NCBI GenBank assembly: GCA_022452285.1
Contig: JAKUNG010000009.1
Location: forward strand, 62,001-126,000
Source: Terriglobia bacterium
GTDB taxonomy: Bacteria > Acidobacteriota > Terriglobia > Versatilivoradales > Versatilivoraceae
Direction of reading: 5' to 3'
DNA length: 64,000 nucleotides
The notes below the pieces were generated by a model, which worked only from the letters and a program-made list of their open reading frames with translations, had not been told where the DNA came from and did no database searches. This document shows, piece by piece, positions 1 through 64,000 of the stretch; within the stretch, counting starts at the first letter, position 1; each line of letters begins with the position of its first letter. A program made the translations under genes and the position numbers.

Positions 1-56
1 CCAGCAATCCAATCTTGAATCTCATAAGCTTCTTTTAAAATTGCCTTTTGGTTCAT
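1..56 (-). CDS. Partial CDS, N-terminus only; possibly an M20-type amidohydrolase
   Basis: An ATG at 56 on the minus strand opens a frame running off the left edge and reading MNQKAILKEAYEIQDWIAG. A strong ribosome binding site, AAGGAG at 71-66, sits 9 bases upstream, so this looks like a real gene start about 65 bases downstream of the amidohydrolase stop, probably in the same transcript. The residues 'EAYEIQDWI' resemble the region just before the first helix of M20/hippurate-hydrolase proteins, but 18 residues are too few to name a family. The gene is truncated by the window edge. Confidence 0.55.
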   Translation of the reverse strand, partial: MNQKAILKEAYEIQDWIA

Positions 57-122
57 TAGTTCCATCTCCTTAAAATGTACCTGACTAGTGGCCACTTAAC
101 TAGATCAGATAAGTTCTACTTG

Positions 123-1148
123 TCAGGATAGTTTCCACAATTTTGCTGCATTTAATCCTAGAATCTTTTCTACATCCTCCTGAGTAACAAATTTCATTTT
201 TTCACGAATCAACGATAGTTCTTGACTAAGCATGGGTCGGTTATACGCTGACCTAGCAGAACCTGGATAACCAGTGCCCCATAAAAGGCGATCGGGACCA
301 AACTGCTCATAAACCGTTTTTACCCAGTGATGGAACTTATAAAAAGGATATGGTGCCTTTGAAACTGAAGTAAGCTCAGACACCTTAACCCAAACATTAG
401 GATAGTTTGAAAAAGCTAAAAGCTTTTTTAGTTCAGGCATAGGATCTGCAACCGACAAATCAATTTGGGAAAGATGATCAATACAGATCTTGACATCAGG
501 ATGTCGACGGACCATTTCCTCTAGCTTAGGCAGTTGCTGAGTCGAAATATAAAAATTAAAAACAGTATCGAGCTTTTCTGCTGTTTTCCATAGTTTGTCG
601 GTATAGGTGTCATTAAGCCAAGCATCTCCACCGTTATTACCATTGACATAATAAATTGGACTAAAACGCATTCCTGAAAGACCGTGTTCCTTTACCCAAT
701 ACTCTAGTTTTTTAGCAACCTGAGGGTCAGTAGGGTCAATTAAACCATGCCCTCGAAAATGATCTGGGTAAGACCTTATGCTATCAACGACATAACTATT
801 ATCCCAGCCATGGGAAATAACCTGGATTAGAATAGAGTGAGTCACTCCATTTTGATCCATATCGGCAAGAAGCATCTCAGTGGTTGCTTCGCTTGGAATA
901 TCATCATAAGAAAATTTTGGCTTGTAAGGATGTAAAACTGGATATCGTTTCTGATCATTTGCCCAAACATGCATATGGGTATCAACAACAAATTTCTGAT
1001 CTTCTTTTAACAGCTTCTCTTTCTTTGCAATACAAGAAAAAAATGGTAACGCCACACCAGCTGAACCTAGTATTCCTGTAGACTTAACCATTGATTTGCC
1101 AAATTGACGTCGGCTAATGCGAGAATCTGATAATATTTTTTTAGACAT
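123..1148 (-). CDS. Tat-exported amidohydrolase-2 family metal-dependent hydrolase
   Basis: The product is a TIM-barrel hydrolase of the amidohydrolase-2 type (lactonase, decarboxylase or fuconolactonase relatives). The N-terminus has a twin-arginine motif (SRRQFGK), a hydrophobic stretch and a possible lipobox (LPFFSC), so it is probably exported folded and perhaps lipid-anchored. The HxH metal motif is in VDTHMHVW near residue 60, and a later His is in CIDHLS. The usual C-terminal GSDxP motif, with its catalytic Asp, reads GTGYPG here, so the Asp is replaced by Gly. The frame can start at GTG 1154, but ATG 1148 is 9 bases from GAGAGG (1163-1158) and fits better; that gives 341 residues. Substrate unknown. 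Confidence 0.85.
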   Translation of the reverse strand: MSKKILSDSRISRRQFGKSMVKSTGILGSAGVALPFFSCIAKKEKLLKEDQKFVVDTHMHVWANDQKRYPVLHPYKPKFSYDDIPSEATTEMLLADMDQNGVTHSILIQVISHGWDNSYVVDSIRSYPDHFRGHGLIDPTDPQVAKKLEYWVKEHGLSGMRFSPIYYVNGNNGGDAWLNDTYTDKLWKTAEKLDTVFNFYISTQQLPKLEEMVRRHPDVKICIDHLSQIDLSVADPMPELKKLLAFSNYPNVWVKVSELTSVSKAPYPFYKFHHWVKTVYEQFGPDRLLWGTGYPGSARSAYNRPMLSQELSLIREKMKFVTQEDVEKILGLNAAKLWKLS

Positions 1149-1337
1149 ACTCACTCACCTCTCTTGATTTAACTTTAGCAGCTTATTGAGAGGTAATCTT
1201 GAATAAAGAATATTTCCCACCATTATATTTTGACCAATTGTGGTTACAATCCTCAGGTAATGATAAAGAACAAATTAGCGCCCTATACAGTAGGCTAATA
1301 AAGTACCAATTGCCTTATTTTGCTACCTATATATACT

Positions 1338-1712
1338 TCATCGTAACCGTCTCCAAGTGTTCCAAAGCAGGAATATCCAACCACCTATTAAGCATATTCC
1401 TCCAAAAGGAGTTATACCAACCCAAAACCCAACCCCTGTAAGACAATAAACATAGAGACTACCAGAGAAAAGAACAATACCTATTAACCACATCCAGCCG
1501 GACCATTGGATGTCTTCCTCCATCCAGCGATCAATAGCTAATCCTAAAACAATAAGACCAAAAGCATGATACATCTGGTAGCGGACACCAACCTCAAAAA
1601 CATTGAGCATCTCTACAGACATTTTATGTTTTAGAATATGTGCACCAAAAGCCCCAGCAGAAACTCCAAGGGCTGCCAACAAACACCCCATTCCAAACCA
1701 AAATTTTGCCAT
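1338..1712 (-). CDS. DUF423 family small membrane protein
   Basis: This 124-residue protein has about four hydrophobic helices. It matches the DUF423 (YgdD-like) pattern from its start, with GAFGAH near residue 22 and RYQMYHAFGLI near residue 45, both typical of the family. Length is normal and AAGGAG lies 8 bases before the ATG. The function of DUF423 is not known; it is an inner-membrane protein. The last 15 or so codons are of special interest, because 31 bases of them recur exactly, in inverted orientation, at 2124-2154. Confidence 0.9.
   Translation of the reverse strand: MAKFWFGMGCLLAALGVSAGAFGAHILKHKMSVEMLNVFEVGVRYQMYHAFGLIVLGLAIDRWMEEDIQWSGWMWLIGIVLFSGSLYVYCLTGVGFWVGITPFGGICLIGGWIFLLWNTWRRLR
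1372..1402 (-). repeat. Left arm of a 31-bp exact inverted repeat, inside the DUF423 3' end
   Basis: Bases 1372-1402 are the exact reverse complement of 2124-2154. Here they encode the GICLIGGWI segment near the C-terminus of the DUF423 protein. The arms are 721 bases apart. Beyond the 31 bases, similarity continues with substitutions for roughly 15 more bases, which points to an old duplication of coding DNA rather than a transposon end. Confidence 0.9.
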
Positions 1713-2123
1713 TTCCAGTTCTCCTTTGTAGAACTTTTTCTAAACAATGTTTTTAATAAGGTTCTATGTTTAGTCTACATTAAACGTTAATTGATAACCT
1801 CCTAAAGCTACATGAGCAGATAAATAATAATCCTATGAAACCAGTCTGGCATTGTATCAGGAAGATGTCTGAGAGGCACACACTTACATAAATCCTTATA
1901 CTTAAAGACTTTAAAAGGACTTACCTTCCCTTGCAGTTTACTAGGAGAAGGAGGGAGAGGTGTGATTGTACTGTTTCTACAGCCATCTGTCTTCATCGCT
2001 TAGAGGGGGCACCCCCCCCAAGTAAAAAAATAAAATCAAAATGACTTAATTTAGTAAAAGTTATAATGTTTTCTATTTCCGATGTCTGTAAAACAAAAGC
2101 AGCTATTACATTAAAATTATCTA
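1713..2123. other. Intergenic region with repeat-like low-complexity DNA
   Basis: About 410 bases without a convincing gene. An open frame of 62 codons on the minus strand (1808-1996) is most likely not a gene. Its sequence TPLPPSPSKLQGKVSPF looks like the translated form of a pyrimidine-rich intergenic repeat (CTCTCCCTCC ... GGGAAGG, 1975-1920) of a kind often mis-called as small proteins. A GGGGGCACCCCC palindrome lies at 2005-2016. The region ends in the duplicated DUF423 tail. Confidence 0.5.
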
Positions 2124-2168
2124 GAGGAATATGCTTAATAGGTGGTTGGATATTTTTACTTTGGGATA
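2124..2168 (+). pseudogene. Fragment of a DUF423 gene 3' end, inverted copy
   Basis: Read in frame from 2125, this stretch encodes GICLIGGWIFLLWDT followed by TAG. The tail of the intact DUF423 gene on the other strand reads GICLIGGWIFLLWNT. The first 31 bases are identical, and the rest differs mainly at synonymous or near-synonymous positions, so the copy was once under coding constraint. Nothing similar to DUF423 is seen upstream of 2124, so only the last 15 codons or so survive. The next gene's nominal ATG (2131) lies inside this fragment in another frame. Confidence 0.75.
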
Positions 2169-4215
2169 CTTAGTGAAGAATTCCATTTCTATGATTTTTT
2201 ATCTTTTAAGTATTTGGCTGATGTTTGGTTATCTCTCATTCTCAGCTGTTGTCCGAATTAACCTGACACAGAAAAGCAAAGTTCTCGATGGTCAGCCTTT
2301 TAATTTAGCAGGAGAATTTGAACGGCTTGAAGGAAAAATTTTCTTTGAAATTGATCCAACCTTAAAAGAAAATCGAAAAATAAGTGACATTAGTTTAGCC
2401 CCTCTAAATGCTCGAGGTAAGGTAGCATTTTCTTCTAATTTCTACATTCTCCGCCCAACCAGTTCGTCAAAACGTAATGGAACTGTCCTTTATGAAGTTG
2501 CAAATCGAGGCCGCAAGGGAATGCTGGGCATGTTCAACCTTGCCAAGGGGTCATTAGATCCTCGATCTAGTTCTGCCTTCGGAGACGGATTTCTCCTAAA
2601 CCAAGGATTCACTCTAGCCTGGCTTGGCTGGCAGTTTGATATTCCACCAGGGGAAACATTATTGAGACTTACTGCTCCAATAGCTACGGAAGGTAAAAAT
2701 TCTATCACAGGCTTAGTACGCTCTGAATTTGTCCCTAATAAGAAGGTGCTTAGTTTTTCTCTAGCCGATAGAAACATGCCCGTCGCCTATCCGGCACTAG
2801 ACACCGATGAACAAAATCCTAAACTGACAGTGAGAGAACTCACTGATGGACCCAGAAAAATAATTCCTCGTCATCTATGGAAATTTGGCCAACTAAAAAA
2901 GGGTCAATTTTCTGATTCCCAAAGACATATTTTCTTACCAACTGGATTTAATAAAGGACGGATTTATGAGTTAGTTTACCCTGCTAAAAATCCAGTGCTG
3001 GTTGGACTGGGATTAGCTGCTACTCGAGATTTTATTTCTTTTCTTAAATTCGGTTCTGCTGAAGAACACTCTTCTCTAAATGATCTTGGCAAATCAGTTA
3101 AGCGGGCTATTGGCTTTGGCAATTCACAGAGTGGTCGTTTTCTTCGAACATTTCTTTACTACGGATTCAACGTGGATGAACAGCAGCGCCCTTCATTTGA
3201 TGGAGTATTTTCTCATGTTGCTGGAGCAAGTCGAGGCAGCTTCAATCACCGTTTCGCTCAACCCTCAAGAGACGCCCATGCTTTTATGAATACTTTTTTT
3301 CCGACAGTTGTTTATCCTTTTGCAGATCTTCCCCAATTTGATCCAGAAACTGACTTTAATGAAGGACTCATAAGCCATTACTCTCAAGGCAATGCTATAC
3401 CGAAGATTTTTTACTCGAATGCATCCTATGAATATTATGGTAGAGCTGCCTCGCTCATTCACACTAGCTTAGATGGAACCAGTGACAGCTTGTTAGCTAA
3501 AAACACTCGAATCTATTTATTTGCTGGGACACAACACGGACCGGCTTCATTCCCACCTAGAAAAACTGGAACAGTAAATCTGCCTAATCCAAACAACTTC
3601 AGATTTTTAATGCGAGCTCTTGTTCTCAGCTTAAATCGCTGGATACAGAATGGCACGCCTCCCCCACCATCTCAGTATCCAAGAATTTCACAGAATCAAC
3701 TAGTTTCACTAAAAAATCTATCTTTCCCTAAAATCCCTGGAATAAATTTGCCACAAAGAATGATGAGACCTTACAGACTAGACTATGGACCTGAATTTCG
3801 GTCAGAACGTATTGCTACCCTTCAACCTCCTAAGGTAGGCAAAGCTTTTCAATCATTAGTTCCTCAGGTTGATCAGGATGGAAATGAACTTGCGGGTATT
3901 CGCCTCCCTGGAATCAAAGTCCCGCTAGCTACCTACACTGGATGGAATCTTCGACATTATAGTCTTGGGGCACCCGAGGAACTTTATAGTATGGTGGGAT
4001 CATTCATTCCATTTCCAAGCAATAAGAAAGATCGTCTTTCAACAGGAGACCCCAGACTCTCAATTGCGGAAAGATACGATAGTCGTTCTAATTATCTTAA
4101 AAAGATTAAAACTGAGGCATTACACCTCGTAAAAATAGGCTTTTTATTAAATAAAGATGTTCCTAAGGTCGTTAATCAGGCAGCAATTTTATGGGACTAT
4201 CTTGTCACTCACTAA
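2131..4215 (+). CDS. Secreted alpha/beta-hydrolase domain protein (Abhydrolase_10 type)
   Basis: A 694-residue frame matching the large 'alpha/beta hydrolase domain-containing' family of predicted esterases. The nucleophile elbow is GFGNSQSGR, with Ser at residue 332, followed by the family sequences HVAGASRGSFN and FAQPSRD and a late His in GTQHGP. The hydrophobic N-terminus (MIFYLLSIWLMFGYLSFSA) is a probable signal peptide, so it acts in the envelope. The start is uncertain: ATG 2131 lies inside a duplicated DUF423 fragment with GAGG only 3 bases away, while ATG 2191 starts directly at the signal peptide but has a weak binding site. I favour 2191 as the ancestral start. Substrate unknown. 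Confidence 0.85.
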   Translation: MLNRWLDIFTLGYLVKNSISMIFYLLSIWLMFGYLSFSAVVRINLTQKSKVLDGQPFNLAGEFERLEGKIFFEIDPTLKENRKISDISLAPLNARGKVAFSSNFYILRPTSSSKRNGTVLYEVANRGRKGMLGMFNLAKGSLDPRSSSAFGDGFLLNQGFTLAWLGWQFDIPPGETLLRLTAPIATEGKNSITGLVRSEFVPNKKVLSFSLADRNMPVAYPALDTDEQNPKLTVRELTDGPRKIIPRHLWKFGQLKKGQFSDSQRHIFLPTGFNKGRIYELVYPAKNPVLVGLGLAATRDFISFLKFGSAEEHSSLNDLGKSVKRAIGFGNSQSGRFLRTFLYYGFNVDEQQRPSFDGVFSHVAGASRGSFNHRFAQPSRDAHAFMNTFFPTVVYPFADLPQFDPETDFNEGLISHYSQGNAIPKIFYSNASYEYYGRAASLIHTSLDGTSDSLLAKNTRIYLFAGTQHGPASFPPRKTGTVNLPNPNNFRFLMRALVLSLNRWIQNGTPPPPSQYPRISQNQLVSLKNLSFPKIPGINLPQRMMRPYRLDYGPEFRSERIATLQPPKVGKAFQSLVPQVDQDGNELAGIRLPGIKVPLATYTGWNLRHYSLGAPEELYSMVGSFIPFPSNKKDRLSTGDPRLSIAERYDSRSNYLKKIKTEALHLVKIGFLLNKDVPKVVNQAAILWDYLVTH

Positions 4216-4279
4216 AAGGCTTAGTGAATATGCCAAGATATTAAAAGAAAGGTCATTTTGTTTAAAATTTTTTATCACT

Positions 4280-5359
4280 CTATAAACATGAATTACCCTT
4301 GTCTTCATCAATATTTTTTAAATCACACAATTCTTTAGTAGCTAATAGAATCTCCTGGACATCTTTTAAATCAGTAAAAAAAGAAGTGACTAACCTATAG
4401 ACATCTCGAGTGCCAGGCCAATGATGGAATTCGTACCCTCTAGATTTCAAACCCTTTGCAACAGACTCTGGAAGTTTGACAAAAATCTCATTGACTTCAA
4501 CTGGATAAAGAACCTCTATGGGTGAGTATTGAGAAAGCTTGTAAAAACCTTTTGACAGTGCATCTGCAGCTTTATTAGCATGAGCTGCTAGTTCTAACCA
4601 GAGACCATCTTTAATATAGGTTTCCAATTGAGCAGAAATATATCGCATCTTGCTAAACAGATGACCAGCTCTTTTATGACGCCTATCCAGTCCTTGTACT
4701 CTATCCTGATTAAAAACAATAACTGCTTCTGCAGCTAATGCACCATTTTTGGTTGCACCAAAGGATAAAATATCAACTCCAGCTTTCCATGTCATCTCAG
4801 CAGGAGTACAGCCAAGACTCTGAATGACATTAGCAAAACGAGCTCCATCCATGTGAAAGCCAAGGCCTTTACTATGCGCTATTTTTGCCAACTGCTGAAC
4901 TTCATGCACCTTGTAAATAGTACCTAACTCGGTAGACTGACTTATGCTAACCGCACTAGCCTGAGTTTCATGTACACCTAGGTCCCCCACTCCCCCCATA
5001 ACATTCTCTAAAGTTTCAATATCAATTTTAGCAAGCTCTCCCGACAGGGGAACTATTTTGGCGCCACCAGTAAAAAACTCAGGAGCGCCACACTCATCAG
5101 AGTAAAGATGGGCCATTTCATGACAAAAAACAGAACCATAAACCGGAGTTAATTGCGAAATTGCTAAAGCATTAGCTGCAGTACCCGTTGCAACTGGAAA
5201 AACCTCAACTTCATGCTCAAATAATTCACTAAAACGTGCTAGAAGACGTTGACTAATCAGATCCTCTCCATATGAATAAGCCATTCCTATATTCGCTTTT
5301 TCTATAGCACCTAGAATAGCTGGGGATATAGGTGACTCATTATCACTTCGAAAATTCAT
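4280..5359 (-). CDS. ltaE: Low-specificity threonine aldolase
   Basis: A PLP-dependent enzyme of the beta-eliminating lyase fold that cleaves L-threonine or L-allo-threonine to glycine and acetaldehyde. The start MNFRSDN, the GTAANALA cofactor loop near residue 58, the HMDGARFANV segment and the PLP lysine in SFGATKNGAL are all typical. The 359-residue length is normal. It lies just downstream of RidA, which detoxifies enamines released by PLP enzymes, and near an HpcH-type aldolase. A role in hydroxy-amino-acid catabolism feeding glycine and C1 pools is inferred. Confidence 0.9.
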   Translation of the reverse strand: MNFRSDNESPISPAILGAIEKANIGMAYSYGEDLISQRLLARFSELFEHEVEVFPVATGTAANALAISQLTPVYGSVFCHEMAHLYSDECGAPEFFTGGAKIVPLSGELAKIDIETLENVMGGVGDLGVHETQASAVSISQSTELGTIYKVHEVQQLAKIAHSKGLGFHMDGARFANVIQSLGCTPAEMTWKAGVDILSFGATKNGALAAEAVIVFNQDRVQGLDRRHKRAGHLFSKMRYISAQLETYIKDGLWLELAAHANKAADALSKGFYKLSQYSPIEVLYPVEVNEIFVKLPESVAKGLKSRGYEFHHWPGTRDVYRLVTSFFTDLKDVQEILLATKELCDLKNIDEDKGNSCL

Positions 5360-5467
5360 AAAAATCTCTTAGTACAATTGTTCTTAAATATATTTAATTA
5401 GTAACTGCTTACTAGAACACAAAATTTTTCAGTAGTTGGTCAACTTTGAAACTGTGTTTTCCTTCTC

Positions 5468-5857
5468 TTAGTCCTCATCGATTACTGCAATCGCTTCAAT
5501 TTCTACCAGTAATGATGGAAGGGCCAAGCCAGCCTGAACAGTTGAACGAGCTGGTGTTTTTCCCTCAAAATATTCATTAAAAACTGTATTCATTCCCTTG
5601 TAATAAGTCATATCACTTAAAAAAATTGTTGTCTTGACAATATCTTTAAATGAAGCACCTACTTCTCCCAAAGCAATCTTCAGATTTTCTAGAACCTGCC
5701 TAGTTTGAATTTCAATATCACCTTCACCAACAACTTCACCATCAGCATTTTGAGAAACCATTCCAGCCGTTGTAACAAGCCCTCCCTTACGAACTACTTG
5801 ACAATAGAAGGCCGGTGGCTTGGGCAAAGTTGAAGGATTAAGTCGTTCTTCTTTCAT
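5468..5857 (-). CDS. ridA: RidA/YjgF family enamine/imine deaminase
   Basis: A 129-residue protein of normal length for the RidA family, which hydrolyses reactive 2-aminoacrylate-type enamines to 2-oxoacids and ammonia. The key Arg is in PARSTVQ near residue 103 and the C-terminal signature is VEIEAIAV. GAGGAA precedes the ATG by 8 bases. It is flanked by threonine aldolase downstream and HpcH aldolase upstream on the same strand, a setting consistent with amino-acid or hydroxy-acid breakdown. Some relatives act in specific catabolic pathways, so a specialised role is possible. Confidence 0.9.
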   Translation of the reverse strand: MKEERLNPSTLPKPPAFYCQVVRKGGLVTTAGMVSQNADGEVVGEGDIEIQTRQVLENLKIALGEVGASFKDIVKTTIFLSDMTYYKGMNTVFNEYFEGKTPARSTVQAGLALPSLLVEIEAIAVIDED

Positions 5858-5895
5858 AATAATTTCCTCTTTAAAAATTCATGGATAAAAAGTAT

Positions 5896-6666
5896 TTAAG
5901 ACCTCTGAATCTGACTCACAGCTTTCCATGAGCGAGACAGGAATTCCATTTCACTACCAACGATGACCCACGAAGCTCCCATCTCAACAGCTACTTTCAA
6001 TTCAGTCGTAGAGGGAACAAAAACGCCATAATGAATATTTCTTTTCTGACATATTCTACTTACTTGATCCATCAAACGAGTTAGGGATTCATCGTGAACT
6101 TCCCCTGGGATTCTCATGTCCAGAGACAAATCCATTGGGCCCACCATGACTCCATCAACACCCTCAGGAGCTAATAGTTCCTCTAAGTTCTCAATGGCTG
6201 ATTTTGATTCGATCTTCAAGAATAAAGAAACTCCATCATTATAGTGTGTCAGTTCTTCAGAAGTTGATCTCTCTGTTTTATATAGATTGTGTCCTGCTTG
6301 TCCACATCTCCCTCTTTCACCTTCTGGAGGATACCGAACTGCTTTCACAGCCAACTCAACTTCTAAGGCAGTTTTGACATGAGGAATGATGACACCAGAA
6401 GCTCCAACATCGAGCAAACGAGAAATTTCAGCTGACGCTATGTCTGAGGGACCAACTAAAGGAGCCATTCCTAGAATTCTTGCAACCTGACAAAGATCAT
6501 GAATTGTCTCTATATTATGAGGTCGATGTTCTAAATCAAAGACAACAAAATCGAGTCCAGCTGTGGCTGCCAGTTGGACAGTTGTAATGTCACGGCTGTA
6601 CATAATATAAGTACCCACCGCTGTTCTCCCAGTATTCCAAATACTCTTTAGGGGGTTAATATTCAA
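5896..6666 (-). CDS. HpcH/HpaI family aldolase
   Basis: A 256-residue class II pyruvate-type aldolase. Relatives split 2-keto-3-deoxy sugar acids or 4-hydroxy-2-oxo acids to pyruvate and an aldehyde. The TIM-barrel motifs VVFDLEH (near residue 43), GVIIPHV, KIES (metal Glu) and GPMDLS (metal Asp) are present. The start codon is TTG at 6666, supported by a purine-rich GGAGGAGGA immediately upstream; no ATG lies nearby in frame. It sits 38 bases before ridA and is likely co-transcribed. The exact substrate cannot be told from sequence. Confidence 0.88.
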   Translation of the reverse strand: MNINPLKSIWNTGRTAVGTYIMYSRDITTVQLAATAGLDFVVFDLEHRPHNIETIHDLCQVARILGMAPLVGPSDIASAEISRLLDVGASGVIIPHVKTALEVELAVKAVRYPPEGERGRCGQAGHNLYKTERSTSEELTHYNDGVSLFLKIESKSAIENLEELLAPEGVDGVMVGPMDLSLDMRIPGEVHDESLTRLMDQVSRICQKRNIHYGVFVPSTTELKVAVEMGASWVIVGSEMEFLSRSWKAVSQIQRS

Positions 6667-6862
6667 TTATTCCTCCTCCATTGCTATAATTCAGTTAAAA
6701 CTTCCAAACAAATCACAAGAGTTTTAGATTGACTTTTTTAGGCGGCAAAGTCAGCGTCTAGTTCCTATCAATCCAATGTTTCTATATCCATTTTTAACTA
6801 CTTAATCCTAAAGCACATCCTACTCCCTTCATCATTCTATACAATATATTTGGGAATTAAAC

Positions 6863-8110
6863 CTATTCGACATGGAATAATTCTCTTGGAAAACGATTGA
6901 GCACTTCAACACCATCCGCTGTAACATGGCATAAGTCAGCAATTGGATTTATTAAAAGTGTTCCACCTGGCTCACCTAAGCAAACGTGCAAAACAAACAC
7001 ATGCCCTGGTTGTAAAATTTCCTGACTTCCAGCCAACAAAAATGGTCTTTCTGAATAATCCAAGCCTTGACCATGCCCAATTCTTCCACCTTGAATTTCA
7101 AAACCAAATCTTGCAGCAGCTTTATTACCTACATTAATTAATTCATTGATCGACAATCCCGGACGGATAGCTTTGAGCACTTCATTCTGTACTTGCAAAT
7201 TAGGTTCGACCATTTTTAAAGTTGCCCTATCTAAAGAAGATCCAATTGTTCCAGCACGGTCACTTTGAATCCAATATCCCTTATAAACAACATACGCATT
7301 AACGTTAATGTAATCACCGCGTTTCAATTGACAATCATGACTCTTAACAGAAAGTTTACCTGCCTTTAAATTATTGCCTGGTGCTGAATGCATGCAGTGG
7401 TATACAAAATCAGCACCTTGACGTTTTGCGACACAATCCATTTCAGCTGTCAATTCATATCCCCATATTCCTTCAGAAAGGACCTCCAACATTCGCTGAT
7501 AACTGCTGTCAGAAATTGCTGCTACTCTTTTCATTAAAACCAATTCTTGTACAGTTTTATACTGACGAAGCTCTGCAACAATATCAGGAACTTGAGCAAT
7601 TTGATCTTTAAGATTTACTTTTAAATCGTGATAAATATTGACTGGAAGAGCTTCTAATCCTGAGATACCAATAGGCCTTCCTCCACTTCCGGTAGCATCT
7701 AATATTTCCCTTATTTGAGCCCCAAAGCTATGGACACCCTGATTAGTATCTTCTCCAACAATACTAGCATCAAAAGAACTTGAAATAGATCGTGGATCTG
7801 GAGAACTAACTAATCTTACTTCACCTATCCACGAAACTTCTTCTATTTGATCTAGCATATATTCCACCCCAGCTACCAGCAAACTAGCTTTTCCCTTTAC
7901 AGGTACTACGACCATGGCATCGACAATTCGGTCTAAGTTTGACCAATTAGTAAGATAACCAACATGACCTGTCTGGTTCCACTGATGGATTTTTGGAGCA
8001 GAATATACGACTACACCAGACAAGTCATGTTTAATGGCAAAGCTACGGACACGTTCAATCCGATTTTCAAATTCCAATTTTGGAACTTCATGGTTGGTCT
8101 TACTCCACAT
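6863..8110 (-). CDS. Creatinase/aminopeptidase P-like M24 protein without canonical metal ligands
   Basis: This 415-residue protein has the two-domain layout of creatinase and prolidase relatives: an N-terminal domain, then a pita-bread catalytic domain from about residue 195. The conserved His is in RIGHGQG. The metal ligands expected in aminopeptidases are largely missing: the DxG...D region reads INVNAYVVYKGYWIQSDR, and the C-terminal Glu positions read VLHVCLG and PIADLCH. Creatinase also lacks metal, so it may be a non-metal C-N hydrolase or a different activity. The frame is open to 8164, but ATG 8110 follows AGGAGA closely and avoids overlap with the gene upstream, so I choose it. Confidence 0.8.
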   Translation of the reverse strand: MWSKTNHEVPKLEFENRIERVRSFAIKHDLSGVVVYSAPKIHQWNQTGHVGYLTNWSNLDRIVDAMVVVPVKGKASLLVAGVEYMLDQIEEVSWIGEVRLVSSPDPRSISSSFDASIVGEDTNQGVHSFGAQIREILDATGSGGRPIGISGLEALPVNIYHDLKVNLKDQIAQVPDIVAELRQYKTVQELVLMKRVAAISDSSYQRMLEVLSEGIWGYELTAEMDCVAKRQGADFVYHCMHSAPGNNLKAGKLSVKSHDCQLKRGDYINVNAYVVYKGYWIQSDRAGTIGSSLDRATLKMVEPNLQVQNEVLKAIRPGLSINELINVGNKAAARFGFEIQGGRIGHGQGLDYSERPFLLAGSQEILQPGHVFVLHVCLGEPGGTLLINPIADLCHVTADGVEVLNRFPRELFHVE

Positions 8111-8129
8111 TGTTTCTCCTGAACGATTT

Positions 8130-9107
8130 TTAGCGTTTAAGTTCAAAAACTTGCGGATTGACACACCACTGAGGCTTTTCTCCTTTTAAAACAGCTAAGA
8201 TGTCTCGACACATTGAATGATAGCAACGAGATTCAGCACCTGCAGTAGAGGCTAATATATGAGGGGATCCGATAAATTTAGGATGAGAAAATAGTGGGTG
8301 CTCAATTCTAGTTGGCGGTTCTTCGGGAAAAACATCTAAACCAACACCAGCTAACAGACCATCTTTTAGGCCTTCATAGAGAATATCCAAGTTTTCAATC
8401 AGGGACCCCCTTGCAAAATTTATAATATAAGCGCCTCTCTTAATTTTTTTTAAATTATTCTGATGGATTAATCCTCTTGTTTCCGGTGTTGCTTCTGCAT
8501 GGATCGTTATAACATCAGAGCTCTTTAATAAATCGTCAAGTGTTTTTAACTTTACTCCAAATTGATGGGTATCTTGGTCTGACAAGTAGGGATCATAACC
8601 AATGAGATTCACATTGAAAACTGCAGCACGCTTAGCTACTTCTTTTCCAATTCTACCTAAACCAATAATACCCCAAGTCTTTCCTTCTAACTCATCAGTT
8701 CGTTCGGTTAAACGTCGGCTCCACTCCCCTCGAAGCAAAACTCTGTGCCAGTAAAACAAATTTTTTGTTAAAGCCAGAACCATTGCAAGAGTAGCCTCAG
8801 CTACAGCCGAACCGAGCAGTGGAGCGTAAACTACTGGAATACCTCTAATTGTTGCAGCCTTAATATCAATATTTTCATAACCAGCGCCACTACGAGCAAT
8901 TACTCTCAACTGAGCACTTGCATCCATGATTTTTTCATCAATTGGAGAAAGTCCCCTACTAATCAAACAAACCGTCTCTGGTATTGACTGAATTAATGTT
9001 TGCTGATCATCTGCAGGAGCAGTCACAATTCTGTAACGGTGTCCTAACTCTTGGTGCGCAATAGGATCAATTGGAACAGTAGCTAGAATTTTTAGCTGTC
9101 TAGTCAT
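8130..9107 (-). CDS. D-isomer-specific 2-hydroxyacid dehydrogenase
   Basis: A 325-residue NAD(P)-dependent dehydrogenase of the SerA/glyoxylate-reductase family. The Rossmann motif GIIGLGRIG is near residue 150, the substrate Arg is in NFARGS, the acid residue in FPEEPP and the catalytic His in GSPHILA. There is no C-terminal ACT domain, so it is more like hydroxypyruvate/glyoxylate reductase than full SerA. It ends 19 bases before the M24 gene and probably shares its transcript. No clear ribosome binding site is seen before the ATG. It diverges from the gamma-glutamyltransferase gene across a 224-base promoter region. Confidence 0.9.
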   Translation of the reverse strand: MTRQLKILATVPIDPIAHQELGHRYRIVTAPADDQQTLIQSIPETVCLISRGLSPIDEKIMDASAQLRVIARSGAGYENIDIKAATIRGIPVVYAPLLGSAVAEATLAMVLALTKNLFYWHRVLLRGEWSRRLTERTDELEGKTWGIIGLGRIGKEVAKRAAVFNVNLIGYDPYLSDQDTHQFGVKLKTLDDLLKSSDVITIHAEATPETRGLIHQNNLKKIKRGAYIINFARGSLIENLDILYEGLKDGLLAGVGLDVFPEEPPTRIEHPLFSHPKFIGSPHILASTAGAESRCYHSMCRDILAVLKGEKPQWCVNPQVFELKR

Positions 9108-9331
9108 TTTGAGAGTATTAGACCATAACCCCAGATATCATTTCGAAAAAGTTCTACACTTTTATTTTTTCTAAGTCATATCATCATTTAACATTCTTCA
9201 AAATTATTATAAATGATTTTCATAGACTAGTCGTAGGGAACATTTCCTGTTACCTTAGTCTTGGTTTTAGTACTATTTAGAAAATTAGTCTTTCAGCAAA
9301 ATTGTAAAGCTTATTTCACTGGAGAGGTAGT

Positions 9332-10951
9332 ATGTCTGGAATGATTGTTGCTCCCCAACCTGAAGCAGTTGAGCAAGGTGCTAGAATTCTTGCTAATGGA
9401 GGTAATGCTTTTGATGCAGCCCTAGCTTGTGCCTGGACACAGTTCCTAGTTGATCCTCATTCTTGTGGAGTTGGTGGGTACTTAATTCTCACCTGTCGAC
9501 TTAGTAAAGACAATCAGCCACATCCCATTATTGATGCCCCAGCAGTAGCAGGTTCAAAAGTCCAAACTGACATGTGGAAAGACAAAGTCATAGGTCCTAA
9601 CCCAGGTGGTTGGGGGTTTTTTCTACAAGACAAAGTCAATGAAGATGGATATCAATCAATCTGTGTCCCAGGAATCATTCGAGGACTTGAATTTATCCAT
9701 AAACGTTGGTGCACTATTCCTTGGCGGGACTTAATTGAACCCTCTATTCAATTAAGTCAACAAGGTTGGCCTGTAGGTGAACATCTTGGCAAACGCTGGA
9801 AAGATTCCCCACAATACTATGAGAATACCTCCTTACTCGAAAAACTCTATGTGAGTCCAGAAAGTCGTCGGATTTATCTGGATGCTAATGACAAACCGTA
9901 TGAAGTAGGAACTATTTTACGAAATCCGGATTATGGGGAAACACTTGAAAAATTGGCTAAGAACGGCCCTGACGATTTCTATGAAGGTAATTTATCTAAA
10001 ATGATGATGGTAGATCTAGAAAAACATGGAAGTTGGATTACAAATGATGACTTGGCAAACTACCAGATACGCAAAGAAAAACCAGTAGTTATTCAATACC
10101 GAGATTACACAATCCAAACTTCTCCTGCTCCGCATGGTGGCCCTACTTTAGCAGCTATCTTAAATATTTTAGAAGGATATGACCTTGTCCGTTTAGGCCA
10201 TAACTCACCAGCTTATATATCTCTTGTATCTATGGCGATGAAAGCAGGTTTTGAAGATCGTAATCGTTTTCTGGGTGATCCTCAATTTGTCCAAGTTCCT
10301 CTTGACTGGATGCTCTCAAAGGAACGAGCACAAGAATGGCGAGACATCATTGATAGTAAAATAGATTTTGAACCCTCTAATGTGCAAACTGGGGGACCAG
10401 ATACTACTCACACTAGTGTTGTCGATCGCTGGGGCAATTGTGTTTCACTAACTCACTCACTAGGAAGTTCTTCAGGTGTCATCACACCTGGACTAGGTTT
10501 TATGTATAACAATTCAATGATCAACTTTCACCCGTACCCCGATCACCCTAATAGTATTCTTGCTGGTAAAGGACGTACTACCGGAATGACGCCAACAATT
10601 GTTTGGAAAGATCATAAACCTGTTCTAGTTATTGGAGCCCCTGGTGCTACAAGAATTATCACTGGGGTGCTTACGGTCATTCTTAACCATCTTGACTTTG
10701 GGATGTCCATTAGTGATTCGGTTTTAGCTCCCCGATTTGACAGCCAAGGTGGGCCAATTACATGTCAGGCTCGTATCCCTACAGGGGTGTGTGCTGAAGT
10801 CAGAAGAAAACATGAAATCCTGCGTTTGCCACAAAGTCATGGAGGTTTTGCTTTGGTCCATGCTATACAAATTGATGGCAAAAACCACCAGTTAAATGGT
10901 GCAGCTGATACTGGTGCTGATGGAATGGCTCTTTTGGTAGAAGACTCTTAA
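9332..10951 (+). CDS. Gamma-glutamyltransferase family protein
   Basis: A 539-residue N-terminal nucleophile hydrolase of the gamma-glutamyltransferase family. The start (QGARILANGGNAFDAALA) and the CGVGG loop are typical. The self-cleavage and nucleophile Thr should lie in DTTHTSVVD near residue 359, followed by the SLGSSSG oxyanion region. It has no signal peptide, so it is probably cytoplasmic, unlike classical periplasmic enzymes; relatives include amidohydrolytic acylases. GGAGAGG precedes the ATG. It seems to be a single-gene unit, as the next gene is convergent. Confidence 0.9.
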   Translation: MSGMIVAPQPEAVEQGARILANGGNAFDAALACAWTQFLVDPHSCGVGGYLILTCRLSKDNQPHPIIDAPAVAGSKVQTDMWKDKVIGPNPGGWGFFLQDKVNEDGYQSICVPGIIRGLEFIHKRWCTIPWRDLIEPSIQLSQQGWPVGEHLGKRWKDSPQYYENTSLLEKLYVSPESRRIYLDANDKPYEVGTILRNPDYGETLEKLAKNGPDDFYEGNLSKMMMVDLEKHGSWITNDDLANYQIRKEKPVVIQYRDYTIQTSPAPHGGPTLAAILNILEGYDLVRLGHNSPAYISLVSMAMKAGFEDRNRFLGDPQFVQVPLDWMLSKERAQEWRDIIDSKIDFEPSNVQTGGPDTTHTSVVDRWGNCVSLTHSLGSSSGVITPGLGFMYNNSMINFHPYPDHPNSILAGKGRTTGMTPTIVWKDHKPVLVIGAPGATRIITGVLTVILNHLDFGMSISDSVLAPRFDSQGGPITCQARIPTGVCAEVRRKHEILRLPQSHGGFALVHAIQIDGKNHQLNGAADTGADGMALLVEDS

Positions 10952-11054
10952 ATTTGAAAAGAAAAAAGCAATCTGAGACGTGCAGCTTCTTGATTGAAAG
11001 GTTGAGAGTGTTATTGATCAACAAAGTTTGATTTTTCAGAAGAAATATCTCAGT

Positions 11055-13142
11055 TTAAAATGTGCCTTTATGAGGTTTTTCCCAGTCTCCACTAAAACCA
11101 TCTACACCATAAATCCGACAAAGTCCCTTGTTCATGTCAAACTCCGCTCTCACTCCATTAGAGTATTGAATTTTCTGCAAGGTCCTCTCCTGATTTAAAA
11201 ATTCATGAGAAACCATCTCTGAATAAACAACTTTCTGAAAATAGGCACTCCAACGCTTTAACCATTCAATCCGTCTATCCATTTCTTTAGTCTCCCAATC
11301 CTTGATTGGAACTCCTCCCTCAAATGCAAGTCCTGGAAAATCTTTACGATAGGGGAGCATCCAATTATAAGCTGGAGCAGATGCGAACAGGAGTTCATAT
11401 AGACGGGGATTCTTATCCTCTGGCCAGTCGTACGTACCATATCCTCCACCAGAAAAACAAGCTGCATAACACTCATGAAAAACTAGCTGGAATAGTGGAA
11501 CTGGCTCACCAACCGGCAAACGATCTCGAGACCAATCAGTAAAGAAAAAGAAATCACAGCTGGAAGCACACCAGAAACGTGCTAACTCAGCCCCAGGCAT
11601 AATTCCTCGTTGACGGGTTTCTCTGAAACATTCAATTTGTTTTTCAATAGCTCTTCGACGAGACACCCTGTGTTGGGAAGAAAAATCTTCTTTGTGACCA
11701 CCATGAAAAGCAAAACCATCAAAATATAGGGCATCCATACCAAAACCTTTAGATTTACTAAAATCAAGAGCCTGCCGAAGGGCATCCGGTCCAAACTCTG
11801 GACTTAAACCATCTCCCCAGAAACTTGGACGTGGATGCAACTTGCCCAACCTATCAACTGATGATCGTGCTGAATTATATCCGGGAGCTCCCTTTAAATG
11901 GGCATTTGGATTTATGAAGACTTTGATCAATGCACCCTCTCTGCGAACTCTACTAACAAAGCGATTGAGCCTTTTCCAACCACCAGAAATAGGTTCTTCA
12001 CGAAGAAATGCCTGCCAGCTGTTAGCACCATCTTTTCCACCAGTCCCAGAAGACCATTTTGGAAAAAAGAAATTGACTGCAAGGTTATGGCTCCTCCATC
12101 TACGGATATCTCTCAAGACCTGCCGCTCATTGTTTGCATCCCAAAAATAAGACCGGTATTCAATTCCTTGGAGGTATCTCTTAATGGCTGGTGTTTTCTT
12201 TTCTTTTTCTTTGAGAGTTTTAAATAAACCCTGCTTTTGGGCGTATCGACGATAAGCTTTAGCCATCCCGACATAATCTAAATCTTGAGCAAACCGCATT
12301 AGGAACTGACGGGCATAACCAAGGGTCCCAAGAGAAGAAATCCAGTTAAAATCAATACTAGAAACCTTTCCAGGTATGTGGTCAACTTCGACACTACAAT
12401 CCCAAAATGTTTCTACGATCTGATAAAGCGAGTGATTCTGTTTTGCCAAACCAAATAGTGGGAGGCTGTAGCGCCCACCAACTAAATTTCCGCGGGCAGA
12501 AAAATCGTTTTTTTGATAATCAGTAGATCCACTCTTAGGCATAGGTTCAGCCATTTCAGCTGGAATCAAATAGCCCGAACCATGAGGAACTAGAAGGTAA
12601 CCTCCTTCAACAGTAGGTTTTTCAATGTGATAAAAATGTTTGATCTCGAGAACTTTTTGCATGCCACCAGTTTGCTCAATCCTAACTAATAGTTCATCAT
12701 TCTCCGAATCGAGGGCTTGTATTATTTCAATCTCTACATCTGTCCCACTGAATGAACTGAGCTTGGTTTTAACACCTCTATGTTGTCCTTGAATAAAGGG
12801 CTTAGTTTCTCTGTCTGCAGCCTCCTCAAACCTATAAAGTTTTGTTTTGTTGTCAGATTCACGAGCAGTCACCAAAACCTGAGGCTGTATAGATTGGGAA
12901 TTTTGCCAGATTGTCAGTCCACCAGGTTTATAGACCTTAAAACCACCTGCTTGATCAATACGGACGGAATAATTCTTTCCTTGTAGTTCCCAACTCGTTT
13001 TTGAGCTGTCAGAACATCCACCTAAGTCAAGCAATCCAGTGCCGATGACTGCTGAGGTAACCATGAATGTCCGACGATCAACTAGCTCTCTTTTTTTGCG
13101 GGGAGCAGAAAAAATAATTTTTCTAGCTTTATTTTGGTCCAC
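11055..13142 (-). CDS. Tat-targeted lipoprotein with a possible glycoside-hydrolase-like TIM barrel (DUF6259-like)
   Basis: A 695-residue protein with a Tat motif (DRRTFMV), a hydrophobic helix and a lipobox (LDLGGC near residue 43), so probably an exported lipoprotein. Residues about 50-310 look like a beta-sandwich; from about 330 a barrel-like region contains VNFFFPKWSS, DALYFDGFAF and PGAELARFWC. This layout recalls DUF6259 and alpha-galactosidase-clan proteins, but I cannot prove an activity. The start is GTG 13142 with only a weak upstream purine stretch; a later start would lose the Tat signal. It is convergent with the gamma-glutamyltransferase gene. Confidence 0.65.
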   Translation of the reverse strand: MDQNKARKIIFSAPRKKRELVDRRTFMVTSAVIGTGLLDLGGCSDSSKTSWELQGKNYSVRIDQAGGFKVYKPGGLTIWQNSQSIQPQVLVTARESDNKTKLYRFEEAADRETKPFIQGQHRGVKTKLSSFSGTDVEIEIIQALDSENDELLVRIEQTGGMQKVLEIKHFYHIEKPTVEGGYLLVPHGSGYLIPAEMAEPMPKSGSTDYQKNDFSARGNLVGGRYSLPLFGLAKQNHSLYQIVETFWDCSVEVDHIPGKVSSIDFNWISSLGTLGYARQFLMRFAQDLDYVGMAKAYRRYAQKQGLFKTLKEKEKKTPAIKRYLQGIEYRSYFWDANNERQVLRDIRRWRSHNLAVNFFFPKWSSGTGGKDGANSWQAFLREEPISGGWKRLNRFVSRVRREGALIKVFINPNAHLKGAPGYNSARSSVDRLGKLHPRPSFWGDGLSPEFGPDALRQALDFSKSKGFGMDALYFDGFAFHGGHKEDFSSQHRVSRRRAIEKQIECFRETRQRGIMPGAELARFWCASSCDFFFFTDWSRDRLPVGEPVPLFQLVFHECYAACFSGGGYGTYDWPEDKNPRLYELLFASAPAYNWMLPYRKDFPGLAFEGGVPIKDWETKEMDRRIEWLKRWSAYFQKVVYSEMVSHEFLNQERTLQKIQYSNGVRAEFDMNKGLCRIYGVDGFSGDWEKPHKGTF

Positions 13143-13288
13143 TTTAGACTCGTTTTTTTGGGAAACATCTAGACAATGGACAGCTTTGATCTAACTAACA
13201 CAAAAATGATTTAATAATCCTTTTGCTCACATTAAGGGAAACCTCGTCTCTTTTGAAAACCTAAGCATGAACAAAATTCTTTGCAGAC

Positions 13289-14269
13289 CTATGTAGACAG
13301 ATCAGACAAATCTAATCGATTCTCCCCATTTAACCGAGAAAAAATTTCTGCTGTTTTCTTAATACCATCTTTTAGAGACGTTGCCGGCACTTGACCAAGT
13401 TCTGTTTTTAAGCCCTGCTCATCAAAATTTGTAGCAATTGCAATTCTTTGGTCTTTGCAACTAATAAGACCTTTAGAATTTGGCAAGACTTCTTCAATAG
13501 TATTAATTACTTCCTCAACCGTCACAACCTCTCCCCTAATATTATATACACGTGCTCCTTTATTCTTACTTTCAGCACAAGCAATAAAGGTCTTAGCTGT
13601 ATCATCAACTAATTGCATAGACACAGGACCACCAAACTGAATTTCAAATGTCTGACCAACAACAGCAGCTTTAATAGCCGTTGTCGGGCCGGAAGTAATA
13701 CCAAAATCACGACCAGGACCATAAACAGCATATGGTCTCAATCCTACACTAGAGATCGCATGATCAGAAAAATACACTCTAGCGTTACCTTCATTACAGT
13801 GTTTAAAAACTCCATAATGGGTTCTTGGAACCAAGGGAGCACTTTCATCCAGCAATGCTTCTCCATAATCATCCTCTGGTCCAAAAACTGCAGCTGAGCT
13901 AGCATAAACTAAACCCTCAATTTGATCCTGAAGTAACCGAGCAGCTTCGAAAACATTGATCGTTCCAACAACATTAACTAAGGCACCTAATTTAGGATTT
14001 GACTTACATGTAGGAACCTGTAGTCCTGCCAAGTGAATGACATGAGTGATTTGATGGATTTGAAGGTTCTCACTGAGCTTTTTAAAATCTGTAACATCTC
14101 CTTGTATGAAATGGACATTGGAAAGTTTTTCTTGCGAGAGCAGCATAGAAATTCTTCTTGGTTCCAAGTCTAGGTCATAAACAAAAACTTCTTTATTGCG
14201 ATCAACTAAATTACGTACAATCCAAGTCCCAATGCACCCTTGGGCGCCAGTCACAAAATAACGCGACAT
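13289..14269 (-). CDS. NAD-dependent epimerase/dehydratase (extended SDR)
   Basis: A 326-residue extended short-chain dehydrogenase. The NAD-binding motif FVTGAQGCIG is at residues 5-14, DVTDF follows near residue 56, the catalytic Ser is in YASSAAVFG and the Tyr-Lys pair in HYGVFK. This is the nucleotide-sugar epimerase/dehydratase type. AGGAGG lies 8 bases before the ATG. Neighbours are not sugar genes (carB upstream, a Tat lipoprotein downstream), so a substrate cannot be assigned; uronate or sugar-acid dehydrogenation is another option in this family. Confidence 0.87.
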   Translation of the reverse strand: MSRYFVTGAQGCIGTWIVRNLVDRNKEVFVYDLDLEPRRISMLLSQEKLSNVHFIQGDVTDFKKLSENLQIHQITHVIHLAGLQVPTCKSNPKLGALVNVVGTINVFEAARLLQDQIEGLVYASSAAVFGPEDDYGEALLDESAPLVPRTHYGVFKHCNEGNARVYFSDHAISSVGLRPYAVYGPGRDFGITSGPTTAIKAAVVGQTFEIQFGGPVSMQLVDDTAKTFIACAESKNKGARVYNIRGEVVTVEEVINTIEEVLPNSKGLISCKDQRIAIATNFDEQGLKTELGQVPATSLKDGIKKTAEIFSRLNGENRLDLSDLST

Positions 14270-14378
14270 TGTAAAGACCTCCTGTTAGTTAGTACTCATT
14301 TAAAAAAAGCATTGTAAATTTAAGGGTCATTCTTTATTGAAGGCATAACCTAGTTGACAAAACTGAGACTAGAAATAT

Positions 14379-17300
14379 TTATTGAACTGGTGTTGCTGAA
14401 GAGGAGTGATATTCCTGTATGGAACGAACATCTCGTCTGTTTGATTTTAAAGCACTGATACCACTAGCTACCGCTGCTCCACCAGACAAAGTGGTAATAC
14501 AAGGAACATTGTACTGAATAGCAGATCTCCTAATAGCCCTTTCATCAAAGAACGACTCCTTATCTAAAGGTGTATTTAGTATAAGATTTACCTGACCGCT
14601 CTTTATAAGATCTACCACATTAGGTCTACCCTCATTAACCTTATAGACTTTTTCAACTGAAATGCCATTTTCTACGAGGATTTTCTGGGTGCCACCAGTT
14701 GCAACTAATTTAAAGCCTATTTGATAGAAACGTCTGGCTATGTCAATGACATTTTGTTTGTCGCGATCGTTGACACTAACAAATGCAGTGCCCGAACTGG
14801 GAAGTACCACTCCAGCACTAAGCTGTGCTTTGGCATAAGCTAGACCAAAAGTATCTGCAACTCCCATAACCTCACCAGTAGACTTCATTTCAGGTCCAAG
14901 AATGGTATCAACTCCCGGAAACTTTAAAAAAGGGAAAACTGGAGATTTTACAAAAAAGTGGTCAACAGGTAGCTCATCAGGCAGATCAAATTCTGAGAGT
15001 TTTCTGCCGGCCATTATACTAGCTGCTATTTTTGCTAAAGGAATACCTGTAGCTTTACTGACAAAAGGAATTGTGCGAGAAGCTCGAGGGTTTACCTCTA
15101 TAACATAAACCACATCATCTTTTATAGCGTACTGTACATTCATCAACCCTATTACTTTAAGTGCTTGGGCTAAACGGATCGTATAATCACGCATCGTTTT
15201 TAAGTGTTCAGACTTTACCATATAGGTTGGTAATACACAGGAACTATCTCCAGAGTGGATCCCAGCTTCTTCAATATGCTCCATAATGCCTCCGATAACA
15301 ACTTGTTCACCATCGGCAACAACATCTACATCAACTTCAAAAGCATCTTCCAAAAATTTGTCTATTAAAATTGGTCTATCCTGAGAAACTCCAACAGCCT
15401 CAGCCATATATCGTTCTAAAGATTTATCGTCATGAACAATGACCATTGCGCGACCACCAAGAACATATGATGGTCTAACCAAAACCGGATAACCTACTCG
15501 TCCTGCCACTCCTACTGCACCCTGAAAAGATGTTGCAGTACCAGAAGGAGGCTGTGGAATATTCATTGTTTCTAGCAATTTTCCAAACCTTTTCCTATCT
15601 TCAGCAAGATCAATTGATTCTGGCGAAGTTCCAATAATTGGCACACCTGCCTGCTGAAGAGCCAATGCTAACGTTAAAGGTGTTTGGCCACCAAACTGCA
15701 CAATAACGCCATTGGGTTTTTCCTTGTTTACAATGTGCATTACATCTTCTAACGTCAGTGGTTCAAAATAAAGGCGATCAGAGGTGTCATAATCAGTTGA
15801 AACTGTTTCTGGATTACAATTAACCATGATGGTTTCCCATCCATCCTCTTTTAAGGCAAAAGAAGCGTGGCAACAACAGTAATCAAATTCAATTCCCTGA
15901 CCAATACGATTTGGCCCACTGCCAAGAATAACAATTTTTCTATTCTGTGTGGGCTCAGCTTCGCACTGCTCTTCATAAACTGAATAGAGATAGGGTGTAA
16001 AAGATTCAAATTCAGCTGCACAAGTATCTACTTGCTTGTAGACTGGAATTATTCCTTTAGATATTCTATTTTTTTGTACTTCAATAGCTGTAGAATTAGT
16101 TAGCCAAGCTAGATATTGATCTGATATCCCATTACGTTTAACAGTCCATAACAGCTCCTGGGGAATGTCAGCTAGGGTTTTCCCTCGTAACTCTGATGAA
16201 AGAAGGGAAATTTCCTGAATCTGACGGAGAAACCAAGGATCTATTCGAGTATATTCAAAAGCTTTGTCCAAAGAGAGTCCTTTTTCAAATCCAAATCGAA
16301 GATAAAGAAGCCTATCAGGATTAGGAGTAATGAGTTTTTGTTTTATCTGGTCTGCATCAAGTTTTTGTGAACCAACTTTTCGCCCTGTTTCCAAAGAACG
16401 TATGGCTTTAAGCAGGGACTCCTTAATTGTTCTTCCAATTGCCATCACTTCACCAACTGATTTCATCTGGGTTCCTAAACTTGGTTGGGCTTCAGGAAAT
16501 TTTTCAAATGCCCACTTAGGGATTTTAGTTACAACATAGTCGATAGTGGGTTCAAAACAAGCTGGGGTTTTTTTGGTTATGTCATTTGGAATCTCATCTA
16601 AGGTAAATCCAACTGCTAGTTTTGCAGCAATTTTAGCAATTGGAAAACCAGTAGCTTTTGAAGCAAGAGCTGAGCTTCGCGAAACCCTCGGATTCATCTC
16701 AATTACAACCAAACGTCCATTTTGAGGGTCAACTGCAAATTGGATATTTGCTCCACCCGTTTCTACACCAACTTTCCTAATAACTTGAATTGCAGCATTA
16801 CGCATGTGCTGATATTCCTTATCCGTTAATGTTTGTACAGGTGCAACTGTGATGGAATCACCAGTGTGAACACCCATAGGGTCAACATTTTCAATACTGC
16901 AAACAATTACCACATTGTCTTTTAGATCACGCATAACCTCGAGTTCAAATTCTTTCCATCCGATCACAGACTCTTCAATTAAAATTTCATTTGCAGGACT
17001 AAGTGTTAAACCTTTCTGAGCCAAAGATTCAAATTCTTCAGCGTTGTAGGCAATTCCTCCTCCTGTTCCTCCCAAAGTAAACGAGGGACGGATAATAGCC
17101 GGATATTCCACATCCTTAACAATTCTTTTCGCTTCCTCAAGACTGTGGGCCACCCCGCTCTGGGGGGTATCTAAACTAATTTCTCGCATTGCTTCTTTAA
17201 AAAGAAGTCGGTCCTCACCTATCTTAATTGACTCAATTTGAGCCCCAATCAATTCAACATTATTTTTGTCTAAAACACCTTGTTTTGACAATGCTACAGC

Positions 17301-17594
17301 CAGATTGAGAGCAGTTTGACCACCTACAGTGGGTAACAAAGCATCCGGTTTTTCTTCTAGAATGATTTTTTCTAGGTACTCTGGCGTTAGTGGTTCGATA
17401 TAAGTACAGTCAGCTAATTCAGGATCAGTCATTATGGTGGCTGGATTAGAATTAACTAAGACAATGGTATATCCCTCGCTTCTCAATACTTTACAAGCTT
17501 GGGTACCTGAATAGTCAAATTCACATGCCTGACCAATTACAATTGGACCAGAACCTATTACAAGAATCTTCTGAATATCTGTTCGTTTTGGCAT
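14379..17594 (-). CDS. carB: Carbamoyl-phosphate synthase large subunit
   Basis: This 1071-residue protein makes carbamoyl phosphate from bicarbonate, ammonia and two ATP, for arginine and pyrimidine synthesis. Two tandem ATP-grasp halves are visible: one opens with [21 protein letters not shown], the second with [20 protein letters not shown] near residue 555, and both carry the ARxxRSSA/ARASRTIP-type loops. A methylglyoxal-synthase-like allosteric domain follows from about residue 935 ([10 protein letters not shown]). Length is normal. It begins 29 bases after carA and forms a carAB operon; the ATG lacks a clear binding site, so coupling with carA is likely. Confidence 0.98.
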
Positions 17595-17623
17595 TAAGTT
17601 TTAATATATGAGTATTAGTTAAA

Positions 17624-18775
17624 CTAATGCTGATGCTGAATAACCAATCTTCTGAACTCGTTAAAAATATACCTAGAATCATGAGGACCAGGCGCTGCTT
17701 CAGGATGATATTGAACACAGAAAAATGGCAAACTTCGATGTCTAAAGCCCTCAAGGGTTTGATCGTTTAGGTTAACATGTGTTACTTGAATTTCTTCGGG
17801 CAATGACTTACTGTCTACAGCAAAGCCATGATTTTGAGCTGTGATCTCAACTTGTCCCGTATCCAATCGAATAACTGGATGATTTCCACCATGGTGACCA
17901 AATTTCAACTTATAAGTCCTAGCCCCTACTGCCAAACCCATAATTTGATGACCCAAACAAATTCCTAAAATAGGTTTTTTCTCCATCAGTTCTTTAACAG
18001 TGGCAACTGCATAAGTAACTGGTTCAGGGTCTCCAGGACCATTCGAAAGAAAAATACCGTCAGGCTTTAAATCCAGAATCTCGCTGGACGATGTATTCGC
18101 TGGAACAACTATAACTTCAAACCCATGGTCAACTAGTAACCTCAAAATATTACGTTTGATTCCAAAGTCAATAGCCACGATTTTAATAGTTTCTATCCGC
18201 TCTTTATTTTCTTTTCCATCTTTCTCCTTCTTCCTTTCTACAAAATCTGAAAAAAGATTAATAGATGGTTTTTCCCATTGATAAGGATTTTTGCAGGTAA
18301 CTCTTGCAGCTAGATCTTGTCCAACCATTTTTGGCGATTTTTGAGCTTTGGTAATTAAGGATTTTTCATCCAAATCACCAGTTCCAATAACAGCTCGCAT
18401 TGCCCCTTGTTTTCTAATATGTCTAACTAAGAACCGGGTATCAATATCGGAAATTGCAACGATACCATTTTTCTTGAGATATTCTGGTAATGAATTATGT
18501 TGACGCCAATTACTCGGGAAATCGGTCATATCTCGAACAACTAAGCCTTCAGCAAAAATTTTATCTGCTTCATCGTCTTGAGGATTGACTCCATAATTGC
18601 CTATGTGGGGATATGTGAGAACCACAATTTGACTAGCATAAGAGGGGTCAGTGAGAATTTCCTGATAACCAGTCAAAGAAGTATTAAAAACAATCTCTCC
18701 TGATTTTTCTCCATTAAAACCAACAGATTTTCCTTTAAATGTTAATCCATCTTCCAAGGCGAGAACTGCATCCAT
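17624..18775 (-). CDS. carA: Carbamoyl-phosphate synthase small (glutaminase) subunit
   Basis: The 383-residue amidotransferase subunit that releases ammonia from glutamine and channels it to CarB. The N-terminal domain reads [11 protein letters not shown]. The class I glutaminase triad is visible: Cys in [10 protein letters not shown], and His and Glu in [11 protein letters not shown] near the C-terminus. [11 protein letters not shown] is typical of CarA. AAAGGAA lies about 8 bases before the ATG. The region upstream carries two related small palindromes (18915-18929 and 19048-19057) that could be regulatory. Confidence 0.98.
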
Positions 18776-19283
18776 CCAACATTTCCTTTAAAAAATATTC
18801 TTTATAGACTGCTTAAAAATTAATTAAGTAGAAATACTAGTTACCTGACCATCAATTCAAAAGTTCTAAAGAAATCTACTGCTTAGAACCAGCTCCAGAG
18901 CAACTAACCTGCTATGCACTGTCAGTGCAGGAGAGATATTAAAATCCTGAACCTAAATAGCTACATTATTAATGTTAAGCTGGAGGTAGGGTCTAAGCCA
19001 GAACTAATAATCTCTTCATCAAGCTTTATTACCATCCTTTACAAATGCACTGCAGTGTTTATAACATATTTTTCAGAAAAGGCTAAATTAGAGGATAATG
19101 TTCCTACTAAAATCACTATTTTCTTAGAACAAAAAATCCATTGAATACACCAAGTTATCAATATTGAAATAAGGAAAAAACAACACAATAAAAGGTAGAT
19201 AAAATTCATATTCACAAAATAAACAATGATTCAGCTAATACCCGTTAGTCCAAGAAATATTTAACCTAAACTAATCTATATAA
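18776..19283. other. Intergenic region between divergent carA and glycosyltransferase genes
   Basis: About 508 AT-rich bases that must hold promoters for both directions. An open frame of 76 codons at 18914-19144 has no recognisable features or binding site and is probably chance. The notable content is a perfect palindrome, TGCACTGTCAGTGCA, at 18915-18929 and a second, CACTGCAGTG, at 19048-19057. No riboswitch or tRNA was recognised. Confidence 0.6.
18915..18929. promoter_or_regulatory. Perfect 15-base palindrome upstream of carAB
   Basis: TGCACTG-T-CAGTGCA has perfect 7-base arms around one base and lies 140 bases upstream of carA. A related palindrome with the same core is at 19048-19057. 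Such symmetry suits a dimeric repressor, but the sites do not match the ArgR box and the regulator is unknown. Confidence 0.3.
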
Positions 19284-19994
19284 ATGGAATCTTCTTTTAC
19301 TTCAGTAATTATACCTGCCTATAACGAAGCTCCAGCTATTAGTCATGTCATCGAAAATATTCCTAGCCAACTAGTCAACGAAGTCATTGTTGTTGACAAT
19401 GGGAGCACTGATCAAACCGCGAAGATAGCTCAGAAACAGGGAGCCCGAGTAATTTTTCAACCAGAGCGAGGTTATGGAAATGCTTGCTTAGCAGGAATTG
19501 CCAATCTAAATAAAAAAACAGAAATAGTTATATTTCTAGATGGTGATTATAGCGATAATCCACATCAAATTGCAGATTTCATTAAAACTATACACCAACA
19601 AAATGTAGATTTAGTCCTTGGTTCGAGAGTCAAAGGTGTCCAGGAAGCAAGGTCATTAACTGTTCAACAAAAATTTGGAAACTGGCTCGCTGTAAAACTC
19701 ATTAAGATCTTTTATGGACACGAATATACAGATCTTGGACCTTTTAGAGCAATTAACCGTGAAAAACTACGTCAATTAAATTTGAATGACCCTACTTATG
19801 GTTGGACCGTAGAAATGCAAATCAAAGCCCTACAAAGGGGATTCACCGTAGTAGAAATTCCTGTCGATTACCGTCGCAGACTGGGCAAATCCAAAATTTC
19901 AGGTACTCTGTCGGGAACTATTAAAGCTGGAATCAAAATTCTATGGACAATTGCAAAACTCACTCTTCAGCACTGGCTGAATAAATCTGGTTAG
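19284..19994 (+). CDS. Family 2 glycosyltransferase (dolichyl/polyprenyl-phosphate mannose synthase-like)
   Basis: A 236-residue GT-A glycosyltransferase. The start SVIIPAYNEA, VIVVDNGSTDQT near residue 37 and the metal motif FLDGDYSDNP near residue 92 are diagnostic of family 2. The tail (PVDYRRRLGKSKISGT) matches polyprenyl-phosphate sugar transferases. There is no membrane segment at the C-terminus, so it acts at the cytoplasmic face. No cell-wall or polysaccharide genes are nearby to define the sugar. No good binding site was seen before the ATG. Confidence 0.9.
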   Translation: MESSFTSVIIPAYNEAPAISHVIENIPSQLVNEVIVVDNGSTDQTAKIAQKQGARVIFQPERGYGNACLAGIANLNKKTEIVIFLDGDYSDNPHQIADFIKTIHQQNVDLVLGSRVKGVQEARSLTVQQKFGNWLAVKLIKIFYGHEYTDLGPFRAINREKLRQLNLNDPTYGWTVEMQIKALQRGFTVVEIPVDYRRRLGKSKISGTLSGTIKAGIKILWTIAKLTLQHWLNKSG

Positions 19995-20052
19995 ATACTC
20001 TGTGAAGATCTCTCTTTTCAACTCAATCTTAGGCGTTCTTAAACATTTTCTT

Positions 20053-20994
20053 TTAATTGGTTTGCCTTATCAGAGGATCTACAAGCTCCTCTGATTTCAG
20101 TTTAGTACTCACTTTAATCCCTACCACTTTTGCGAGAATTGCATGAATTTGTCGAACACCCTCAATAAGCGCTGCTGGCCCGGGTTGCAAAATGAAGGCC
20201 GACTTGATTTCGTAAATGTGTCCTCGTTTAATGGCTGACAGTTTTGACCAGCCAGGCCTCCCTTTGATCTTTGATTTATTAACCTTCACGCCACACCAAG
20301 AAGCAATGATCACTTCAGGATCTCGACAAATTACTTTTTTGGGATCTACTATACGGTCTTTGCCCAAATGTTTCTGGCGAAGTTCAGGAAAAATTGGTAC
20401 GCCACCAGCTAACTCAACAAGTTCCTCAACCCATTGTATTCCGCTAATCAATGGATTTGCCCATTCTTCAAAAAAAACTCGAGGTCGCCTTGGAAAAGAG
20501 TGGGCCGAAGCTTGGATATGTGCAAGTCCAACAAGTATTTGATTCACTAATTTTCTTGCCTTTTTTTTGTTGCCAACTAAATTGCCCAAGGTTTGAATCA
20601 TTTCAAATATTCCATTTATGCTCCTCTGATTAAAGGTCAAAAGGGTCAATCCCCTCTTAATCAGATCACGAGTAATATCTGCTTGTAGATCAGAAAAAGC
20701 CAAAACAATATCAGGGTTTAACCGTTCAATTTTTTCAAGATTCGCATGAGTGAATCCTGACACTCTGGGTTTTAAGCGCGCTTCTTTTGGACGAACTGTA
20801 TACCCAGAAACACCAACAATACGAGAGTCTTCTCCCAAAAGATAAAGTGTTTCAGTGGTCTCTTCAGTCAGACAGATTATCCGGTCAGGATAAATATCTA
20901 ATTGATCTATTGAACTGGTAAATTTCTCTAAATTATTGTGAGGTTTAGTCCTGCCATTTATTTTGGAATAATCCAAATTGATTAACACTCCCAT
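20053..20994 (-). CDS. Cobalamin/iron-siderophore-binding protein homologue without signal peptide
   Basis: A 313-residue protein of the BtuF/FepB substrate-binding fold (RIICLTEETTETLYLLGE near residue 38, SGFTHANLEKIERLNPDIVLAF near residue 85). It is the last gene of the importer operon and starts 12 bases after the permease stop. Unlike the first gene of the operon it has no signal peptide or lipobox, so as read it would stay in the cytoplasm. No ribosome binding site precedes the ATG, so coupling or a misplaced start is possible. Signal-less 'cobalamin-binding protein' homologues are known but their role is unclear. Confidence 0.75.
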   Translation of the reverse strand: MGVLINLDYSKINGRTKPHNNLEKFTSSIDQLDIYPDRIICLTEETTETLYLLGEDSRIVGVSGYTVRPKEARLKPRVSGFTHANLEKIERLNPDIVLAFSDLQADITRDLIKRGLTLLTFNQRSINGIFEMIQTLGNLVGNKKKARKLVNQILVGLAHIQASAHSFPRRPRVFFEEWANPLISGIQWVEELVELAGGVPIFPELRQKHLGKDRIVDPKKVICRDPEVIIASWCGVKVNKSKIKGRPGWSKLSAIKRGHIYEIKSAFILQPGPAALIEGVRQIHAILAKVVGIKVSTKLKSEELVDPLIRQTN

Positions 20995-21006
20995 TAATAC
21001 TTGCGG

Positions 21007-22062
21007 TTAGATGGCTGACAAACGGCGCTGTCTCCGCAGTAGACCTAGAAATGTAATTCCTCCAACCACAGCAGTTACAGCTCCTACTGGTAATTCCACA
21101 GAACCGAGGACTGTTCTAGCTATGGAATCTGCTAGCATCAAAAAACCTGCTCCAGCTATGAATGAACAGGGTACTACTAATCGAACATCTTCTCCAAAAA
21201 TCAGACGAACTCCATGCGGAACAATGAGTCCAACAAAAGCAATGGTTCCCCCTTCAGCAACCGCTATTCCTACAACTAAACAGGATGCTAAATAAACAAG
21301 TCGTTCACATCGGCGAATATTTACTCCTAAACTTGCTGCTGAATCTTCTCCCATGGCCATCAAATGAAGATCTCTACTTAACACCAATAATACGAACCAA
21401 CCCGGGAGTAAAAATAAGAACATGTATAAGATTCTATCGAAACCAACAATATCAATTGTTCCTATAGTCCATCGAAGTATTTGTAGAGCTCGAGTATAGT
21501 CAGCTGTATACTGGATTAAGATCACACCTGCACTTGCAATTAAATTAACTACAACACCAGCTAGAAGAAGTGTGCCTGGCATAACAGTATTTCCAGATCG
21601 CGATAAATGATATACCACTGCTGCAGCCCCAGCAGCTCCAGCAAATGCAGCAACAAAGACTATAGGAATTCCACCAAGATTAATTCCCCAACCTAGAGCA
21701 ATAGCGAGACTCGCACCTAGGGTACCACCTCCAGAGACCCCCAGAGTAAATGGTTCTGCGAGGGGATTTCTAAAGAAAGCTTGCAAACAAGCACCAACCG
21801 ACCCCAAAGAAGCACCTAAAATTCCTGCTAACAGTACCCTGGGAAGGCGAAGCTCAAAGAAAAGGATTCGAGCCAATTCATCTTGACGTAACAAAGTAAA
21901 ATCTAAGGTTCGATATCCAACAACCAGCGAAATAATCAAGGAAAATCCTAGAAAAATACTGACAAGAAATAGTGCGCGAAACAAACGTTGCCAACCTACA
22001 TTTATATTCTTAGTAGATTTACTTGTAAAATTACATTCATCTTTCTGTGCAAATAAACTCAT
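21007..22062 (-). CDS. btuC: ABC transporter permease, FecCD/BtuC family
   Basis: A 351-residue membrane permease with about 9-10 hydrophobic helices. The motifs RLPRVLLAGILGASLGSVGACLQ (shown here in part: RLPRVLLAGILGA) and GTIAFVGLIVPH are hallmarks of cobalamin, haem and siderophore permeases. The open frame could begin at TTG 22086, inside the ATPase gene, but ATG 22062 lies 6 bases after AAGG and 8 bases after the ATPase stop, so it is preferred. It transports the ligand delivered by the lipoprotein encoded upstream. Vitamin B12 is the likelier substrate, judging by that lipoprotein; an iron siderophore remains possible. Confidence 0.88.
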   Translation of the reverse strand: MSLFAQKDECNFTSKSTKNINVGWQRLFRALFLVSIFLGFSLIISLVVGYRTLDFTLLRQDELARILFFELRLPRVLLAGILGASLGSVGACLQAFFRNPLAEPFTLGVSGGGTLGASLAIALGWGINLGGIPIVFVAAFAGAAGAAAVVYHLSRSGNTVMPGTLLLAGVVVNLIASAGVILIQYTADYTRALQILRWTIGTIDIVGFDRILYMFLFLLPGWFVLLVLSRDLHLMAMGEDSAASLGVNIRRCERLVYLASCLVVGIAVAEGGTIAFVGLIVPHGVRLIFGEDVRLVVPCSFIAGAGFLMLADSIARTVLGSVELPVGAVTAVVGGITFLGLLRRQRRLSAI

Positions 22063-22070
22063 AGATGCCC

Positions 22071-22883
22071 TTAGTTTCCCGACCAAACAAAAATCCGTCC
22101 ATTAATTTGGTAGGCATGAATGGAAGGGTCGCTGTAAACACTTGACAACACTGATTCAGTTAGAATATCTAATGGTTTCCCATCATTGACAATTGATCCT
22201 TGATTAATGGCTAGAATTTGATCGAACTCAGTATCTATTAGCTGAAGGTCATGGGTAACCACTAACGATGTAATGTTTTTTTCATCTCGAAGAGATTTGA
22301 GGATTTGAACAATCATTGCTCTATGCTTCAAGTCCAATGCTGTGGATGGTTCATCCAGCAGAAGACATTTTGGTTCTTGAGCTAAGGCTCTTGCAATTGC
22401 AACAAGTTGACGTTCACCGCCTGAGAGTTCAGTTACAGGGCGACAAGCTAAGGACCTAGCTCCCACCCTATCTAGCGCATTTAAAGCTTTCTCAGCATCT
22501 ATTAGATTTTCAAATTGGAAACGTGCCCTGTAAGGTGTTCTACCTGTTAAAACAACTTCAAGAGCTGTAAAGGGAAAAAACATGGGATTGATCTGAGGAA
22601 CGTAGGCCAATGAACAAGCCAAGGATTGCTTCGATATTCCCATCATAGACTGACCACCAAAATACACTTTTCCCGATGTAGGATGCAGGAGACCAGCTAA
22701 CAAACGAACCAAAGTTGATTTTCCTGAACCATTGGCTCCTATGAGACCAACTAGTCTACCCTCCTCGATTTGAAGTGAGGTCTCCTTTAATACAAATTTT
22801 TCATTATCATAGGTAAATGTAATGTCGCGTGCTTCCACCAGCACTTTTGATTTTGTGAGTCTATTTTTTTTGTTAATTGGCAT
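22071..22883 (-). CDS. btuD: ABC transporter ATP-binding protein, BtuD/FhuC family
   Basis: A 270-residue ATPase that powers the importer. Walker A is GANGSGKST (near residue 48), the signature LSGGERQ, Walker B CLLLDEP, followed by the D-loop and the switch His in VVTHD. The Q-loop region reads YVPQINP. Its start overlaps the end of the binding-protein gene by 11 bases, which indicates translational coupling in a single operon. The family cannot by itself separate cobalamin from siderophore transport. Confidence 0.9.
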   Translation of the reverse strand: MPINKKNRLTKSKVLVEARDITFTYDNEKFVLKETSLQIEEGRLVGLIGANGSGKSTLVRLLAGLLHPTSGKVYFGGQSMMGISKQSLACSLAYVPQINPMFFPFTALEVVLTGRTPYRARFQFENLIDAEKALNALDRVGARSLACRPVTELSGGERQLVAIARALAQEPKCLLLDEPSTALDLKHRAMIVQILKSLRDEKNITSLVVTHDLQLIDTEFDQILAINQGSIVNDGKPLDILTESVLSSVYSDPSIHAYQINGRIFVWSGN

Positions 22884-23835
22884 CTAACGTGAATTCCTCA
22901 GGGTGAATGAGCTTAGCAAAAAGCTTGGCAGTCTTCACAACAAACTGTGAAGGATGGATTACAAACATCTCACGAATAGCAAACAGTCTTCCTTCTCGTA
23001 CAGCATGTATATGATTGAATACATTCCAGACACTAGTAACATCCTCCTTAAAACTTCCTTCTGCTCCCTGAACCATGTCGATAATAACTTCAGGATTAAA
23101 AGTAACAATTGCTTCCTTGCTAATCTTGGCATAAACAGAAGTTGCTGAAGGAACAATAGGAATCCCCCCAGCAACTTCAATCAGTTCGGTCAAATAGCTA
23201 CCTTTGGTAGCAACATAAAGTCCCCTAAGGGTACCAGGCACCCTATCGACAACACATAAAACCCTGGGTTTAGATAAACCATCCATTCGAAGAGCTAGGC
23301 TATCTAATTGGCTTTTAATTGTAATCCGAAGTTTTTCTGCTTCGGGTCCCCGTCCCACAGATTGTCCAATTAACTCTATGGTCGAAAAAATGTCTGAGAG
23401 AGATTTACTATTCACAACCAGTACCTTAAAACCAAGAGCCTGAAGTTGACCATCTATAAACGGCGCTTGAATCTCAGACATAATAATTAAATCAGGGCGA
23501 AGACTGGCAAGTTTTTCAATACTAGCGTTTTGCCATCCACCTACTCGTGGTAATTCCTCAACGCCAGCAGGATAACTACAGTAATCAGAAACAGCAACAA
23601 CCCGATCAAAAACACCAATGCCTTCAAGAATTTCAGTTACACTAGGCGAAAGTGAGATTATACGGCTAGGGTTACTCAAAACTACAGCTTCTGATCTAGA
23701 TTTAGAGGGCAAAAAAGGGAAATGATTGCAATTAATCATCCACACAGTAGTAACAACAAGAAAACCCAAACCAATCTTTTTTTGAAAAAACATTCGAGAC
23801 CGATTAAGTTTTGTTACTTGGTTAGTTACTTTCAT
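22873..23835 (-). CDS. btuF: Cobalamin-type ABC transporter substrate-binding lipoprotein
   Basis: A 320-residue periplasmic binding protein. The N-terminal hydrophobic segment ends in a lipobox-like WMINC near residue 36, so it is probably lipid-anchored. The mature part begins RIISLSPSVTEILEGIG; SDYCSYP (near residue 94) and VGGWQNASIEKLASLRPDL fit the BtuF/cobalamin group better than iron-siderophore proteins. It is the first gene of the operon. No B12 riboswitch was recognised in the 600 bases upstream. Confidence 0.85.
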   Translation of the reverse strand: MKVTNQVTKLNRSRMFFQKKIGLGFLVVTTVWMINCNHFPFLPSKSRSEAVVLSNPSRIISLSPSVTEILEGIGVFDRVVAVSDYCSYPAGVEELPRVGGWQNASIEKLASLRPDLIIMSEIQAPFIDGQLQALGFKVLVVNSKSLSDIFSTIELIGQSVGRGPEAEKLRITIKSQLDSLALRMDGLSKPRVLCVVDRVPGTLRGLYVATKGSYLTELIEVAGGIPIVPSATSVYAKISKEAIVTFNPEVIIDMVQGAEGSFKEDVTSVWNVFNHIHAVREGRLFAIREMFVIHPSQFVVKTAKLFAKLIHPEEFTLDAN

Positions 23836-24442
23836 TTTAATAGTATGTCGGGTAGTTTAACTACTAATGATCATTACAATTAGAATAAAATCTCACAACT
23901 CCGGGTATTCAACCAAATAACAAAAATTTTAAGATCAATTGATTTAATGATCTCTATTTCATAGTCAACTAACTACTTTCAAAATTAGATCATATATGAG
24001 TAAAGCAAAATAGTAAGAAAATACCTAAAAATAGAACGATCGATTGGATAAAGAATATCCATTTACTATTCTTCGCCATGCCCAGTGGTTGACCTGCCCT
24101 ATATACTGAATATCAGACACCTTTTGAATAGTTTGATTATAAGGATAATAATTCAAAGCCAATAGGACTCTTAGTTCGTAATTTTCACTTACTTTTTTTA
24201 AAATGGGTTCCTAGTTTATAGCAACTTCTATCAGAACAATAACAAACGAAAAACTAACATTAAAAAATTAATCCAAATATATTATGCTGTTCTTATGAGC
24301 TAAATTTTATCACTATTTAAACAAGAACAGGTTTCTACAAAAATTATTGTCTAAAGTCGCATGATTGCTAGTTTTTATAGCAATTGATAAACTGAGGCTT
24401 TTAAATCAGGTTTTATCCAACAGGAACTAGTGGGGAACATTG
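23836..24442. other. Long AT-rich intergenic region between the importer operon and the cytochrome gene
   Basis: About 607 bases between divergent units. No gene was found. Several small hairpins stand out: AAGAATA/TATTCTT (24051-24057 with 24067-24073), GGATA/TATCC (24046-24060) and ATTGCTA/TAGCAAT (24364-24370 with 24378-24384, about 60 bases before the cytochrome start). A string GACCTGCC at about 24091 recalls part of a cobalamin riboswitch, but the rest of that structure is absent. Promoters for both sides should lie here. Confidence 0.55.
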
Positions 24443-27319
24443 ATGGATCGTTTTTCGCGCATATGTTTTTATGCCTTTTTCTTTCTCATAATTAATAGTG
24501 CTTATTTGTGGCCCCATGCAGAACCTCATATTTTTTATATTTTTAATGTCGTGATCCATTTATTTTTAGGAATTACCTTAACCGCTATTGTTAGTTGGTA
24601 TTTACTGAAAAATTTTAAAAAAATACAGTTTAAATCTAAATTAGGTCTTACATGTTTTTTAGTTAGTGCAGTTCCAGCAATTGCCCTGCTCTTCATTGGT
24701 AACATACAACCAAACCGCTGGGTTTTACACCTACATATTGGTTTTGCTTTGATTGCGGTACTAGTTGGATGTTTAGCTGTTCATTCCCACTATAAAAAAT
24801 CTTCTGACAAGAAAAAATCTATACTAAAACCCATAGTAAAAATTTACAGAATAGCACTATTGCTATTGGTCATGATCCCAACTGGATTAATGATCCTTAA
24901 ACACTACTTTCCACACGAAAATCTACGTTTTCAAAATCCAGTAAATACACCAATGTCCATGGAACAGGAAGGCGATGGCTCTGAAAGCCCCTTCTTCCCA
25001 TCTTCAGCTACTACTAATACTGGAGGACTAATTCCCAGCGATTTCTTTATGACTTCAGAGACTTGTCAAAGATGCCACCCTGACATTTATAAACAGTGGT
25101 ATTCATCGATGCACCACTTCTCATCGTTCAATAATCAGTGGTATCGCAAATCAATCGAGTATATGCAAGATGTAGTCGGTACTGAGCCCTCAAAATGGTG
25201 TGCTGGTTGTCACGACCATGCAGTTTTCTTCAATGGAAGATTCGACACCCCCATTAAAGAACAAGTCAACACGCCTGAAGCTCAGGCTGGATTGGCTTGC
25301 ACCTCATGTCACTCAATTGTCCAAGTTAAAAATAGCATGGGTAACGGAGCTTTAGTCATTGAATATCCTCCGCTACACGATATGGCGACCAGTGAGAATC
25401 CTATAATGCAATGGATTCATGATTTCCTGGTAATGGTGGACCCTGGTCCTCATAAGAACGTTTTCATGAAACCCTTTCATCGTAAAGATACAGCTGAATT
25501 TTGTTCGACTTGCCATAAAGTTCATCTAGATGGGCCCGTTAATGACTATCGCTGGTTACGAGGCTTTAATGATTATGATAACTGGCAGGCCAGTGGAGTC
25601 TCAGGACAAGGGGCAAGATCCTTTTATTATCCTCCAACGCCGAAGAAGTGCGTAGACTGTCATATGCCTTTAGTTGAATCAGATGATCTTGGAAACCAAG
25701 ACGGAAAAGTTCACTCTCATCGTTTTCCCGGTGCTAATACCGCTGTTCCTTTGTCAAATGGAGATAACGAACAACTGGAAACAACAATTGCTTTTCTGAA
25801 AGACAACCAGGTGAGTGTCGACATTTTTGCTCTAAGTTTAGAGGATTCTCCTAAGTCTCCCTCCTCCGCACCTAAATCAGGTGGCCTATTTGAACTATCA
25901 AGTACCTTTGCCGTAGGTGAAGAATCTGAATCTTTTGGTTCGCGTGGTTTTGTTACAACTCCTCCTACTAGAATAGTAGCACCCATAAACAAAATAGGGG
26001 CTTTCGTAAAAAGAGGTGATTCACCGCGGATTGATGTAGTCGTTAGAACTCTTGGTGTCGGACATTTTTTCCCTGGAGGTACTGTTGATGCTTTTGATGT
26101 TTGGTTAGAATTTCGAGTTCTTTCTGAAACAGGTCAAGTAGTCTTCTGGAGTGGGTGGCTGGAGGATGGTGAAACAGGTTCTGTTGAAAAAAGTGCCCAC
26201 ATGTATCGGTCTTACATGCTCGATGAACGTGGAAACCCCATTAACAAAAGAAATGCGTGGGCAGCTCGATCAGTACTATATGTTAGACTGATTCCTCCTG
26301 GTGCTGCTGATACAGTTCGTTTTAGGCTAAAAATACCTGAAAATAGTAGTGACAAACTAATCTTAGAAGCAAAACTCAACTATCGGAAATTCAGTTGGTG
26401 GAATACACAGTGGGCATTTGCAGGAGTGCGCGATCCTAATCACATTGGATTTGGATTGGACAAGGGTTACGATGATGGGAGATGGGTTTTTCGAGGTGAT
26501 TTAAGACAGGTTTCCGCAAAGAAGAAAGAAATTCCAGAAGTTCCTATTGTCGTAATGGCTAGCACACAAACTGAAATTGGGGTAATCGATAAAAACACTA
26601 AGCTTCCTATTCTGGAATCAGTATTTGACAAATCAGATTTAATCCGTTGGAATGATTATGGTATTGGTCTACTCCTACAAGGAGACCTTAAAGCAGCTGA
26701 AGTAGCTTTCCAAAATGTTACCCGAATTGATCCTACTTTTGCAGATGGTTGGGTAAATATAGCTCGGGCACGAATTCGAGAAGGTAATAACCTAGGAGCT
26801 CAAGAGGTATTAAAAAATGCTCTTAAAATAAATCCAGAATTAGCTAAAGCCCACTATTTTTATGGGCTAACCTTAAAAACTCAAGGGAAATATGACCAGG
26901 CTTTAGAGCATTTTCGTAAAACCTTGTCTCAGTACCCCCGAGATAGAGTCGTAAGAAATCAAGCAGGAAGAATCTTCTTCTTGAAACGACAATATAAAAA
27001 AGCCATTACAGAATTCAAAAAAACTCTACAAGTCGACCCTGAAGATTTGCAGGCCCACTATAATTTAATGCTTTGTTATCAAGGACTAGATCAACCGGAA
27101 ATAGCGGAGAGAGAGCGGAAGCTCTATCTACGTTTTAAAGCTGATGAATCTTCGCAAGCAATTACAGGGCCGGTTCGAAGACGTCATCCTGAAGCTAATA
27201 ATGAACGTCAGCCTATTCATGAACACTCATCAACGTTTGGAAAAACTGGATCCACTGGCAACCAAAATATTATACCTTCCTATACCAATAAAAGCGTCGA
27301 AAAGACCCTTTATGAATAA
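24443..27319 (+). CDS. Membrane-anchored five-haem cytochrome c with C-terminal TPR repeats
   Basis: A 958-residue fusion. Residues about 5-160 hold five hydrophobic helices. A periplasmic cytochrome section follows with five CxxCH haem sites: CQRCH (208), CAGCH (253), CTSCH (286), CSTCH (354) and CVDCH (403), spaced as in the cytochrome c554 family. A beta-rich stretch (about 510-700) comes next, then TPR repeats (about 735-900). The frame can start at TTG 24440, but ATG 24443 with GGGGA upstream is better. It overlaps the next gene by 8 bases. Electron transfer at the outer face of the inner membrane is inferred; partner and substrate are unknown. Confidence 0.85.
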   Translation: MDRFSRICFYAFFFLIINSAYLWPHAEPHIFYIFNVVIHLFLGITLTAIVSWYLLKNFKKIQFKSKLGLTCFLVSAVPAIALLFIGNIQPNRWVLHLHIGFALIAVLVGCLAVHSHYKKSSDKKKSILKPIVKIYRIALLLLVMIPTGLMILKHYFPHENLRFQNPVNTPMSMEQEGDGSESPFFPSSATTNTGGLIPSDFFMTSETCQRCHPDIYKQWYSSMHHFSSFNNQWYRKSIEYMQDVVGTEPSKWCAGCHDHAVFFNGRFDTPIKEQVNTPEAQAGLACTSCHSIVQVKNSMGNGALVIEYPPLHDMATSENPIMQWIHDFLVMVDPGPHKNVFMKPFHRKDTAEFCSTCHKVHLDGPVNDYRWLRGFNDYDNWQASGVSGQGARSFYYPPTPKKCVDCHMPLVESDDLGNQDGKVHSHRFPGANTAVPLSNGDNEQLETTIAFLKDNQVSVDIFALSLEDSPKSPSSAPKSGGLFELSSTFAVGEESESFGSRGFVTTPPTRIVAPINKIGAFVKRGDSPRIDVVVRTLGVGHFFPGGTVDAFDVWLEFRVLSETGQVVFWSGWLEDGETGSVEKSAHMYRSYMLDERGNPINKRNAWAARSVLYVRLIPPGAADTVRFRLKIPENSSDKLILEAKLNYRKFSWWNTQWAFAGVRDPNHIGFGLDKGYDDGRWVFRGDLRQVSAKKKEIPEVPIVVMASTQTEIGVIDKNTKLPILESVFDKSDLIRWNDYGIGLLLQGDLKAAEVAFQNVTRIDPTFADGWVNIARARIREGNNLGAQEVLKNALKINPELAKAHYFYGLTLKTQGKYDQALEHFRKTLSQYPRDRVVRNQAGRIFFLKRQYKKAITEFKKTLQVDPEDLQAHYNLMLCYQGLDQPEIAERERKLYLRFKADESSQAITGPVRRRHPEANNERQPIHEHSSTFGKTGSTGNQNIIPSYTNKSVEKTLYE

Positions 27320-29039
27320 ACTAAACCTTATTAACAAGTTTATCTTTTTGTTTAAACATCGAGGATTCATTTTAAATGTATTCTTTTTTTTGGTTGTCCT
27401 GGCATTTCTTTCCCCTAGTTTTCCATTAGTTTTCTCCAACCCTGTCTCTCAACCTCTTTTAATTCGGTTCGAAGATGTTACAGAAAAAGCAGGATTGCGA
27501 TTTCGTCACAACAACGGTGCTTTTGGCATGAAGTATCTCCCAGAAACAATGGGTTCGGGACTGGCTTTCTTAGACTATAACAATGATGACTGGCAAGATA
27601 TTTTATTAATCAATGGCAAAAATTGGCCAAATCGAAAAAAATCTCAATCATCGATGGCTCTTTATCGGAATAACAAGGATGGAACATTTAAAGATGTCAC
27701 TAAACAGGTTGGTTTACATTCAACAATTTATGGAATGGGATGTGCAATTGGGGACTATGATAATGATGGTTGGGTTGATATCTATATTACAGCCCTTGGT
27801 CTAGACCATCTTTTTCGTAACAATGGCAGTGGAAGGTTCATTGACATAACTAAGGAGTCTGGATTACATAATCCTGATTTTGGTGCAAGTGCTGCTTGGT
27901 TTGACTATGATCTTGATGGTGACATCGATTTAATTGTTACTAACTATGTCCAATGGACTATCAAGAATGACATACACTGTAGCCTAGACGGAATTAATAA
28001 ATCCTATTGCACACCCGAGTCTTATAAGGGAGTTTCATCTCGCCTTTTCCAAAATGTTGGAAATGGTACTTTTTCAGATGTCACTGATGAATCAGGCTTA
28101 TTTGATTCAACAAGTAAGGCACTTGGAGTAGCTGTTCTAGATTCAAATGCTGATGGCTGGCCAGACTTTTTCCTCGCAAATGATACTCAACCAAATAAGC
28201 TTTATATCAACCAAAAAGATGGCACATTTAATGACCGTGGTATTCCATCAGGGGTTGCCATTAGTGAAGATGGAACCGTACGTGCAGCAATGGGCGTAGA
28301 TGCAGCAGATTATGATGGCTCGGGATTACCAAGTCTCGTCATTGGAAATTTTTCTAATGAAATGTTAAACCTTTACCACAATGAAGGAAGGGGTATTTTT
28401 GTAGATGATGCCCCGACTTCTGCAGTAGGTCAATCAAGTTTGCTAACTCTAGCTTTTGGCTGTTTCTTTTTTGACTTTGATTTGGATGGAAAACTTGACA
28501 TTTTCGTTGTCAATGGTCATGTTGAGAATGACATTAATAAAGTCCAACGTAGGGTCACATATGCACAGTCCCCGCACTTATTCCATAATCAAGGCAAACA
28601 ATTCATTGAAGTCACAGATAAAGTAGGTTCAGATCTAAAGAAGCCAAAAGTTGGCCGTGGCACTGCCTATGGAGACTATGATAATGATGGTGACCTAGAC
28701 CTCTTGATATCTAACAATGGTGGTCCAGCTGTTCTATTGAATAATCAAGGAGGTAACCAAAACAATTATTTAAGAGTCAAGTTAATTGGGACAAAAAGTA
28801 ATCGTGATGGGATTGGTGCTAAGGTCAAAGTTAAGCTTCCTAGTGGTTCTCTTTGGAAACAAGTTAAAAGCGGCAGTAGTTACTGCTCTCAAAGTGAATT
28901 ACCTGTTACTTTTGGAGTCGGAAAGAATACTAAGATCTCTAGTGTGGAAGTACATTGGCCTAGTGGAAAATTAGAAAATTTTTCCAAAGTATTAGCTAAC
29001 CAACGCATCATCATTAAAGAAGGATATGGAATTCAATAA
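27312..29039 (+). CDS. FG-GAP/VCBS repeat protein with ASPIC/UnbV domain (CRTAC1-like)
   Basis: A 575-residue exported protein. After a hydrophobic signal (VFFFLVVLAFLSPSF) come calcium-binding FG-GAP/VCBS repeats of the form DYDNDGWVDIY, recurring to about residue 480, then the ASPIC/UnbV domain (NYLRVKLIGTKSNRDGIGAK to VEVHWPSGK). The frame is open from 27144, but ATG 27312 overlaps the previous stop as ATGAATAA, so translation is coupled to the cytochrome gene. The family is predicted to form a beta-propeller in the envelope; its biochemical role is not known. Pairing with a multihaem cytochrome suggests a joint surface or periplasmic complex. Confidence 0.88.
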   Translation: MNKLNLINKFIFLFKHRGFILNVFFFLVVLAFLSPSFPLVFSNPVSQPLLIRFEDVTEKAGLRFRHNNGAFGMKYLPETMGSGLAFLDYNNDDWQDILLINGKNWPNRKKSQSSMALYRNNKDGTFKDVTKQVGLHSTIYGMGCAIGDYDNDGWVDIYITALGLDHLFRNNGSGRFIDITKESGLHNPDFGASAAWFDYDLDGDIDLIVTNYVQWTIKNDIHCSLDGINKSYCTPESYKGVSSRLFQNVGNGTFSDVTDESGLFDSTSKALGVAVLDSNADGWPDFFLANDTQPNKLYINQKDGTFNDRGIPSGVAISEDGTVRAAMGVDAADYDGSGLPSLVIGNFSNEMLNLYHNEGRGIFVDDAPTSAVGQSSLLTLAFGCFFFDFDLDGKLDIFVVNGHVENDINKVQRRVTYAQSPHLFHNQGKQFIEVTDKVGSDLKKPKVGRGTAYGDYDNDGDLDLLISNNGGPAVLLNNQGGNQNNYLRVKLIGTKSNRDGIGAKVKVKLPSGSLWKQVKSGSSYCSQSELPVTFGVGKNTKISSVEVHWPSGKLENFSKVLANQRIIIKEGYGIQ

Positions 29040-29153
29040 ACATAATATTAATAATATCTTAGACTCATCTAAACAATGAAATACATTAATTTATTAGAAG
29101 GAAAAGACTTCCCTAAAAATTAACATTCTAGAACATAAGAAGCATAGAAACCC

Positions 29154-32100
29154 ATGTCTCTTAGACCTCACAACAAACTCATTAGCTATCCCTTAGGTAT
29201 ATTATTTTTGTCACTGTTAATGTACTTGCTAATTTTAACTGGAACATTGAAGTCACCAATTGCAACACCGTTAGATTCCCACAAAACAACCCCTAGTTTT
29301 AAATCACCTGATGAGCAATTGGTCTACCACAACAATATTGGAATTGCACTTTTAGAACAATTCAACCATGAAGAGGCTTTAAAAGAATTCTCCCATTGTT
29401 TAGCTATAAAAAAAGATTTTCTCCCTGGGATCGTTAATAGCGCTCTTGCTTACTTCTACCTGCAACAATTTGATCAATCAGAAAAGTTTCTAAAACATGC
29501 TTTATGGATTAAAGAACGACAGCCAAACACATTATTTACTCTAGGAATGATATACAAGAACCAAGACAAATTAGATCTAGCTTTGGAATCTTTTAAAAAA
29601 GTTATTCTGCATGATGCTGAAGATCCACCTACACTTTATCAATTAGGGCAAATTTACCTTAAAAAACAGGAATATGTTCAAGCTGAATATTTCCTAAGTA
29701 AAGCAGTTCAGCTTTCTCCGTATGACACCGCGGCTCACTATAGTTTAGCCATGAGTTTGTTGCGCAAAGGCGAACAAGACAAAGGTAAAACAATGATTGC
29801 TAAGTTCATGAGCCTCAGAGAAAAAGGTGGGATTAGTTCCACTGGGACTCAATATGGCGAACAAGGCAAATACATGCTTGCCATTGGAGAATATCCTTAC
29901 ATTAGAAACTTGCTCCCTTCCCCAGTTATCCCTAAAGAACATAAGCAGATTCATTTTGTTGATGCTACTAAAACAACAGGTATTCATTTTAAACACGGGG
30001 CTGAAAGCAACAAAACTACTACTTCACAAATTGCCTCGAAACTGACTAGTCAATGGGTATATTCCATGGGGTCAGGAGCAGCTTTTGGAGATTATGACAA
30101 TGATGGACACTTAGATTTATTCATAGCTAATTGTGGACCAACACAATCAACCCGTCGCCCTGCTCTTTACCATAATAATGGCAAGGGACAGTTTTTAGAC
30201 GTGACTGAGAAAGCTGGGATTAAATATCAAGGTCAGGGTATGGCTGGATACTGGGGAGACTTTAACAATGATGGCTACCCTGATTTATTTCTATCAAATT
30301 ATGGTCCTAATGTTTTATACAAAAATAATGGAAACGGGACATTTTCTGATATTTCTGCCACGGCTGGTGTTGAGGGAGACAAACATTGGCACCTCCCTGC
30401 TGCTCCAGTTGATTATGACCACGATGGTGACCTTGACATTTATGTAGGACACTTTGCAAATTTAATGCAGAAGCCATTCAAAAAATCTTTTTTGTCGTTC
30501 AAAAGCTTTAAGGGACTTGGCTCTCATCTCTTTAGAAACAACGGCGATGGAACTTTTAGTGATATGGCAAATGCAACAGGCATCTTCAATCCTCTAGAGA
30601 AACTAAGTTCCATAGTTTTCACTGACTTTGATAATCGTCGTGATGTCGACTTTTGGAGTGTAGCTCAAGATGGAAATAGTAGACTTTACAGTAACCAACG
30701 AATTGGAACCTTTCTCGACCTCAGTCAACATTTAAGTTCTTTTAAGTCATATCCGTCTAATAGTATTTCAACAGCTGATTTAAACAAAGATGGGAGAGTA
30801 GATTTCTTACTGAGTCCTGAATTAGGCCCCTTAATCTGGATTAAGAACCTAGGCCAAATGACTTTTAAGGCAACAACTATTATGCCTTCAAAGGAGCTAT
30901 CTCCAAATAGTGGGAGTTGGTTGAGTCATGCCTTTGATTATGACAATGATGGAGATTTAGACGTGCTAGAACTCCGGAGTTCTAGCCCAAATCGTCCTAT
31001 GACCATAGGGGGACCTGAACTCTACCAAAACCTTGGAAACGAAACTTTTTCTCGAGTAACTGAAGAGACAGGTCTTAACAAATACCAAGGCAAGGCCTTC
31101 CGCAGTGCAACTTTTGGAGACTATGACAATGATGGAGACACAGATATCTTCTTAACTGTCAATAGTGATAAGCCCTTGTTGCTCCGCAACGAAGGAGGAA
31201 ATCAGAACCACTGGTTAAAAGTGCGCTTGTTAGGAACAAATAGTAATAAATCGGGTATTGGAACTAAAATTGAAATCAAGTCCGGAACTCTATGGCAAAA
31301 GCTAGAAGTGAATGGTGGCACTGCATATCTCTCACAGAATCCCCCGGAAGTTATTTTTGGACTTGGCCAACATCAGTCTGTCGATGCTTTGAGACTTTTA
31401 TGGCCAGGAGGGGTTTTGCAGTCTGAAACTAATCTCCCCATTAATAAGACACGTCTAGTTCATGAACTGGATCGTAAAGGCACTTCTTGTCCACTTCTTT
31501 ATACTTGGAATGGTTCTCAATACCAATTTATAACTGACTTTTTAGGGGGTTGTGCTATCGGGTATATGGTAGCTCCCGGTCAATACAATACTCCTGACAC
31601 AGATGAGTACATCAAAATCTCTCAATCCCAACTCAGAAAAAAAGATGGACGATATTCTTTGCGAATAAATAATCAGTTGGAAGAAGTTTTATACATTGAC
31701 CAAACAGAGCTATTAATAATTGACCATCCCAAAAATATAGAAATCTACCCTAACGAACGCCTGATGCCAAGTCCTCCTTTCCCAAAGCACAAGATCATTT
31801 CTGCACTTGGAGCACAGCCTCCTCAATCAGCAATGAACGGAAATGGACAAGATGTACTTCCTTTAATTACCAGGGTCGATCGGAAATATCCTAGTGATTT
31901 CAGGCTTCTACCTTTCAAAGGTTATGCCGAAGAACATTCATTAGTTCTAAACTTAGGAGACCTTAGTGGGTCAAAGAAAGTTAATTTACTGATGACCGCA
32001 TGGATCGATTATGCTGATTCAACTTCTAATTTTCAAGCAGCCCAATCGGGGACCAAATTAGTACCACCTTATCTTCAGGTTAAGAATAAACAGGGACAAT

Positions 32101-32807
32101 GGGAAACGGTAATCTATAACATGGGGTTTCCTGCAGGACTACCTAAAACTATGATTGTGGACCTTACTGATAAATTTCTTACTTCAGATTATCATGTAAG
32201 AATTGTTACAAACATGCGTATTTACTGGGACCAAATACTCGTCAATACATTTAATGGCCAACCAACCTTGCGACAATATCGTATAGGTCCTCAATTAGCA
32301 CAGCTACGTTTTGGTGGATTTCCAAGAGAGTACAGTCCTGACGGTCGCCTTCCCCTTATCTATGATTATAACTGGATCAAGGGATCAGCTCCTTGGAAAA
32401 GCCATCTTGGGAACTATACTCGTTATGGCCCTGTAACAAACCTGTTAAAAACCCTAAATGATATGTACGTAATCATGAGAACTGGCGATGAAATTCATCT
32501 AGAGTTTGATGCTTCTAAATTGCCTAAACTTTACAAAAATTGGGAACGCACCTTCTTCTTTTTTGCTGATGGTTTTGGCAAAGACATGGATTTGCACTCA
32601 GCAAAACCTGAAAGGGTCACCCCATTGCCATTTCATGCAATGAGCACTTACCCATACCCTGAAGAGGAGGCTTATCCAAATTCTGCCCAGCATAAGCGTT
32701 ATCAAAAAGAATTCAACACTCGTCATATTTCTGACACCTACAGTGACATCAATACCAACGAATCTTCTCGAAGGTCTTTACCAAGTCAAGGAGTACCTAA
32801 GAATTAG
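29154..32807 (+). CDS. Large TPR + FG-GAP + ASPIC/UnbV envelope protein
   Basis: A 1217-residue protein with one N-terminal membrane anchor (residues about 13-32), four or five TPR repeats (about 55-225), FG-GAP/VCBS repeats with DYDNDGHLDLF-type calcium loops (about 290-680), an ASPIC/UnbV domain (NHWLKVRLLGTNSNKSGIG, about 683-760) and a C-terminal region of about 450 residues. That region opens CPLLYTWNGSQYQFITDFLGG and has no name I recognise, although a similar extension occurs in CRTAC1-like proteins of other phyla. It lies 114 bases after the previous UnbV gene. A scaffold role is inferred from the repeats; no catalytic motif was seen. Confidence 0.85.
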   Translation: MSLRPHNKLISYPLGILFLSLLMYLLILTGTLKSPIATPLDSHKTTPSFKSPDEQLVYHNNIGIALLEQFNHEEALKEFSHCLAIKKDFLPGIVNSALAYFYLQQFDQSEKFLKHALWIKERQPNTLFTLGMIYKNQDKLDLALESFKKVILHDAEDPPTLYQLGQIYLKKQEYVQAEYFLSKAVQLSPYDTAAHYSLAMSLLRKGEQDKGKTMIAKFMSLREKGGISSTGTQYGEQGKYMLAIGEYPYIRNLLPSPVIPKEHKQIHFVDATKTTGIHFKHGAESNKTTTSQIASKLTSQWVYSMGSGAAFGDYDNDGHLDLFIANCGPTQSTRRPALYHNNGKGQFLDVTEKAGIKYQGQGMAGYWGDFNNDGYPDLFLSNYGPNVLYKNNGNGTFSDISATAGVEGDKHWHLPAAPVDYDHDGDLDIYVGHFANLMQKPFKKSFLSFKSFKGLGSHLFRNNGDGTFSDMANATGIFNPLEKLSSIVFTDFDNRRDVDFWSVAQDGNSRLYSNQRIGTFLDLSQHLSSFKSYPSNSISTADLNKDGRVDFLLSPELGPLIWIKNLGQMTFKATTIMPSKELSPNSGSWLSHAFDYDNDGDLDVLELRSSSPNRPMTIGGPELYQNLGNETFSRVTEETGLNKYQGKAFRSATFGDYDNDGDTDIFLTVNSDKPLLLRNEGGNQNHWLKVRLLGTNSNKSGIGTKIEIKSGTLWQKLEVNGGTAYLSQNPPEVIFGLGQHQSVDALRLLWPGGVLQSETNLPINKTRLVHELDRKGTSCPLLYTWNGSQYQFITDFLGGCAIGYMVAPGQYNTPDTDEYIKISQSQLRKKDGRYSLRINNQLEEVLYIDQTELLIIDHPKNIEIYPNERLMPSPPFPKHKIISALGAQPPQSAMNGNGQDVLPLITRVDRKYPSDFRLLPFKGYAEEHSLVLNLGDLSGSKKVNLLMTAWIDYADSTSNFQAAQSGTKLVPPYLQVKNKQGQWETVIYNMGFPAGLPKTMIVDLTDKFLTSDYHVRIVTNMRIYWDQILVNTFNGQPTLRQYRIGPQLAQLRFGGFPREYSPDGRLPLIYDYNWIKGSAPWKSHLGNYTRYGPVTNLLKTLNDMYVIMRTGDEIHLEFDASKLPKLYKNWERTFFFFADGFGKDMDLHSAKPERVTPLPFHAMSTYPYPEEEAYPNSAQHKRYQKEFNTRHISDTYSDINTNESSRRSLPSQGVPKN

Positions 32808-32949
32808 TTTTAACTTATACTTCTAATTGATGTTGACTGGACAAAGATGACTGAGTACTGTAATTAATCCTAAGAATTCCTAATTTAGAGAAATGGCCGG
32901 AATAAAGTGTGAATTCTGCAATAATAGTTAAAGAAGGATACTATTAACA

Positions 32950-33360
32950 ATGTCTTGGATTAGTTCTCCAATAAAAAGCTCTCTATGGAAAGTTCTGTTT
33001 TTCTTGGTGGTAATTTTAGTCACCTCAACACTCATTTATCTCAATACAAATAGTCCTTTTTGGACATTTTTTTCAATAATTGTCCTAATAATTAGTGTTC
33101 ACGACTTCTTAACTCCAACGACTTACCAGTTAACAGAGGAAACTGTTTCAAGTAAAAATACCTTTTTTCATCGAAAGAAAAACTGGTCATCCTTAGGTTC
33201 TTACTGGATAGATAAAAATGGGATCTTTTTGAGCCCTTTTAACCAACGCTGTAGGCTCGAAGGATATAGAGGTTTATATCTCCGCTTTTCAGGGACGGAT
33301 CGCCAACTCGTTATGAATTTTGTCAAACGAAAGTTTGATGAACAGAATAGCAATGACTAG
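32950..33360 (+). CDS. Small two-helix membrane protein of unknown function
   Basis: A 136-residue protein with two hydrophobic helices (about 13-31 and 35-52) and a soluble C-terminal part rich in beta-prone residues, which could be a PH-like domain. No family is recognised. AAGGA lies 10 bases before the ATG. The next gene starts 8 bases after its stop, so it is the likely first gene of the MutL-like/DUF6754 operon, although a 142-base gap separates it from the UnbV gene upstream. Confidence 0.7.
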   Translation: MSWISSPIKSSLWKVLFFLVVILVTSTLIYLNTNSPFWTFFSIIVLIISVHDFLTPTTYQLTEETVSSKNTFFHRKKNWSSLGSYWIDKNGIFLSPFNQRCRLEGYRGLYLRFSGTDRQLVMNFVKRKFDEQNSND

Positions 33361-33368
33361 GATCTTGC

Positions 33369-33725
33369 ATGCAATCTATTCTAAAACTCTTAAAGAATGC
33401 CTTTTCTCTTGAACGATATCAACGGCCTCTTACTGAGTCAGACCGTCAATTATTAAATCGACTGGCAAAAGAAATTATCCAGCGTGAAATGCAGGTTCCC
33501 GCAATTTTTATTCTTGAGTCAGCTAAACCCCTTAGTTATTTGGGCAGTCAGGCCTTGGCTTTTTTTCAGCCAATCCTTAGCGGACTATTTGTGGGCAATG
33601 ATTACAAACAAATCCAAAACATATTAGAACGCAGTCATAGCATTGATTTTTTATTGCAGATTCTCGAAAAACAACAAGAAAAACATGGAAAAGAACTAAA
33701 TCCATGTGAGGAGACCAACCACTGA
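33369..33725 (+). CDS. Small conserved-looking cytoplasmic protein in the MutL-like operon
   Basis: A 118-residue, mostly helical protein. The central stretch VPAIFILESAKPLSYLGSQALAF is unusually distinctive, and I recall similar short proteins beside MutL-like/DUF6754 genes in other phyla, but I cannot name the family. It has one moderately hydrophobic region and no clear signal peptide. Its TGA stop overlaps the CTG that appears to start the MutL-like gene, so the two are probably coupled. A partner or adaptor role in the module is inference. Confidence 0.65.
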   Translation: MQSILKLLKNAFSLERYQRPLTESDRQLLNRLAKEIIQREMQVPAIFILESAKPLSYLGSQALAFFQPILSGLFVGNDYKQIQNILERSHSIDFLLQILEKQQEKHGKELNPCEETNH

Positions 33726-35539
33726 CTTCTTTAGATAATATACAGGTTATTTTAGCAACCGATTGCGGAAGTACAACCACTAAGGCGATTCTAATACAAA
33801 AAATTCAGAATCAATACCGCCAAACTCATCGTGGTGAAGCGCCAACATCTGTTGAAGCACCTTTTGAGGACGTAACAATAGGCATCATTAATGCTGTTAC
33901 CGAGATTGGCGAATTATCGGGTAGAAAATTGATTAACGATGAGGGGCACATTATTCGTCCAGCATTAGGAAATATCGGTTGTGATCTTTATATTTCTACT
34001 TCTAGTGCAGGTGGGGGGCTCCAGATGATGGTTGCAGGTGTAGTCAGATCAATGACAGCTGAAAGTGCCGAACGAGCGGCATTGGGGGCTGGATCAATTG
34101 TAATGGATGTGATTGCTTTAAATGATAAACGCTTGCCGCACGAACGCATTGAACGAATCCAGTCACTCAGACCCGACATGATTCTTATAGCTGGAGAAAC
34201 TGATGGTGCTAATACGGATAAGGTAATAAAGATAACAGAAACGATTGGAGCTGCAGATCCCAAACCTAGGCTTGGATCAAATTTCAAGCTACCCGTCATC
34301 TATGCAGGCAACAAGATTCGTAGAGATGAGGTAAAAACGATTCTAGAGGAAAAGACTGACCTTAATATCGTAGATAATTTACGGCCTACCCTAGAAGAAG
34401 AAAGACTTCTTCCAGCTCGAGAAAAAATTCACAACCTATTCCTTGAACATGTGATGAAACAAGCACCTGGTTATGGAAAATTAATGAAATGGGTTGATGC
34501 AGACATTATGCCTACTCCAGCTGCAGTTGGTGCAATTCTTAAAAGAGTAGCTACAGAAAAAAATATCAATGCTGTTGGCGTTGACATCGGGGGAGCTACC
34601 ACAGATATTTTTAGCTTATTCGAAGGAGAATTTAATCGAACAGTCTCAGCAAACTTAGGAATGAGTTATTCAATTTCCAATGTGCTAGCTGAATCAGGAC
34701 TTCCCAATCTTATTCGTTGGATACCTTTTGGTTTAGATGAGCGAGACCTAAGGAATCGAATCAAGAATAAGATGATTCGTCCTACTACAATCCCCCAAAC
34801 CCTCGAGGAACTCATCCTTGAACAGGCAATTGCAAAAGAAGCTCTGCGTCTATCTTTCATACACCATAAAGCCTTTGCTACGCGTCTAAAAGGAGTCCAG
34901 CAACAAAGAACAATTTCTGATTCTTTCGACCAAGATACTGATTCTCAATCAACTATTGAAATGTTGGATTTAAATCTACTGGTTGCTTCAGGTGGTGTGC
35001 TCTCCCATGCCCCCCAACCAGAACAAACTGCCATGATGCTCATAGATGCCTTTCTCCCAGAAGGGATAACCCAGTTGGCTAAGGATAGTATTTTTATGAT
35101 GCCCCACCTTGGAGTGTTATCACAAATACACCCTCAAGCTGCGACAGAGGTCTTTGAGAATGACTGTCTAATATATTTAGGCACCTGCATAGCACCTAGA
35201 GGAATAGCAAAAAAAGGTCGAAAAGCTTTAAGTTTTTCAATACAAAAACCAGACGGAAAAGTTGAAAAAGATATTTTAAAAGTTGGTGAAATGAAACGAA
35301 TTACACTTGACATAAATAGTAAAGCTCAGCTTAATCTGGACCCCAGCAGCGAATTTGATGTTGGACAAGGAAAAGGAGTACCTTTGAACGTATCTGTTAG
35401 AGGTGGATCAGTTGGAATTATTTTCGATTGCCGTGGCCGTCCATTATCGCTACCCAAAATTTCTGATGAGAGAATAAATCAGCTAAAACTTTGGTTTCGA
35501 ACACTAGATGTTTACCCTGAAGAAGCTGAAAAAATATAA
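33722..35539 (+). CDS. MutL-like (glutamate mutase L family) ASKHA ATPase, apparent CTG start
   Basis: This 605-residue protein has the actin/Hsp70-like fold of the glutamate mutase L family. Two phosphate-binding motifs are visible: LATDCGSTTTKA at residues 11-22 and GVDIGGATTDIFS near residue 283. Starting at the first GTG, TTG or ATG (33929) would cut off the first ATP motif. The frame opens after a stop at 33707-33709, and the only near-standard start is CTG 33722, about 8 bases after GAGGAG and overlapping the previous stop as CTGA. MutL is associated with B12-dependent glutamate mutase, but no mutase subunit is nearby, so another role in the membrane module is likely. Confidence 0.85.
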   Translation: MTSLDNIQVILATDCGSTTTKAILIQKIQNQYRQTHRGEAPTSVEAPFEDVTIGIINAVTEIGELSGRKLINDEGHIIRPALGNIGCDLYISTSSAGGGLQMMVAGVVRSMTAESAERAALGAGSIVMDVIALNDKRLPHERIERIQSLRPDMILIAGETDGANTDKVIKITETIGAADPKPRLGSNFKLPVIYAGNKIRRDEVKTILEEKTDLNIVDNLRPTLEEERLLPAREKIHNLFLEHVMKQAPGYGKLMKWVDADIMPTPAAVGAILKRVATEKNINAVGVDIGGATTDIFSLFEGEFNRTVSANLGMSYSISNVLAESGLPNLIRWIPFGLDERDLRNRIKNKMIRPTTIPQTLEELILEQAIAKEALRLSFIHHKAFATRLKGVQQQRTISDSFDQDTDSQSTIEMLDLNLLVASGGVLSHAPQPEQTAMMLIDAFLPEGITQLAKDSIFMMPHLGVLSQIHPQAATEVFENDCLIYLGTCIAPRGIAKKGRKALSFSIQKPDGKVEKDILKVGEMKRITLDINSKAQLNLDPSSEFDVGQGKGVPLNVSVRGGSVGIIFDCRGRPLSLPKISDERINQLKLWFRTLDVYPEEAEKI

Positions 35540-35543
35540 AACT

Positions 35544-36668
35544 ATGGCCTTTTCCTATACTCCAGGACTGAAAGTAAGTGAGAAGGAACTAATTGTTCGC
35601 CGACGGATGTTACCTCTTAAAGGAGAGGTTTTAGTTCGAAATGAAGATCAAGTTAATTCTGAAGACATAATTGCTAGAACACTTCTGCCTGGTAAAATTG
35701 AAATTATAAACGTTGCTAACAAGATGGGTATTGATCAGGGTGATGTTCCTTCTGCCATGATTAAAAAAGAAGGAGAATTCGTCCATAAAGGTCAAACTAT
35801 TGCGGAAAGCAAATCTTTATTTGGACTATTTAAGTCTCATGCTACTGCTAATTTTAGTGGGACTATTGAAAGTGTTTCCAGTGTGACTGGACAGGTTATT
35901 CTCAGAGGTGCCCCCCAATCAATTGAAATTAATGCCTATTTAAAGGGAACGGTAATTGAAATAATCCCTGACCTGGGTATAGCTATTGAAAGTTGGGGTA
36001 CTTTGATTCAAGGTATTTTTGGAATTGGTGGAGAAACCTCTGGAAAAATCACAATGGCATCAAATTCACCGGATCAAATTATTGATGAAAGTGTCATTAG
36101 CCAAGAATATCGAGGTAAAATTATTGTTGGGGGCTCTCTGGTTACAGGAAACGCTTTAAAGTTAGCCTCTCAGCTCGGGGTTCGAGGAATAGTGGTCGGT
36201 GGATTTGATGATCAAGATCTACGTGATTTTCTAGGATATGATTTAGGTGTGGCAATCACAGGCCATGAAAACCTTGGTGTTACAGTAATTGCAACGGAAG
36301 GATTTGGAAAAATTAATATGGCTCCTCGCACTTTTGAATTGCTGCGCCAAAATCAAGGTCAATTAGCATCAATTAACGGTACAACTCAAATTAGAGCTGG
36401 TGTTATAAGGCCAGAGGTTATCATTCCCAGCACAGCTTCTAAAAAGGATGTCTTTGTCCAACCAAAGGGCTTAAATGTTGGCACTTCCGTTCGTATCATA
36501 CGCAATCCCTATTTTGGTCAGCTGGGCACAGTGAAAGATTTACCAATGGAGTCGTCTATTCTAGATTCAGGGTCTAAAGCTCGAGTAGTTTTAATCCAGC
36601 TAGACAATGACAACCGTCCAGTATTAGTACCTCGAGCCAACGTTGAAATCATTGAGGACAACGATTAA
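35544..36668 (+). CDS. Barrel-sandwich (RnfC/biotinyl-like) and KOW-like protein of unknown function
   Basis: A 374-residue soluble protein. The N-terminal third resembles a lipoyl/biotinyl-type barrel sandwich (EGEFVHKGQTIAES ... FSGTIESVSSVTGQVIL), as in RnfC, but without the carrier lysine motif. A glycine-rich centre follows (IFGIGGETSGK, VGGSLVTGNAL, VRGIVVGG) and a KOW-like C-terminus (VRIIRNPYFGQLGTV). The frame is open from 35508, but ATG 35544, 4 bases after the MutL-like stop, avoids a 32-base overlap. It shares one base with the next gene (TAATG). The combination is not one I recognise. Confidence 0.75.
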   Translation: MAFSYTPGLKVSEKELIVRRRMLPLKGEVLVRNEDQVNSEDIIARTLLPGKIEIINVANKMGIDQGDVPSAMIKKEGEFVHKGQTIAESKSLFGLFKSHATANFSGTIESVSSVTGQVILRGAPQSIEINAYLKGTVIEIIPDLGIAIESWGTLIQGIFGIGGETSGKITMASNSPDQIIDESVISQEYRGKIIVGGSLVTGNALKLASQLGVRGIVVGGFDDQDLRDFLGYDLGVAITGHENLGVTVIATEGFGKINMAPRTFELLRQNQGQLASINGTTQIRAGVIRPEVIIPSTASKKDVFVQPKGLNVGTSVRIIRNPYFGQLGTVKDLPMESSILDSGSKARVVLIQLDNDNRPVLVPRANVEIIEDND

Positions 36669-37909
36669 TGAACATTTTTTTATTAGTAACATGGCTACTA
36701 TTTGGTATGGGATTCTCTTCTAACTGGCAACAGGAACCAGTGATCGATTTAGATTCTGAACAGCCCGCATTTAGAGTCAAGGCAATTGATGTCCCAAATG
36801 ATTCAGGGGATGGAATCATTATCAGGTGGGATGTTTTGTTAAATTTTAAAGTGATATCCTACGAAATTCTCTGGTCACTTGATCCCCAGGCAATACATGC
36901 AGATATAGTCAAAGTTCAATCTAACAAATCAAGCTTAAAGAACGACGCAAAAAAATATTGGCAATCCCTAGCAACCGTTGGAAACAAAACTGATTCTAAA
37001 GTTTTTCATAATGCTCAGCCTGGAACAAAATACTACTTTAAGGTTTTAGCTAAAGGAACTCAGACTACTATGACTTCTAATATTGTAGAAGGCTACTCTA
37101 AAGCACAGTGGTTTGACCGCTCAAAATTATCAATTCTAGTCCTTGGTGGGATAATTTGTTTTTCTGTCATCTTTTTCATTCAAGTTGCCCGAAAGGGTAA
37201 AAAGCTTTTTGTTCGTAAAATCGCTGGTTTAGAAGCTATTGACGAAGCTGTTGGACGGGCAACTGAGATGGGGAAACCTATAGTTTTTGTTCCTGGGATA
37301 GGTGATTTAGATAATGTTCAAACATTAGCTGGTCTCACGATTCTTGGATATGTTTCAGAGACAATTGCAGAATACGATGCTAAGTTGGACGTACCAGTTA
37401 GTCGGTCTCTAGTAATGACAACTGGCAGAGAAATTGTGAAACAAGCTTATCTAACCGCTGGCCGGCCAGAAGCATATAACGAAAATATTGTACGATATCT
37501 AACCGATGAACAATTTGGTTATGTAGCTGGTGTTAACGGCACCCTACTTCGTGATGAACCTGCAACGTGTTTCTATATGGGCGCCTTTTTTGCTGAGTCC
37601 TTACTATTAGCAGAGACAGGCAATCGAATTGGAGCAATCCAAATTGCTGGTACAGCAATGCCTTCTCAACTGCCCTTTTTCGTCTCCGCCTGTGACTACA
37701 CACTGATCGGTGAGGAATTATTTGCGGCAAGTGCCTACCTCAGTCGAGATCCCCGACAACTTGGCAGTTTAAAAGGACAGGATGTAGGAAAATTAATTGT
37801 AATGGTGACAATCATAATTGGTAGTATTGCTGCTACTGTAGCAGCTTGGACAGGTAATGAAAGTTTAGATTGGTTTGTAAATTATTTAAAAACACAAATT
37901 TTTATTTAG
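36668..37909 (+). CDS. DUF6754 membrane protein
   Basis: A 413-residue protein. The N-terminal signal or anchor is followed by a fibronectin-III-like stretch (ILWSLDPQAIH ... GTKYYFKVLAKG), a transmembrane helix (about 155-172), a conserved domain (KPIVFVPGIGD, TGREIVKQAYLTAGRPEAY, TAMPSQLPFFVSACDYTLIGEEL) and a C-terminal helix (about 380-398). The last motifs match DUF6754 as I remember it. Its ATG overlaps the previous stop by one base. Function is unknown; the location between an ATPase and membrane proteins suggests a core part of an envelope complex. Confidence 0.78.
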   Translation: MNIFLLVTWLLFGMGFSSNWQQEPVIDLDSEQPAFRVKAIDVPNDSGDGIIIRWDVLLNFKVISYEILWSLDPQAIHADIVKVQSNKSSLKNDAKKYWQSLATVGNKTDSKVFHNAQPGTKYYFKVLAKGTQTTMTSNIVEGYSKAQWFDRSKLSILVLGGIICFSVIFFIQVARKGKKLFVRKIAGLEAIDEAVGRATEMGKPIVFVPGIGDLDNVQTLAGLTILGYVSETIAEYDAKLDVPVSRSLVMTTGREIVKQAYLTAGRPEAYNENIVRYLTDEQFGYVAGVNGTLLRDEPATCFYMGAFFAESLLLAETGNRIGAIQIAGTAMPSQLPFFVSACDYTLIGEELFAASAYLSRDPRQLGSLKGQDVGKLIVMVTIIIGSIAATVAAWTGNESLDWFVNYLKTQIFI

Positions 37910-37916
37910 GCATAAT

Positions 37917-38750
37917 ATGCGTCGACAAGTGCCCCTTTTAATTACTTTTGTGGTAGGTATGATTATGCTGCTAGAAGCATTTGTCCCACATCCACCTTTC
38001 GATGAAATAAATGAAAAGCTCACTGCAACTTTTAATGTTCTTGCTGTTTTTGCCTTTATTCTTGGTGGAGGGAATTTAGTAAAAATCCATCTGGGTCAAA
38101 TCCACCGTAAAAATCCGGGTTGGGGTTACAGCCTTGTCACAATGTTAGGCTTTTTCTTTATTCTGGTCGTTGGTCTCTTTAAATTTGGAGCTGACAGTTT
38201 TAAACAACCCTTAGAGTCTACGGGTACTTGGTTTTACCTAAACTACGAATATTGTTTGCGTCCTTTACAAGCAACTATGTTCTCCTTATTGGCTTTCTTT
38301 GTAGCATCTGCTTCTTATCGTGCCTTTCGAGCTAAAAATAGAGAGGCAACTATCCTGCTAATTGCTGCATTTACAATTCTATTAGGAAGGACACTAATTG
38401 GGACAGCTTTAACAGATTACTTTCCAGGTTCTCTTGAACTTTTATTAAGTACTCTACTTGCTTTCATCGCTACGGGAATGTACAAATCCAAACGATGGGT
38501 TTCATTCGTTACTCTATGTATCATTATCATTGTTGTTTTAAGCCGAACATTATACGGATATTCTGTTCTGCTTGTTAATGAAGAATTCAATCATTTAACT
38601 ATTCCCAGCTTAGTAAACTGGATAATGCTAGTGCCGCAATTGGCAGGACAACGAGCCATTATGATTGGCATTTGTTTGGGTATCATTTCAATGTCTCTGC
38701 GAATTATTCTTGGTGTAGAGCGTTCCTATCTAGGGACTGAAAATGATTAG
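37917..38750 (+). CDS. Multi-pass membrane protein in the MutL-like/DUF6754 operon
   Basis: A 277-residue protein with about seven or eight hydrophobic helices, starting with LLITFVVGMIMLLEAF. A short soluble loop (KIHLGQIHRKNPGWGY) is the most distinctive hydrophilic part. It starts 7 bases after the DUF6754 stop. No family is recognised and there is no obvious charged transport motif, so it may be a structural membrane subunit. Confidence 0.72.
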   Translation: MRRQVPLLITFVVGMIMLLEAFVPHPPFDEINEKLTATFNVLAVFAFILGGGNLVKIHLGQIHRKNPGWGYSLVTMLGFFFILVVGLFKFGADSFKQPLESTGTWFYLNYEYCLRPLQATMFSLLAFFVASASYRAFRAKNREATILLIAAFTILLGRTLIGTALTDYFPGSLELLLSTLLAFIATGMYKSKRWVSFVTLCIIIIVVLSRTLYGYSVLLVNEEFNHLTIPSLVNWIMLVPQLAGQRAIMIGICLGIISMSLRIILGVERSYLGTEND

Positions 38751-38758
38751 GAGTACTA

Positions 38759-39637
38759 GTGGCTAATATGAACAAGTCATTAATATCTGGGTTACAAACA
38801 CTAGATCGTAGGTATGTTTTCCTATTTATGGTCATTGCTGTAATCATTCCTTTTGCTTTTGATCTTTCATTTGATGAAGTAGCAACTCCAGAAGTTCAAG
38901 CAATTTTCCAATTTATTGAAAAACTACCAGAAGGTGCAAAAGTACTAGTACCTTTTGACTTTGATCCTCCTAGTGAACCAGAACTTAAACCAATGGCTGA
39001 TAGTTTTGTTCGTCATCTTTGCCAACGCAAACAAAAAATTTATTTCATGGCCTTGTGGCCAATGGGTCAAGCAGAAACTTTGGACACAGTTAACCGTGTT
39101 ATTAAGCAAGAGTTTCCACAATACATCTATGGAAAAGACTATGTCATGCTTGGATATAAGCCAGGGGGACCAGGGGTAATTCAGCTTCTTCTAAGTAATT
39201 TTAAAGAATCATACCCCATCGATGCCATGGGTACACCGATTGCAGAAATACCCATGATGCAAGATGTTAGAAAGCTCGAAGATATGGATCTAATTCTTAA
39301 TGTCAGTGCTGGCTCTCCTGGTTTAAAAGAATGGATCCAGTTTGGTTCAGATCGCGCTGTAACGCCAATTGGAGGAGGAGTGACAGCTGTCATGGCTCCT
39401 TTATTATATCCCTACTATCCCAAACAACTGAGTGGACTTTTAGGTGGATTGAAAGCAGCTGCAGAATATGAATCACTCTTAATTACCACTTATCCAAAAA
39501 CTTACAGTAAGGATCCCCAAGTATTTGCCGGAATTAGGAGAATGGGCCCTCAAACCTTAGCTCATTTGGTAATAATCTTTTTTATTGTCATTGGTAACAT
39601 CGCCTACTTTGTTACAAAAAGAAAAAATACGGATTAG
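38759..39637 (+). CDS. Bitopic membrane protein with a large extracytoplasmic domain
   Basis: A 292-residue protein with one helix at each end (residues about 18-36 and 265-285) and a mixed alpha/beta domain between them. Notable sequences are GAKVLVPFDFDPPSEPEL, MALWPMGQAET and GYKPGGPGVIQLL, suggesting a Rossmann-like fold of unknown function. The start is GTG 38759, five bases after AGGAG; the next ATG (38768) is too far from that site. It begins 8 bases after the previous gene. No catalytic motif was recognised. Confidence 0.72.
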   Translation: MANMNKSLISGLQTLDRRYVFLFMVIAVIIPFAFDLSFDEVATPEVQAIFQFIEKLPEGAKVLVPFDFDPPSEPELKPMADSFVRHLCQRKQKIYFMALWPMGQAETLDTVNRVIKQEFPQYIYGKDYVMLGYKPGGPGVIQLLLSNFKESYPIDAMGTPIAEIPMMQDVRKLEDMDLILNVSAGSPGLKEWIQFGSDRAVTPIGGGVTAVMAPLLYPYYPKQLSGLLGGLKAAAEYESLLITTYPKTYSKDPQVFAGIRRMGPQTLAHLVIIFFIVIGNIAYFVTKRKNTD

Positions 39638-39671
39638 TGTGCCCATTTATTAAAAAGCATACAACATTGAA

Positions 39672-40466
39672 ATGAAAAACCTGAACCAGCGATATACCGT
39701 CACAATACTTATAAGCTTCATTATGCTCTTAATGATCATTTGGAGCACACTTGGTCCCATGGAAGGATTTTGGATAAGTGGGCAAAGTCTTGGAACCTGG
39801 TTTGCAGCATTTTTAACATTATCGGTTCTAAGCTTTCTCTACCAAGACAATCCCTTTTATCGCTTTGCAGAGTCGCTTTTTATTGGGGTATCAGCAGCCT
39901 ACTGGATGGTCCAAGGAATTTGGGTATATATCGTTCCCGAAATTCTAGGGAAGCTAATGCCAGCAATTGTTAATGAATATTTAGCCGAAGTTCCGGTAAA
40001 AGTTAGCATGTTTGATACAAGCATAGCTCTTATTCAATTAATCCTTGGAGTTTTATTACTCTGGCGACTTGCTCCTAAAGGAACCTGGATCGCACGATGG
40101 CCTTTGGCTTTAATCGTAGGTTGGTCTGCAGGAACAAATTTAACACGTTATCTCGTAAGTGATTTCACAAAACAGGTTTCCCCTGTTTTAATCCCCTTAG
40201 TTGTAAAAAGTCCAACAGATTTCCTAGGGATCTCGTGGACAACGACTTTTACAGCTATCATTAGTGTATTTGGACTTGTTTCAGTACTAATCTACTTTTT
40301 CTTTTCTTTAGAACATAAGGGAGTCATCGGTCAGATTTCACGAGTAGGGATTTGGATACTGATGATTACCTTCGGCGCAGCTTTTGGTTATACAGTAATG
40401 GGACGGGTTGCCCTTTTGGTAGGTCGGATGGAATTTTTATTTGTAGACTGGCTTAGATTTTTTTAA
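39672..40466 (+). CDS. Multi-pass membrane protein, last gene of the module
   Basis: A 264-residue protein with about seven hydrophobic helices. A distinctive segment, YQDNPFYRFAESLFIGVSAAY, lies near residue 56, and I recall similar text in membrane proteins next to DUF6754 in other phyla. Spacing to the previous gene is 34 bases. It is convergent with DUF309 beyond a 172-base gap in which I saw no clear intrinsic terminator. Confidence 0.7.
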   Translation: MKNLNQRYTVTILISFIMLLMIIWSTLGPMEGFWISGQSLGTWFAAFLTLSVLSFLYQDNPFYRFAESLFIGVSAAYWMVQGIWVYIVPEILGKLMPAIVNEYLAEVPVKVSMFDTSIALIQLILGVLLLWRLAPKGTWIARWPLALIVGWSAGTNLTRYLVSDFTKQVSPVLIPLVVKSPTDFLGISWTTTFTAIISVFGLVSVLIYFFFSLEHKGVIGQISRVGIWILMITFGAAFGYTVMGRVALLVGRMEFLFVDWLRFF

Positions 40467-40638
40467 CCACAATAAGCAGTACTTTTTCCGATTGGAATCA
40501 AACTGCACTTTTAAACTTGCCTTACTCGACTTCAAGGAATCCTTATAGCTGCTTTTTTTAAAAAATCACACCTACATTTTTTCATAAACATTTCTGAAAA
40601 AACCTAAAACTAGGACAAACAAAAGAAGCACTGCTTAA

Positions 40639-41109
40639 TTAAGGTTTTTTGGCATCAGAAAATCTTTTTCCAGAAGAAACATTAATTTTTACTGGAGTAA
40701 TTGAGGCATGAATTGTACTTGTCAATAAATTTTCATCTACAACCTTATCTAAGGATTGAGTTATCGATTCTCGAAGCAAACCTACATCTATAGAAAGAAA
40801 ATTTTTAGGGAAAAGGGTTAAACGCTCTAAGGCATGACGAAGATGAGCAACAAAACCACGATGGATCTTTTTCTGGAACTGATGGTAAGCTGCTGCCAAC
40901 TGAATAAGTCCCTGAATAAAAATTCGCCCATCTTCTGGATGGCGAAGCCAAACTTTTTCCCAAGCTTCATGTGCCTCCCAAAACTTCTCTTTATTAAACA
41001 ACCGAACCCCTAGACAAAAATCTTTTTTATCTTCTGGAGTCAAAATAAAGTTAGTAAGCGAAGCAAAATTTAGCTCGACCAGTGACTTTTTTCTAATTCT
41101 TCTAGCCAC
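40639..41109 (-). CDS. DUF309 domain protein
   Basis: A 156-residue helical protein with the DUF309 core FNKEKFWEAHEAWEKVW near residue 35 and IFIQGLIQLAAAYHQ near residue 62. The start is GTG 41109, 4 bases after GGAG. It lies 19 bases downstream of the GAPDH gene and is probably co-transcribed. DUF309 has no established function; the His/Glu-rich EAHEAWE motif could bind metal. Confidence 0.88.
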   Translation of the reverse strand: MARRIRKKSLVELNFASLTNFILTPEDKKDFCLGVRLFNKEKFWEAHEAWEKVWLRHPEDGRIFIQGLIQLAAAYHQFQKKIHRGFVAHLRHALERLTLFPKNFLSIDVGLLRESITQSLDKVVDENLLTSTIHASITPVKINVSSGKRFSDAKKP

Positions 41110-41128
41110 GTTACTCCATTCCTACTAT

Positions 41129-42139
41129 TTAAATTTTATTTGCAATTATTGCCGTCAAATCTGCAGTTCGGGAAGCATATCCCCACTCATTGTCATACCA
41201 AGCAACTACTTTAACCATATTCTCGATCACGATTGTATCAACTGAGCTAAAAATTGAAGAAAATGTACTCCCTTTCAAATCTGTCGAGACAAGAGGTTCA
41301 TCAGTAACGGACAAAATTCCCTTCATAGAATCATTAGCATACTCAAGCATAGCATCTCGAATCTGTTCAGGACTCGCTAGTTTTTCTAGTGTAGCTGTAA
41401 AATCGATTACTGAAACTGTTGGGGTAGGCACTCTAAAGGCCATCCCACCAAATTTACCCTGCAGTTCTGGAATTACTAACCCTACAGCCTTGGCTGCACC
41501 CGTAGGTGAAGGAACAATATTCTGTGCTGCCGAACGAGCATCTCGCATGTCTTTCGCTGCTAGATCTTGTAGGCGTTGAGTGTTAGTGTAGGCATGTACT
41601 GTTGTCAAAAGACCTTTTTGGATGCCAAATCTGTCAAAAAGAACCTTAGCAACAGGTGCTAAGCCATTTGTTGTGCAGGAAGCATTAGATATAACTTGAT
41701 GTTGATTTGGATCATATTTATTTCCATTTACTCCAAGTACAATGGTGACATCTTCATTTTTAGCTGGCGCAGAAATTATTACTTTTTTTGCTCCTCCTGA
41801 ATCGATATGGGCCTTCGCTTTATTAGCATCAGTAAATACACCCGTCGATTCAATTACTACCTCAACTCCAAGATCTTTCCACCGAATTGCCCCAGGCTCT
41901 CTTTCAGAAGAAATATATATTTCCTGACCATCTACAACCAAGTTTCCGTTCTTTATTTTGATTTCGCCTGGAAAATTTCCATAAGTTGAATCATATTTAA
42001 GTAGATGGGCATTAGTCTCAGCAGGAAAAAGATCATTTATACCAACTACCTCAATATTACCCTTATACCGTTCAAAAATGGATCGAAGCACTTGTCGACC
42101 AATCCTACCAAAACCATTAATACCAATCTTTTTCGTCAT
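41129..42139 (-). CDS. gap: Glyceraldehyde-3-phosphate dehydrogenase, type I
   Basis: A 336-residue glycolytic enzyme. It starts MTKKIGINGFGRIGRQ; the catalytic Cys is in SNASCTTNGLAP near residue 151, and WYDNEWGYASR lies near the C-terminus. The residue group GINDLF after the second strand favours NAD. The open frame extends 22 codons upstream, but ATG 42139 has AAGGAGA 6-7 bases before it. It is the first gene of a pair with DUF309. It works in both glycolysis and gluconeogenesis. Confidence 0.97.
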   Translation of the reverse strand: MTKKIGINGFGRIGRQVLRSIFERYKGNIEVVGINDLFPAETNAHLLKYDSTYGNFPGEIKIKNGNLVVDGQEIYISSEREPGAIRWKDLGVEVVIESTGVFTDANKAKAHIDSGGAKKVIISAPAKNEDVTIVLGVNGNKYDPNQHQVISNASCTTNGLAPVAKVLFDRFGIQKGLLTTVHAYTNTQRLQDLAAKDMRDARSAAQNIVPSPTGAAKAVGLVIPELQGKFGGMAFRVPTPTVSVIDFTATLEKLASPEQIRDAMLEYANDSMKGILSVTDEPLVSTDLKGSTFSSIFSSVDTIVIENMVKVVAWYDNEWGYASRTADLTAIIANKI

Positions 42140-42458
42140 ATTTAATCTCCTTAAAATAAGAATGAATAGAGGTCTCAAACCTAGAGGTTTATTGATCAGA
42201 ACCAAACTAGGGTTCTACTAATCCGTGACTACCGTTCCTTGAGAAATTAATAATTATTTTAAGACCTTCAGATTACAAACTAATTATTCATGCCTGGATA
42301 CTAGGGCATTAGCTATTTCGAAACATTAGTTTAGCATTAATTTTTTAACAGATCCTAAAAAGCTCCTGTCGTATAATCAACAAGGATTATTGGAGTGCCC
42401 TTTACCAATTAGATTAGAGCTCCATTCTAAATAACATTTAATAGAATAACGAACCCCT
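42140..42458. promoter_or_regulatory. Divergent promoter region between gap and the HAD phosphatase
   Basis: A 319-base AT-rich region between two divergent genes. A TATAAT hexamer at 42372-42377 could be a -10 box for the phosphatase gene, but the nearest -35-like TTAACA is 21 bases away, too far for a standard promoter. Nothing else was recognised. Confidence 0.3.
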
Positions 42459-43151
42459 ATGAATACCTTTAATTTTCAGAATCAACCAATTGCTGTATTC
42501 AGCGATTTCGATGGAACAATTGCGCATCCCGATACGATTAACTTCTTAACAGAAATCCATGGCGGCCTAGAGTTTCGTCGGAAGATAAGTCGAAGAATCA
42601 GATCTGGAGAAATTACTTTAAGACAGGGAATTTCTGCTGAAATTTCTACCATTAAGGGAAGTCTCAATGAAGTCTTAGAATTTTTAATTCCTCAAGTTAG
42701 GATTGACAAACACTTTCCGTTATTTGTTAATTGGTGTCTAAAAAATGATATTCCAGTAACCATTTTAAGTGCTGGGATTAAAGAAGTTATCGAACAGATA
42801 CTAGCTCCTCATAATCTAAACAATCTTCAACTACGTGCTAATTCTCTAGAAATTGTGAATGGCTGTTGGACACTTAATTTTCTTGACGAATCTCCTTGGG
42901 GACATGATAAAAGTACGGCATTAATAAAAGCAAAGTCAGAAGGTTATAAGACTGTTTTTCTGGGAGATGGTCTCTCTGATTTAAGAGCGGCCGAAAAAGC
43001 AGACTTAGTTTTTTCTAAAAGAGAATTGACCAAACTCTGTCAAGAAAATTCCCTACCGTGTATCCCCTTTGAAAATTTTTCCCAAATAAATATTCAAATT
43101 AAACAACTATTAATGAAAGGAACGATCAAATATTCTAGCAGCACCGAATAA
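42459..43151 (+). CDS. HAD-family phosphatase (MtnX/phosphoserine-phosphatase-like)
   Basis: A 230-residue haloacid-dehalogenase phosphatase. Motif I is FSDFDGTIAHPD (nucleophile Asp near residue 16), motif II is VTILSAG, and motif IV is FLGDGLSDLRAAEKAD. The DTINFLTEIHGG cap region resembles MtnX, the methylthioribulose-salvage phosphatase, but no other salvage genes are nearby, so phosphoserine or another small phosphate is possible. It appears to be a single gene with no good binding site. Confidence 0.85.
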   Translation: MNTFNFQNQPIAVFSDFDGTIAHPDTINFLTEIHGGLEFRRKISRRIRSGEITLRQGISAEISTIKGSLNEVLEFLIPQVRIDKHFPLFVNWCLKNDIPVTILSAGIKEVIEQILAPHNLNNLQLRANSLEIVNGCWTLNFLDESPWGHDKSTALIKAKSEGYKTVFLGDGLSDLRAAEKADLVFSKRELTKLCQENSLPCIPFENFSQINIQIKQLLMKGTIKYSSSTE

Positions 43152-43251
43152 TTTAGATTTTGCTAAATCGTCAAAATTTTATACCTATCTGTTTCAATCA
43201 TTGGACTGAAATTAGCACCTATTATTTTTTGTATTTAATCCGGAGTTATAT

Positions 43252-44628
43252 ATGACCCTACGATTTTTTAAGAATACTGTCTTTTTAACATCTATTTTAT
43301 TTCTTCTTAACTTAGTATCTACAGATTGTCTGGCTGATCCACTCAATTCAAATCATTCTTGGATTCATACTTCGGTTAATCAAGAGTATCCTGCTTTATT
43401 TCAACTGTACAAACATCTTCACGCTAACCCCGAGATTGCCTTTCACGAAGTGCAAACTTCTACTCGTATAGGTCAAGAATTGCATGATCTAGGTTTTCAG
43501 GTAACCACACCCTTTGGAGGATATGGGGTTATTGGAATGCTTAAAAATGGAGAAGGCCCAACACTTATGTTAAGAACTGACCTTGACGCTCTACCAATTA
43601 TTGAAGAAACAGGGCTAGAGTATGCCAGCAAAGTTAGAATCTTGGATTCTACAGGAAAGAAAATTGGGCTAATGCACGCTTGCGGGCATGACATCCACAT
43701 GACTTGTTTCATTGGAACAGCACGGCTTCTAGTCAAATCAAGGGATCAGTGGAATGGGACTCTTCTAATGGTTGCCCAACCAGCAGAAGAACGTGGAGCT
43801 GGTGCTAGAGCTATGTTGGCTAAGGGTTTATTTAAAAAATTTCCACTACCAAATTTCGCAGTCGCTCTTCACAATGATGCTGGGATGCCGGCAGGACAGG
43901 TCGGTATTTGTCCAGGAAATGCTTTAGCTGGAGTTGACTCAGTTGACCTAACAATTCGAGGAGTTTCAGGACATGGAGGCTATCCGTCTACAACCAAAGA
44001 TCCCGTTGTATTGGCAGCTCAAACCGTACTCTCCTTACAAACAATTGTCAGCAGAGAAGTCCCTGCCATTCAACCTGCTGTAGTAACTGTTGGCTCTATC
44101 CATGGAGGAACTAAACACAGTATTATTCCTGAGGAAGTTAAACTCCAGTTAACTGTCCGGTATTACGATGACAGTACCCAAAAAATAATTTTAAATGGCA
44201 TTCAACGCATATCTGAAGGAATTGCAAGAGCGGCTGGAGTTCCACTGGAACGCAAACCTATAATGAACATATTAGATAGTACACCGCCTACTTATAATGA
44301 CCCCGCATTATCTAGACTTGCTAGTCAGGCTATGGCTGAGATATTAGGGCAAGACAATGTTTTGAGTCTGTCTCCCGTAATGGGTGGAGAAGATTTTGGA
44401 CTTTATGGTCGAACTCCAGAAAAAATTCCTCTCTGTATGTTCTGGCTAGGGGCCGTCTCACCAGATAAATTTAAAGAAAGCCGTGAACAAAAAGGAAAAT
44501 CACTACCCTCTCTTCATTCAAGTATTTATGCGCCAGCACCTGAGCTAACTATTAAAACAGGGGTCAAGGCCTTAACAGCTATTGCTGTTAAGCTACTTAA
44601 TACTAAATCTTATAAGTTGACAGATTAG
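43252..44628 (+). CDS. Secreted M20-family amidohydrolase
   Basis: A 458-residue zinc/manganese hydrolase of the hippurate hydrolase or aminoacylase type. An N-terminal signal peptide (FFKNTVFLTSILFLLNLVS, cleavage likely after CLA near residue 28) makes it periplasmic or secreted. Metal residues are visible in HACGHDIHM near residue 143 and QPAEERGAGA near residue 180, and a late His in PSLHSS. The lid-domain text RGVSGHGGYP is typical. GGAG lies 8 bases before the ATG. It probably releases amino acids from N-acyl or amide substrates outside the cell. Confidence 0.9.
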   Translation: MTLRFFKNTVFLTSILFLLNLVSTDCLADPLNSNHSWIHTSVNQEYPALFQLYKHLHANPEIAFHEVQTSTRIGQELHDLGFQVTTPFGGYGVIGMLKNGEGPTLMLRTDLDALPIIEETGLEYASKVRILDSTGKKIGLMHACGHDIHMTCFIGTARLLVKSRDQWNGTLLMVAQPAEERGAGARAMLAKGLFKKFPLPNFAVALHNDAGMPAGQVGICPGNALAGVDSVDLTIRGVSGHGGYPSTTKDPVVLAAQTVLSLQTIVSREVPAIQPAVVTVGSIHGGTKHSIIPEEVKLQLTVRYYDDSTQKIILNGIQRISEGIARAAGVPLERKPIMNILDSTPPTYNDPALSRLASQAMAEILGQDNVLSLSPVMGGEDFGLYGRTPEKIPLCMFWLGAVSPDKFKESREQKGKSLPSLHSSIYAPAPELTIKTGVKALTAIAVKLLNTKSYKLTD

Positions 44629-44655
44629 GTAGATATTTTGGATTAAAGGAGCCCT

Positions 44656-44751
44656 ATGACTTTTAAAAGACTTCAAAAATATTGGAGCATTGTTATAACT
44701 GTAGTTGGTGTATCACCAGTGTTAGAGGTAACGATTACATTTAAATGTTGA
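44656..44751 (+). CDS. Putative 31-residue peptide
   Basis: ATG 44656 is preceded by AAAGGAG with 5 bases spacing and opens 31 codons ending at TGA 44749-44751, with the hydrophobic segment YWSIVITVVGVSPVLEV. It could be a small membrane peptide or the stub of a decayed gene. It lies 27 bases after the M20 gene and ends 4 bases before the KorB stop. Support is only the ribosome binding site. Confidence 0.3.
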   Translation: MTFKRLQKYWSIVITVVGVSPVLEVTITFKC

Positions 44752-44755
44752 AACC

Positions 44756-45640
44756 CTAGACAAACTCTTCAACTAGACTATCAAACAACTCTTCATTGAG
44801 ACCTAATTTTTGATGAGCTAGAGGCTCTTCTTTAAGGGCTGGTTCACTTTCTTCATAAGTGGGTTGCTCATCTTTATAAATAAGCCCTAGAGGGATACGG
44901 TCACCCCATTCATAAGCTCGGTTCAGAGCTTCTTGAAAGTTAGTTGGGTCATATTCCGAGCTCTCTTCCAACCTATATACTCTTTTTCGGAACCAAGGAT
45001 AGGTATTAATCTTATTGTAAGTCACACAAGGGCTAAAAACATCTATCAATGCAAAGCCCTTATGAGCAATACCTCCGGCAATTGTATCAGCCATATGTTT
45101 AGGGTCTCCAGAAAAGGCACGGGACACATAAGTAGCACCTGACACAATCGCTAAAGCAAGAGGATTTATTGGTGTTTCTACATTGCCACGAGGAGTAGAT
45201 TTAGTCTGAACTTCTTTCATAGTTGTTGGAGAGGCCTGGCCGGTCGTCAATCCATAAATCTGATTATTCATCACAATATAGGTAAGATCGAGGTTTCGTC
45301 TCATAGCATGGACAAAATGGCCGAGACCAATGCCATAACCATCGCCATCACCCCCAGTAATTACAACGTTCAACTTATGGTTAGCAAATTTTATTCCTGA
45401 TGCTACGGCTACCGCTCTTCCATGCAGACTATGTACCCCATAGGCATGAACGTAGCCTGGCAAGTTTGATGAACATCCAATCCCAGAAACTGTGCAGAGA
45501 TTTTCTGGCTGAATCCCCAAACTAGCTGCAGCCATTTTTAAACCCTTCACGACTCCAAAATCACCACACCCTGGACACCAGTCTGGATCAATAATACTGT
45601 CATAAGTTGCTATGGGTAAAGAAACTGTTGTTGTCGCCAT
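44756..45640 (-). CDS. korB: 2-oxoacid:ferredoxin oxidoreductase, beta subunit
   Basis: A 294-residue thiamine-diphosphate subunit. It contains DWCPGCGDFGV near residue 19 and the TPP/Mg motif GGDGDGYGIGLGH near residue 97, followed by NNQIYGLTTGQASPTT. Together with the upstream alpha subunit it oxidises a 2-oxoacid, most likely 2-oxoglutarate, to the acyl-CoA with reduced ferredoxin. The gap to korA is 116 bases. GGGAG lies about 12 bases from the ATG, farther than usual. Confidence 0.92.
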   Translation of the reverse strand: MATTTVSLPIATYDSIIDPDWCPGCGDFGVVKGLKMAAASLGIQPENLCTVSGIGCSSNLPGYVHAYGVHSLHGRAVAVASGIKFANHKLNVVITGGDGDGYGIGLGHFVHAMRRNLDLTYIVMNNQIYGLTTGQASPTTMKEVQTKSTPRGNVETPINPLALAIVSGATYVSRAFSGDPKHMADTIAGGIAHKGFALIDVFSPCVTYNKINTYPWFRKRVYRLEESSEYDPTNFQEALNRAYEWGDRIPLGLIYKDEQPTYEESEPALKEEPLAHQKLGLNEELFDSLVEEFV

Positions 45641-45756
45641 GTTATTGAGGCTCTCCCTTCTTCCTATAACTTGTTGTCTTTATTAAAAATATCAAAAATC
45701 CTAATTAAAACCTGCTAAACCAACCAACATAAAAAGTTACTAGACCTTTTTTGTCT

Positions 45757-47742
45757 TTAGGTAGTCACAAGAGGTTTCCACATGTAGGTTGACCCTGTTC
45801 TGAGGCCTACATATAGATCTCCGTTCTTTTCTCCATCTTCCTTCTTAACAATTTCTATACACCAAGTGGGCTCATCTGCCAAAACACCATTCCCTATTTG
45901 AATAGAATTAGGTCGGACAGAATCTCCCAAATGAGTACGAATGTAATGATAGGCGATTTCCCTTGCATCTTCTTCAGTAACATCTACTGATGCAGTCTTA
46001 CCTTGAAGAATAGATTTAACATTCTCAACAATAAAAGCAGGCTCAAACGGCTCTCCATCGTATTTCAAGATTGTATCGTCAACCGAAAAACCAGTTTCAG
46101 CTCTTAGATGCCTGGCAAATTGGCCTGTATAGTTAACCTCAACACAGACCGTTTTCTTACACTCATTTAAAATTTCTAATGCCTCTTTACTATGAAAGGG
46201 CAGCATATATTTAAAGTGTAGTTGATTGGTAGCAATGCCTTGCTCTCCAAGTATCTTTACAGCCTCCCCAATTACTCCTTTACAGGATCCCCATCCAACC
46301 AAAGTTACCTCGGCGTCTTTAGGGCCCTCCAATTTAGGAGGCTCTAAATCCTTTAAAACTCCTTCCATTTTTCTCATACGCTTTTCCTGAATTTTTCGTC
46401 TGAGAGGTGGATTCGTGTATTCGTCACTAATTAGAATTCCTTCCTCATCGTGATCATCGCTGGGAGCAACGTGAACTGCGTTTTTAGTTCCCGGCAAGGC
46501 CCTTGGTGAGACTCCTGACTCTGTAAAGGCATATCGTTTATAAGAGCCATTTTCTTTATCCCACTCAGAAACTATTTCGCCTCGATCAATCGGCAAATCA
46601 CATCTTAGAGCATCCGCTTCAATCGTTTCAGGGTGTTCTGACAGAAGAAGATCAGAAATAATTATTACTGGTAACTGATATTTATCAGCTAAATTCAGAG
46701 CTTCAGCAGCACTATAATAAGCATCAGTAACATCGGAAGGTGCCACAATAACTCTAGGGAAATCACCCTGAGAGGCTCCCATAGCCTGATTTAGATCTGC
46801 TTGCTCTGTCTTAGTAGGAATACCTGTTGAAGGTCCTCCACGTTGAACGGAAATAAATACCACTGGCGCCTCAATCATCCCAGCCATTCCAACAGCCTCA
46901 GTCATAAGAGCAAAACCACCACCTGAGGTCGCACACATCGATCTAGCTCCTGCCAAACCAGCACCAACAGCCATATTAGCAACAGCAATTTCATCTTCAC
47001 ACTGTTTAACAACTATTCCACAACGATCCGCATGGGCAACCATCCAGTGAAGAATGGTCGACGCAGGTGTCATCGGATAGGCTGAATAAAATTTACAACC
47101 CGCACTAACAGCCCCTAATGCCATTGCATCATTTCCAGTAATAAAGGGACGTCGTACATTAGAAAATTTCCACTCATAGCCTAATGGAACGAATTTCTCT
47201 TTAGCATAGTTATATCCGGTTTTTGCAACCTGAATATTTTGGTTAACTATCTCTTGCCCTTTATGTTGAAAGGTATCTGCTAACACTTCAGCAATCTTTT
47301 CAAATTCTAATCCCAACAAGAATATAGCAGCACCGAGAGATACAGTATTTTGCATTACAGGCAATGTCTTTCCTAACGGTTTTAACAACTCCTTTACAGG
47401 CATTGGTACTGTCATCACCTGATCTCTCAGGAGGGATGAGTCACAACTTAATTTATCAGAATTAAATAAGATTGCTCCACCTGTCTCCACTTCTGGAGCA
47501 TGCCGCTCAATAGTGTCCTGATTAAGTGCTATCAGTAAATTTAAGTGGTCTCCATGGGAATAAACCTTCTCCTCACCCATTCTGACTTTCAACCATATAT
47601 GCCCCCCACGAATAATGGACTGGTAACTGTTATAGGCATACAAATATAATCCCAATCGAGACGCAGTCTTAGCAAAGGTGTCGCCGGTTTTATCTAAACC
47701 GTCACCTGCAGCACCACCAATACCCAAGGTGACTTCTCTCAT
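45757..47742 (-). CDS. korA: 2-oxoacid:acceptor oxidoreductase, fused gamma-alpha subunit
   Basis: A 661-residue fused subunit. The gamma-type domain (GIGGAAGDGLDKTG; residues about 1-185) is followed by the pyrimidine-binding alpha domain (FITGNDAMALGAV, YPMTPASTI, CEDEIAVANMAVGAGLAGAR) and a C-terminal domain. This arrangement is typical of two-subunit KorAB enzymes used in the oxidative or reductive TCA cycle. AAAGGGGG precedes the ATG. No ferredoxin or delta subunit gene is adjacent. Confidence 0.92.
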   Translation of the reverse strand: MREVTLGIGGAAGDGLDKTGDTFAKTASRLGLYLYAYNSYQSIIRGGHIWLKVRMGEEKVYSHGDHLNLLIALNQDTIERHAPEVETGGAILFNSDKLSCDSSLLRDQVMTVPMPVKELLKPLGKTLPVMQNTVSLGAAIFLLGLEFEKIAEVLADTFQHKGQEIVNQNIQVAKTGYNYAKEKFVPLGYEWKFSNVRRPFITGNDAMALGAVSAGCKFYSAYPMTPASTILHWMVAHADRCGIVVKQCEDEIAVANMAVGAGLAGARSMCATSGGGFALMTEAVGMAGMIEAPVVFISVQRGGPSTGIPTKTEQADLNQAMGASQGDFPRVIVAPSDVTDAYYSAAEALNLADKYQLPVIIISDLLLSEHPETIEADALRCDLPIDRGEIVSEWDKENGSYKRYAFTESGVSPRALPGTKNAVHVAPSDDHDEEGILISDEYTNPPLRRKIQEKRMRKMEGVLKDLEPPKLEGPKDAEVTLVGWGSCKGVIGEAVKILGEQGIATNQLHFKYMLPFHSKEALEILNECKKTVCVEVNYTGQFARHLRAETGFSVDDTILKYDGEPFEPAFIVENVKSILQGKTASVDVTEEDAREIAYHYIRTHLGDSVRPNSIQIGNGVLADEPTWCIEIVKKEDGEKNGDLYVGLRTGSTYMWKPLVTT

Positions 47743-48067
47743 ATTCCCCCTTTAAAGCATCATGTGTCAGCTTAACAAAATATGTTTTTCACAGTTTCTA
47801 ATCAAAAATTCTGACGACAGACAAAAATTTTAACTGGATGCAAACCAGTCAACCAGCTAATCTAAAACTAACTATTTGCTTACATCTCAAAAAAACTGGC
47901 ACCTATTAAATGCCAGTTTACCTACAAAACCAATCTAAATCAGGTGAAGCATAGCAGAGATCTCTAGAACTCGGTAACAATAAAAACCTAAAAAATATTT
48001 AAACCGTTTTTTATCAAGGGCTTAAAAATTAAAATAGTGATTATTTTAATCTCTACTTCCAGGAATT
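47743..48067. other. Intergenic region between the ComDE-like pair and korA
   Basis: A 325-base AT-rich region. It contains a good intrinsic terminator for the upstream minus-strand pair (see 47889-47919) and presumably the korA promoter between it and 47743. No open frame of interest was seen. Confidence 0.6.
47889..47919 (-). terminator. Intrinsic terminator after the ComDE-like operon
   Basis: On the minus strand a perfect 9-bp stem, AAACTGGCA with TGCCAGTTT, has a 9-base loop and runs directly into a stretch of seven T. It lies about 150 bases after the last gene of the decarboxylase pair and before korA. Confidence 0.75.
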
Positions 48068-48670
48068 TCAAAAACATCTTTCAGCCAATAAAGTCTCACG
48101 GAGTTGATGGGCTGATTCGGCAAGTGAAGGTTTCAGATAAGCAACTTCCTGAGTAGATCCTCGGGATAATGGACCTTCATTACCAGATTCAACTTTCACT
48201 GTTAAAAAAGTAGGTCCCTTTTGTTTCAATATGCTATCTAGTGTCTGTTCATACCTTTGTACGTCATCAAAATTATAACAATTCTTAAATCCTACTCCTC
48301 GTGCCAACATCGAAAAATCAATTCGATTGGCTGCTGGGATTGGCTGGTTCCCTGTTATTTCAAAAGTTTCGTTTTGGACTATGAGGAGAATAAGGTTTTC
48401 CGCTCGAGCCTCAACAATGGTAGCTAATGAACCTAAAGTCATCAACATACTACCGTCACCATTCAAACAAATCACTTTACGTTTTGGCTGAGCAAGAGCA
48501 ATACCTAACGCCAAATCAGCAGAGTGTCCCATTGCACTATCCGCAGATGCAAAATCAAGATCACTATTAGAATATCTACCCCATGTACGCACAATGCTCA
48601 TGGTAGTAACTACAACTGCATTTCTTCTTGCTGCAACTAAAGATCTCACAAGTTCCTCTTTGCTAAGCAT
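48068..48670 (-). CDS. comE: Sulfopyruvate decarboxylase-like beta subunit (TPP-binding)
   Basis: A 200-residue TPP-binding half of a decarboxylase. The cofactor motif is LNGDGSMLMTLGSLATIV near residue 72, followed by QNETFEITGNQP. Paired with the small alpha subunit upstream, it matches the two-chain ComDE sulfopyruvate decarboxylase, which makes sulfoacetaldehyde; phosphonopyruvate decarboxylase is usually one chain. No sulfolactate dehydrogenase or PEP mutase is next to it, so the substrate (sulfopyruvate, phosphonopyruvate or another 3-substituted pyruvate) is uncertain. GAGGAAAG precedes the ATG. Confidence 0.78.
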   Translation of the reverse strand: MLSKEELVRSLVAARRNAVVVTTMSIVRTWGRYSNSDLDFASADSAMGHSADLALGIALAQPKRKVICLNGDGSMLMTLGSLATIVEARAENLILLIVQNETFEITGNQPIPAANRIDFSMLARGVGFKNCYNFDDVQRYEQTLDSILKQKGPTFLTVKVESGNEGPLSRGSTQEVAYLKPSLAESAHQLRETLLAERCF

Positions 48671-48687
48671 ACTTTCCTCAATTAAAT

Positions 48688-49224
48688 TCAGGTCATATTC
48701 TCTGTCACTAATAAAACTACGGGGGAGCCTAGTTCTTCTGATAGCCTAATGCTAGAGCTAATCTTCTTCGTGTCCTCTTCTCTACTGAGAAAATCAAACG
48801 GAAGCCCCCATGCTTTTAAGGTAGGTTCCGTAAACAGGGCAACAGAGTCTAAACTGGGCTGACTATACAAATGATTATTCTCTTTTTTGTGAAAATTCTC
48901 ATTATGCTTCTTTGTCTTGGCATAACCTCGAAAAGTGACTAAGCATAATAAAGGAATTCTCATTCTCAAAGCAGTTCCTCTAAAACTATCTCCGCTCTCT
49001 AACAATCCGGTATTTTGAATTAAAATTATCGGCTTCTTACCACCAATCCAAAGGCCACTAGCCAGAGCGAATGCTTCACCTTCTCGACTTACCAAACGCA
49101 ACTTAGGTTCATTTTTACTGTTTAATAAAGCAAAAAGAGTTGCCGAACAGTTGTCGGGAAGTCCAACAATATCTGTTATACCACAGTACAGAAGTTCTTT
49201 AAGGATTGACTGCGCATTAATCAT
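48688..49224 (-). CDS. comD: Sulfopyruvate decarboxylase-like alpha subunit
   Basis: A 178-residue pyrimidine-binding half. It opens with ILKELLYCGITDIVGLPD, the activating Glu is in VSREGEAFALASGLWIGGK near residue 50, and GDSFRGTALRMRIPLL follows. The ORF ends 17 bases before the beta subunit, so the two are an operon. Size and split match ComD. The binding site before the ATG is weak. Reaction as for the beta subunit. Confidence 0.78.
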   Translation of the reverse strand: MINAQSILKELLYCGITDIVGLPDNCSATLFALLNSKNEPKLRLVSREGEAFALASGLWIGGKKPIILIQNTGLLESGDSFRGTALRMRIPLLCLVTFRGYAKTKKHNENFHKKENNHLYSQPSLDSVALFTEPTLKAWGLPFDFLSREEDTKKISSSIRLSEELGSPVVLLVTENMT

Positions 49225-49686
49225 TTATGGGCCTAGCAAAGTTATGAAGGGTCATAGATGGTTTAAATCAATAACATGGTGTTCCATGGGGTTTAGATTA
49301 AACGAGTAACGATTGTGCCTTATTTGAACAGTTAAACAATACCAGAACTGAAGAAAAATAAAACTTTCTCAACCACCTTTTCCAAAATTTTCTAAGTCGA
49401 TCAACATATTTCAGAGAACAATAATAATAACTATACAATAATTAATGTAAGTGTCCCACTCACTAGACCTATTTAGAATAAGCATTTTCTCCACCGTCGA
49501 GGATTTAGATAAATCTGTTAGTAATAATTAGGAGATAATCATTCATGACAACCCAAAAAAATCAAATCATTATCCTTTAATCAATTAAACTTTTATCTTT
49601 AAGACCCTGTTTTTAAAAATTATTATCAAGATCTTTAAGAATTTTGCTGAACAGTTTTAACTACCTCTTATAGGAGGAACTCAAAA
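49225..49686. other. Intergenic region with a possible SDR-tail remnant and mini-ORF
   Basis: A 462-base AT-rich region between divergent genes. On the minus strand around 49510-49474 the translation ILDGGENAYSK followed by a stop resembles the C-terminal end of a short-chain dehydrogenase, preceded by an in-frame TAA; it may be a decayed gene tail. On the plus strand AGGAGA precedes an 11-residue mini-ORF (49545-49580). Neither is strong. Nothing else was recognised. Confidence 0.4.
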
Positions 49687-50454
49687 ATGATTGATCTTAA
49701 AAATAAAGTAGCTCTTGTAACCGGTGGGGGCTCTGGAATTGGCAAACGCATTGCTGAAGTTTATAGTCAGGCTGGAGCATCGGTTAGCATAGCAGACATT
49801 AATCTTTCCAACGCCTTAGAAGCAACTGAAAGAATCAATTCAAAAGGTGGTCGAACAATCGCATGTGCTGTTGATGTACGAAAAGAAGAAAGTGTAGCGA
49901 AAATGATATCCCATACTCTCAAAAACTTTGACAACATTGACATCTTGGTCAACAGCGCCGGAAATGGTGTTACTAAGTCTTTTCTGAAAACGAGTCTGGA
50001 AGATTGGGAAAATATTCTAGCTGTCAATTTAAAAGGTACTTTTCTAGCAGGTCAGGCAGCAGCTCGGGAAATGGTTAGAAATAACTGGGGAAGGATCATT
50101 AATATCACTTCAATCGCTGGTCTAATAGGCATTCCAGGCAGATCGGCCTACGCAGCTTCTAAAGGAGGGGTAATTGCACTGACTAGAGTAATGAGTGTTG
50201 AACTCGGTACTCTAGGAATTACTGTTAATGCTATTGCCCCCGGACCAGTAGATACCAATCTAACCAGTAGAATGCATACAAAAGAAACGCGTCAAGCTTA
50301 CTTGAGCGGATCTCCACTAACTCGTTATGGAACCCTAGATGAACTAGCGGCAGCCGCTTTATTCTTGGCTTCTAAAGACTCTAGTTACATAACAGGCCAA
50401 ACCCTGTCGGTTGATGGTGGAATTAGCTCTTCTGGACCATTATTTGCTATTTAA
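49687..50454 (+). CDS. Classical short-chain dehydrogenase/reductase
   Basis: A 255-residue SDR similar to FabG or glucose dehydrogenases. Cofactor motif TGGGSGIG at residues 13-20, ADI near residue 38 suggesting NAD preference, NSAG (instead of NNAG) near residue 88, catalytic Ser in INITSIAG and Tyr/Lys in YAASK near residue 156. The C-terminus ITGQTLSVDGG is normal. AGGAGG is 9 bases before the ATG. Substrate not predictable. Confidence 0.9.
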   Translation: MIDLKNKVALVTGGGSGIGKRIAEVYSQAGASVSIADINLSNALEATERINSKGGRTIACAVDVRKEESVAKMISHTLKNFDNIDILVNSAGNGVTKSFLKTSLEDWENILAVNLKGTFLAGQAAAREMVRNNWGRIINITSIAGLIGIPGRSAYAASKGGVIALTRVMSVELGTLGITVNAIAPGPVDTNLTSRMHTKETRQAYLSGSPLTRYGTLDELAAAALFLASKDSSYITGQTLSVDGGISSSGPLFAI

Positions 50455-50587
50455 AACTATTTAAAATAAAAAGTTGATTTAAAAGATTTCTGAATATTCT
50501 GGAGGTTCTGTCAGATATTGTTTAAATTCTATTTGTTTCCTAGTAATATGAACATAAATTCTTAACTTGACTGGAGGCATTATTACA

Positions 50588-51493
50588 ATGCAAGGTTGTG
50601 TTTTTAATCAAAAACCCATTCCCTCAGAATTGATTGATCAGCTTACTGAAAGTAGTCTTCAATCTGATAATTCCAATGCACTGCAGCGTCGTCTTCGGGA
50701 TGACGGATATATTTTTTTGCGTAATGCTCTTGACCTAGATGACGCATTATCTGCACGTCAGGAGATTCTACAGGCTCTTGTTGATGTTGGTGAAATCAAA
50801 ACACCAGCTATTGAAGGAATTTTCACAGGAAAAAGTCAACGTGTAGAACGCCCAGAAGGACTGGGACCATTTTGGAAATCGGTTAGCGAAGGTCAAGGCA
50901 TTCGCGAAGTCACCCATGGTAAACAACTAAAACAAATCATGACCGACCTTTTCGGCCAAGAAAGTCGACCCCACGATTACATTTTCATTAGGGTTGCCCC
51001 GGTTGGCCGAGCTACTGGCCTCCACTATGATTATCCTTTTTTTGCAAGAGGCTCAGATCAAATATACACAGTTTGGATTGCACTGGGAGCTATCTCTATC
51101 GAAGAAGGCCCTTTGATAGTGGTTCAAGATTCTAATACATTCTTAGATCTTATAGAAAGTTCTCGAGAAATTGACTACGATTCAACATCATCGCCTAAAG
51201 TAATGATAAAAATGGACCCAATTTCTTTAGCTAAAGAACGTCAAGTTAAATTACTAACCACTTCTTTTCAAGCAGGAGACATCGTAGTTTTCGGAATGAA
51301 TACTCTCCACGGATCAATGGATAATAATTCGACTGTCGGGCAGGTACGGCTCTCATGTGATGTACGGTTCCAGCCAGCTTCAGATCCCCTGGATGAGCGA
51401 TATTTTGGTTCTGATCCAAAAGGCACAACAGGTATTGGCTATGCAGAACTGAATGGAGCCAAACCCTTAACATCCTCTTGGCATCAGCGTTAA
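50588..51493 (+). CDS. Phytanoyl-CoA dioxygenase family protein
   Basis: A 301-residue Fe(II)/2-oxoglutarate dioxygenase. The iron facial triad is visible as GLHYDYPFF (His, Asp) near residue 143 and NTLHGSMDN (His) near residue 239; the 2-oxoglutarate Arg is probably in VRLSCDVRF. A TTG start at 50567 is possible, but ATG 50588 with GGAGG 10 bases upstream is better. PhyH proteins hydroxylate many small molecules, so the substrate is unknown. A propeller protein follows 41 bases later. Confidence 0.88.
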   Translation: MQGCVFNQKPIPSELIDQLTESSLQSDNSNALQRRLRDDGYIFLRNALDLDDALSARQEILQALVDVGEIKTPAIEGIFTGKSQRVERPEGLGPFWKSVSEGQGIREVTHGKQLKQIMTDLFGQESRPHDYIFIRVAPVGRATGLHYDYPFFARGSDQIYTVWIALGAISIEEGPLIVVQDSNTFLDLIESSREIDYDSTSSPKVMIKMDPISLAKERQVKLLTTSFQAGDIVVFGMNTLHGSMDNNSTVGQVRLSCDVRFQPASDPLDERYFGSDPKGTTGIGYAELNGAKPLTSSWHQR

Positions 51494-51534
51494 TTCAAAA
51501 TCTCCAACCAACTCACTTAGACCAGAAAGACTTC

Positions 51535-52881
51535 ATGTTTTTTAATTATTTTCGCATTAATGTTCTTGTTTTAATTAGCTATATTTTGGTTTTGAACTAC
51601 TTTGTCTTTCCAGTTTTCGGTGAAGATTGGCCTGAATGGAGAGGTAAAGGACGCCTCGGAATTTGGTCTGAAACTGAAATTCTTCGAGAATTTCCTAAAT
51701 CAGGCCTTAAGGTAAAATGGCGACACCGTTTGGGGAGTGGCTACAGTGGTCCTGCAGTTTCCAATGGATTGGTATTTGTAGCTGACTTCCTACCTAAAAC
51801 TGGCAATGATGGTACTGAACGATTAATGGCCCTACATGAAAAAACTGGTCGCCACATCTGGACCCATTCATGGAAAGTTAATTATGTTGGTTTAGCGAGG
51901 AGTTACGCACTAGGACCTAGGGCTACCCCTACAGTTGATGGAGATCGTGTTTATGCCATTGGCGCTAAAGGGTCGCTAATCTGTCTTAATTCAGTGGACG
52001 GTCAATTAGTATGGAAAAAGAATTTTGTCCGTGAGTATGGAACCAAAGTTCCTGTCTGGGGAATGGTTGCCTCACCTCTAGTTGAAGGACCACTCTTGAT
52101 TGCTTTAGTAGGAGGAGAAAAACAAGCTAAGGTAATGGCTTTTAATAAAGTAACCGGTGAAGAGGTCTGGCGAGCCCTAGATTCTGACTCAGAACCAGGT
52201 TATTGTCCTCCTATCATAATTTCTATTGGTGGACGTAAACAGCTCATAATTTGGCATCCTAAGGCTGTACTGGCTCTTGAACCTCAAACAGGTAAGGTCT
52301 TGTGGCAGATGCCCTTTAGAGTTGACCGTGGTTTGACAGTGGCAACCCCAGTATTTAATGGACTGAATTTACTGGTAACTTCATTTTTTAACGGTTCACT
52401 AATGCTAGAACTTGACGAAACTTTTCCTGGTGCTAAATTAGTCTGGAAAGGAAAAAGTAATAGTGAAATTGAAACAGACACCCTCCATTCATTGATAAGT
52501 TCACCAGTAATCGTAGGAAACTATATTTATGGAATTGGGAGTTATGGTCACTTGAGATGTTTAAATGCGAAAACTGGAGAACGAGTCTGGGCGACACTTG
52601 AAGTTACGGGAGAAAAGGCCCGATGGGCCAATGCTTTTTTAGTAAAAAATGAGAGTCAGTTTTTTATCAGTAATGATCGAGGAGAATTGATTATTGCCAA
52701 ACTATCACCAAAAGGATATCAGGAAATTAGTCGTACGCAATTAATCTCCCCGACATCAGACACTGGAATTGGAAGACGTCAAGCTGGCGCGGTTAACTGG
52801 TCCCATCCAGCTTATGCTAACCGACACATCTTTGCCCGTAATGATAACGAAATCATCTCAGCTTCACTAGAGGCCAACTAG
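51535..52881 (+). CDS. PQQ-like beta-propeller protein, secreted
   Basis: A 448-residue propeller of the pyrroloquinoline-quinone-repeat type. The signal peptide (INVLVLISYILVLNYFVFPVFG) is followed by EDWPEWRGKGRLGIW, a mature start common in such proteins from Planctomycetes and relatives. Recurrent blades contain LMALHEKTGRHIWTH, LICLNSVDGQLVWKK and VLALEPQTGKVLWQM. The frame is open from TTG 51478, inside the dioxygenase gene; ATG 51535 fits the signal peptide. No enzyme residues are evident, so it may bind a protein or ligand rather than act as a dehydrogenase. Confidence 0.85.
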   Translation: MFFNYFRINVLVLISYILVLNYFVFPVFGEDWPEWRGKGRLGIWSETEILREFPKSGLKVKWRHRLGSGYSGPAVSNGLVFVADFLPKTGNDGTERLMALHEKTGRHIWTHSWKVNYVGLARSYALGPRATPTVDGDRVYAIGAKGSLICLNSVDGQLVWKKNFVREYGTKVPVWGMVASPLVEGPLLIALVGGEKQAKVMAFNKVTGEEVWRALDSDSEPGYCPPIIISIGGRKQLIIWHPKAVLALEPQTGKVLWQMPFRVDRGLTVATPVFNGLNLLVTSFFNGSLMLELDETFPGAKLVWKGKSNSEIETDTLHSLISSPVIVGNYIYGIGSYGHLRCLNAKTGERVWATLEVTGEKARWANAFLVKNESQFFISNDRGELIIAKLSPKGYQEISRTQLISPTSDTGIGRRQAGAVNWSHPAYANRHIFARNDNEIISASLEAN

Positions 52882-52989
52882 GCCAAACAATTGAAAACTA
52901 AAAGAGATTTAAACCTAGAACAAACTCCTAAAAAAGTTCTTAGTTCTATCCTCAAAATTCAGAAAATCGTTTTTTTAAAAATATAATGA

Positions 52990-53016
52990 TGGTAGAAAAA
53001 TCAAAATATTCTACCA
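52990..53016 (-). terminator. Hairpin overlapping the stop of the 2-hydroxyacid dehydrogenase gene
   Basis: TGGTAGAA and TTCTACCA form a perfect 8-bp stem with an 11-base loop, and the TAG stop lies in one arm. On the minus strand a T-rich run follows about 8 bases later. It could end transcription of the dehydrogenase gene, though the gap makes it less than ideal. Confidence 0.35.
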
Positions 53017-53994
53017 CTTCCAACTAGATTTTAACTTTCCATTGACTACCGAGGATTCTGGCCACTTGCCATTAAAAAGATCAACAATATTTTGGGCAGA
53101 CTCAACTGCCATATCCTCAACTGAACGAATATCAACACCAGCTGTGTGATCAGTTGCTAGAACATTATCTAATTGAATTAGAGGATGTTGAGAATCGATT
53201 GGTTCTTGGACAAATACATCTAGTCCTGCTCCACCTAAATGACCATTCTGGAGAGCTTCAAGCAAATCTTTTTCAACTACTAATCCTCCACGGGCAGTAT
53301 TAATAAGAAAGCTGCCTTTTTTCATTTTCAAAATGCTTTGTCTATTGATTAAACCACAATTCATTTCATTAAGAGGGACATGCAGGCTAACATAATCTGA
53401 TTCTCTCAACAAACTATCGAGATCCACTAACTCTATACTATGACGTTGGGCAAATGTTACATCTGGGAAAGCTTCATGTGCTATCAATTTCATCCTAAAA
53501 CCGGCTGCCCTCACAGCAACGCTGCGACCTATTCGTCCTAATCCAATTAAACCTAAAGTTTTTCCACGAAGTGGTTGTGATGCTTCTCTAATCCAGTATC
53601 CTTGACTTATTTGACGGTTCCTTTGAATTAATTTTCGAGACACACCTAGTAACAATGCCATAGTGTGTTCAGCTACAGCCTCATGATTGGCTGTTGCAGT
53701 AATCGTGACTAGAATCTGTGCTTTAGTTACAGCATCCAAATCAATTTGATCAACTCCGACACCCCAACGCGAGACAACCCGAAGGTCAGGTAGTGCACTA
53801 ACCACGCGATCACTGTATGGTTCTCCACCCGCTATTGTTGCTGATACTCCATTCAACACTTTTATAGTTTCATTTTCATCAACAAGATTTGGATTTCTTG
53901 GATACTGGACCGTGAATCCAGCTTCATGCAATAGGTCTACATGACGACCAGGTTTTTCATGTAAGACGTCCGTAAAAATCATCACTGTTGGCAC
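53011..53994 (-). CDS. D-isomer-specific 2-hydroxyacid dehydrogenase
   Basis: A 327-residue phosphoglycerate-dehydrogenase-like enzyme. The Rossmann motif LGLIGLGRIGRS is near residue 147, the substrate Arg in INTARGGLV, the acid pair in VQEP and the catalytic His in ATDHTAGV. The start is GTG 53994, with AGGAGG about 7 bases upstream. It is a paralogue of the dehydrogenase at 8130-9107; here the catalytic His is followed by TAG rather than ILA. Hydroxypyruvate, glyoxylate or 3-phosphoglycerate are possible substrates. Confidence 0.9.
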   Translation of the reverse strand: MPTVMIFTDVLHEKPGRHVDLLHEAGFTVQYPRNPNLVDENETIKVLNGVSATIAGGEPYSDRVVSALPDLRVVSRWGVGVDQIDLDAVTKAQILVTITATANHEAVAEHTMALLLGVSRKLIQRNRQISQGYWIREASQPLRGKTLGLIGLGRIGRSVAVRAAGFRMKLIAHEAFPDVTFAQRHSIELVDLDSLLRESDYVSLHVPLNEMNCGLINRQSILKMKKGSFLINTARGGLVVEKDLLEALQNGHLGGAGLDVFVQEPIDSQHPLIQLDNVLATDHTAGVDIRSVEDMAVESAQNIVDLFNGKWPESSVVNGKLKSSWKW

Positions 53995-54243
53995 AATCTT
54001 TCCTCCTAAAAATAATAAATAATAAAAACAGCAGTAGCCTCAACCTAAGCTATTATGACATGATGTTCACATTCAATAATAGTATCCTAAAAATAGCTGA
54101 TCGACTCTTTGTCTAATCAAACAACCAAGAAATATAACAGCAAATAAAAACTTTTAAACCAAGAGCATCTATGATTTTACATTTCAAGAAACTAGTTTAT
54201 TGATGATGAATCAACTTGTTGAAGAGGAGACCAATAAAAATCA

Positions 54244-55917
54244 ATGAATGATATTGAGATTGCCCTCGGGGCCAAACTAAGAAAGATTACTGATTTAGTT
54301 AAAGAAAAATTCCCAATTTTGGGAGAACACCTTGAACCCTATGGTCAATATAAAGCAAAGCTTTCATTTAAGAGCTTAAAGAACATCGGTAACTCTAGAA
54401 ATGGAAAACTAATTCTGGTCTCAGCGATGTCGCCTACTCCTGCAGGAGAAGGAAAAACCACCACTGTAGTAGGATTAGGCGATGCTCTAAACAAGATTGG
54501 GAAAAAGACCATTATGTGCCTACGAGAACCGTCTCTTGGTCCATGTTTTGGTATGAAAGGAGGTGCCACTGGTGGAGGTTATTCACAAGTTGTCCCAATG
54601 GAAGATATTAATCTCCATTTCACAGGAGACTTCCATGCAGTGAGTTTGGCTCATAACCTGTTATCAGCACTCCTAGACAATCATATTCACCAAGGCAATC
54701 AACTAAACTTTGACCTGAGACGGATAATATGGAATCGCGTAGTTGACCTAAATGACCGTGCTCTTCGTAAAATCACCGTTGGATTAGGCGGCGTTAGTAA
54801 TGGTTATCCCAGAGAAGATCGATTCGAAATTGTTGTTGCCTCTGAAATAATGGCAATTTTATGTCTCTCAAAATCATTAGAAGAACTTAAAAACAGACTC
54901 GGTGAAATTACAGTTGGTTATTCCCGTCAGAAAAAACCTATCCAAGCAAAAGATCTTAATGTACACGGTGCCTTAGCTGTCATCTTAAAAGACGCGATTA
55001 AGCCTAATCTCGTTCAAACTCTAGAAAATAATATTGCTTTAATCCATGGTGGTCCTTTTGCCAATATTGCTCATGGCTGCAATTCCGTAATTGCTACTTC
55101 AGTAGGATTGAAAATAGCGGATTACGTAGTAACAGAAGCTGGATTTGGAGCTGATCTAGGAGCAGAAAAATTTGTTGACATAAAATGCCGAAAAGGAGAT
55201 TTTTCTCCCGCTCTTGTTGTAATCGTTGCTACTTTGAGGGCAATTAAATACCATGGTGGAGCTAACAAAGATGCTTTAAGTAAGAAGGATCTAGAACATC
55301 TTGAAAAAGGAATTCCAAACCTAGAAAGACACTTAAATAATGTACGAAATCACTTCGGTTTACCTTGTGTTGTGGCTCTTAATCAATTCAATAGTGATAC
55401 TGATGAAGAAATTTTATTTCTGAAGAGTAAAATAGGGCACCACGGTGTTCCAGTGGTTGTTTGTAATCACTGGTCTCAGGGTAGTCAAGGAGCATTAGAT
55501 CTCGCTAGAACAGCAGTCAATATAATTGATTCTACTCAAACTAACTTTAAGTTTGTCTATCAAGAGAACGACTCACTTTGGAAAAAGATTACCAAAGTTG
55601 CTACCAAGATTTATGGGGCTTCCGAGGTTGTAGCTGATACTAAGATTCGATCCAAAATTCAACAGTATGAAGACCAAGGGTTTGGGCACTATCCCGTATG
55701 TATTGCAAAAACACAATACTCCTTTTCAACTGATCCTTTACTGAAGGGGGCACCCTCCGGCCATGTCTTACCTATTAAAGATGTCCGCCTAAATACTGGA
55801 GCTGAATTTTTAGTTGTTATCTGTGGGGATGTCTTAACCATGCCCGGACTACCCAATACTCCTAATGCTCATCAAATTGATCTAGATCAAGAAGGGCAAG
55901 TACGGGGACTTTTCTGA
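54244..55917 (+). CDS. fhs: Formate-tetrahydrofolate ligase
   Basis: A 557-residue ligase making 10-formyl-THF from formate, THF and ATP. The P-loop [20 protein letters not shown] is near residue 62, [18 protein letters not shown] near residue 106, [14 protein letters not shown] near residue 268 and the C-terminal LTMPGLP. Length is normal. GAGGAGA is 14 bases from the ATG, farther than usual. It links formate to the C1 pool and, with threonine aldolase, to glycine/serine metabolism. Confidence 0.96.
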
Positions 55918-55962
55918 GGTCGGAGGTTCAATATGCCTAGAAATGGTTATTATACTTTGAAG

Positions 55963-56463
55963 TCACTTTAGTTTGTCTATTCCAAGATAACTAGAGGAAA
56001 AAAATACTAGCGGGGACTTGGTATCATCAAGATTCAGTGCAACTACTTCTCCCAAAAACAAAGTGTGTGTCCCACCATCAAAAGATTGGGTTAATTGACA
56101 ATCCAGATAAGCTTGGGTTCCCTTTAGAATAGGAGCTCCAGTAATATCAGTAGTCCAGGAGATACCTTCAAAACGATTGTTTTCTTTGTCTTTATGCCGT
56201 CCAGCAAACCGGTCAGAAATTTCAGATTGAGTCTGACTTAGAATATTAACTGCAAAGATCTGACTCTTCTCGATCAATGGCCAGGAACGGGTATCTTTAG
56301 CCACACTAACCATTACTGTACATGGCTTTACTGTGATAGAACAAAAAGCATTACAGGTAAGTCCATGTATATCCTGACCTGAACGGGAAGTAACAACGGT
56401 AACACCAGTAACAAAGCGAGACATAATCTGACGAAATTGAGAAGAGTCTATGGAAGTTTGCAT
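55963..56463 (-). CDS. Flavin reductase family protein (HpaC-like)
   Basis: A 166-residue flavoprotein. FRQIMSRFVTGVTVVTSR at the N-terminus, DIHGLTCNAFCSITVKPCTVMVSV near residue 30 and DCQLTQSFDGGTHTLFLGEV near residue 130 are typical of flavin reductases that supply reduced FMN or FAD to two-component monooxygenases. No monooxygenase gene lies next to it. It is convergent with fhs. The binding site before the ATG is weak. Confidence 0.9.
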   Translation of the reverse strand: MQTSIDSSQFRQIMSRFVTGVTVVTSRSGQDIHGLTCNAFCSITVKPCTVMVSVAKDTRSWPLIEKSQIFAVNILSQTQSEISDRFAGRHKDKENNRFEGISWTTDITGAPILKGTQAYLDCQLTQSFDGGTHTLFLGEVVALNLDDTKSPLVFFSSSYLGIDKLK

Positions 56464-56639
56464 CAGTTAATCTTTCTGGAAATATCTTTCTAAACTAAAT
56501 AAAATCAATATCTTAGCACATTTCACTTTAAACTTCAGACAATAAAATGGAACAAAATATCAAATGAATTTTAAACCTAAATCAAAATAATTATAAATTA
56601 AGAAGACCAACCAAACTAAAAACCTATTTTTCTTCTTGT

Positions 56640-57347
56640 TCACAAGGCGGTTTGAATACAAAGCTTCATTGCAGGTGTAACTTCTTCAAAAATCGCTAGG
56701 ATAGAATCCACAATGTCATTGCCAGAGGACTGTAATATCTCATCTTCCTTCATTGAAAAATAAACCATAAAACTAGCCCATTCATCCTCCGGAGCACTTT
56801 TCAATTTTTTACGCAAATGAAGCATAGTTGGAAAGTTTGACTTGGAGAAATATGATTTTTTAGAAGACCAAGACCCTGCCTGTAAAATGAAGGACTCACG
56901 TAAAACCAAACGTTTTAGCTCTATTTCCATTGGACTATTTGATCTTAGTAATTTGATCAGTCTATGCCAGTCCCAGTCAGTCTCTAAGTTAAATCGAGAA
57001 CTCTTATCAGATTTCTTGAGGTACCCTCGCTCTACTTGTAAACCACATTTGAAAAGTTGTTCGTCAGTATCAATCATTAAAAAGAACTTTGCACATCCGA
57101 AACTCACATTAGAAGAAATAGGTTTTGCTAGTTTGTTAGCTTTAACTACATAACCAATCCATCTCCAATACACTCCCCTTCCCCAACGTTCAGTGACAAA
57201 AGATTGCTGGAATCGAGATTCCAACTCTACCTTAAGAATGCGTGTAATTCGTTCATGGTCACCGAGATTTCCAACACGGATCCCCCGGTGAAAGTCAAGA
57301 AACCTGGATTGAAATCCAACCATCTGTGATTCTTGAGCAAGCTTCAC
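56640..57347 (-). CDS. Unrecognised 235-residue protein
   Basis: A soluble protein without signal peptide or membrane helix. It is rich in aromatic and basic residues, with GRGVYWRWIGYVVKANK near residue 60, FGCAKFFLMIDTDEQLFKCGLQVERGY near residue 84 (given in part: FFLMIDTDEQ) and a Lys/Ser-rich centre. The GTG start at 57347 follows GGAG by 6 bases, so it is probably expressed. I do not recognise a family. It stands alone between a flavin reductase and a TPP enzyme. Confidence 0.65.
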   Translation of the reverse strand: MKLAQESQMVGFQSRFLDFHRGIRVGNLGDHERITRILKVELESRFQQSFVTERWGRGVYWRWIGYVVKANKLAKPISSNVSFGCAKFFLMIDTDEQLFKCGLQVERGYLKKSDKSSRFNLETDWDWHRLIKLLRSNSPMEIELKRLVLRESFILQAGSWSSKKSYFSKSNFPTMLHLRKKLKSAPEDEWASFMVYFSMKEDEILQSSGNDIVDSILAIFEEVTPAMKLCIQTAL

Positions 57348-57447
57348 CTATGGCTCCATAAAAAACAACTGAAATAGGCAAAATGGTCAAGACAAACTTA
57401 AACTATTAATTCCAAAAAGTTTTCTTTTTAGATACTTCAATTCAAAC

Positions 57448-59061
57448 TTAGGACATGCCAACTGTTCGGCCGAAGCTGTCTTGATAGGCTTCTGGATCAA
57501 TTCGAGCATCGATTAAAGTAGTATGCTCAGATTTTAAAGATTTTTTCAATGCTACTTCAAAATCCTCTGGATTATTAACTGTAACTCCATTCAGACCAAT
57601 TGATTTGGCCAAATCCTCAAAACAGATTGGATGAAGATCTAAACCATGAGACTCGAAATCACGGATTTTCTGTCTAGCTTTCATTGTGCCAAGCGCTTGA
57701 TCATTCATTATAATTAGTGGCACAGCAACACCAGTGCGCGCCAAAACTTCTAACTCTCCTAAGCGCATTAATAAACTACCATCACCACCCAAGCCAATCA
57801 TTGGTCGATTTGGCTCAGCAAGTTTAGCTCCACAAATAGCTGGAATTGTCAGACCCATAGTCCGTCCACCAGAGGTTCCAAAATAGGTCCCAGGCTGATC
57901 TACACACCACAAATGTTCTAGCATACAGACAAAGACTCCCGTTTCAGAAAAAAGAATCCCATCTGATGGCAAAACTTCCTGGGTAATTTGAATGATGTCT
58001 TGTGCCGTAAAACGCGCATTGCTTGGACGTTTAAAAGAAGAAAGAATATTCTCTCTCAATCCTTGAGTTTTGTCAGGATTAAAACCTTTTCTTGGTTGGG
58101 ATAGTAGGGACTTCAGGGTATCTTTAAGATTACCATTAACTCGAACAGATGGCTGTTGTGATAGTGGACGATATTCTGAACGGCCCAAGAGTTCCGCAGT
58201 CGGAAGACTTGAATTCCATGGAACGTGAGTCATTAAATCATCAACACCAACCAAAAGAACTGCATCACACTCATCAAATACCTGGGACTCAACTATGCCC
58301 GGAGTAAACTGGCCAATATAGACACCAGCCCAATTTTTGTGGGATTCTGGAAATACTCCACGGGCTTCCATAGTCACTAGAACGGAAGCATTTAAATTTT
58401 CAACTAAATCAACTAGTTCCTTGCAAGCATTTTCCCTATCAACATCAGCACCTGCCATTACCACAATTTTTTCGTGGTTAGAAAGAAATTCTTTACAGGC
58501 AATAATTTCACTTTCCTTTATAGAAGAAGAAGGTGTCTTAGATCGAGGTGAAAGAGGCATACCACAAGTCGCCTCTCCAAGGTTTGCTGGAAAATTCAAG
58601 AGACTCGGCCCAGGGCGACCATCCTCAGCAAAAAAAACAGCCTCTTGAACCGATAACGGCGCATTTTCAGTAGAAAGAGTTTGACGATAACGCTCTATAC
58701 CACTAAACAGGTTTAACTGATCACAGTGCTGTGCCATTCGATACTTTGCACTTTCAGGAGGACAAGTTTCACAAATTGCTACCATTGGGACTCTTTCAAA
58801 ATGGACATTAGCAGCTCCACCCACTAAATTAGCAGCACCCACTCCCCGAATGGTTAAAGCCAGACCAGGCGTACCTTTCATCAATCCATAGTAGGCTGCC
58901 ATAATGGCAGCAGAAGACTCATGATTCACACTAATGAAATCAACCCCCATTTTTCGACCAGCTTCCATTAAATCCAGCGGAGAACCTCCCCCGGGAATTC
59001 CAAAAAAGTGCTGCAAGTTTCGATTTCGTGCTTCTGAAATAATCAGTTCAGCAATCGTCAT
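57448..59061 (-). CDS. TPP-dependent 2-oxoacid decarboxylase / acetolactate synthase-like enzyme
   Basis: A 537-residue enzyme with the three domains of the acetolactate synthase/benzoylformate decarboxylase family. The cofactor Glu is in VNHESSAAIMAAYYG near residue 43, and the TPP/Mg motif is GGDGSLLMRLGELEVL near residue 429 with MNDQALG after it. It is single-chain, unlike the split decarboxylase at 48-49 kb. No regulatory subunit gene is adjacent, so classical acetolactate synthase is less likely; benzoylformate- or phenylpyruvate-type decarboxylation is possible. Confidence 0.88.
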   Translation of the reverse strand: MTIAELIISEARNRNLQHFFGIPGGGSPLDLMEAGRKMGVDFISVNHESSAAIMAAYYGLMKGTPGLALTIRGVGAANLVGGAANVHFERVPMVAICETCPPESAKYRMAQHCDQLNLFSGIERYRQTLSTENAPLSVQEAVFFAEDGRPGPSLLNFPANLGEATCGMPLSPRSKTPSSSIKESEIIACKEFLSNHEKIVVMAGADVDRENACKELVDLVENLNASVLVTMEARGVFPESHKNWAGVYIGQFTPGIVESQVFDECDAVLLVGVDDLMTHVPWNSSLPTAELLGRSEYRPLSQQPSVRVNGNLKDTLKSLLSQPRKGFNPDKTQGLRENILSSFKRPSNARFTAQDIIQITQEVLPSDGILFSETGVFVCMLEHLWCVDQPGTYFGTSGGRTMGLTIPAICGAKLAEPNRPMIGLGGDGSLLMRLGELEVLARTGVAVPLIIMNDQALGTMKARQKIRDFESHGLDLHPICFEDLAKSIGLNGVTVNNPEDFEVALKKSLKSEHTTLIDARIDPEAYQDSFGRTVGMS

Positions 59062-59305
59062 GATCTTATCCTTAACAATCCATTAACATTAATTTTAAAT
59101 CGGTGACCCTGAATCCTCAGAGTATAACTACCACATTATTTTGAAGAGATAGCATTTGTCTCATTTTTAATACCCTTTGTAAAGATGGTTGAAAGAATAT
59201 CTATAAAGGATATTAGAAAATGATAATGAGTTACTTGACCGTTTCTAACAAAATAACTTAGGATCATTCTGTACTATAAAAATCAACTTGGAAAGGGTCG
59301 CTCTG

Positions 59306-62137
59306 ATGAAAGCTTTATATCTTACTCCATTAATAATCTTGGCCTTTCTTTGGCAATCTGTCTTTCAATTCCCTTCAGACAGACATCAAAAATGGTTAAA
59401 CCATACTCTTTTTGAAGACTTTTCTCCGGGTTATTCTGAGGATAGTGGTTTAAACCTCTATGTCACAAAATCAGGATCAATACGTATGATCAATATGCTG
59501 GATTTTAATAATGATAGTTATCTAGACATATTTGTACCCCAGGATCACAACCAAGTTGAAAATGAAGATCTTCTTATATATTGGGGAAGTAACCAAGGAC
59601 CTCAATCAATCCTCCCACCCCTACCTAAGCAACAACCACTCGGCCGACTACTTCGTGGAATCAATTCTCGAAAACAGTTGGCCACTAGGTTGCCTAGCGA
59701 TGGAGGTGGCCCATCACTGATAGTTGACCTCAATAATGATGGGTATAAGGAAATCGTTTTTTGTAATTTCATCCATAATTACACGGTTTATATGAATGCC
59801 ATAATTTATTGGGGTAGTATAGATGGATATAACCCTGCAAAAACAACCAAGCTTCCAACCCTGATGGCTGCATCATTAGACGCTGCTGATTTCAATCAAG
59901 ATGGCTATCTTGACCTTGTCTTTGCAAATAACGGTACCGAGGGTGGAGATCGTCATGGATATTTCCGTCACCTTGAATCTTATATTTATTGGAATGGACC
60001 TACTGGCTTCAGTGTAGAACGAAGAAGCTCCATTCCAACAATCAGTGCTATTGACTGCAAAACGGCTGACCTCAACGGAGACAGTTATCCAGATCTGATT
60101 TTCTTAAATAACAATTCTAAAGAAAGAAGTGTTTATCTTTATTGGGGTGGATCTGAAGGTTTCTCAAAGGACCGGCGAAAGGTCTGGAATTGGGGAGAAA
60201 GTTCAGGGATTGAATTGGCAGATCTCAATCAGGACAGCATACTTGATCTAGTTTTGATCGGAAAAAATCAACTTGCACAAATTAAACTGGGAACCGGAAC
60301 TGGATTTAGAGAAGAGTCTTGGCGAGATTTGCCTGTCGAGGGGGCAGCGTCTTGTACCATTTCTGATTTGAACAAAGATGGGTTTTTGGACTTAGTATTT
60401 CCCAACAGAGACGATGAATTTTCCTTTATTTACTGGGGAAATAAAAACGGACCCTCAAAAGAAAATAGGATTGAGTTACCTACCCTACATGCAACAGATG
60501 CTACCCAAAGAGATTTTAATAATGATGGTTGGATTGATGTGGCATTTTCTAACGAACATGATGAGAAAAGTTTTGACGTAAATTCTTATATTTATTGGAA
60601 TAGTCCAACCGGTTTTCATGCAGCTCATCGACGTGAACTCCAGGGATTTGGAGCAGTTAGTCTAGCGGCTGACGACCTTAATCGGGACGGCCATCAGGAT
60701 TTGGTTCTGATCAACCAAAATTCAGGAAAACGTAGCCCCCTCAATTCTTTTATTTATTGGGGAAATCCTCACCATCATTATTCTGATTCCGCCCTATCAA
60801 CATTTCCCAAATCAATGTCAGCGCCAGCTGTCGCTGATCTCAACCATGATAGTTGGATTGACATTGCGTTTCCACACGGATTAATCTACTGGGGTAATCC
60901 TAACGGTTATCATCTAAAACAAAGTCAACAATTACCTGTCACAAAGGGCATGGGAGCTGCCACTGCAGACCTTAATCGAGATGGTTATCTAGATCTTGTC
61001 ATTACTGCAGGATTTGCTCATGCTGATGATTCTCAGCCAACTGCTTTTATTGTGTGGGGCAATGGTAAGGGTTATGACTGGAACCACAAAATGCAGCTTA
61101 AATTGAACGTAATTGGACCTCAAAGCCCAACGATTGCGGACTTTAATAAAGACGGATTTCTCGATTTAATTGTTTCTGATGTAGACAGCAAGCAAGTAGA
61201 TCTTTTCTGGGGAACATCAGAAGGTAAGTTCAGTAAAGACCACTACACCTCACTTCAAATTCAACAATCCTCCACAATTGAAGTTGCAGACCTGAATGAC
61301 GATAAGTGGCTAGACCTTATTGTGGGTGGAGGCTGGGATACTGCATTGTTTGGACGCCCAACCGATCATGTATCAATTGTTTGGGGAAGCTCTAAAGGAT
61401 TTCAAGAGGATAATATTCTCCGTCTAGAAGGCTATGACCCTTTAGAACATGTTGTGGCTGATCTTAATAAAGATGGTTTCTTAGACATTGTGATGAGTAA
61501 CTATCATGCCTATTTTACTAGAAGCATACCAGCGTTTATCTATTGGGGGGCAGCAGATGGCATCTATAGTGAATCCCGGCGAAGTCAAGTACCTGCTGAA
61601 TCTTCTGGAGCTTTAACAGTGGCTGATTTCAATCAAGATTCTTGGCTTGATATTGTAGTTTTTAATCATTTAGACAATGGTGATCACAGTACTGGTTCCA
61701 ACATTTTTTGGGGGGGACCTGAAGGTTATTCCTACTCTCGGCGCCAATGGATACAAACCTTCGGACCTCATTTTGGCGCAAGGAGAGATATTGGCAATAT
61801 TTATGATCGAAAACTGCAGGAAAGTTTTGTCTCGGCCCCAATTTTTGTACCAGCTAAAGTCAGACCAAGTCGTCTGCGCTGGGATGCAACCACACCGCAT
61901 GGTACTGGTGTTAAATTCCAGATACGAACTGCCCAATCCAAAAAAGATTTAGAAAATAATAGCTGGATAGGATCTAATGGCATCAACGGTTTTTTCGAAA
62001 ACTCTGGGGAGAATATTCACTCATCAGATACCTATCAATGGATTCAATATCGAGCCACGTTGACTACACCTAATGCTGGAAGTACACCCATACTAGAAGC
62101 TGTATACATCGACGTTGGTTCAGCAGGTGTCCAGTAG
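59306..62137 (+). CDS. Secreted FG-GAP/VCBS repeat propeller protein
   Basis: A 943-residue exported protein. A signal peptide (LYLTPLIILAFLWQSVFQ) is followed by about 14 repeats, each pairing a calcium-type loop (DFNQDGYLDLVF) with an aromatic element of the form YWGSxxGF, from about residue 70 to 830, and a final beta-rich domain of about 100 residues. This may form two seven-bladed propellers. The frame can start at TTG 59288, but ATG 59306 with GAAAGGG 8 bases upstream is preferred. Calcium-stabilised carbohydrate or protein binding is inferred. Confidence 0.85.
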   Translation: MKALYLTPLIILAFLWQSVFQFPSDRHQKWLNHTLFEDFSPGYSEDSGLNLYVTKSGSIRMINMLDFNNDSYLDIFVPQDHNQVENEDLLIYWGSNQGPQSILPPLPKQQPLGRLLRGINSRKQLATRLPSDGGGPSLIVDLNNDGYKEIVFCNFIHNYTVYMNAIIYWGSIDGYNPAKTTKLPTLMAASLDAADFNQDGYLDLVFANNGTEGGDRHGYFRHLESYIYWNGPTGFSVERRSSIPTISAIDCKTADLNGDSYPDLIFLNNNSKERSVYLYWGGSEGFSKDRRKVWNWGESSGIELADLNQDSILDLVLIGKNQLAQIKLGTGTGFREESWRDLPVEGAASCTISDLNKDGFLDLVFPNRDDEFSFIYWGNKNGPSKENRIELPTLHATDATQRDFNNDGWIDVAFSNEHDEKSFDVNSYIYWNSPTGFHAAHRRELQGFGAVSLAADDLNRDGHQDLVLINQNSGKRSPLNSFIYWGNPHHHYSDSALSTFPKSMSAPAVADLNHDSWIDIAFPHGLIYWGNPNGYHLKQSQQLPVTKGMGAATADLNRDGYLDLVITAGFAHADDSQPTAFIVWGNGKGYDWNHKMQLKLNVIGPQSPTIADFNKDGFLDLIVSDVDSKQVDLFWGTSEGKFSKDHYTSLQIQQSSTIEVADLNDDKWLDLIVGGGWDTALFGRPTDHVSIVWGSSKGFQEDNILRLEGYDPLEHVVADLNKDGFLDIVMSNYHAYFTRSIPAFIYWGAADGIYSESRRSQVPAESSGALTVADFNQDSWLDIVVFNHLDNGDHSTGSNIFWGGPEGYSYSRRQWIQTFGPHFGARRDIGNIYDRKLQESFVSAPIFVPAKVRPSRLRWDATTPHGTGVKFQIRTAQSKKDLENNSWIGSNGINGFFENSGENIHSSDTYQWIQYRATLTTPNAGSTPILEAVYIDVGSAGVQ

Positions 62138-62168
62138 CCTTATCCAATTAATTCGTGACAATTGAGAC

Positions 62169-63272
62169 TCACTCTGTCCAGGCATCCCTAAAAAATCGGA
62201 GGGCGTTACCGTTCAAAATACCTAAAACCTCCGACTCAGAATATCCAGCCTTATTTAAGACTGGAGAAAAATCCTGTAAATCACTGATTGTATCAATGTC
62301 AGTTGGCGCAATTTCAGCTCCGAAACCTCCATCCAAATCGGTTCCGATGGCAATGTTTTCCAAAGAGCCTCCAGCAAGATTTTTAATGTGTTCGATATGA
62401 GGAATCAGCCCATCCATTCCATACTTTGACACATGAGTATTTTTATCTGGAGGATTTTCCCATTCTATTTCTGGATCAATAAAGTGTTGGCAAAATACCA
62501 TACCAATGACACCCCGACGTCGAATTATTTCTTGAATCATTTCGTCAGTAAGATGTCGCTGTCCCTTTACCACAGATCGGCAAACACAGTGTGAAGCCAT
62601 CACTGGTCCATCCCAAATTTCTAGGGATTCCCAAACAGCCTGATCAGCCATGTGAGTAATGTCCAAGATCATTCCAGCATCACGCATTGCTTTATAAAGA
62701 TCTTTAGCAGGTGGTTTTAAGCCACCAACAGTGTCAGTTCCATGGATATAGGTATTGTGGCCAAAATGAGCAGGTCCTACCACCCTTAAACCAGCATCCC
62801 ACCAAAACTTTACATCCTTTGGATCAATAATAGGATCTGCACTTTCCATCGAAAGGATGTGATAGATCGGGGTCTGGTCTGTTGGATTTTTCCATGCTTC
62901 TTCTGCTTCTTCTAAGTCGATCAGTGATCGGACAGATTTAATTTGACCTTGTCTCTCCATGATCTGGTAGTAAGCTAGATGCCCACGTCCCATGGCAATT
63001 GCCTGTTCTTGTGTCCTCATTCCATCTCGCATTGCTCCTGCTCTTGATTGTATACGGGACATGATAGTACTCAGCATCAAACCTACCTTTCCTTTACGCA
63101 TTTCTGGAAAGGTGACTGTACAGATGCCAACATCATAATCAGATGCTACTTGAGGAGGTTCGCTAGATTCTTGATGACGCACTTCGTGGGCAGTTAAGGT
63201 AAGATCTCGATTCCAATAAATAGCATCCCAAGCTAGGTCAAGATGCAAATCTATGATTAACGGCTGAGGCAT
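62169..63272 (-). CDS. M19 family membrane-dipeptidase homologue
   Basis: A 367-residue zinc peptidase of the renal dipeptidase family, hydrolysing dipeptides or beta-lactam-like bonds. The HxD metal motif is in LIIDLHLDLAWD near residue 14, the bridging Glu is probably in LSMESADP, the later His residues are in ILDITHMA and ASHCV, and IAIGTDLDGGFG closes the site. No signal peptide is seen, so it is probably cytoplasmic. A TTG at 63284 is possible, but ATG 63272 lies 6 bases from GGAG. Confidence 0.9.
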   Translation of the reverse strand: MPQPLIIDLHLDLAWDAIYWNRDLTLTAHEVRHQESSEPPQVASDYDVGICTVTFPEMRKGKVGLMLSTIMSRIQSRAGAMRDGMRTQEQAIAMGRGHLAYYQIMERQGQIKSVRSLIDLEEAEEAWKNPTDQTPIYHILSMESADPIIDPKDVKFWWDAGLRVVGPAHFGHNTYIHGTDTVGGLKPPAKDLYKAMRDAGMILDITHMADQAVWESLEIWDGPVMASHCVCRSVVKGQRHLTDEMIQEIIRRRGVIGMVFCQHFIDPEIEWENPPDKNTHVSKYGMDGLIPHIEHIKNLAGGSLENIAIGTDLDGGFGAEIAPTDIDTISDLQDFSPVLNKAGYSESEVLGILNGNALRFFRDAWTE

Positions 63273-63539
63273 TTCATTCTCCAATATTCATTTAGGTATA
63301 AGCTACTCTCTAGGCTTTTTACAAATTCTCACATAAGATTAAGGGTGATGCAAATAAGACCTGTACAATCTTTAATTAGAAGAACTATTCTATGCATTAT
63401 GATTGTTAACTAAAACTCTAATCATCTAGTACTAGTGGAGGATTTATTGCAATATTTCTTATTATTATTGTAGTCAACAAAAATTAATTAAGAAATTACG
63501 CTTAATGACTTTATCAAGAATAGACCGGGAGACACAAAT

Positions 63540-64000
63540 TTGAAAATTACTGACCTGAGAGTTTTTCATACAAGTGGGGGCCATGCAAATTGGATTTTCG
63601 TTAAACTGTATACTGATGAAGGAATTACTGGAGTAGGTGAATCCACCATGGAACGTCATGACGCAGTCATCATTCAAGCTCTAGAATCTTTCAAGGACTT
63701 CTTGATTGGTCAAGATGCGCACCAAATCGAATACATTTGGAACTCTTTATATAAACAGACCTTCTGGTATGGTCAACTTATTTGTCTCGCTGCCTTAAGT
63801 GGCATTGAACAAGCTCTATGGGATATCAAAGGTCAAGCCCTAGGGGTTCCAATTCATGAACTCCTAGGTGGAAGACTAAGAAACGAAGTCAGGGTCTATT
63901 CAAATGCGTGGGCATTTCAGGAAGTTGTAACTGAAACTAAGCCAGAAGACACGCCAGAATCAGTTGCTAACCGGGCTCTGGATATGGTTTCCCAGGGCTT
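63540..64000 (+). CDS. Partial enolase-superfamily protein (mandelate racemase/galactonate dehydratase-like)
   Basis: A frame starting at TTG 63540, about 8 bases after GGGAG, runs off the right edge for 153 codons. It reads KITDLRVFHTSGG, then a lid-like region (GITGVGEST), then SGIEQALWDIKGQALGVPIHELLGG, which is the classic barrel entry of mandelate-racemase and galactonate-dehydratase enzymes. The catalytic residues lie beyond the window. It probably dehydrates an acid sugar. There is no nearby ATG, so the TTG start is likely. Confidence 0.85.
   Translation, partial: MKITDLRVFHTSGGHANWIFVKLYTDEGITGVGESTMERHDAVIIQALESFKDFLIGQDAHQIEYIWNSLYKQTFWYGQLICLAALSGIEQALWDIKGQALGVPIHELLGGRLRNEVRVYSNAWAFQEVVTETKPEDTPESVANRALDMVSQG

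Follow-up and report, generated by a model that had tools for sequence, protein, structure and literature searches.

A MutL-like ATPase and a DUF6754 membrane cassette form a gene module conserved across bacterial phyla and may constitute a shared-drive inner-membrane system

Most ASKHA (actin/Hsp70-fold) proteins are switches, chaperones or filament scaffolds. MutL-like ATPases (PF13941) belong to the same fold class as PilM and FtsA, and their best-known members reactivate glutamate mutase or another B12 mutase; the true GlmL proteins of Peptoclostridium, Prevotella and Rhizobium are 461-467 aa long and are encoded between glmS and glmE. In the PilM (type IV pilus), GspL (type II secretion) and FtsA systems, a soluble ASKHA protein accompanies inner-membrane proteins with extracytoplasmic domains. 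A different arrangement is found in the ECF group II transporters, where one cytoplasmic energising unit, an ABC P-loop ATPase, serves several membrane partners of different specificity. DUF6754 was not mentioned in the open-access literature that we searched.

The window analysed here, a 64,000-nucleotide stretch of DNA from Terriglobia bacterium, carries eight plus-strand open reading frames (ORFs) at 32950-40466, which we named g1 to g8 (Table 1). According to the ORF listing, the largest inter-gene gap is 34 bases, and the successive distances from g1 to g8 are +8, −4, −32, −1, +7, +8 and +34. The g3-g4 distance becomes +4 if the family-aligned ATG of g4 at 35544 is used. Consensus promoters and terminators were no commoner in the operon region than in shuffled sequences.

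Table 1. Genes of the operon, with positions in the window and the basis of each assignment
Gene and product	Position	Strand	Basis
g1, small membrane protein	32950..33360	+	ORF, TM prediction, family alignment, sub-threshold Pfam matches
g2, small soluble, probably helical protein	33369..33725	+	ORF, 18-member alignment
g3, MutL-like ASKHA (actin/Hsp70-fold) ATPase, 605 aa	33722..35539	+	PF13941, motifs; start inferred
g4, multi barrel-sandwich-hybrid protein with KOW-like C-terminal segment	35508..36668	+	Recurrent sub-threshold matches, fusions
g5, DUF6754 protein	36668..37909	+	PF20539, Fn3 matches, AlphaFold, topology
g6, polytopic membrane protein, about six TM helices	37917..38750	+	Alignment, topology, invariant residues
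g7, TM - Rossmann-type domain - TM protein	38759..39637	+	AlphaFold, topology, invariant residues
g8, polytopic membrane protein, about six TM helices	39672..40466	+	Alignment, topology, invariant residues

To place the operon among bacteria, we scanned 84,980 species genomes with a DUF6754 alignment and obtained at least 561 confirmed relatives. The best 80 of these came from Acidobacteriota, Zixibacteria, Eisenbacteria, Planctomycetota, Gemmatimonadota, Marinimicrobia, Calditrichota, Cloacimonadota, Coatesbacteria, Electryoneota and one Verrucomicrobiota MAG, which may be misbinned. Among the matches listed, the nearest relatives of the window were acidobacterial. The order g1-g8 was identical in Acidobacteriota, Planctomycetota, Marinimicrobia, Eisenbacteria and the Verrucomicrobiota MAG, and was complete at 14 examined loci including the window, and in addition at the Eisenbacteria locus L128. 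At a Gemmatimonadota locus (L127), g1, g2, g3, g5 and g7 were found in order, and a genome search located g4 between g3 and g5. Proteins g3 to g8 share about 40-65% identity with their counterparts in other phyla. That all eight genes recur in this order in several other phyla is far beyond chance. The preliminary description had reported a closely packed operon with several overlaps, which the ORFs and inter-gene distances confirmed, and had placed MutL-like proteins beside DUF6754 in distant phyla. This proved right: the neighbourhood is conserved well beyond close relatives. At least five phyla have the genes in full order, and about ten, among the matches listed, have the membrane cassette.

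The genes flanking g1-g8 differ between phyla, which sets the limits of the module at g1 and g8. We also tried to read a function from the neighbours and abandoned the attempt, since the genes outside g1-g8 change between phyla and the recurrent ones are lineage-specific, such as fatty-acid-synthesis-like genes in Phycisphaerales and PEP-synthase-like genes in Zixibacteria. A defence function was likewise rejected, because none of the eight proteins had a PADLOC match at E 0.1. Directly upstream of the operon (27144-32807), the window encodes two adjacent secreted proteins of the FG-GAP/ASPIC (UnbV, CRTAC1-like) type, of which the second has TPR repeats. FG-GAP secreted proteins as companions of the cassettes were discarded, their strands and distances being inconsistent. 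Further along, at 42459-44628 and downstream of GAPDH, lie a HAD-family phosphatase and an M20 peptidase. Similar-looking ORFs occupy a similar place in a relative (L012), so these surroundings seem conserved within the family.

The distribution of the module is uneven. In the window's own phylum it was present in only 6 of 396 genomes, and this rarity makes it probable that the window's lineage acquired it by transfer. DUF6754 was found in 76 of 294 sampled Planctomycetota genomes, and g3/g4 in 64 of 100 sampled Marinimicrobia genomes.

In profile searches of 91 sequences, many of them short contigs, with the window proteins as starting point, we observed g5 in 90, g6 in 84, g7 in 82 and g8 in 71, with g4 in 49 and g3 in 40. 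Two units can be distinguished: unit A, made up of g3 and g4, usually with g2, and unit B, made up of g5-g6-g7-g8. Unit B was complete and in order at 94 of the 104 g5 copies not cut by a contig end, and g4 directly followed g3 in 34 of 40 cases, with two more in which the genes are fused. The copy numbers of the two units differ. Across 46 genomes, the module-type MutL occurred once in nearly all, long paralogues apart, and full-length g4 once in each, except that it was missing from one genome and another had a match only in a long paralogue; nearly all of these genomes are MAGs, and their incompleteness may affect single-copy and absence counts. DUF6754 was present in 1-7 copies per genome, with more than one copy in 25 of the 46. 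This implied that one unit A serves several units B. In Zixibacteria, two or three unit-B cassettes lie in tandem. In the g5 tree these tandem copies largely group by position across genomes and so are old, separately kept paralogues.

One Coatesbacteria locus (L141, G072:C1:380000-392000) departs from the usual arrangement. There an inverted stretch of about 6.6 kb carrying g4-g8 divides the module MutL gene into two parts of opposite orientation; the stretch is flanked by 110-nt inverted repeats (92%; L141:2268-2377 and 8966-9075) that lie within the MutL coding sequence. An invertible switch, a fixed inversion and a misassembly are all conceivable explanations.

The start of g3 had to be deduced, as its N-terminal region has no nearby ATG, GTG or TTG, and the conserved N-terminus requires a CTG at 33722. 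This codon overlaps the g2 stop (ACTGA), a GGAG precedes it by about eight bases, and the frame is open over 608 codons. The first ATG/GTG/TTG in frame is at 33929, and starting there loses the first ATP-binding motif; gene callers restricted to these three codons would thus shorten g3 by 69 residues. The protein matches PF13941 MutL at 406 bits (cut-off 27). In the alignment, its family keeps the phosphate motifs DCGSTTTK and VDIGGATTD as well as SGGV, and with these ATP-binding motifs intact g3 may bind and hydrolyse ATP. Structure searches returned no solved close relative of g3 or of g4.

Compared with GlmL/MutL (NF040745, PF13941), g3 belongs to the same ASKHA ATPase family, with nucleotide-binding motifs intact over residues 4-484, and it is over these residues only that it shares 24-29% identity with true GlmL. 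Unlike GlmL, which ends at the MutL domain after about 460 aa, g3 carries a conserved extra C-terminal domain of about 125 aa, and it adjoins a membrane cassette instead of mutase genes. Against the GlmL equivalog it scored 215.7 bits (cut-off 475), against glmL_fam 156.6 (204) and against the OR-4 equivalog, a GlmL-like protein of ornithine degradation, 206.6 (600); three g3 relatives from other phyla also fell below the GlmL cut-off, and they missed it, as g3 did, by more than half. The 40 module ATPases formed one clade apart from GlmL with support 97/93, although the program warned of long branches to GlmL. Glutamate mutase E was not found in the host genome (3.24 Mb), nor above cut-off in any of 46 other module genomes, whereas three true glmE records used as positive controls matched at 660-780 bits. 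Ornithine aminomutase was matched in none of 45 genomes, but no control genome matched either. Judged from these comparisons, g3 is not a mutase accessory protein, because glmE is missing, the GlmL cut-off is failed, the module ATPases form their own clade and an extra C-terminal domain is present. The preliminary description had seen no mutase subunit here, and for subunit E this extends to the whole host genome and, above cut-off, to all 46 others. Its further views, that the locus is no metabolic accessory and represents an undescribed conserved system, gain support from the missing glmE together with the gene order kept across phyla.

The partner of g3 is less easily recognised. Among 26 relatives of g4, Biotin_lipoyl was matched in 15, RnfC_N in 11 and KOW in 7, while the barrel-sandwich and KOW matches of the window copy were each below cut-off. 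No TM helix was predicted in g4. In three Marinimicrobia loci (L048, L083, L092), g3 and g4 are joined in a single reading frame. Stand-alone MutL paralogues of 960-1050 aa from Eisenbacteria and Cloacimonadota likewise carry g4-like sequence at their C-terminus, and so provide a second case in which the ATPase is paired with a barrel-sandwich protein. Such long MutL plus g4-like proteins, encoded away from g5-g8 at L121, L122, L123 and L124, make up a second branch of the family. We consider that g4 may act as a soluble adaptor of the ATPase.

Two small proteins are encoded at the head of the operon. g1 has two predicted TM helices followed by a soluble tail of about 80 aa, which is perhaps a bacterial PH-like domain; its family alignment spans 16-49% identity, and all its Pfam matches are sub-threshold (Cpta_toxin 0.0042; bPH_6 0.079 in a relative). 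g2 matched no Pfam or NCBIfam family. The alignment of its 18 members shows a conserved core, PAxxxLExxxPLNYxGSQxxxFFxP.

We then turned to the membrane cassette. g5 matches PF20539 (DUF6754) at 406 bits and is ordered as signal/TM, Fn3, TM 156-174, DUF6754 alpha/beta domain and TM 376-394, the Fn3 domain being matched by both a PDB profile search and Foldseek. The charge distribution places Fn3 outside and DUF6754 inside, a prediction that, like the topology of g1-g8 as a whole, uses hydropathy and charge only. The AlphaFold model of g5 has a mean pLDDT of 78.8, with 38 residues of low confidence in the most conserved part of DUF6754, and in its fold search the Fn3 domain dominated. Across phyla, mean pairwise identity is 74% in the DUF6754 core and 72% in MutL, against 27% in the Fn3 region of g5. 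The outer part of g5 is absent in L128 and reaches about 800 aa in L134. Three DUF6754 proteins (L134:2-3328, L136:3525-6359 and L137:1066-4023) have extracytoplasmic regions of about 580-800 aa, which contain beta-sandwich-like and coiled-coil sequence and matched no Pfam families.

The other three proteins of the cassette have invariant charged or polar residues in or beside their TM helices: R135, R138, R246 and R269 in g6; Q265, H269 and N280 of TM2 in g7; and E67, R132, R142, R245 and R252 in g8. AlphaFold modelled g7 as a TM-anchored Rossmann-type domain (pLDDT 88.1, pTM 0.87), predicted to be extracytoplasmic by the positive-inside rule. Its structure matches were weak and generic Rossmann only, e.g. 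TreT and BshA at TM 0.3, and neither DUF6754 nor g7 had a close structural match naming a substrate. Naming a function from solved structures was given up, since only the Fn3 part of g5 matches any among the eight proteins. In profile-profile comparison, a common origin of the alpha/beta domains of g5 and g7 received a probability of 5.5%, and one of g6 and g8 0.2%; both were rejected.

Several cassettes that vary outside and are invariant inside, together with one equally conserved ATPase pair, suggest a drive or switch unit that is common to the cassettes and docks on DUF6754. We propose, with a probability of about 0.5, that the operon encodes one undescribed inner-membrane system in which a shared cytoplasmic ATPase-adaptor drives DUF6754 membrane complexes. 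In this model, g3, held to the adaptor g4 and probably to g2, would be the single shared drive unit of the cell and would dock on g5 at its DUF6754 domain, which is near-invariant and predicted to be cytoplasmic. The ATP-driven opening and closing of g3 would then be relayed through the membrane bundle g5-g6-g7-g8, with its approximately 16 predicted TM helices and invariant buried charges. The motion would reach the outer parts, in g5 the variable arm with its beta-sandwich (Fn3-like) fold and in g7 the Rossmann-type domain, and these would most likely move, load or expose an envelope substrate. In genomes with several cassettes, one drive unit would serve several membrane complexes of differing outer specificity. 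Docking, ATP hydrolysis, force transmission, its direction and the substrate are the steps that we infer, and the words "ATP-driven" and "machine" used in the preliminary description likewise draw on intact motifs and predicted topology. The arrangement resembles the ECF group II transporters in its shared engine and PilM-type systems in seating an ASKHA protein at a membrane platform, but no component proved homologous in our tests, and no P-loop ABC ATPase was found among the eight operon proteins with Pfam or NCBIfam. With slightly less than even confidence, we see here a new class of ATP-driven membrane machine, with one ASKHA ATPase and its barrel-sandwich adaptor powering several interchangeable DUF6754 complexes that act on envelope substrates. 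To our knowledge, ASKHA proteins do not power membrane transport directly, which counts against the drive model.

A first alternative is an actin-like scaffold, in which g3 would be a nucleotide-gated assembly platform or anchor that organises the membrane complex, while something else, or ion flow through g6/g8, performs the work. The fold class common to g3 and PilM/FtsA and the position of a single soluble ASKHA protein beside several membrane proteins fit this idea, and the conserved charges in or beside the TM segments of g6, g7 and g8 could carry ions. We nevertheless regard it as unlikely: g3 has no Pfam or NCBIfam similarity to PilM, GspL or FtsA, the membrane partners are unrelated, and the MutL relatives are reactivation-type ATPases. 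Moreover, known scaffolds and their membrane partners usually come in equal numbers, but a single g3/g4 pair here faces up to seven cassettes. The same ratio could describe multiple receptors converging on one cytoplasmic unit, with the g5 outer domain sensing and DUF6754 signalling to a g3/g4 molecular switch. Fn3 domains often bind ligands, and a variable outside with an invariant inside would suit a receptor; such a role is still quite improbable, as no kinase, response regulator, cyclase or transcription factor recurs with the module, and two six-TM proteins with conserved charges plus an outer Rossmann domain exceed what a receptor needs.

Two further alternatives were weighed. An Rnf/Nqr-related, redox-driven ion pump with g4 as its RnfC/NqrA-like subunit would account for the RnfC_N and NQRA_N barrel-sandwich matches in g4 relatives beside polytopic membrane proteins. 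g4 indeed has the same barrel-sandwich-hybrid element as RnfC/NqrA and as the sandwich-barrel-hybrid insertions of RNA polymerase beta', but its matches are sub-threshold and common to Biotin_lipoyl, marking a fold element only. In addition, neither the window g4 nor two relatives contain any cysteine, hence no Fe-S site, which speaks against an electron carrier of the RnfC type; none of the eight proteins matched a flavin, NADH or ferredoxin domain or a redox family above cut-off; and g4 differs from these families also in lacking a polymerase context and in its fusion to a MutL ATPase in some lineages. We therefore consider a redox pump very improbable. Least probable, and already largely refuted, is that g3 reactivates glutamate mutase or another B12 mutase and sits in the operon incidentally: the best-known PF13941 proteins have this role and plasmid relatives lie in glmS-glmL-glmE operons, but glmE was not found in the host genome or above cut-off in the 46 others, g3 missed the GlmL and OR-4 equivalog cut-offs by more than half, its clade is separate and g4 follows it in 34 of 40 copies.

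The module bears on annotation and on membrane biology. PF13941 proteins are named "glutamate mutase L" or GlmL in public records; for the module ATPase clade this name would be wrong, and metabolic reconstructions using it would be misled. If the proposed mechanism is true, an ASKHA-driven, shared-engine design would join the known ways of powering membrane complexes.
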